Shown: positions 1 to 21,782 of the stretch, piece by piece | How positions within the stretch are numbered: the first letter of the stretch is position 1 | Layout of the letters: each line of letters begins with the position of its first letter | IMG/VR virus record: IMGVR_UViG_3300036853_000057 | Span: 1-21,782 of that record | Strand: one strand, 5' to 3' | DNA from: a virus | Length of the DNA stretch: 21,782 nt | Position numbers and translations under genes: made by a program | The notes under the pieces: model-generated | What the model saw: only the letters and a program-made list of their open reading frames with translations | Told to the model about the DNA's origin: nothing | The model's database searches: none

Positions 1-122
1 CGCGTGGCGATGTTGTAGCGCCGTTGGTCACGACGAGCGTCCTTAGCTTTGTTGCGCTCTGGATGACGCCTGTAATCAAGTCGATCCCATTCGCGTTTCT
101 TTTCTTGATCTTTGAAAGGCAT
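1..122 (-). CDS. Partial HNH-endonuclease-like protein (N-terminus only)
   Basis: A leftward reading frame opens with ATG at 122-120 and runs off the left edge, giving 40 complete codons. The start is supported by a GGAG ribosome-binding site about six bases upstream and by a strong promoter at 151-187. The visible protein begins MPFKDQEKKREWDRLDYRRH and is rich in Lys, Arg, Glu and Asp. That opening (MPFKD/EK, then a basic, tyrosine-containing helix) is typical of the N-terminal segment of phage HNH or endonuclease VII-like nucleases, which often sit beside terminase genes. No catalytic residues are inside the window, so the assignment rests on N-terminal style and context only. It is divergent from the terminase operon. 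Another basic DNA-binding protein is possible. Confidence 0.5.
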   Translation of the reverse strand, partial: MPFKDQEKKREWDRLDYRRHPERNKAKDARRDQRRYNIAT

Positions 123-150
123 GGTGTCTCCGGGCTGCCGTGTCGTTCTG

Positions 151-187
151 ATGAAGAGAATATATTCGCCAGTGGCGAAAAGGTCAA
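151..187 (-). promoter_or_regulatory. Strong leftward sigma70-type promoter
   Basis: On the minus strand the -35 is TTGACC (plus positions 182-187; 5 of 6 consensus bases). The spacer is exactly 17 bases and the -10 is TATATT (159-164; 5 of 6). Transcription would begin near 152 and give a leader of about 30 bases before the ATG at 122. The spacer contains the 15-bp palindrome at 165-179, so a repressor bound there would block polymerase. The promoter is seen by matching consensus; its activity is inferred. Confidence 0.72.
165..179. promoter_or_regulatory. Palindromic operator-like site, copy 1
   Basis: TTCGCCAGTGGCGAA is a perfect 7-bp inverted repeat around a single central G. It lies wholly inside the spacer of the leftward promoter at 151-187. 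A related site lies at 218-232. The position is that of a repressor operator. No regulator gene for it is visible in the window. Confidence 0.62.
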
Positions 188-217
188 GCGATAAAATGCG
201 TCCATCTGAAAATTATT

Positions 218-232
218 TTCGCCAGGGGCGGA
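218..232. promoter_or_regulatory. Operator-like site, copy 2
   Basis: TTCGCCAGGGGCGGA matches the palindrome at 165-179 at 13 of 15 positions, with one arm (TTCGCC) intact and the other degraded. The two centres (172 and 225) are 53 bp apart, close to five helical turns, so both would face the same side of DNA. It ends four bases before the ATG at 237 and overlaps where the ribosome-binding site of that gene would be. Binding here could hinder the rightward gene. This regulatory role is inferred. Confidence 0.45.
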
Positions 233-236
233 TTTG

Positions 237-536
237 ATGGATCAGGAATGCCCTTGCGCGATGTGCCGGCTAGAGCGGTCGAGCGTGATCAGTTTAAGCG
301 ACATAGCTAAGGCCGCTTTCCGCAACTGGCTCGGTAATCGGGCGGCAATGGAAGGTGCCGATGCGGATCACCCCGTCGCCACGGAGCGCGAAGCTGTCGC
401 AGCTAATGTCGCGAGGACGATCAAGGATCTTCGCTTGGGCCGTGTCACACGCAAGGAAGCGATCGATCTGAAGGGCGCTGCCGAGCGCGCGATATCCGAT
501 ATCGACGTTGCCGGCAGCATCGGGCGGATTAGCTAG
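237..536 (+). CDS. Hypothetical phage protein with N-terminal cysteine cluster
   Basis: This 99-residue protein of unknown function is encoded immediately upstream of the terminase genes. It opens MDQECPCAMC, placing three cysteines (C5, C7, C10) at the N-terminus, and continues as a charged, largely helical sequence. A TTG at 234 would add one residue, but the ATG at 237 is preferred. No clear ribosome-binding site is seen; the only purine-rich stretch belongs to the operator-like site at 218-232. The C-terminal half (around KDLRLGRVTRKEAIDLKGAAERAI) is probably an alpha-helical pair. I recognise no family. It is co-directional with terS, which begins 50 bases downstream. Its place beside an operator pair leaves a regulatory role open, but no helix-turn-helix is evident. 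Confidence 0.6.
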   Translation: MDQECPCAMCRLERSSVISLSDIAKAAFRNWLGNRAAMEGADADHPVATEREAVAANVARTIKDLRLGRVTRKEAIDLKGAAERAISDIDVAGSIGRIS

Positions 537-586
537 TGAGCCTATGGACAATCTCAGCGCCACGCTAATTCGAGGGGTTTTCTAAA

Positions 587-1114
587 GTGCCTGCCGGGCG
601 GCCTAGCGATTATACGCAAGAGATAGCAACCGCGATTTGCGACGCTATCGCGGGTGGCTTGAGCATCAGGGAAGTGGCTGCGCTCGACGGCATGCCGAGC
701 GAATCCACGATATGGCGATGGGCAGCTACGAAGCCAGATTTTCAGGAGGCTTACGCGCGCGCGAAATTGGCCCAGATGGATCGGTTTGCTGAGGAAATCC
801 TAGAGATTTCGGACAACGGCACCAATGACTGGATGGATCGCCAACAAGGGGAAGAGACCGTTCGGGTAGCCGATCACGAGCATATCCAACGATCGCGCCT
901 CCGCGTTGATGCCCGTAAGTGGCTGATGAGCAAATTAGCGCCGAAAAAGTACGGCGATCGTGTTGAGCAGATCCTGATGGGTCCGGACGGTGGCCCGATT
1001 GAGCACCGCATAGACGTTCCGCAGAAAGAAACGCGCGAGGAATGGCTTGCTCGTCAGCAGTTGGTCGCCCCAGCCGGGGCCGCAATTGGCCGCAATTCAA
1101 GCGACGTGGGCTGA
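587..1114 (+). CDS. terS: Terminase small subunit, Sf6-like
   Basis: This 175-residue protein should bind the packaging site of phage DNA and hand it to the large terminase. The start is GTG, supported by GAGGGG about nine bases upstream; no ATG fits. Residues 1-45 form the DNA-binding helix-turn-helix region: GRPSDYTQEIATAICDAI, then a helix with SIREVAALDGMPSESTIWRW. Residues 105-125 carry RLRVDARKWLMSKLAPKKYG, a hallmark of the phage Sf6 small-terminase family (R-x-D-A-R-K-W, then K-Y-G-D). Length fits that family. The 3' end overlaps terL by 68 bases in another frame. The function call is strong because motif and neighbour agree. Confidence 0.9.
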   Translation: MPAGRPSDYTQEIATAICDAIAGGLSIREVAALDGMPSESTIWRWAATKPDFQEAYARAKLAQMDRFAEEILEISDNGTNDWMDRQQGEETVRVADHEHIQRSRLRVDARKWLMSKLAPKKYGDRVEQILMGPDGGPIEHRIDVPQKETREEWLARQQLVAPAGAAIGRNSSDVG

Positions 1115-2480
1115 TGAGCTGTTTTTCGGCGGCGCCCGAGGCGGCGGTAAATCGGATTTTCTATTAGGCGACTTCGCGCGCGATGTGCCGAACTATCGGG
1201 AGGCATGGCGCGGCGTTTTGTTCCGCAAGACGTATCCGGAACTTGAGGAATTAGTAGCCAGGTCGAGAACGATTTTCTCTCAGACATTCCCCGGGGCCGA
1301 GTATCGAGAGCGGCCGGCGAATGAGTGGCGTTTTCCTGGCGGCGCCACGCTGAAGATGCGGCATCTTGAGAGCGACGCTGACGCGGCGTCTTACATTGGT
1401 CACCAGTACGCTTGGATCGGCTGGGATGAGCTGAGCCAGCGCCCAAGCCTAAATGCCTACCACATGCTGAAGGGCTGCCTGAGAAGCGCGGCGGCGGTTA
1501 AGGATAAGCGGATCAGGTCGACGGGCAATCCTGGCGGTGCTGGGCATCAGGCGGTAAAGGCGTACTTCAAGATCGATCGCTACCCGCTGGGGATGGTGCC
1601 GATTGACGATCCGGAAACTGGGATGACACGGATGTTCATTCCCTCCCGGGTGACTGATAATAAAATCCTGTTGGCGAATGATCCGGGTTACGTGTCAAGG
1701 CTTAAGGGTGTCGGGTCTGCGGAGTTAGTCAAAGCGTGGCTTGACGGTGATTGGGACGCGATAGCCGGCGCCTTCTTCGATTGTTGGGACGCACAGCGGC
1801 ACATCATCAAGCCGTTTGAGATCCCGCAGCATTGGACGCGGTTTGGATCTTTCGATTGGGGTTCGGCTAAGCCGTTTTCGATGGGGTGGTGGGCGATCTC
1901 AGATGGCGGGCGGTTGCCGGATGGTCGGGTCTTCCCGAGTGGCGCGATGATACGCTATCGCGAGTGGTACGGAGCGTCTGCGCCTGATGTTGGGCTTAAG
2001 CTTACTGCCGAGCAAGTTGCCGAGGGCATCCAGAAACTGGAGCGCGGCGATAAAATCAATTACCGGGTCGCTGATCCCGCATGTTTTAGGGTTGATGGTG
2101 GCCCGAGCATTGCCGAGCGAATGTATGCCGAGCCTTATCGAGTATTGTTTCGCCCGGCTGACAATAGCCGGATAAGTGGTTGGGATCAGGTGCGGGATAG
2201 GTTGATCGGCGATGATGAGCCGATGCTATACATTTTCGATACGTGCGTTGATTTGATTCGCACGCTTCCAGCGCTGCAGCATGATGACGTGAAGCCGGAG
2301 GATGTCGATACCGATGGCGAGGATCATGCGGGTGACGAAACGCGGTATGCCTGCATGAGTCGACCTTATACGCGCAAGGCTGCGGTAATCGAGCCAATGC
2401 GCGGCCTCAACGAGATGACGGTCGACGAGATGTGGCGTTTGACGCAGCCAAAACCGGCGGGACGGCCGGCGAGGATTTAG
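1047..2480 (+). CDS. terL: Terminase large subunit
   Basis: This 477-residue packaging motor and nuclease pumps DNA into the prohead through the portal and cuts concatemers. The N-terminal ATPase has the adenine-contact segment WSPQPGPQ (residues 6-13), the Walker A loop GGARGGGKSD (28-37) and the Walker B WIGWDE (123-128) with catalytic glutamate E128. The C-terminal RNase H-like nuclease shows candidate metal ligands in FDWG (D270), VADPA (D343) and HAGDETRYA (D430). The start is TTG at 1047, with GAGGA five bases upstream, inside terS. Family members usually begin just before the W-x-P-x-x-G-P-Q segment, so this start is credible. Length is normal. The usual next gene, portal, lies 9 kb downstream. 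Confidence 0.93.
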   Translation: MLVSSWSPQPGPQLAAIQATWADELFFGGARGGGKSDFLLGDFARDVPNYREAWRGVLFRKTYPELEELVARSRTIFSQTFPGAEYRERPANEWRFPGGATLKMRHLESDADAASYIGHQYAWIGWDELSQRPSLNAYHMLKGCLRSAAAVKDKRIRSTGNPGGAGHQAVKAYFKIDRYPLGMVPIDDPETGMTRMFIPSRVTDNKILLANDPGYVSRLKGVGSAELVKAWLDGDWDAIAGAFFDCWDAQRHIIKPFEIPQHWTRFGSFDWGSAKPFSMGWWAISDGGRLPDGRVFPSGAMIRYREWYGASAPDVGLKLTAEQVAEGIQKLERGDKINYRVADPACFRVDGGPSIAERMYAEPYRVLFRPADNSRISGWDQVRDRLIGDDEPMLYIFDTCVDLIRTLPALQHDDVKPEDVDTDGEDHAGDETRYACMSRPYTRKAAVIEPMRGLNEMTVDEMWRLTQPKPAGRPARI

Positions 2481-2481
2481 A

Positions 2482-2500
2482 GGCGGATACACTGTCCGCC
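2482..2500. other. Hairpin after terL
   Basis: GGCGGA and TCCGCC form a perfect 6-bp stem around a seven-base loop, starting one base after the terL stop. No T-tract follows, so it is not a standard intrinsic terminator. The rest of the gap to 2584 is AT-richer and holds a GCGAT/ATCGC inverted repeat (2521-2532) but no convincing promoter. The hairpin may mark a transcript end or processing site between terL and the exported-protein operon. Confidence 0.35.
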
Positions 2501-2584
2501 AATGATCCTTGTTAACGCTGGCGATTTATCGCAAATTCTTTTTCTACCCATCATTTAGCCCATCACAGAGGCATCGCTAAGACC

Positions 2585-2965
2585 ATGAAAGCGAGAACAC
2601 TTTTGCTCGCCGCCGCTGGGATGGCCTTATCGGCGACGGCGGCGGTAGCGGTTAATACGGGTGGCGTCTCGGATAAGCCGACCAACGTTACGGTTACAGG
2701 TTCATCAGGCAATTGCCTTGCCGTTGCGAGCCTGAACGCAAGACGCTCATTGACGCTCGACGCGACGGGCGCGACGGCTAACATCGGCTACTGCCGTACC
2801 ACGCCCGGCGGGGCGCAGTGTACGGCCTCGATCGGGACCGTGGGCACAACGACGCTCGCCGCGGGGTCGATGCACTACTGGCCGGAAGGATCGGCGCCGC
2901 AGAATCAATTTTGCTTCATTGCCGCGAGCGGATCGCAGCCGCTGACGATCATTGAGGGCTTTTAG
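2585..2965 (+). CDS. Small exported protein with Sec signal peptide
   Basis: This 126-residue protein of unknown function is the first of seven exported-type genes. Residues 1-22 (MKARTLLLAAAGMALSATAA and the following VA) are a textbook Sec signal: basic N-region, hydrophobic core and an Ala-rich cleavage site near AVA/VN. The mature part is about 100 residues, Gly/Thr/Ser-rich and probably all-beta. It has four cysteines (GNC, GYC, AQC, QFC), consistent with two disulfides. The ATG start follows a 104-base gap after terL; a possible AGAGG lies about 13 bases upstream, which is long. Proteins of similar texture occur in phage structural operons without the signal sequence. Whether this is a virion protein or a true secreted product cannot be told from sequence. 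Confidence 0.75.
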   Translation: MKARTLLLAAAGMALSATAAVAVNTGGVSDKPTNVTVTGSSGNCLAVASLNARRSLTLDATGATANIGYCRTTPGGAQCTASIGTVGTTTLAAGSMHYWPEGSAPQNQFCFIAASGSQPLTIIEGF

Positions 2966-2966
2966 G

Positions 2967-3680
2967 GTGCGTCGCGCGCTCGGCTACGCTCTGCTGCTGG
3001 TCACGAGTTGGCTGGGCGTTGCGTTTGGGCAGTATGCGGGCCCGGCAATCCTGAGCAGCGTAAGCCAGCTCCCGGCAATCGCGGCGAGCACGTTTTTGTG
3101 CAACAGCACGGCGGGGACTGCGGCGCCAACGGCATGCACGCTAGGGGCGAATGTTGCGACGGCGCTGGGAACGCCATCTTCGGCAAATTTAGCGGCAGCG
3201 GTAACGGACGAGACGGGCACCGGTTCGTTGATGTTTGCCATCAACCCGGTTGAGGGTTCGGTCCATCAGGCGGCGTTTTCGGTTACCACAAATACCAGCT
3301 TGGCGAGCATCAGCGGCCTTAGCCAGGCGTTGACGGCATCTGGCACCTATTCGTGCAATGGGTTTATGCACTTCACGACGGCATCGACGACATCGAACGG
3401 CGTAAAGGTCGCGTTGGCAACGTCGGACACACTGACGATTACGACGCTGAATTTTACTGCGATCGGGTTTAACGGAGCGGCATTTGCGACATCCGGCACG
3501 GGCACGGCGACGGCGCTCGGGTCGACAGCGGTGAATTCGCTCCAGGCTTACACTGATATCATTTTGCAGGGGATCATTGTGGTGAATGCGGCCGGCACGT
3601 TGCAGGTGCAGATCGCCGAAAACACATCATCCGGCACGATCGCGGGTAATGCGAGATGGGAATGCCACCGAGCCGCATAA
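2967..3680 (+). CDS. Exported fibre-like protein
   Basis: The preferred start is GTG 2967, one base after the previous stop, with GAGGG eight bases upstream. A TTG at 2952 in the same frame would add five residues. The product is 237 residues. Residues 1-21 (MRRALGYALLLVTSWLGVAFG) form a Sec signal. The segment LGTPSSANLAAAVTDETGTG (about residues 66-85) is a motif met repeatedly in phage tail-fibre and receptor-binding proteins. The rest is Thr/Ser/Ala-rich and probably beta-structured, with four cysteines. It likely forms a fibrous or adhesin-like domain, either on the virion or at the host surface. The exact function is unknown. Confidence 0.74.
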   Translation: MRRALGYALLLVTSWLGVAFGQYAGPAILSSVSQLPAIAASTFLCNSTAGTAAPTACTLGANVATALGTPSSANLAAAVTDETGTGSLMFAINPVEGSVHQAAFSVTTNTSLASISGLSQALTASGTYSCNGFMHFTTASTTSNGVKVALATSDTLTITTLNFTAIGFNGAAFATSGTGTATALGSTAVNSLQAYTDIILQGIIVVNAAGTLQVQIAENTSSGTIAGNARWECHRAA

Positions 3681-3859
3681 TCCGCGCTGTGGCGTTCGCG
3701 GCGTTCCTTGGGGTACTGGCGATTGGCGGTCACGCGGCGGCGCAGATCGTCTTCGGCCTGGCTGCGGGTGGCGGCTCATCGCCTCCAGCGACTTGCGGCA
3801 ACGCGCTCGATTTCTCTGACGGCTGCAATTCGCAATATCTGGGGATGATGAGATTATGA
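3656..3859 (+). CDS. Short exported protein
   Basis: This 67-residue protein overlaps the 3' end of the previous gene by 25 bases, and its stop overlaps the next start as ATGA. The N-terminal 30 residues (RIIRAVAFAAFLGVLAIGGH followed by AAAQ) form a Sec signal with an Ala-x-Ala cleavage site. Only about 37 residues remain, with a Gly/Ser/Pro stretch and two cysteines (ATC, DGC). ATG codons at 3656 and 3662 are both possible starts. No family is recognised. The tight overlaps on both sides argue that it is translated. It might be a periplasmic linker or a very small secreted protein. Confidence 0.6.
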   Translation: MGMPPSRIIRAVAFAAFLGVLAIGGHAAAQIVFGLAAGGGSSPPATCGNALDFSDGCNSQYLGMMRL

Positions 3860-4137
3860 GGCGACTCGCGTTAGCGGCGGCATTTTGTGCGATAGGATTG
3901 CCGGTGTTGGCAGCAGATGAACCTCCGCAAGCTGCGATGATGTCGAAGGCGATGGCCGAGCTTCAGCAGCAACGCAATCGCGCCCAGGACGATGCGGTGA
4001 ATGCGAAGGTCGAGGCGGGGATTTACGCCGACAGGCTGGCTCAAATACAACAGCAATTGAAGGCCGCTCAGGACAAGATTGCTGAGCTTGAAAAGCCGGC
4101 GGCTCCGAAGCCGGAAGCCAAGGAGTCACCGAAATGA
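3856..4137 (+). CDS. Exported coiled-coil protein
   Basis: This 93-residue protein starts at an ATG sharing ATGA with the previous stop and ends with another ATGA shared with the next gene. Residues 1-20 (MRRLALAAAFCAIGLPVLAA) are a Sec signal; its only cysteine lies there, so the mature protein has none. Residues 30-78 are a Gln/Glu/Ala/Lys-rich amphipathic helix (ELQQQRNRAQDDAVNAKVEA, then RLAQIQQQLKAAQDKIAELE) expected to form a coiled coil. The tail is Pro/Lys/Glu-rich. Periplasmic coiled coils recall spanins, but there is no lipobox or inner-membrane anchor and no lysis gene nearby. A trimerising or tethering partner for the neighbouring fibre-like proteins is an alternative. Confidence 0.72.
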   Translation: MRRLALAAAFCAIGLPVLAADEPPQAAMMSKAMAELQQQRNRAQDDAVNAKVEAGIYADRLAQIQQQLKAAQDKIAELEKPAAPKPEAKESPK

Positions 4138-6443
4138 TGCGTCGCGCTCTATTTCTCGCTGCGGTCGGGCTTCTGGCGTTAGTTGGCGTTGCTCGTGCTG
4201 ACGTTGCGGTAACGGCCGGCAGCGGCACGACCATCTTCGACTTCACGTGCTTCACCACGAAGCATTGCCCGGCTGCTGTTGTCGTAAATTCGGCCGGCAC
4301 TGAGATCCTAACGTCGAGCAATCCCGGTACAGTTACGGGGTCGGGAACGGCGGGGACTGCGGCGACTGGCGTGCTTACGGTGCAGGGCATCGCCTCGATG
4401 ACCAAGCTGTTGGTCACGCCGGACGCAAATAGCGCGGTCAATATGGCCCAAGTAGCGGGCACGACGGCGGATACGAACTCGGGTACTAAGAGTGCGGGCA
4501 CGCTCCGCGTGGTGTTGGCCACAGATCAGCCGGCATTGACGAATAAGCTGCTGGTGACGCCGGATTTGCCGTCGGGGGCGTCGACCGCGGCTAAGCAGCC
4601 GGCGCTTGGCACGGCTGGCTCGGCTTCGACGGATGTTATTAGCGTGCAGGGCATCGCGTCGATGACGCCGATGCTTGTTAACCCTGGCACGGCAGCGAAC
4701 TGGGGTGTGGGGGCGACCGGATCGGCTGTTCCCGCTAACGGTGCGTATCAGGGGGTCAACGTCGCAGGTAATCTTCGCGGTATTACCGGGCTTTCGTTGG
4801 GAACCACGTTCTCGCCAACGGTTGCGATTGTCGATGCTTCCGGTAACCAAATCACCGCGTTTGGCGGGTCTGGAGGTACGGCGTCGAATTTCGGTTCAGC
4901 TTTCCCATCATCGGGCACTGCCATCGGCCTGAGTGACGGCACGAATATGCGGGGATGGTTGAATGCCGCGAACGCGCTCAATTCAACTGGCACGGGGATT
5001 GGCACGGCTCAGATTGTGGGTCAGTTTGACGACGTTGCGCCGACAGCGATCACGGAGAACCAGTTCGGTAATCTCCGCATGTCGACTAATCGTAATTTGT
5101 ATGGGACGATCCGAGATGCGGCAGGCAACGAGCGCGGCGTCAATGTCAACGCCTCAAATCAGATGTCGGTATCGTTGGACGGCGGCACTGGTGCGACTGT
5201 TACGGCCAACGCCGGCACGAACCTGAACACAAGCGCTTTGGCGCTCGAAAGCGGCGGCAATCTTGCAACCGTAGCGGGGCACATTGTCTCGCAGGGGACG
5301 GCGCTCGGGACGATCAAGAACGCGCTGATTGGCGGCTCGGTTACCACTGCCTCGCCAACGTACACGACGGGGCAGATTAACCCGCTTAGCCTCGATACGT
5401 CTGGCAATTTGCGGGTCAACGTCGTTACCGGCGGCACGAGTGGCGTTGTCACGCAAGGGTCAACCACGTCTGGCCAGTCCGGCATGATGGTGCAGGGCGC
5501 GGTAACGACTTCCGCGCCAACATATACGACAGCTCAAACCAACCCGTTGAGTTTGACGACAGCGGGAGGGCTCCGCACCGATACCGCGACGCTGGCAGGA
5601 ACGGCGGTTGCGACCAATAGCGGAAACAAGGATGGGGGAACGGCTAGGGTTGTCATTGCGACCGATCAGCCGGCGCTAACAAACGCCCAGCCTGGTAACT
5701 TCACGCAGATTGGCGGCGTCTCTGTCTCGACGGGGACGGGCGCTGTGGGCACTGGTTCGCAGCGGGTTGCGGTTGGCACGGATACCGCAACGATTGCGGG
5801 CAGCGCTCCCGGCACGGCAGGCACGGCATCGACAAACGTCATCAGCGTGCAGGGTATCGCGTCGATGACTAAGTTGCTGGTGACGCCGGACGCTAACAGT
5901 GCGGTTAATCTTGCGCAGGTTGCCGGTACGACCACTTCGGTCACGAGCGGCAACAAGGACAACGGCACGCAACGCGTTGCTATCGCAACCGATGATGTTG
6001 CGCATGCGACCTGGGGCCAGGGTGCGACTGGATCGGCGCCGCCATCCGGGGCGGTTTATATGGGGGCTAACGGATCGGGCGCGACGGGCGGTCAGATGCG
6101 TGGGCTCATTACCTGCGACAGCCACGCAAAATATGACGCATCAGACAACGGCTCGATCACGATGGTAACGGGCGTGTCGTCTCGGAAGGTATACATCTGC
6201 GGGTTTATTCTTGCGACGGGCGGCACGGCGACGAACCTGAAGCTGCGCGAGGGATCGGACGCCAATTGCGCGACTAGCGGCGCGGACCTGACGCCGGCCT
6301 ATCAGCTCGTGGCAAACGACAAGATCGGCATGCAATCGCCATTCTGGGGCGGTTTAGTGGTTTCGACAAATGCCTATTACGTTTGCGTCAACGCTTCGGC
6401 TGGCAACGCGCACCAGGCAGAGCTTTGGTATACTATTCTGTGA
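4134..6443 (+). CDS. Exported repeat-rich fibre/adhesin-like protein
   Basis: This 769-residue protein has a Sec signal at residues 1-23 (MMRRALFLAAVGLLALVGVA, then RAD). The mature chain is a Thr/Gly/Ala/Ser-rich series of degenerate beta repeats. One unit, VQGIASMTKLLVTPDANSAV (residues 83-102), recurs almost unchanged near residue 572, and a shorter version occurs near 171. A second unit of the form NSGxKxxGTxRVVxATDQPALTN follows it and recurs near 490 and 610. Such GNKDxGTxRV repeats are familiar from phage tail or baseplate-associated proteins. Six cysteines lie only at the two ends (two near 40-50, four in the last 125 residues), suggesting disulfide-stabilised caps. The C-terminal domain could be the binding head. 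Start and stop overlap the neighbours (ATGA, GTGA). Confidence 0.77.
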   Translation: MMRRALFLAAVGLLALVGVARADVAVTAGSGTTIFDFTCFTTKHCPAAVVVNSAGTEILTSSNPGTVTGSGTAGTAATGVLTVQGIASMTKLLVTPDANSAVNMAQVAGTTADTNSGTKSAGTLRVVLATDQPALTNKLLVTPDLPSGASTAAKQPALGTAGSASTDVISVQGIASMTPMLVNPGTAANWGVGATGSAVPANGAYQGVNVAGNLRGITGLSLGTTFSPTVAIVDASGNQITAFGGSGGTASNFGSAFPSSGTAIGLSDGTNMRGWLNAANALNSTGTGIGTAQIVGQFDDVAPTAITENQFGNLRMSTNRNLYGTIRDAAGNERGVNVNASNQMSVSLDGGTGATVTANAGTNLNTSALALESGGNLATVAGHIVSQGTALGTIKNALIGGSVTTASPTYTTGQINPLSLDTSGNLRVNVVTGGTSGVVTQGSTTSGQSGMMVQGAVTTSAPTYTTAQTNPLSLTTAGGLRTDTATLAGTAVATNSGNKDGGTARVVIATDQPALTNAQPGNFTQIGGVSVSTGTGAVGTGSQRVAVGTDTATIAGSAPGTAGTASTNVISVQGIASMTKLLVTPDANSAVNLAQVAGTTTSVTSGNKDNGTQRVAIATDDVAHATWGQGATGSAPPSGAVYMGANGSGATGGQMRGLITCDSHAKYDASDNGSITMVTGVSSRKVYICGFILATGGTATNLKLREGSDANCATSGADLTPAYQLVANDKIGMQSPFWGGLVVSTNAYYVCVNASAGNAHQAELWYTIL

Positions 6444-7369
6444 TCCGCGCTGCGGCGTTTCTCTTAGGGCTGCTGGTCCCCGCTCTTGCGCTTGGACAAG
6501 GCATGCTCCTGCCACTCACGGGAGCTGGTGGCAAGGCGCATGTTGCGACAGGTGGCGGCGGCTATACAGGCTACGTCGACAGCTTCGCTAGCCCGCTCGG
6601 CTGCTGGGGCTTCACCGCATGCAGCGCGGCTATTGGTGCGGCCAACACGTCTGCGGTGCAATGGAATTGCACCAATGGCGGCGCGCAGAGCGGAACGCTC
6701 CACGTAACTTCGACGGGCGGCCTGAACGCGTCTGATATTTCATCGATGAACACGGTGTGCGGGGCGCAGCCGATCACGGTTCAGTTGACGAACCAGATGA
6801 ACCCCGGCACTGCTGACATGACCAACGGCACGAGCGCGACGCGACCGGTTTACACGGCATCGGCAGTCAACAGCTTGCCGTGTGCGACGTTTGATGGTGC
6901 GACAACGTTTCTTGGCGCCAGCCTGACAACACTCACCGCGCAACCGTACACGATCTCGGTCGTGGCTATGAGAACCGGCAATACGTCGGCCGAGAACGAT
7001 ATTTTCGATAGCTACAACGCGGCGGGTACGACGTTCGGGTTTTTGAACTCGACGAATACCGTCTTCATGTACGCAGGATCTGTTCAGTCGACGACGGCGA
7101 GCGATAGCAATCCGCATTCGATCCAGGCGGTGTTTAATGGGGCGTCAAGCGCTCTTGATGTGGACACGGGTACGGCGAACACCGTCAATGCGGGGTCCAA
7201 CAGCCCCGATAACACAACCGTTTCGCTCGGCGCTTTTGTCAATGGCGGCACGCAGAACAACTTCCTGACCGGCAAAATATGCCGGATTGCGGTGTGGGGA
7301 TCGGCGGCGAACGGCACGCAACTGAGCAATTTGCACGGCAATGACGTGACAACATACGGCACGCCGTGA
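6440..7369 (+). CDS. Exported LamG / concanavalin-like domain protein
   Basis: The start is GTG 6440, sharing GTGA with the preceding stop. Upstream in-frame codons exist, but this start places MIRAAAFLLGLLVPALALGQ at the N-terminus as a clean Sec signal. The product is 309 residues. The middle (roughly 35-150, GCWGFTACSAA to CATFDGATTFLGA) resembles the AbfB-type beta-sandwich region found in phage receptor-binding proteins. The C-terminal 160 residues (YTISVVAMRTG, FNGASSALDVDTG, GKICRIAVWGSAANGTQLSN) match a LamG/concanavalin A-like sandwich, a sugar-binding fold. Six cysteines remain after cleavage. The role is probably glycan recognition outside the cytoplasm or on the particle. No catalytic residues can be assigned. 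Confidence 0.77.
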   Translation: MIRAAAFLLGLLVPALALGQGMLLPLTGAGGKAHVATGGGGYTGYVDSFASPLGCWGFTACSAAIGAANTSAVQWNCTNGGAQSGTLHVTSTGGLNASDISSMNTVCGAQPITVQLTNQMNPGTADMTNGTSATRPVYTASAVNSLPCATFDGATTFLGASLTTLTAQPYTISVVAMRTGNTSAENDIFDSYNAAGTTFGFLNSTNTVFMYAGSVQSTTASDSNPHSIQAVFNGASSALDVDTGTANTVNAGSNSPDNTTVSLGAFVNGGTQNNFLTGKICRIAVWGSAANGTQLSNLHGNDVTTYGTP

Positions 7370-10300
7370 TTTCTCGCCGGGCATTAGTCGGATTTACTGC
7401 GGTCGGGTTGCTGGCTGAATGTCGGCGCGCCCTAGCGGGTTTTGCTGGCGGTTTTAATCTTATTGGGGCAGGGACGTCTTCATCGGCTAGTCTAGCCACG
7501 CTGACGTTGGTTAACGATGGCGGCGGGACGATGGCGGCGGGCACGGTCTCGCCGATGTTTGGGTGGGTTTTCAAGAAGGGGGATATTCCGTCTGGTACAG
7601 CGCCGGTCTTCGATGTATCGGGAACGCCGCAGCCATACAGCTGGGGGTTGCAGACTTACTGGACGGACGGGAGCCTCAAGTTTGCCAGTTTCTTCTTCCG
7701 ATCTACCTTTTCGCTGGCCGCAAGCGCAACTCAGGACATTACGATCAAGAACGGCGGCTCGGCTCCGAGTTCTAGTTCGCGCTCGCTCGCGACCGACGTT
7801 TACAGCCAATCGATCATCGTCAATATCACAGCAGCGAATAACAGCGGCACACCGATCTCTCCTGCTAACCTTACGGGCACGATCAAGGCGTGGCTCGATA
7901 GTGCGGCAAACACAAACAACAACAATTGGCAGCAATCGCTCATCCATGACGGCGATGCCGGGCGGACGTGGAAGGTCCGCTGCCATATGTCCGCGACCAA
8001 GACGGGTTCGGCGGACGGGCAATTCGAGACTGATTTCTACGTCGCCGCACTGACGGACGGAAGCGGCAACCTTGGCGGCATCCGGCTTCTGCCGAGCGTC
8101 GTGCGGCCTTGGTACAATTCCACAAGTGGCTCAGCCAATCTCGTTTGCATTCAGCCTGATTGTTCGTTTCAGTACGGTGCTGGCCCGACTACCGTTGACA
8201 TGGTAACGGCGGGGACGATGCCGTTCACCAACAAGGTTTTTACGGTCTCGGGCGGGGTCGCATCGACTACGGCGTCGAACAATTTCTATCAGGGTGCCGA
8301 CAGCACATCGAATTACGTGCCGTGTTACGTAAAGAATTCCGGGGGGGCGCTGCCCTCGCCGTTGGCGGCGAATACTCTCTATTACGTCGGGTCAAATCAG
8401 TCGGGCGGAGCCACAAACGTCGTCACTTTCTACAGCGTGCCTGGATATTATGGTGGCCCGATCACTCTGACGACCAATGGCAGCGGAACCAATACAATCG
8501 TTCCGGTAAGCGCAATCAATCAGTACGAGCCGTTCCCGATGCCGACCACGGGCGGCCGATGGAATGAGTTTCAGGGTACGGGGTCGGGAAATACCGGCGC
8601 GTCGACAAGCCTCCGGGTCAAGATCGATCAGACTTATTGGCACTCCACCAAGTGCATCCCGCCGTTCGATCTGTCGTTGATCGGGACGGTTACCGATGAC
8701 GGATGGACCTATGATTTTACGCCCGTGAACGTCGGCCCGTATCAGTGGTCTGGGGGAACCGGCGAGCGCGCTGAACTCGGCATCATGCCGAACAATCACG
8801 TCGTTGAGTTCTTTACCCGCTCCGCGGCCGCAGATAAGGAGATGCGGGTCAGCGGGTACTCGGCGAACCATCAGCTTTTGCATATTCGCGACGCGCCGGT
8901 TGCTTTCGCCGGGGGCGGCACAGGGCAAATCCCGAACTTCAACAATGCCTCGTACACGGGGATGCCATCCCTCGTGACGGGGGCGAGCATTATTTATTAT
9001 CCAGGCTCGCCATCGAACGGGATTAACGCTCCTACGGATTATTTTGCCACCGAGGACGCAGGCACCGATCACAAGCCGTGTCCGTCGATCTGGCCTTACT
9101 TGCGCACCGGGGAGCCGCAGTTCCTCGATTGCATGATTGACGTGATGGTTGGCGCGGTTGGGCAGTTTCCGCAAGACGGGGCGACGACGCGAAACCCGAC
9201 GACGCCTTATGCGGCCTACGGGCTGGTCACGCAGTACACGTCTCAGATGCGCGTGATGGCTTGGGCCAATCGCGACCTGCAATGGGCCGCAGCGTTTTGT
9301 CCTGGCGCCAACGGAACGGGGTTGTTCTACGACGGCTCCCAATTGCCGGTGAACTTGAACGACATCGCCACGGCCAATTGCAAATGGCCGAGCGACATGA
9401 TGTCGAACGCGGGTTATGACAATTATGGCAACGCTTGCTCGTTCCACGCGACGATCAGCGGAACCACGCTCACGATGGTTTCGCTTGAACATGGGTTACT
9501 GCTGAAAGGGCAAGTGATTACGACCGGCGCCAGCGCCGGAACCACGATCGTTAGCCAATTGACTGGAACGGCCGGGGGCGCGGCGGCCGCTACTTTTCAG
9601 GTCTCGATATCGCAGACGGTCGGCTCATCGACCGCAATGGTCAGTAGCTCGACCAGCTACGTTCAAGCGCATGGCTTTTGGGTTCCGGTCAATCAGGACA
9701 TCGGTGGGGCAGCGACGTTCATCCAGGGCTTTATGCTCGGGTACATGCTCTATTCGATGTGCGTGGCAGCGGCGGCTAGGGAAGACGCCTACGCGCTGTC
9801 GTGGCTGCAAACCCAATCGACCCGTTACAACTACATGCTGAGCCAGTTCGGCGGTTGGACGATGTACGACTTGGCGGGAAACGGCTCGACCTCGGGGCCT
9901 TATCCCAGCGGTTCGTCAATCTCCTGGCCGGTTATTTCCGACGATACGCAGTTCGGCATCGCGCCTGACGTGGGGCCGCCAGGACCGTTCGGATCGATGA
10001 CGTGGAACAATACCGGGCCGACCTATTTTGCCTTTACCAGCACGAACCAGTCGGGAAGCGGTTACGTGCCGACGAACAACGATCGGTTTTACAATACCGG
10101 CGCGACGGTTCCGGCAGTCTTAAAGTCATACACCGCCTACTATGCCGGCGACGTGTCGGGGAACAATTTAAACCTCTATACCGCGCCGAACGGGGGCGGA
10201 ACAAAGTTGGTCCCGTCAAACACCGGGGCAGTGGTCACGCCCAAAGCCCTGTTCCTGTCGCCTGCCAATCCACCAGCGGCATCGACGGCTGATTACCCGA

Positions 10301-10485
10301 CGTTCGGCCCGACCGATGCGCAGGGCGAGACGGCATTGATGGACGGCGCGTTTTCGTACATGACTGCGTGCGGAGTGACGGGTATGTCGACCGTGACAAC
10401 GGACTCACGCACGCGGCGCGACAACAGCGGCGCTTATACAAACTACGCCGCCCTCCCGAAATACGCGATGCAGACGAGCTTCTAG
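7366..10485 (+). CDS. Exported PcRGLX/YetA-like polysaccharide-active protein (Tat-type signal)
   Basis: This 1039-residue protein starts at GTG 7366 (GTGA overlap). The N-terminus MISRRALVGFTAVGLLA has a twin-arginine (S-R-R-A-L) followed by a hydrophobic stretch and RALAG, a plausible Tat signal. Residues about 42-135 (FGWVFKKGDIPSGTAPVF, then YWTDGSLKFASFFF) resemble the RIFT-barrel N-domain of PcRGLX/YetA-type lyases. Residues about 560-690 and 770-835 (PCPSIWPYLRTGEPQFLDCM, QMRVMAWANRDLQWA, QDIGGAATFIQGFMLGYM) look like an alpha/alpha-toroid catalytic domain. Three stretches typical of phage fibres are embedded: near 280-370, 690-760 and 880-960. Twelve cysteines remain after the leader. 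It may cut host capsule or exopolysaccharide. Substrate and active site are not identifiable; the fold call is inference. Confidence 0.72.
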   Translation: MISRRALVGFTAVGLLAECRRALAGFAGGFNLIGAGTSSSASLATLTLVNDGGGTMAAGTVSPMFGWVFKKGDIPSGTAPVFDVSGTPQPYSWGLQTYWTDGSLKFASFFFRSTFSLAASATQDITIKNGGSAPSSSSRSLATDVYSQSIIVNITAANNSGTPISPANLTGTIKAWLDSAANTNNNNWQQSLIHDGDAGRTWKVRCHMSATKTGSADGQFETDFYVAALTDGSGNLGGIRLLPSVVRPWYNSTSGSANLVCIQPDCSFQYGAGPTTVDMVTAGTMPFTNKVFTVSGGVASTTASNNFYQGADSTSNYVPCYVKNSGGALPSPLAANTLYYVGSNQSGGATNVVTFYSVPGYYGGPITLTTNGSGTNTIVPVSAINQYEPFPMPTTGGRWNEFQGTGSGNTGASTSLRVKIDQTYWHSTKCIPPFDLSLIGTVTDDGWTYDFTPVNVGPYQWSGGTGERAELGIMPNNHVVEFFTRSAAADKEMRVSGYSANHQLLHIRDAPVAFAGGGTGQIPNFNNASYTGMPSLVTGASIIYYPGSPSNGINAPTDYFATEDAGTDHKPCPSIWPYLRTGEPQFLDCMIDVMVGAVGQFPQDGATTRNPTTPYAAYGLVTQYTSQMRVMAWANRDLQWAAAFCPGANGTGLFYDGSQLPVNLNDIATANCKWPSDMMSNAGYDNYGNACSFHATISGTTLTMVSLEHGLLLKGQVITTGASAGTTIVSQLTGTAGGAAAATFQVSISQTVGSSTAMVSSSTSYVQAHGFWVPVNQDIGGAATFIQGFMLGYMLYSMCVAAAAREDAYALSWLQTQSTRYNYMLSQFGGWTMYDLAGNGSTSGPYPSGSSISWPVISDDTQFGIAPDVGPPGPFGSMTWNNTGPTYFAFTSTNQSGSGYVPTNNDRFYNTGATVPAVLKSYTAYYAGDVSGNNLNLYTAPNGGGTKLVPSNTGAVVTPKALFLSPANPPAASTADYPTFGPTDAQGETALMDGAFSYMTACGVTGMSTVTTDSRTRRDNSGAYTNYAALPKYAMQTSF

Positions 10486-10486
10486 C
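10449..10486. repeat. 38-bp direct repeat, copy 1
   Basis: This is an exact 38-bp match to 10679-10716, offset by 230 bp. It covers the last 11 codons of the preceding gene (ALPKYAMQTSF), its TAG stop and one base. The first differing bases are at 10448/10678 and 10487/10717. Confidence 0.97.
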
Positions 10487-10487
10487 A

Positions 10488-10715
10488 ATGAGACTTTCAT
10501 CATTAGAAAAGCTCGAAGACGAGCGTTACTGTCAGACCCATGGGGCGTCATCGCTTATTACTGTCGTATGCCCATCCTGTCAGGGTGCCGGTAAATACCC
10601 AGACTACATTTCGGCGGTGTTTAAGGTGATTGAATGTCCCCGCTGTAACGGCTTGGGATATTTTTCTGAAAATCTCATCGCCCTCCCGAAATACGCGATG
10701 CAGACGAGCTTCTAG
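10488..10715 (+). CDS. Small zinc-ribbon protein carried between direct repeats
   Basis: This 75-residue protein starts at ATG 10488, two bases after the previous TAG, so translation may be coupled; no good ribosome-binding site is seen. Residues 28-58 carry two knuckles, CPSCQGAG and CPRCNGLG, spaced by 18 residues, forming the CxxCxGxG pattern of DnaJ-type zinc ribbons. An additional Cys and His lie at CQTHG. The last 11 residues, ALPKYAMQTSF, and the stop come from the second 38-bp repeat, so they are identical to the C-terminus of the preceding 1039-residue protein. The unique segment is about 46% GC by hand count (89 of 192 bases) against roughly 60% around it, suggesting a recent arrival. 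Its function is unknown; zinc and perhaps nucleic acid or protein binding are likely. Confidence 0.7.
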   Translation: MRLSSLEKLEDERYCQTHGASSLITVVCPSCQGAGKYPDYISAVFKVIECPRCNGLGYFSENLIALPKYAMQTSF

Positions 10716-10716
10716 C
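10679..10716. repeat. 38-bp direct repeat, copy 2
   Basis: This is identical to 10449-10486. It supplies the last 11 codons and stop of the small zinc-ribbon gene in the same reading register as copy 1, although the 230-bp offset is not a multiple of three. It ends four bases before the stop of the leftward microprotein gene. Confidence 0.97.
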
Positions 10717-10719
10717 TTG

Positions 10720-10797
10720 TTACCGTTTACGACGGCTAAAGAAAATCAGAACCGCCAGCGCCACAGCAAAGACTAAGCCGACCGCGTATTCGCTCAT
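10720..10797 (-). CDS. 25-residue single-span membrane microprotein
   Basis: A leftward frame begins with ATG at 10797-10795, one base after the TAG of the FkbM methyltransferase gene, and ends with TAA at 10722-10720. It encodes MSEYAVGLVFAVALAVLIFF then SRRKR. A short acidic N-terminus, one hydrophobic span of about 16 residues and a basic tail predict an inner-membrane protein with its C-terminus in the cytoplasm. The one-base gap implies translational coupling to the methyltransferase. No family is recognised. It could be a membrane anchor or partner for the upstream enzyme. The membrane-like composition and the position make chance unlikely, but expression is unproven. Confidence 0.6.
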   Translation of the reverse strand: MSEYAVGLVFAVALAVLIFFSRRKR

Positions 10798-10798
10798 G

Positions 10799-11605
10799 CT
10801 AGTCGTGAGCGTGCAGTAGGAAGAACAGGTCGCGATACCCGTGGGGCAAGAAGATCACGTTCGGTTCCATGAAGCGGTCTGGATACCATTCTGCCCTCGC
10901 ATGTATTTCCGGATCGAATTCGGCAAACGGACGATACCGTCCTTCAAAGCAGAACCAGCCTATGTAGCCCAAGTCAAGCACGGGCTTGAACATCTCTAGG
11001 AACGGCTTCGGATAGAGCAGCGGTGTTATTTCGGTGAGGATCGTCGGCTTACGGTGTTTGATGGTCCACATCGCGCCGGCGATCACTTCGGTGTCGTGCT
11101 GCTCCACATCGATCTTGATGAAGCCGACATCGCCGCAGTTCTCGTCATCGATCCGCACAGTGGGAACAAGGTGCTCAATGACAGCTTCAGCCTTCTCGAA
11201 AGCCATCGAAACGCTGGCTTCTTCGTGCATCGGTCGGCCGCCTTTGACCGGGATGCGTAAGATCATCTCGCCGCACCGATCCGAGACTGCGGCGTGGCGG
11301 ACGACAATATCACCCGAGTACAGGCGATTGAGGCGGGCGGCTAAATCAGGGTTGGGTTCGTACGCATAGACGCGGCGCGAATGCCGGCGCATCCAGTAGG
11401 TGTAGGTGCCGATGTTGGCGCCGATGTCGAGCGACACGCGCTTGGGGTCACACAGGTGGCGCAGCAGGCGGATCTCCTTTTCGCCGTGCAAGTAGTGATC
11501 GGCGAACTGAAGCCGGGCGTATAGCGGTTCGGGGATCAAGTTTCTGACGGATGATTGCCACATTTGTTGCTGGTCCGAAGGTTGAGGGAGCGGAAATTCT
11601 GACAT
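10799..11605 (-). CDS. FkbM-family SAM-dependent methyltransferase
   Basis: This 268-residue enzyme is expected to transfer a methyl group from S-adenosylmethionine to a hydroxyl of a sugar or other small group. Motif I is SLDIGANIGTYT (residues 58-69), followed by the acidic ribose-binding segment YAYEPNP (about 82-88). The family signature FIKIDVEQHDTEVIAGA lies near 160-176. ATG 11605 is chosen; an in-frame TTG at 11623 would leave only eight bases to the portal start. Neither has a good ribosome-binding site. The gene runs against the late operon and is divergent from portal with a 26-base gap, so its promoter must lie inside the portal coding region. It is probably a moron-type cargo gene; its target is unknown. 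Confidence 0.85.
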   Translation of the reverse strand: MSEFPLPQPSDQQQMWQSSVRNLIPEPLYARLQFADHYLHGEKEIRLLRHLCDPKRVSLDIGANIGTYTYWMRRHSRRVYAYEPNPDLAARLNRLYSGDIVVRHAAVSDRCGEMILRIPVKGGRPMHEEASVSMAFEKAEAVIEHLVPTVRIDDENCGDVGFIKIDVEQHDTEVIAGAMWTIKHRKPTILTEITPLLYPKPFLEMFKPVLDLGYIGWFCFEGRYRPFAEFDPEIHARAEWYPDRFMEPNVIFLPHGYRDLFFLLHAHD

Positions 11606-11631
11606 GAAATTACACGAGAGCAAGGCCGGCG

Positions 11632-13176
11632 GTGCCTGACAACGCGGTTGATATCGCCCCTCTTGAACGTCGCGAGGATGAGGCCGACACGCCAGCGGGG
11701 GAAGTCAGATTTTGGATGCAGCAGCTTTCGCTTGCGGAGCGCGAGGATCGTCAATTTGTGGTGAAAGGCCGGCGGATCGTAAAGCGCTATCGGGACGAGC
11801 GGGCGCAATCGGTAAGGCAGGTCGCCAAGTTCAATATCCTGTGGTCGAACGTCGAGACTCTGAAGCCCATTCTGTACGGCCGCACGCCCAAGCCGGATGT
11901 CGAGCGCCGGCACAAGAACAGCGATCCGATTTCTCGGCTTGGGGCCGAGATTATAGAGCGCGCTCTGTCCTATGAGGATGACCTTGACGAGTTCGATAAG
12001 GTGATGCGGCGCGTGGTTGAGGACCGGCTTTTGCCCGGTCGCGGGGTGGCTCGGGTGTTCTACGAGGCTGAGTTCGGCGAAGAGGAAGAAGACGCGAGCG
12101 CGGAGCCTGATGAGGAAACCGGCGAGCGGCCGAAGTTTCGCCCGGTGAGTTCCGAGAGCGCGCCGGTGCGCTATTGGTTCTGGGAGGACTACCGGGAGAG
12201 CCCGGCGCGTGTCGACGAAGAGGTCTGGTGGAAGGCGTACCGTTCATATTTGACGCGCGACGAGCTGGTGAAGAAGTTCGGGAAAAAATACGGCAACGAA
12301 ATCACGCTCGATTACACGCCAAAAGGGCTTGGCGAGGACGGCGAGCGTGGCCCGCAGGCTGACGCCTTCAAGAAGGCTCAGATTTGGGAAATTTGGGACA
12401 AGCAGAAGAAGCGCGTCGTTTGGATTGCGTCGTCGTACAGTGATGCCCCGTGCAAGGAGATTGATGATCCGCTTGGGTTGCCGGGGTTTTTCCCTTCGCC
12501 GCGCGCATTAAAGGCAACAACCACCAATGAGACGCTGGTGCCGGTGGCGGATTACACCGAGTATCAGGACCAGGCGATTGAGTTAGATGTTTTGACGGCT
12601 CGGATCGATCGGCTGCAGAACGCCTTGAAGGTGGCAGGTCTTTATGCCGGCTCGCAGAAAGCTGAGCTTACCCAATTGCTGGACCCGAGTTCTGAAAACC
12701 AGATGATCCCCGTAGAGGATTGGGCGGCTTTCGGCGATCGGGGCGGCATTAAGGGTATGATCGAGTGGCTGCCGGTCGAGCAGATCGCGGCGGTTTTGAT
12801 TCAGCTTTATGACGCTCGCGATCGGGTGCAGCGCACGCTCTATCAGATTACCGGTATGGCTGACATCCTTCGCGGTGAGACAAACCCGAACGAAACGCTT
12901 GGCGCGCAGCAGCTTAAAAGCCAATTCGCGACCCGCAGGATTACCGAAAGCCAAAAGGATGTGGCGAGGTTTGCGCGCGATCTGATGCGGTTACGAGGGT
13001 GCGTGATTGCCCGGCATTTTTCGCCCGAGTCTTTGATGAAAATCACGGGATTGCCGGAGCCGATGCCGGCACTGCCGCCGATGCCTGAGATGATGATACC
13101 AGCGCCGCCGCCGCAAATGGCGCCCCAGGAGGGCGCTCCGGGGGCAAATGTGGTGCCGATGCGGGGAGCGACATGA
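11632..13176 (+). CDS. Portal protein
   Basis: This 514-residue protein should form the dodecameric ring at the capsid vertex through which DNA is packaged. The start is GTG 11632, with AAGG six bases upstream. Features fitting portal proteins are the N-terminal helical region with FNILWSNVETLKPILYGRTP (about 65-84), a middle wing with VRYWFWEDYRESPARVDEEVWW, and a long C-terminal helical stem region. That region includes YTEYQDQAIELDVLTARIDRL, RTLYQITGMADILRGETNPNETLGAQQLKSQFA and a Pro/Met-rich tail. The sequence resembles the portals of alphaproteobacterial podophages. It overlaps the next gene by ATGA. Position after terminase and before scaffold and capsid supports the call. Confidence 0.82.
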   Translation: MPDNAVDIAPLERREDEADTPAGEVRFWMQQLSLAEREDRQFVVKGRRIVKRYRDERAQSVRQVAKFNILWSNVETLKPILYGRTPKPDVERRHKNSDPISRLGAEIIERALSYEDDLDEFDKVMRRVVEDRLLPGRGVARVFYEAEFGEEEEDASAEPDEETGERPKFRPVSSESAPVRYWFWEDYRESPARVDEEVWWKAYRSYLTRDELVKKFGKKYGNEITLDYTPKGLGEDGERGPQADAFKKAQIWEIWDKQKKRVVWIASSYSDAPCKEIDDPLGLPGFFPSPRALKATTTNETLVPVADYTEYQDQAIELDVLTARIDRLQNALKVAGLYAGSQKAELTQLLDPSSENQMIPVEDWAAFGDRGGIKGMIEWLPVEQIAAVLIQLYDARDRVQRTLYQITGMADILRGETNPNETLGAQQLKSQFATRRITESQKDVARFARDLMRLRGCVIARHFSPESLMKITGLPEPMPALPPMPEMMIPAPPPQMAPQEGAPGANVVPMRGAT

Positions 13177-13361
13177 CCCGCGACCCCATTTTCGGCTTGG
13201 AATACGTAAGTAGAGACGATGATCTTATTTGCATTTGGCCGCTCTCCTTGCCGCCGTCAGATCGCGAATATGATTCAATTCGATTGATGAGCGGGCCTTG
13301 CGAGCGGGCACTGAGCCCAATTCAGGTTCTGGCCTGCATGGATGCGAAAGGCGAGGCATGA
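13173..13361 (+). CDS. Small phage protein of unknown function
   Basis: This 62-residue protein is encoded between portal and a helical protein, with ATGA overlaps at both ends, which is the main evidence that it is real. It is acidic near the middle (SRDDDLICIWPLSLPPSDRE) and has three cysteines. No signal peptide, membrane span or known motif is seen. Its coupling to portal suggests it is made in similar amounts. Confidence 0.6.
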   Translation: MTRDPIFGLEYVSRDDDLICIWPLSLPPSDREYDSIRLMSGPCERALSPIQVLACMDAKGEA

Positions 13362-14074
13362 TCGGGATGCCTCCTGCTTTTGGCGGCATGGGCGCCGCTC
13401 CGGCACCACTGCAATCGCAAATGACGATCAATCCTGCTTTCCTTCAGTGGAAGCAGGCCGCCGATGCATGGATGGCGGAAAAGCAGCGCCGTGAGACTGA
13501 GTTCCGTGAAGCGTGCGAACTGATCAAAGAAGACGCCGCGACTTCCTACAAGATCGACATTGAGGCGGACAGCACCATTGCCGCTGATGAGGAGGCTGAG
13601 AAGGCTGCCCGCACCGAATTCCTGCGGGCGATCACGCCGTTTCTGGAAGCCGTCTTGCCGCAGATGCAGAGCAATCCGGCGTTGGCCCCGTTGGGCAAGG
13701 AACTGGTGATGTTCGCGGTGCGCGGGTTCCGCGTATCGCGCCAGCTTGAGGACGCCTTTGAAACGGCTCTTGATCAAATGATGAAAATGCCGCCGAAGCC
13801 GCCCGAGCAGAAGGGAAATGTCAAATCCCCGATGGAAATACAGGCTGAAGCGGCCACTGCGCAGACAAAGGCTAAGGTCGATCAGGCCAAAGTCGCCGCT
13901 GATATGGTCAAGACGCAAACCGAGGCGACGCTCAAGCAGCAGGAATTGCAGAGCGAGGAACAATATCACGCCGCGGATCTGGCGTTGCGGCAACGAGAGC
14001 TTGCCGGCAAAGAAGCGCTGCAAGCAGCTCGCATGACACATATGGCGGCGCGGGATGCGGGAGGATTGGTTTGA
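13358..14074 (+). CDS. Helical portal-associated protein
   Basis: The start ATG 13358 overlaps the previous stop and follows a good ribosome-binding site (GGCGAGG); an earlier ATG at 13298 is less likely. The 238-residue product has a Gly/Met/Pro-rich N-terminus, then WKQAADAWMAEKQRRETEFR and FLRAITPFLEAVLPQM helices. The C-terminal half is long, charged and alanine-rich (KTQTEATLKQQELQSEEQYH), very likely a coiled coil. This pattern resembles the C-terminal extensions or partners of portal proteins in related phages. It may belong to the portal vertex or assist assembly. No enzyme motif is visible and the specific role is unknown. Confidence 0.68.
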   Translation: MIGMPPAFGGMGAAPAPLQSQMTINPAFLQWKQAADAWMAEKQRRETEFREACELIKEDAATSYKIDIEADSTIAADEEAEKAARTEFLRAITPFLEAVLPQMQSNPALAPLGKELVMFAVRGFRVSRQLEDAFETALDQMMKMPPKPPEQKGNVKSPMEIQAEAATAQTKAKVDQAKVAADMVKTQTEATLKQQELQSEEQYHAADLALRQRELAGKEALQAARMTHMAARDAGGLV

Positions 14075-14253
14075 CTAAGTGGGATTACTGTCTGCGATCT
14101 GGAATCGATATGCACCAAGAAGGTCTGCTTGACGCTCTCGGCCGAGATGGTTGGGAACTTGTTGGGTTTGACGCCAGCGGAACGGCTTTCTTTAAGAGGG
14201 CCATTGAGGAAAGCCAGAAACAGCTGGCCAAGCCGAGGCGGCGCTCGAAATGA
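14071..14253 (+). CDS. DUF4177-like small protein
   Basis: This 60-residue protein starts at TTG 14071, sharing TTGA with the previous stop; the adjoining GGAGGATTGG gives a ribosome-binding site. The core LLDALGRDGWELVGFDASGT followed by AFFKR (residues 19-43) fits the DUF4177 pattern, in which a helix leads to G-W-E-L-V and a strand ending in F-K-R. The tail is basic (KPRRRSK). DUF4177 proteins are small alpha/beta proteins of unknown role, common in phages. It overlaps the next gene by ATGA. Confidence 0.68.
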   Translation: MTKWDYCLRSGIDMHQEGLLDALGRDGWELVGFDASGTAFFKRAIEESQKQLAKPRRRSK

Positions 14254-14576
14254 GCCGCACCCGCGAAGTCCTCCGTAATGGTGTCTGGTATCAAATCGAC
14301 ACCGAAGCGCCGCTCCCGCCTCGGAAGACGCCGTACATCATGCGGGATATCAGCGACTATCGATCGGCCATCACAGGTGAGACGATAACCTCTCGCTCAG
14401 CGCACCGGGATCATTTGCGGGCACATAATTGTGTCGAGGTCGGTAATGAGATGCCGCGGAATGAAGCCCCGGATTTGCCACCTATTCGCGATGATTTGAT
14501 CCGCGCCGCGCAGGCGTCGCCGGAGATGCGGGCTGAGGCTGCGACCGTTGCCCGAGCTGCGGCGGCGGTTGAGTAA
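14250..14576 (+). CDS. Conserved phage-type hypothetical protein
   Basis: This 108-residue protein starts at an ATG sharing ATGA with the previous stop. The central segment YRSAITGETITSRSAHRDHL (about 37-56), followed by RAHNCVEVGNE, is a pattern met in small proteins upstream of capsid genes in many phages. In these, a strand pair T-G-x-x-I-x-S-R precedes a helix with H-R-x-x-L and a C-x-E-V-G-N turn. The C-terminal 40 residues are Ala/Glu-rich and helical. Its function is unknown. The gene ends 20 bases before the scaffold gene. Confidence 0.68.
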   Translation: MSRTREVLRNGVWYQIDTEAPLPPRKTPYIMRDISDYRSAITGETITSRSAHRDHLRAHNCVEVGNEMPRNEAPDLPPIRDDLIRAAQASPEMRAEAATVARAAAAVE

Positions 14577-14596
14577 AACCACTTCATAGAGGACAC

Positions 14597-15832
14597 ATGG
14601 ACGACGAAAACGATGTCGGCACTGCTAACGAGCAGCCAGCCGATTTACGGTCTGTTTTAAGCCAAGCATTGGAAGAACAGCGCGCGCCTGACACTGGAGC
14701 TACGAGCGAGCAATCTTCTGGCGCTGCGGATGATAGTGCGGCTCCTGCGGAGAGCCGCGCACGCGATGCGTCCGGCCGCTTTGCTCGCAAAACTGAGGGT
14801 GAGGAAGGAGCTGCCGATACGGACGCGGCGTCGGCTGAAACAAAGCCGGCTAGCGAGACGCAGCCGAAGACCGAGGGGGAGACTGCGGCCGAAGCCGCGG
14901 CAACGGGTGGCGCAGAAGCTCCTGTGCATTGGAGCGCCGCGGACAAGGAAAGGCTCAATGCGCTGCCCGCAGAAGCACGCCCGCTGGTTCTTGATTTCAC
15001 CCGGCGGATGGAAGCGGCCTTCACGCCGAAGCTACAGCGGCTAGCATCTTACGAGCGGGATTACCAAGGGGTTCCGGAACTTTTTGCACCACATGCCGAG
15101 GCGATGCGCCAGGCTGGGACAAATCCCGGCCGTGTGATCCAGACATGGGCGGCTATCGAGCAGGGATTGCTGGGTGCCAAGACGGCTGCAGAGCGCGGTC
15201 AGCGCGACGAGAACGGCGCGGCCATCGTCGCTCGGATGATCGAGAATTATCGGATCGATCCCGCCCACGTCGCCGAAGTTTTGGTTGCCATGAAAAATGG
15301 GCAACGGCCGCCGTCGAATGGACATCAAAACGGTGCACAATACCGCGATCCTCGCGTTGACGATCTGAGCCGTCAGTTGAATGAGCTTTCGGACGCCGAA
15401 AAGCGGCGCCAAGAGGAAGCCGAGAATGCTCGCATTGCGGCCACGCAACGACAGATAGACACGTTTGCGAACGAAAAGGATGCGCAAGGTAATCTGAAGC
15501 ATCCGTTTTTTGCCGATCTTCACCAAGACATGACCGCGCTCGCTGCTGCTGATGCGCAGTTGGGTAAGTCGATCAATCTCGCCGATCTATATGAACGTGC
15601 AGTTTACGCCAACCGGGAAACTCGGACAAAGCTTCTCAGCGCCGATAAGGAGGTTGAGGCAAAGCGTTTGGCGAGCGAGCGGAGGGCAAAAGCAGAGGCC
15701 GCCCAGCGCGCCTCGTCAAGCGTCACCGGCTCTGCGGGAGCCGGCCAGTCGCCTAGCGAGCGCCGCCCAGGCTCCGGCTCTGTTCGTGACGCCCTGGTGG
15801 CCGCGGTTAAGGAGCATTCCGACGCTGCGTAA
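14597..15832 (+). CDS. Capsid scaffold-like protein
   Basis: This 411-residue acidic protein lies directly upstream of the capsid gene, the usual place for the scaffold that guides coat assembly and is then lost. AGAGGA lies just before the ATG. Residues 1-105 are disordered, rich in Ala, Glu, Thr, Ser and Asp. Residues about 110-250 form a helical region (VHWSAADKERLNALPAEARP, FTRRMEAAFTPKLQRLASYE). Residues 255-380 are a charged helix (LSRQLNELSDAEKRRQEEAE). The C-terminus (GSVRDALVAAVKEHSDAA) is a short basic/amphipathic helix, the type of end that binds coat in P22-like scaffolds. The low-complexity sequence prevents a firm family assignment; position and architecture carry the call. Confidence 0.7.
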   Translation: MDDENDVGTANEQPADLRSVLSQALEEQRAPDTGATSEQSSGAADDSAAPAESRARDASGRFARKTEGEEGAADTDAASAETKPASETQPKTEGETAAEAAATGGAEAPVHWSAADKERLNALPAEARPLVLDFTRRMEAAFTPKLQRLASYERDYQGVPELFAPHAEAMRQAGTNPGRVIQTWAAIEQGLLGAKTAAERGQRDENGAAIVARMIENYRIDPAHVAEVLVAMKNGQRPPSNGHQNGAQYRDPRVDDLSRQLNELSDAEKRRQEEAENARIAATQRQIDTFANEKDAQGNLKHPFFADLHQDMTALAAADAQLGKSINLADLYERAVYANRETRTKLLSADKEVEAKRLASERRAKAEAAQRASSSVTGSAGAGQSPSERRPGSGSVRDALVAAVKEHSDAA

Positions 15833-15851
15833 CCACTGATCCACAACCGGA

Positions 15852-15894
15852 GCGTCGTGAGACGCCCTTTCCCAGCGCGGCCCTAAGTGGCCGC
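15852..15894 (+). promoter_or_regulatory. Two tandem hairpins in the capsid-gene leader
   Basis: The 78-base gap before the capsid gene holds GCGTC-GTGA-GACGC (15852-15865) and GCGGCC-CTAAGT-GGCCGC (15877-15894), both with perfect stems. No T-tract follows the second one. They lie just upstream of the GGAG ribosome-binding site near 15901. They may stabilise or process the capsid mRNA, or partly stop readthrough from the scaffold gene. The structures are visible; the role is inferred. Confidence 0.5.
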
Positions 15895-15910
15895 CTGATG
15901 GAGCATCAAA

Positions 15911-16945
15911 ATGGCAAGTCCAAATAGCAATTGGGGTGAAATCACCACCACTACGCTTTACAACCGTTCCGGCGTTGTCCGGGATAATGTGAGCAAAAAC
16001 AATGCGTTACTATCTCGGCTGAGTGCGAGAGGGAAGCGTAAGCCGGTTTCCGGCGGTCAGGCGATCGTCCAGGAGATCGAATACTCGGAGAACGGCACGT
16101 ACCGCCGTTATAGCGGTTACGACACACTGTCGATCTCTCCGTCGGACGTTCTGACTGCGGCGCAGTATTCGTTCGCGCAGGCAGCGGTTGCGGTGACGAT
16201 CTCGGGTCTGGAAATGCTTCAGAACTCGGGGGAGGACAAGATGCTCGACTTGCTTGAGCAACGCATCGGCAATGCTGAACGCACCTTCCGCAACAACCTG
16301 TCGTCCGACTGCTACAGCGACGGAACGGCCGATGGCGGCAAGCAGATCGGCGGTCTGCAACTGCTCGTGGCGGACGTTCCGACTTCCGGCACGGTCGGCG
16401 GCATCAGCCGTACCACCTGGCCGTTCTGGCGGAACAATTACCAGTCGTTTGCTACGGCCGGTTTGGCGCCGGGTGCCGCGACGATCCAGACGATGATGAA
16501 TAGGACTTGGCTGGCGCAGGCTCGCGGTCCCGATCGCCCGGATCTGATCATCGCCGACAACACCTATTTCCGGTACTACTGGGAGTCGCTGCAAGCCATC
16601 CAGCGCATCAGCTCGGCTGATACTGCAATGGCCGGTTTCGGCTCGCTTAAGTTCATGGATGCCGATGTCGTGTACGACGGCGGTTTCCAGGGTGTCGCTG
16701 CCGGTCAGGGCACGGTGATTGACGGCAACGGGATCACATGGACTTCGGGTCAGGGTGCCCCAGCGAGTCACATGTATTTCCTCAACACCGACTACATCTA
16801 TTTCCGCCCGCATCGGGACCGCGACATGGTTCCGCTTGATCCGGAAAGGTATTCGGTCAATCAGGACGCAATGGTTCGGTTGATGGCATTTGCCGGCAAC
16901 ATGACCATGAGCAACGCATTTCTGCAAGGCGTGCTCACGGCATAG
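15911..16945 (+). CDS. Major capsid protein
   Basis: This 344-residue protein should form the icosahedral shell, probably with an HK97-like fold. The ATG follows GGAG at normal spacing. The order fits known phage coat proteins of this type: N-arm MASPNSNWGEITTTTLYNRS, then the P-domain/E-loop part VSGGQAIVQEIEYSENGTYR and a helix around MLDLLEQRIGNAERTFRNNL. Next is the strongly conserved GTADGGKQIGGLQ (about 138-150), then SRTTWPFWRN, and a C-terminal region with YIYFRPHRDRDMVPLDPERY. Position after scaffold and before a decoration-like gene agrees. It has one cysteine. It should be the most abundant product and has its own structured leader. Confidence 0.87.
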   Translation: MASPNSNWGEITTTTLYNRSGVVRDNVSKNNALLSRLSARGKRKPVSGGQAIVQEIEYSENGTYRRYSGYDTLSISPSDVLTAAQYSFAQAAVAVTISGLEMLQNSGEDKMLDLLEQRIGNAERTFRNNLSSDCYSDGTADGGKQIGGLQLLVADVPTSGTVGGISRTTWPFWRNNYQSFATAGLAPGAATIQTMMNRTWLAQARGPDRPDLIIADNTYFRYYWESLQAIQRISSADTAMAGFGSLKFMDADVVYDGGFQGVAAGQGTVIDGNGITWTSGQGAPASHMYFLNTDYIYFRPHRDRDMVPLDPERYSVNQDAMVRLMAFAGNMTMSNAFLQGVLTA

Positions 16946-16976
16946 CGTTTAACTCCGATCTGAAAGGAATGCCATC

Positions 16977-17489
16977 ATGGCAACTTGGACTATTGTTGAT
17001 ACGGAGTTGGGCGTTCAGCCGATCGCTCTGACTTCCACCACGAAGAACCACCCTCTTGGGAAGATCGTTCGCGCTTTTGACTCGGCGACGAACGGCCAAG
17101 GCGGCGGTGAATTCATCTACCTACTGGGTGTTGCGAACACCCTTGCCGGGCTCGTCGTCACGTATAATGCCACGACGTTTCAGACGACGTTATTGGCGAA
17201 TACGGCGAACCTGGGCAACCCGATCGCTATCGCAATGTCGGCGAATGTGGCGAGTCAGTACGGCTGGTATCAGATCGAAGGCAATGCCGTCGTTCTGAAA
17301 TCTGCTGTCGCGGTGACGCCGCAGGCGAAGGTCTATGTCAGCGGCACGACCGGCCGACTGATGCCGACCTCGGCGAGCGGAAAGCAGGTGCTGGGCGCTA
17401 AGTTCGCGAACCTCGCGACCGTCACCAGCACCACCAGCACTGTCAACGTGCTGATATCGCGCCCGACGATGCAGGGGCAGATTACGTAA
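16977..17489 (+). CDS. Capsid decoration / head-stabilising-like protein
   Basis: This 170-residue protein starts at ATG 16977 with AAGGA eight bases upstream, 31 bases after the capsid gene. It is Thr/Ala/Val/Gly-rich and predicted mostly beta (TWTIVDTELGVQPIALTSTT, VNVLISRPTMQ), has no cysteine and no signal peptide. Genes in this position often encode trimeric proteins that cement the shell, and the segment AVTPQAKVYVSGTTGRLMPT is typical of such beta-tulip or DUF2190-like proteins. An intrinsic terminator follows. That places it with capsid in a highly expressed unit. The function is inferred from position and composition. Confidence 0.68.
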   Translation: MATWTIVDTELGVQPIALTSTTKNHPLGKIVRAFDSATNGQGGGEFIYLLGVANTLAGLVVTYNATTFQTTLLANTANLGNPIAIAMSANVASQYGWYQIEGNAVVLKSAVAVTPQAKVYVSGTTGRLMPTSASGKQVLGAKFANLATVTSTTSTVNVLISRPTMQGQIT

Positions 17490-17504
17490 GTATTTTACCC
17501 ACTT

Positions 17505-17528
17505 AGGGGGAGATAATCCCCCTCTTTT
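17505..17528 (+). terminator. Intrinsic terminator after the capsid/decoration genes
   Basis: AGGGGGA and TCCCCCT form a perfect 7-bp stem around the loop GATAA, followed by CTTTT. It begins 16 bases after the decoration gene stop and ends 22 bases before the start of the fusion-enzyme gene. The T-tract is short, so partial termination is likely, lowering expression of downstream genes relative to capsid. Confidence 0.72.
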
Positions 17529-17550
17529 GCAATTTTCTCCAAGGGTATTC

Positions 17551-19473
17551 ATGCTCCAAGCGGTCTGTGTGAACTGGCGAAATTATCAAGGTCGGGGCGT
17601 CGATTACGTCAATCGGCTCTTCGCCAGTTTGTCGCGGCACTTATCCACGGTCGCTGGCAAGTTCACGGTTTTCACCGATGCGGCTGACGAGAAATATCAC
17701 CAAGCGATCAATGTCGAGCTTCTGCCGGAAGGTTTAGAAGGGTGGTGGAACAAGCTGGCGCTCTTTGCGCCCGGTATGTTCGATCCAGGCGATCGGATCG
17801 TCTATTTCGACCTCGACACGCTCGTCATTGGCGATATGGACGAAATCGTGCGGTATGACGGCAATTTTGCTGCTCTGCAGGATTTCTACCGGCCGGACGG
17901 GCTTCAATCATCGGTGATGATGTGGCGCGCGGGTTGGGGGGCGCCGATTTGGAACGAGTGGTGTCGACAAGGGCGGCCCGACTGGCCCGGTGGCGATCAG
18001 GCGTGGATTGAGCACATCGTCGGTGACGGAGCCGATGTTCTACAGGACATATTTCCCGGTAAGTTCGTCTCCTACAAAAAGGACTGCGTACCGTTCCCGC
18101 CCGAAAGTTCTAGCGTCGTCGTCTTTCACGGCGAGCCGCGGCCGCACAATTGCGGCCGGCCGTGGGTCGAGGCGATGTGGACGGAGAGCGACACGGGGCA
18201 TTTTCAGCTTGGTATGGTCGCCAACGTTCCGTTGGAACAGATCCGGAGCCAGATCAAGCAATCGGCCGCATTGGATCTGCCGCGGCTGACATCCAAGCCG
18301 GCACATGACGGCAAGGTGGCGATCATTGGCGGCGGCCCATCGTTAAGCGATGCGATTACGATCCCGCAATTGCAGCGGTTTGCGGCTGAGGGCGGGAAGC
18401 TCTGGGCGCTCAATGGAAGTTACGACTGGTTGCGTGAGCATGATCTGGTTGCTGACGCGCATATGATCATCGATGCGCGGCCAGAGAATGTCAGGTTCCT
18501 CCGTAATTCACGGGACGAAACCCGGTATTACATCGCTTCGCAGTGCCACCCTGCGGTTTTTGAGGCGCTACGCTGGCGAGCGGCGGTTCGGCTGGACCTC
18601 GATGTTATGGGTGACTGCGGCACCACAGTTGGAACACATGCCATCTGTACGGCCTTTGTTGAAGGCTTCCGCGAAATTCACTTATTCGGGTTCGATAGTT
18701 CCTATCGTGAAGGTGAGGGCCACGCTTACCACCAGAGCATGAATGCTCAGGAGCGGATCGTAGACGCGCATATCGGTGACCGCGTGTTCAAAGCCGCGCC
18801 GTGGATGGTTCGGCAGGTACAGGATTTCGAGGGGATAGCGCGCGACGTGGTAGCGGCTGGTGGGCAGATCCATGTTCATGGTGACGGGCTTCTGCCATAT
18901 CAAGCGGATATCCTCGCAAAGGCGCCGATGCGCGCTGCTTATGTGCGGGCTCAGGAAGTATTGGGCCGGTTGCCGGGTGGCCCGGTCGTTGGTGCCGAAA
19001 TTGGCGTGTTTCGCGGCGAGATGTCGGCTTACCTATTGGCTCGCCCCGATCTTGTGCTCCACATGGTCGATAGCTGGGAAGGCGGCGGCGAGGCCTATGC
19101 GACGGACACCGGCGATTGGCATGCCGATCTCGGTAATGAAGATCAGGAAGTGTTTTTCGAGTGCGCCAAGGCACAGGTGGAGTTCGCGGGGCCTCGGGCT
19201 CTAATCCATCGGCATCGGTCTACCGATCCGGTGCCGAATGCTCCTCCGCTCGATTTCGTGTTCATCGATGCCGATCACTCTTACGAAGGCTGTAAGGCGG
19301 ATATCGAGGCGTGGCGCCAGACATTGAAGCCAGGCGGCCTGCTTTGCGGGCACGATTACGACAACACAGCATTCCCCAAGTATGGGGTGAAGAAGGCCGT
19401 TGATGAGTTTGCCGCGCGTCACGGCCTGTCGGTTGAACTGGGCGCGGATTTCACTTGGTTCATCCGGATCTGA
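17551..19473 (+). CDS. Three-domain glycan enzyme: glycosyltransferase, MptE/Maf-like and SAM methyltransferase
   Basis: This 640-residue protein starts at ATG 17551, with AAGGG five bases upstream. Residues 1-230 form a GT-A-type glycosyltransferase: VCVNWRNYQGRGVDYVNRLF, the metal-binding DLD (87-89) in YFDLDTLVIGD, and WPGGDQAWIE. Residues 250-445 match the MptE/DUF115 domain shared with flagellar Maf proteins: IIGGGPSLSDA (258-268), LDVMGDCGTTVGTHA, IHLFGFDSS. Residues 478-640 are a class I methyltransferase: GAEIGVFRGE (481-490), FVFIDADHSYEG (569-580), LKPGGLLCGHDYD. Maf proteins attach nonulosonic acids to flagellin Ser/Thr, so this enzyme may build and methylate a glycan on a protein. 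Its place right after capsid and decoration makes virion proteins candidate targets, but a host target is equally possible. All key motifs look intact. Confidence 0.82.
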   Translation: MLQAVCVNWRNYQGRGVDYVNRLFASLSRHLSTVAGKFTVFTDAADEKYHQAINVELLPEGLEGWWNKLALFAPGMFDPGDRIVYFDLDTLVIGDMDEIVRYDGNFAALQDFYRPDGLQSSVMMWRAGWGAPIWNEWCRQGRPDWPGGDQAWIEHIVGDGADVLQDIFPGKFVSYKKDCVPFPPESSSVVVFHGEPRPHNCGRPWVEAMWTESDTGHFQLGMVANVPLEQIRSQIKQSAALDLPRLTSKPAHDGKVAIIGGGPSLSDAITIPQLQRFAAEGGKLWALNGSYDWLREHDLVADAHMIIDARPENVRFLRNSRDETRYYIASQCHPAVFEALRWRAAVRLDLDVMGDCGTTVGTHAICTAFVEGFREIHLFGFDSSYREGEGHAYHQSMNAQERIVDAHIGDRVFKAAPWMVRQVQDFEGIARDVVAAGGQIHVHGDGLLPYQADILAKAPMRAAYVRAQEVLGRLPGGPVVGAEIGVFRGEMSAYLLARPDLVLHMVDSWEGGGEAYATDTGDWHADLGNEDQEVFFECAKAQVEFAGPRALIHRHRSTDPVPNAPPLDFVFIDADHSYEGCKADIEAWRQTLKPGGLLCGHDYDNTAFPKYGVKKAVDEFAARHGLSVELGADFTWFIRI

Positions 19474-19485
19474 AGGAGTCGCAAT

Positions 19486-19839
19486 ATGAGTTCACGTGTC
19501 GAATTGATGGGTTTCAAAATGCCTTGGGGCCTCGCGGGGCAGCTTGGCTCGCATGTCCAGACTGCCGTAACTGCGGCCGGCACTGCTATTACTGATGCGA
19601 CAGCCTGCACGGGCGCCTTTATCGAGGTCGCCACGGCGGGATCGAATAGCGGTATTCAGCTTCCGGACGGTTCCAGTGTTTACGTCGTCTACAACGGCGG
19701 CGCGAACGCGGTGAAGGTATATCCGCCGACTAGCTCGTACATGAACGGCACGCAGAACGCGGCCTTCAGTGTGACGAACGCAAAGTCGGCCATTTTCTTC
19801 CGGGCCGACGCGCGGTTCATCGGCGTATTGAGCGCCTAA
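19486..19839 (+). CDS. Small beta-rich phage structural-type protein
   Basis: This 117-residue protein has a strong AAGGAG ribosome-binding site seven bases before ATG 19486. It begins MSSRVELMGFKMPWGLAGQL and contains IQLPDGSSVYVVYNGGANAV followed by KVYPPTSSYMNG and AIFFRADARFIG. This pattern (polar beta strands, a GANAVKVYP turn, then N-G-x-x-N-A) is common in small proteins of podophage head-tail regions that I know only as hypothetical. No signal peptide or enzyme motif is present. A minor head, fibre-attachment or decoration role is possible. Confidence 0.66.
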   Translation: MSSRVELMGFKMPWGLAGQLGSHVQTAVTAAGTAITDATACTGAFIEVATAGSNSGIQLPDGSSVYVVYNGGANAVKVYPPTSSYMNGTQNAAFSVTNAKSAIFFRADARFIGVLSA

Positions 19840-19853
19840 TCAGAAGGATTTCC

Positions 19854-20618
19854 ATGCTTACGAACGGCACCTATACCCGCACCGAACTCGGGCCGGCCGG
19901 CGGGGTTTATCCGCGGTTCTTCATCGAGCCGGTGCAGGATGAACTCGCCTCAGCGCAACAGGGGCGCCCGATCTTCCGGCAGGAGGAACGCGTCGAGATC
20001 GTCATCCCGGGCGATCCGACGAAATGCCCCGTGCATCGGGTGACGGATGAGCATCGTAATCGCTGGCAACAGCAATACGATGCTTTTAAGAAGGGCATGG
20101 AAACCCCGGTTGAGGGTACGCCGCTCGAGGAATGGCCCGCACTCAACCGCGCCCAGGTTGCGGAACTGCGCGGCATCGGCATCTTGACGGTCGAGCAAGT
20201 TGCGGGGCTGTCGGATACCGCGACGCAGCGGGTTATGGGCCTAGCGGGGCTCCGGACCCGAGCGCTGGCATATCTTGACGACGCCAGCGCGATTGCGTTG
20301 ACAGAAAAGCTGTCGGCCGAAAACGATGCCCTGCAGTTGGAGATCAGCACGCTCAAACGGCAGGTCGAGGAGTTGGGCGCTATTACCCAACGCCTTAACG
20401 GCGAATTGCTGTCGAGACAGAATGCGCCGCATCCGTTGGCGACCGATGTGCCGGGCGCGTCTGATCCGATGCAAGCCGCCTTGATGCAGCAGACCGGCAA
20501 CTTTGCACGCACCGCGCCGGAATCCTCCCTCTCGGAGTTCGTCGAGCAGCGCCGCCGGCCTGGGCGCCCGCGTAAAGAGGCCGCGCTTCCTCATGATGTC
20601 GTGAGCGAACTGGCGTGA
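19854..20618 (+). CDS. Conserved phage protein with helix-hairpin-helix-like and coiled-coil parts
   Basis: This 254-residue protein is preceded by AGAAGGA. Residues 1-70 are beta-rich with a charged middle. Residues about 97-140 (LNRAQVAELRGIGILTVEQV, then MGLAGLRTRALAYL) resemble the helix-hairpin-helix-like repeat seen in phage proteins at this position. Residues 148-185 are a coiled coil (LSAENDALQLEISTLKRQVE). The C-terminus has RRRPGRPRKE, an AT-hook-like GRP core flanked by basic residues, suggesting DNA contact. It shares GTGA with the next gene. It may be a head-completion or internal DNA-associated protein; no known function is assigned. Confidence 0.66.
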   Translation: MLTNGTYTRTELGPAGGVYPRFFIEPVQDELASAQQGRPIFRQEERVEIVIPGDPTKCPVHRVTDEHRNRWQQQYDAFKKGMETPVEGTPLEEWPALNRAQVAELRGIGILTVEQVAGLSDTATQRVMGLAGLRTRALAYLDDASAIALTEKLSAENDALQLEISTLKRQVEELGAITQRLNGELLSRQNAPHPLATDVPGASDPMQAALMQQTGNFARTAPESSLSEFVEQRRRPGRPRKEAALPHDVVSELA

Positions 20619-21619
20619 GCCTTCTGACGATCTGCACCAACGCCTGCAACGATTTGGGCGTTGGCGTTCCGACATCGATCATCGGCAGCACCGATCCGGC
20701 GGCAACGCGGGTGCTGCAGATGGCGCGGCGTGCCGGGCTGTCTTTGGCGGCGGCGAACAACTGGGCATCTATGGTGGTGGAGCATACCTTCACCGCTGAC
20801 GGCAGTTCCGATTACGCGCTCCCGGCCGATTATCGATCGATGGTCGATAATACGATGTGGGACCGTACCACCTATTGGTCGATGCGAGGGGCGATGTCGC
20901 CCCAGCAATGGCAGATGTATAAATCGAGCGTCATCGGTCGTGCTTCGATTCAGCCGCGATGGCGGATCAGGGTTCCGACTGGGGCCGCGGCAGGAACGCC
21001 GGTTGTCTTTTCGATCGATCCGCCGATTGGTGCTGCCGACACGTCGACTCAGTTCGTTTTTGAATATGCGTCGAATAACTGGTGTCGTAGTGCGACCACC
21101 TATCAAGCCAATGAACTGATCCCTGTAGCGGCTGGTAGCGGATACGCGATCGGCGATCTGTTCAGCATTGTCGGCGGCACGTCGACTGCAACCGCGCTCG
21201 GCCTGGTGACGAGCCTTACTTCCGGCGGAACGGGGATCGCGACCGCGGAGGTTTCTGTTCCCGGTAATTACACGGTCGAACCAAGTTCGCCGGCCGCGAG
21301 TACTGCAACGACGGGGGCCGGTGCGGGGGCAACCTTTCTTGTCAACACCACGACATTTGAGGGCGTGGGGCAAGTCGATTGGGCGGCTGATACCGATACC
21401 GGGATTATTTCTGAAGATTTGATCGAGATGGGCGTGATCTGGCGGCTTGCGCGCCGGCTTGGTTTTTCCTACGACGAGGAAAAAGAAGAATATCAGCGCG
21501 AGCTTGACACGGCGATTGCGCGAGACGGCGGCACGGCGGTTATCGATCTAGCGCCTGGCTATGACCTCCCGTTGATCAGCCCTTGGTGGTCGATTCCCGA
21601 AACCGGGTTCGGGCGATGA
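20615..21619 (+). CDS. Head-tail adaptor / tail tubular A-like protein with an inserted domain
   Basis: This 334-residue protein starts at GTG 20615 (GTGA overlap). Its N-terminal 150 residues (SLLTICTNACNDLGVGVPTS, then AATRVLQMARRAGLSLAAAN, ALPADYRSMVDNTMWDRTTY, SPQQWQMYKSS) fit podophage adaptor proteins of the T7 gp11 / P22 gp4 type that join portal to tail. The C-terminal part resumes with DTDTGIISEDLIEMGVIWRL and a helix with YDEEKEEYQRELDTAIA, typical of the family. Between them, residues about 168-250 are a Gly/Thr/Ser-rich beta insert (IPVAAGSGYAIGDLFSIVGG, PGNYTVEPSSPAAS). That extra domain explains a length above the usual 170-200 residues. The role is inferred from sequence style and gene order. 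Confidence 0.72.
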   Translation: MSLLTICTNACNDLGVGVPTSIIGSTDPAATRVLQMARRAGLSLAAANNWASMVVEHTFTADGSSDYALPADYRSMVDNTMWDRTTYWSMRGAMSPQQWQMYKSSVIGRASIQPRWRIRVPTGAAAGTPVVFSIDPPIGAADTSTQFVFEYASNNWCRSATTYQANELIPVAAGSGYAIGDLFSIVGGTSTATALGLVTSLTSGGTGIATAEVSVPGNYTVEPSSPAASTATTGAGAGATFLVNTTTFEGVGQVDWAADTDTGIISEDLIEMGVIWRLARRLGFSYDEEKEEYQRELDTAIARDGGTAVIDLAPGYDLPLISPWWSIPETGFGR

Positions 21620-21782
21620 GCTTTTTGTGTGCTGTGTTTGGCGCGTGGTGCGCGGTTGCGTCTCCAGTGTCGGTTGAACCATTCGCTTTCGCTGGTGAGC
21701 GAGTAACCCGGGAAGACGGCACGCCGATATGCACGATCTCTCGCGATTTGAGAAAATTTGAAATAGCAAGCGCAGATGGCTG
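21616..21782 (+). CDS. Partial gene, N-terminus only
   Basis: An open frame starts at ATG 21616 with ATGA overlap to the adaptor gene and runs to the right edge without a stop (55 residues). The first 19 residues, MSFLCAVFGAWCAVASPVS, are hydrophobic and resemble a weak signal sequence or membrane segment lacking an N-terminal basic residue. The remainder (GERVTREDGTPICTISRDLR) is polar. The protein cannot be identified from this fragment. Confidence 0.55.
   Translation, partial: MSFLCAVFGAWCAVASPVSVEPFAFAGERVTREDGTPICTISRDLRKFEIASADG

Follow-up and report, generated by a model that had tools for sequence, protein, structure and literature searches.

Seven consecutive genes inserted between terL and the portal gene of an IMG/VR phage encode proteins that, judging from their sequences, are very probably exported and folded with disulfide bonds. 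Going further, we give an even chance to the reading that these proteins (s1–s7) form an exported adhesin/depolymerase module of tail-fiber, lectin, and spike-type parts, including attachment to virions as their fate. The initial annotation had proposed exported, disulfide-bonded proteins, against the rule that fiber-like proteins are leaderless. That core inference is strengthened by the leader–cysteine linkage in a separate tail-fiber family carrying the motif ADATQVM, by the parity of cysteine counts, and by the leaderless collar/fiber proteins of cultured phages. The role had been left open among an adhesin, exclusion, matrix degradation, and a virion part; it now narrows to putative adsorption-type proteins, i.e., a fiber, spike, lectin, or polysaccharide-degrading enzyme, either virion-bound or free.

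The interval between terL and portal

The window, i.e., the whole stretch of DNA analyzed, is a 21.8 kb phage fragment with a gap of ~9.1 kb between terL and portal. The seven plus-strand genes (2585–10485) are real open reading frames at the positions first assigned to them. Their joins are mostly ATGA or GTGA, as had been described (ATGA at s3/s4 and s4/s5; GTGA at s5/s6 and s6/s7), with overlaps of 14 nt at s1/s2 and 25 nt at s2/s3. The features of the interval and its boundaries are:

1062..2480, plus strand: terL, upstream boundary of the insertion; 52% identical to an L007 gene and 48% to an L009 gene adjoining portal
2585..2965, plus strand: s1, 126 aa
2952..3680, plus strand: s2, 242 aa, TTG start
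3656..3859, plus strand: s3, 67 aa
3856..4137, plus strand: s4, 93 aa
4134..6443, plus strand: s5, 769 aa
6440..7369, plus strand: s6, 309 aa, GTG start at 6440
7366..10485, plus strand: s7, 1039 aa, GTG start
10799..11623, minus strand: FkbM-type methyltransferase (PF05050, E=2.5e-14; phrog_8156), adjoining the cassette
11632..13176, plus strand: portal protein (phrog_12082, E=3e-153), downstream boundary of the insertion

Besides s1–s7, the interval holds a small Zn-finger-like open reading frame and the minus-strand FkbM methyltransferase. A weak match to phrog_8156, the PHROG family of this methyltransferase, also lies upstream of the cassette in the viral locus L018.

An interval comparison bore out the earlier statement that terL and portal are normally adjacent: the gap is 0–9 nt, or replaced by a 4-nt overlap, in OP596615, Mx8, and MN988542, and in the nearest annotated relatives, Bradyrhizobium phage ppBjS10J-1, Mx8, and Rhizobium phage RHph_I3_18, the two genes adjoin or overlap. 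The two genes are near-adjacent in the metagenomic relatives L005, L009, and L012 as well. L001, whose portal is 71% identical, carries a leadered 407-aa gene inside the interval. By this comparison, the terL–portal interval of the window is an insertion. The analysis as a whole draws on fragmentary genomes of uncultured phages and on a home-made gene caller. Bacterial genomes yielded no relatives of either the portal protein or the N-terminal part of s5 and thus pointed to no host.

Predicted export leaders and paired cysteines

Leaders were called by a heuristic rule that combines a positive n-region, a 9-residue uncharged hydrophobic core, and an A-X-A-like site. The rule recovers 8/9 textbook secreted proteins, missing the Tat protein TorA, and over-calls in the set sharing the s2 motif, where L188, L205, and L209 look false. 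From the starts listed above, all seven proteins (7/7) carry this combination, characteristic of Sec-secreted proteins, in agreement with the initial annotation, compared with 0/17 other genes in the window. The predicted leaders of s1–s6 look Sec-like and that of s7 looks Tat-like.

The proteins differ in how much can be read from them. s1 has a Sec-like leader, MKARTLLLAAAGMALSATAAVA, with predicted cleavage before VN, leaving a mature part of 104 aa with four Cys; Pfam and PHROG profile searches returned no family match for it. The s2 leader (MRAFRVRRALGYALLLVTSWLGVA, predicted cleavage before FG, four Cys) begins at a TTG and is the weakest call of the seven. s2 also contains a common tail-fiber motif, GTPSSANLAAAVTDETGTG, with CNSTAGTAAPTAC directly before it. 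In s3, the leader ends in HAAA, followed by Q, and a Cys pair occupies the C..ALDFSDGC..NSQYL region; its leadered homologs in L020 and L016 keep a Cys on either side of LDF[ST], and a leaderless s3-like open reading frame in L018 (LDFSDPDNSQY) has no Cys at those motif positions. The s4 leader, MRRLALAAAFCAIGLPVLA, is predicted to be cleaved before AD, and the Cys-free mature part is probably a coiled coil; leadered counterparts occupy the same place ahead of s5 in L018 and L020.

The larger proteins begin with s5, which has the leader MMRRALFLAAVGLLALVGVARA (predicted cleavage before DV), an N-terminal domain TIFDFTCFTTKHCP, six Cys, and a C-terminal domain 80% identical to L016/L017. Fiber-style repeats had been ascribed to several of the proteins; the internal repeats of s5 are real, and what s2 contains is the common tail-fiber motif. 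s6 carries the leader MIRAAAFLLGLLVPALA (predicted cleavage before LG), six Cys, and a weak Laminin_G_3 (ConA-like) match of 15.1 bits, below the curated cut-off of 27.6; its positional counterpart in L016 scores 47.3 bits, above the cut-off, and a leadered relative occurs in G016 (L104). s7 has a Tat-like leader, MISRRALVGFTAVGLLAECRRALA, with predicted cleavage before GF and 12 Cys in the mature part. Its twin-arginine stretch, SRRALVG, matches the Tat motif S-R-R-x-F-L-K in part, and closer motifs are found on leadered genes elsewhere (NRRELLLG in L018, SRRRFLLG in G015, and SRRGFVSG in G019). Direct relatives of s7 were absent from viral contigs, phage records, PDB sequences, Pfam, PHROGs, and NCBIfam. 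A single-sequence AlphaFold model of s7 had a mean pLDDT of 31 and was discarded as unusable.

Pfam and PHROG profile searches found neither a Collar domain nor a tail-fiber family match in s1–s7, and most window proteins have no homolog of known function. Because none of the seven passes the tail-fiber family test, they are not filed as members of that class, although, by sequence, they appear to act like it and to share parts with it. The cluster showed no feature specific to superinfection exclusion.

After predicted cleavage, the cysteine counts of s1–s7 are 4, 4, 2, 0, 6, 6, and 12, as stated initially, with one leader Cys each excluded from s4 and s7. Seven even counts arise by chance with p = 1/128, which is weak for the window by itself; window-specific support consists of these counts together with the s3-like leaderless open reading frame without the motif Cys. 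The comparative statistics concern mostly relatives and related sequences rather than the window's own proteins. Among clustered mature proteins with at least one Cys, even counts are found in 36/46 leadered vs. 64/136 leaderless sequences (Fisher p=1.7e-4). Carriers of the s2 motif are mostly leaderless and Cys-poor (median 0.12 Cys per 100 aa), as opposed to 1.1–2.1 Cys per 100 aa in four distinct leadered sequences (p=4e-4, in a set hand-curated after three calls looked false). A leader-by-Cys-pair test in the same family was not significant (1/7 leadered, 0/69 leaderless, p=0.09).

The clearest linkage comes from a family recognized through L001, whose leadered gene has the N-terminal motif ADA[ST]QVMxNxNxL in common with a Collar protein, also leadered, from G008, the record of the L020 phage. 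A pattern scan with the ADATQVM motif gave 55 loci, 49 of them with leaders (48 by rule and L048 by eye) and six without. The motif is flanked by a Cys pair (C....ADATQVMANYNALxxC) that is complete in 48/49 leadered members and absent from the leadered L049 and from 6/6 leaderless members; a single Cys occurs in none (Fisher p=2.4e-7 for leader vs. Cys pair, which overstates independence, as the sequences are related). Such an all-or-none pair is the pattern expected of a disulfide gained along with export, and paired cysteines tied to a leader would mark periplasmic disulfides.

This family is fiber-like in several respects. Tail-fiber PHROG matches were obtained for 36/42 leadered members, and a Collar-domain gene is present in 10/20 phage records, exactly one in each, with a leader in 10/10; the 20 records were picked by the ADATQVM motif, so this count should not be read as an independent rate. 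None of the 20 contains a further Collar gene that lacks a leader. By contrast, 0/9 collar/fiber proteins of cultured phages have leaders. A model of the ADATQVM domain (pLDDT 76) has phage fiber proteins as its best BFVD matches, but at E>1e-3, and no match among PDB structures; matches to PDB sequences depend on a short repeat, GANSDITSLSGLTTPL, and do not amount to strong proof. No phage record matched the leadered N-terminus of the family.

Two alternatives bear on these observations. Ordinary cytoplasmic fiber genes with chance hydrophobic N-termini, i.e., an artifact of prediction or start-site choice, could be suspected because the calls are heuristic and s2, s6, and s7 start with TTG or GTG. 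Such an artifact is very improbable given the split between cassette and other genes on the same contig, the recurrence of leaders in 49/55 members of the independent ADATQVM family and their absence from the cultured-phage collar proteins, and the leader–Cys linkage. Alternatively, the leaders may be uncleaved hydrophobic N-terminal anchors serving virion assembly or interaction with the host membrane; cleavage is not obligatory for phage leaders, as SAR endolysins at first stay anchored (PMC6116005). Against this stand the A-X-A-type sites, the downstream Cys pair that leaderless homologs lack, the even-Cys excess in leadered mature proteins, and the recurrence of Tat-type leaders on large late cassette genes, odd for virion anchors, and we consider it improbable.

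Recurrence of the cassette and the fate of its products

A scan with s5 led to L016–L020, and among phage records s5 matched only the uncultured MW202554. In L016/L017 and L020, the s5 homologs have leaders and adjoin more leadered genes. In L018, the s3-like protein is leaderless; s4-like and s5-like genes accompany it, together with a leadered 398-aa gene and a 675-aa gene whose leader is Tat-like. L020 combines its s3-like, s4-like, and s5-like genes with two leadered proteins, one of 244 aa and the other, pectate-lyase-like, of 780 aa; the PF12708 domain of the latter fell just below the cut-off in one search and above it in another. L016 combines s3-like and s5-like genes with a leadered laminin-G protein, and in L019 the s5 match lies in a leaderless protein with no Cys. 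In MW202554, a complete circular podovirus, the portal gene is followed by a leadered s5-like gene, an unannotated leadered open reading frame, a lectin of ConA type that also has a leader, and a gene annotated as endopolygalacturonase, which has a leader only if an upstream in-frame GTG start is used. Recognizable domains in leadered relatives include Laminin_G_3 (E=3e-12) and Tail Collar (PF07484, E=2e-14). s7 sits where the cassette ends in a large gene of spike or enzyme type, and may itself be an enzyme.

The surrounding head genes are diverse: L018 has an HK97-type portal (phrog_12) and the major capsid protein (MCP) phrog_10, L016/L017/L020 have MCP phrog_1357, and the window has MCP phrog_9953. 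Cassette parts, nearly all leadered, thus recur in the head modules of phages whose capsids belong to three unrelated types. In other phages, related cassettes occupy the interval from portal to MCP or that from MCP to the head–tail adaptor. The insertion point varies and the predicted content is alike, i.e., small exported-type proteins, fiber-like and lectin-like proteins, and a large last protein. The cluster is peculiar neither to the window phage nor to the terL–portal interval. A Wzy_C O-antigen ligase-like gene precedes the cassette in G011 and L017.

Where the putatively exported proteins act is the point on which readings diverge. They may never become part of the virion, forming instead a set of lectins and depolymerases, secreted or held at the surface, that would modify or mask glycans of the infected cell's envelope and matrix and so aid spread or block re-adsorption and superinfection. 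This reading, to which we grant appreciable weight though well short of an even chance, gains from the location of the cassette with the head genes, not the tail genes, and from its presence in phages with different portals and capsids; from the lectin, pectate-lyase-like, and endopolygalacturonase-annotated relatives; and from glycan-acting neighbors (the window FkbM methyltransferase, the weak L018 match, and the Wzy_C-like gene of G011 and L017). Yet virion spikes just as typically carry lectin and enzyme domains, and Collar-domain fibers in tail operons are also leadered. In the tail regions of G008 and G013, an adaptor-like gene (PF24175 SU10_adaptor in G013) is followed by a leadered 650–720-aa protein, a tail protein, and a leadered Collar fiber; among recognizable domains, no leaderless fiber or spike gene was found there, so the leadered proteins of these two phages probably include virion fibers.

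In the reading that places the products on virions, the proteins would be made late, probably together with the head genes, and cross the inner membrane through host Sec (s1–s6) or probably Tat (s7), after which the leaders would be removed and disulfide-bonded folding would take place in the periplasm. s4, a small putative coiled coil encoded just before s5, could be a periplasmic assembly partner, a speculation drawn from its predicted fold and position. The large members would most likely be freed at lysis and attach to released virions as receptor-binding fibers or spikes, and glycans of the envelope may be a further target on the way. Attachment to the virion is the least certain step. 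It is suggested by the leaders on what seem to be the only fibers of G008/G013-type phages. Against it counts that tail completion is normally a cytoplasmic process, so that exported fibers would have to join the virion after lysis. Such joining seems feasible because some tailspikes, in P22, bind completed particles in vitro. That the virion route is the main role of these proteins is a proposition on which we are evenly divided. The wider proposal, that uncultured tailed phages across a wide group assemble their receptor-binding fibers and spikes outside the cytoplasm, with subunits exported through Sec or Tat, disulfide-bonded in the periplasm, and joined to virions only at lysis, is put forward more tentatively, as somewhat less than evenly probable.

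Relation to known systems and implications

The cytoplasm is generally assumed to be where the receptor-binding proteins of tailed phages fold and become part of the virion. The nearest likeness is to the Tail Collar (PF07484) fibers of SU10-type short-tailed phages, through the leadered Collar and fiber-motif proteins of relatives, beside an SU10-type adaptor (PF24175), and through the s2 fiber motif; however, the cultured examples are leaderless, whereas leaders and Cys pairs are found here, and the window cassette lies among head genes. Tailspikes and depolymerases (PF12708) resemble the pectate-lyase-like last large gene of L020 and the annotated endopolygalacturonase in that place in MW202554, but they differ by the export leader found here, and s7 has no detectable homology to them. 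Host Sec is used by phage lysis proteins such as fOg44 Lys44 and the SAR endolysins (PMC6116005); unlike these, s1–s7 form a seven-gene block in which profile searches found no peptidoglycan hydrolase or lysis-enzyme domain. The tail and baseplate of Agrobacterium phage Milano are disulfide-rich (PMC10811340), but the terms 'signal peptide' and 'periplasm' are absent from that paper. No report of exported tail-fiber-type proteins was found in the open-licence literature, and no cultured relative was found.

Together, the data suggest that this virus and unrelated ones with similar gene blocks send host-binding proteins out via the host secretion machinery rather than keep them in the cytoplasm. 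If so, many environmental phages would route adsorption-type proteins through host secretion, host-range proteins would have to be sought elsewhere, and tail assembly would have to be modeled differently. Their use as binders or depolymerases would call for periplasmic, oxidizing expression, and a leader combined with a Cys pair offers a simple sequence test for further cases.

Other sequence features of the window

10449-10486 and 10679-10716: the two copies of an exact 38-nt direct repeat
17527-19473: 648-aa ORF between the MCP and tail genes
21583-21782: ORF cut by the contig end, its start overlapping the end of the preceding gene

The first repeat copy forms the final codons of s7, the last of the seven leadered genes between terL and portal (ALPKYAMQTSF, stop), and the second lies at the end of a 192-nt stretch of lower GC content (46%) that follows s7 and codes for a zinc-finger-like ORF (CxxC..CxxC). 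Together, this stretch and the repeat resemble a minor insertion event in which one flank was duplicated. The 648-aa ORF resembles, by eye, a glycosyltransferase/methyltransferase fusion, and its middle portion is 34% identical to part of a gene in the metagenomic relative L009. The truncated ORF opens with a possible leader, MSFLCAVFGAWCAVA, and may be a further exported gene.

Cassette neighbors and leader calls in other phages

L096:2198-3298 (phage record G011) and L017:2375-3433: membrane protein resembling Wzy_C O-antigen ligases
L016:3285-3782: ORF immediately after the leadered genes
L138 17010-18569 (MW202554): annotated endopolygalacturonase

In both G011 and L017, a locus with an s5 homologue, the Wzy_C-like gene lies directly 3' of the presumed portal and 5' of the leadered cassette; the L016 ORF looks, by eye, like an M15-type endolysin. 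Three proteins of 200-357 aa in the Mx8 p64-p67 region (L014 34362-36948), clustered 3' of the tail genes, meet our heuristic signal-peptide rule. In the podovirus MW202554, an upstream GTG in frame with the endopolygalacturonase would add a leader, and the annotated start is probably too short.

Follow-up and report, generated by a model that had tools for sequence, protein, structure and literature searches.

The stretch analyzed here (hereafter the window), a 21,782-bp linear IMG/VR contig from a tailed phage, carries a small gene of foreign composition enclosed by two identical 38-bp sequences, each of which supplies the end of a gene. We consider it probable, at roughly seven chances in ten, that this gene was captured at the junction between a 1039-aa reading frame and an FkbM-type methyltransferase gene, through two non-homologous joints overlapping by 38 bp or through an equivalent template switch. 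Because the same event is on record for cultured phages, the locus is best explained as a clear example of an already known route of phage gene gain and not as a new mobile element.

A 38-bp direct repeat ends two adjacent genes

The two copies of the repeat are exact, start 230 bp apart, and leave 192 bp between them (Table 1). Among 200 order-2 Markov shuffles of the window, the longest exact repeat was 19 bp, so a chance origin of the observed 38 bp is rejected. Gapless comparison of the flanks gave identities of 18/50 and 10/50, which is chance level, and the repeat is therefore not the edge of a longer one; no third copy occurs in the window, where the next best matches reach 23/38. Both copies encode ALPKYAMQTSF followed by a stop codon, copy 1 at the end of the 1039-aa ORF and copy 2 at the end of a 75-aa ORF, and, as 230 is not a multiple of 3, each is in frame with its own gene only. 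The earlier note had described this arrangement, with an insert of about 46% GC that encodes a CxxCxGxG zinc-ribbon-type protein and no recombinase, and with the 1039-residue gene left intact; our coordinates, spacing, base composition, translations, and family searches agree with it on each point.

Table 1. Features of the proposed capture site and landmark genes of the window.
Feature	Position	Strand	Basis
Terminase large subunit	1047-2480		Profile match
1039-aa ORF, large, of unknown family, 3' end duplicated	7366-10485	+	ORF list
Repeat copy 1, likely original	10449-10486	+	Last 11 codons and stop of the 1039-aa gene plus one base; homologue C-terminus aligns through
Unique insert, 46.4% GC, holds the body of the small gene	10487-10678	+	Composition
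75-aa CxxCxGxG zinc-ribbon-type ORF	10488-10715	+	ORF list, PHROG 6060, Pfam; last 11 residues from copy 2
Repeat copy 2, likely duplicate	10679-10716	+	Repeat search
25-aa hydrophobic ORF (MSEYAVGLVFAVALAVLIFFSRRKR), converges on the site	10720-10797	-	Minus-strand translation
FkbM-type methyltransferase gene, convergent neighbor	10799-11623	-	Pfam PF05050, 54 bits, above cutoff
Portal	11632-13176		phrog_12082
Major head protein	15911-16945		phrog_9953

No inverted repeats were found at the insert ends (minimum arm 14 nt), and a consensus scan detected neither a terminator nor a promoter within the 38 bp. The copies also lack the signature of a diversity-generating retroelement, being identical, 38 bp long, and without differences at template adenines; no reverse transcriptase was present among the profile-scanned ORFs, which are part of the window's ORFs. 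A frameshift fusion of the 1039-aa and 75-aa ORFs was considered and rejected by eye, there being no in-frame X-XXY-YYZ slippery site.

The same final layout would arise if a tandem duplication of the 3' part of the 1039-aa gene had come first and the zinc gene had later taken the place of all but the last 38 bp of the second copy, and such a history would yield an exact in-frame copy without any target-duplicating insertion. We nevertheless regard it as unlikely: the flanks of the copies hold no residual similarity, two events are needed where one suffices, and 100% identity leaves little time for a replacement.

The small gene is compositionally foreign

The insert has 46.4% GC, whereas segments of its size average 59.0% (SD 3.6) along the contig and none of those sampled was lower, although the first ∼260 bp of the contig are nearly as poor in GC. 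Its sole ORF begins with an ATG 2 nt past the TAG stop of the 1039-aa gene and contains two CxxCxGxG knuckles (CPSCQGAG and CPRCNGLG), which would suffice for one DnaJ-type zinc center. Both knuckles lie upstream of the repeat, and the 11 borrowed residues come after the likely folded part. The ORF matched PHROG 6060 ("anti-termination protein Q-like") weakly (E 2.8e-6, residues 26-58) and Pfam DnaJ_CXXCXGXG (PF00684) at 24.0 bits, under the curated cutoff of 32.7, while neither PHROG nor Pfam returned a recombinase or integrase family. The product is probably a small zinc-binding accessory protein; an AlphaFold model of it (mean pLDDT 43) was unusable. Candidate relatives of the zinc protein at L001-L003, L174, and L177-L179 showed weak local matches only, mostly at the knuckles, and were set aside.

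The repeat belongs to the upstream gene

The 1039-aa protein has no match in Pfam, PHROG, or the PDB, and searching with it alone against viral contigs, genomes, phages, plasmids, and the PDB gave no credible relative. Homologues were found only in G017 (IMGVR_UViG_3300046535_000838; 39% identity across the aligned length and 44% in its best segment), a record whose MCP shares 84% identity with that of the window, and in L182 (31%), a third and more distant family member; the one in G017 surfaced only when whole records of portal and MCP relatives were searched. An AlphaFold model of the 1039-aa protein from the two-row alignment scored 26.5 and was unusable.

The G017 homologue aligns to the last residues, with ADVRNAYQDHF beside ALPKYAMQTSF of the window. 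Further, the repeat has 60.5% GC and a codon GC3 of 91%; the 1039-aa gene, with a GC3 of 71%, comes nearer to this than the remainder of the small gene does, with 48%. The GC3 values and the C-terminal alignment show that the repeat is native to the 1039-aa gene, with copy 1 most likely as the original and copy 2 as the duplicate, whereas the small gene is compositionally foreign; of the options raised in the earlier note, a repeat-mediated insertion thus draws support from both composition and homologue. Behind the G017 homologue lie other small genes and a lysozyme-like reading frame (identified by eye) but no zinc gene, and none lies directly behind the L182 homologue either; the inserted gene is therefore absent from two loci that keep its neighbor, although this neighbor is only 31-44% identical to that of the window. 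From the composition of the insert and these two homologues, we infer that the small gene was gained.

The proposed capture site lies in an accessory block

Between terminase and portal, the window holds an accessory block of ∼2.5-11.6 kb (2480-11630), made up of large genes of unknown family and the FkbM methyltransferase gene, and the small gene is near its end. The junction is convergent: on the minus strand, the 25-aa ORF that follows the FkbM gene has its stop at 10720, 3 bp past copy 2. In the presumed empty site, the last base of copy 1 would run directly into TTGTTACCG; when the flanks were joined by script, the convergent stop codons stood 4 bp apart, and nothing was disturbed. By portal, the nearest named isolates are Mx8 and Mx9 (36%) and Bradyrhizobium phage ppBjS10J-1 (36%). 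The large genes of the block (4134, 6383, and 7366) and the zinc ORF had no match in ∼170 portal- or MCP-related loci; a DNA search of isolate phages gave no match to the locus; and viral contigs, phages, and genome contigs yielded no near relative of it and no empty site. No donor of the small gene was found. Elsewhere in the window, just downstream of the head genes, a 648-aa protein (17527-19473) combines a glycosyltransferase-like region (PHROG 1962), an MptE-like region, and a methyltransferase domain.

Since the record is a single linear contig and no second assembly of the locus was found, we weighed the alternative that a chimeric assembly path crossed a single 38-bp sequence twice, with an unrelated 192-bp piece in between. 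We judge such an artefact very unlikely, because a loop in the assembly graph would require real reads running from repeat to insert and from insert to repeat, because the insert coincides precisely with a gene junction and leaves both reading frames resolved, and because equivalent layouts occur in isolate genomes and several other contigs. Indeed, having been seen in the isolates Island3 and Brujita (see below), the layout exists apart from metagenome assembly.

Boundary repeats are enriched in relatives of the window

Comparable repeats occur at other gene junctions in the nearest relatives. In G002 (IMGVR_UViG_3300036798_000278; portal 71% and MCP 78% identical to those of the window), four consecutive small genes (L213, 15302-16119) are linked by CTTACGGAGAGCGGACGATGA or variants of it, a shared junction comprising C-terminal codons, a ribosome-binding site, and an overlapping stop and start, so that unrelated small proteins end in RALTESGR, RKPLTESGR, or QPIGSGR, all with SGR. 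In addition, the first 23 bp of the G002 portal gene occur a second time, with one mismatch, and the two copies flank a 92-aa gene whose GC content is 47% where the locus has 58%. At L005 (7628-8023), the duplicated portal start forms the start of an AT-rich 92-aa gene 271 bp upstream, with a further partial copy at 7628. G017 (L220, 9578-11021) has the 5' end of one gene (MTSRLALHM) in three exact 27-bp copies interleaved with small genes, as well as 25-bp and 19-bp start-region repeats among the same small genes, and L002 has an exact 24-bp repeat spanning a stop codon, a ribosome-binding site, and a start codon.

Among isolated repeats scoring at least 17 in 144 non-redundant loci (1.85 Mb), 6 of 27 had both copies on gene boundaries, as against a mean of 0.09 and a maximum of 2 in 2000 random placements; these counts cover the window and its relatives only and rest on a simple gene caller, with the two boundaries of the zinc gene added by hand. 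A wider pass over 2.6 Mb, whose low-complexity filter probably removed Island3, gave 14 boundary repeats, of which that of the window was the longest. The comparison with random placements supports an enrichment of boundary repeats in the relatives, though not every case need be a duplication, because ribosome-binding-site and start-codon constraint alone raises similarity in several of them. Moreover, since the window repeat, with 38 bp at 100% identity, exceeds every boundary case in the relatives, the process behind it may differ from theirs in detail.

The relatives also bear on whether ALPKYAMQTSF could be a recognition or packaging tag kept by selection on both proteins, a function that the earlier note had offered as a shared C-terminal tag. 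The DNA is identical and in frame in both genes, and the unrelated small proteins of G002 likewise share a C-terminal peptide; third codon positions, however, are identical too, which peptide selection does not require, and the G002 peptide overlaps the ribosome-binding site and start codon of the next gene. Unrelated junctions carry unrelated peptides, other cases (the G002 portal start and G017) share N-termini, and a degenerate ALPKYAMQT-coding pattern hit only L017, by chance and out of any relevant frame. We therefore hold a functional tag to be highly improbable, and there is a caution here for annotators: where small phage proteins that are unrelated share the same C-terminus, it can be a scar instead of a tag.

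Further features were seen in the loci compared. At L024 (∼13990-14780), the major head protein gene is seemingly split by two related intron-like segments with 25-29 bp stretches in common (putative group I, by eye); at L013 (11158-13178), the major head protein match is broken after residue 62 by ∼1 kb, possibly another intron. L201 (15642-17734; Bradyrhizobium phage ppBjS10J-1, OP596615) has a near-identical tandem duplication of ∼1,045 bp, either real or an assembly error, and L101 (1024-1312) has a GC-rich 32-39 bp repeat in three copies, apparently away from gene ends.

Proposed route of capture

Any foreign piece must be fixed by two joints to become inserted. A replicating phage offers many copies of its genome, and joints made at differing positions on them would delete or duplicate the target. 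In the capture that we propose, (i) the left joint would have formed 1 bp past the stop of the 1039-aa gene and (ii) the right joint 38 bp upstream of it, on another phage genome copy; a replication template switch re-entering 38 bp upstream would give the same product. The overlap between the two target positions would leave the final 38 bp of the 1039-aa gene in two copies. The captured gene, cut near its own end, would then read into copy 2 and borrow its C-terminus and stop codon, while the 1039-aa gene would stay whole. Selection would keep only insertions that spare their neighbors, so a preserved 3' end would call for no site-specific recombinase. Once present, the repeats would permit precise loss by general recombination, as the recombinant single copy of Brujita illustrates.

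So far, the gain of small genes by phages without destruction of their neighbors has largely been inferred from old, blurred junctions. Those of the window look fresh, with identical copies, and, together with several more in the nearest relatives, they make the capture scar measurable in terms of which end was duplicated, over what length, and what was inserted. We also considered that this phage group might have an active process, be it a recombinase of its own or a replication mode, that inserts small foreign genes at junctions and duplicates 20-40 bp of a neighbor's start or end. This is a speculation that we think improbable; if true, genomes would grow runs of small genes with borrowed ends.

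Comparison with known systems

Although att-flanked elements restoring a gene's 3' end have a similar layout, a minimal mobile cassette integrating at a 38-bp attachment-like site with a recombinase in trans is scarcely credible, since the insert and the repeat each have no other copy in the collections searched, no inverted repeats mark the ends, and the relatives carry repeats that differ from junction to junction and enclose unrelated genes, as expected of general recombination and not of one element. The suggestion of a new kind of cassette in the earlier note is thus left unsupported: a search for the zinc segment or the repeat at other sites revealed no second insertion, and the layout of Island3 and Brujita was already published. 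Unlike a site-specific integrating element, moreover, the insert encodes no integrase or recombinase, and neither the element nor its attachment site appeared at the other loci searched.

The MPMEs of mycobacteriophages measure ∼440 bp, end in short inverted repeats, and occupy several sites. The window insert shows none of these features, and its lack of terminal inverted repeats (minimum arm 14 nt) sets it apart from a MITE as well; it is like an MPME in being a very small insertion with one small gene and no known transposase. MPMEs have been described as ultra-small mobile elements (Sampson et al. 2009, as cited in PMC3029335).

The small-gene arrays of G002 and G017 resemble the boundary sequences of lambdoid phages. 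Such sequences are common to many phages, whereas the window repeat belongs to one orphan gene and was found nowhere else. They are short, conserved, located at gene junctions, and thought to be sites of gene exchange by general recombination (Clark et al. 2001; Susskind and Botstein 1978; both as cited in PMC3029335).

Mycobacteriophage LRRHood has a 1.35-kb insertion between 29-bp direct repeats (PMC3029335). By that paper's description, there too short direct repeats bound the extra genes, relatives have a single copy of them, and one copy sits at a gene end, but the LRRHood segment comprises four genes in 1.35 kb and that of the window one gene in 192 bp.

Island3 offers the same arrangement in an isolate. 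There, a copy of the gene 67 3' end closes gene 68 (85 aa, without homologues), whose start lies at the gene 67 stop. In Brujita, 99.8% identical to Island3, a single copy is present, which follows 67 in its upstream part and 68 in its downstream part (Pope et al. 2011, PMC3029335). Our comparison of the two records placed the shared 3' ends of 67 and 68 in frame and 257 bp apart, with two mismatches in the last 47 bp, and identified the single copy of Brujita as a recombinant of both Island3 copies. The Island3 copies have diverged at a few positions around an insert of 70.6% GC and those of the window are identical around an AT-rich one; Island3 has in Brujita an empty-site relative, and none is known for the window locus. 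In both, nevertheless, the start of a small gene lies at the stop of a larger one, whose 3' end recurs in frame as the end of the small gene, at a similar spacing (257 bp in Island3, 230 bp here) and with no recombinase in either segment.
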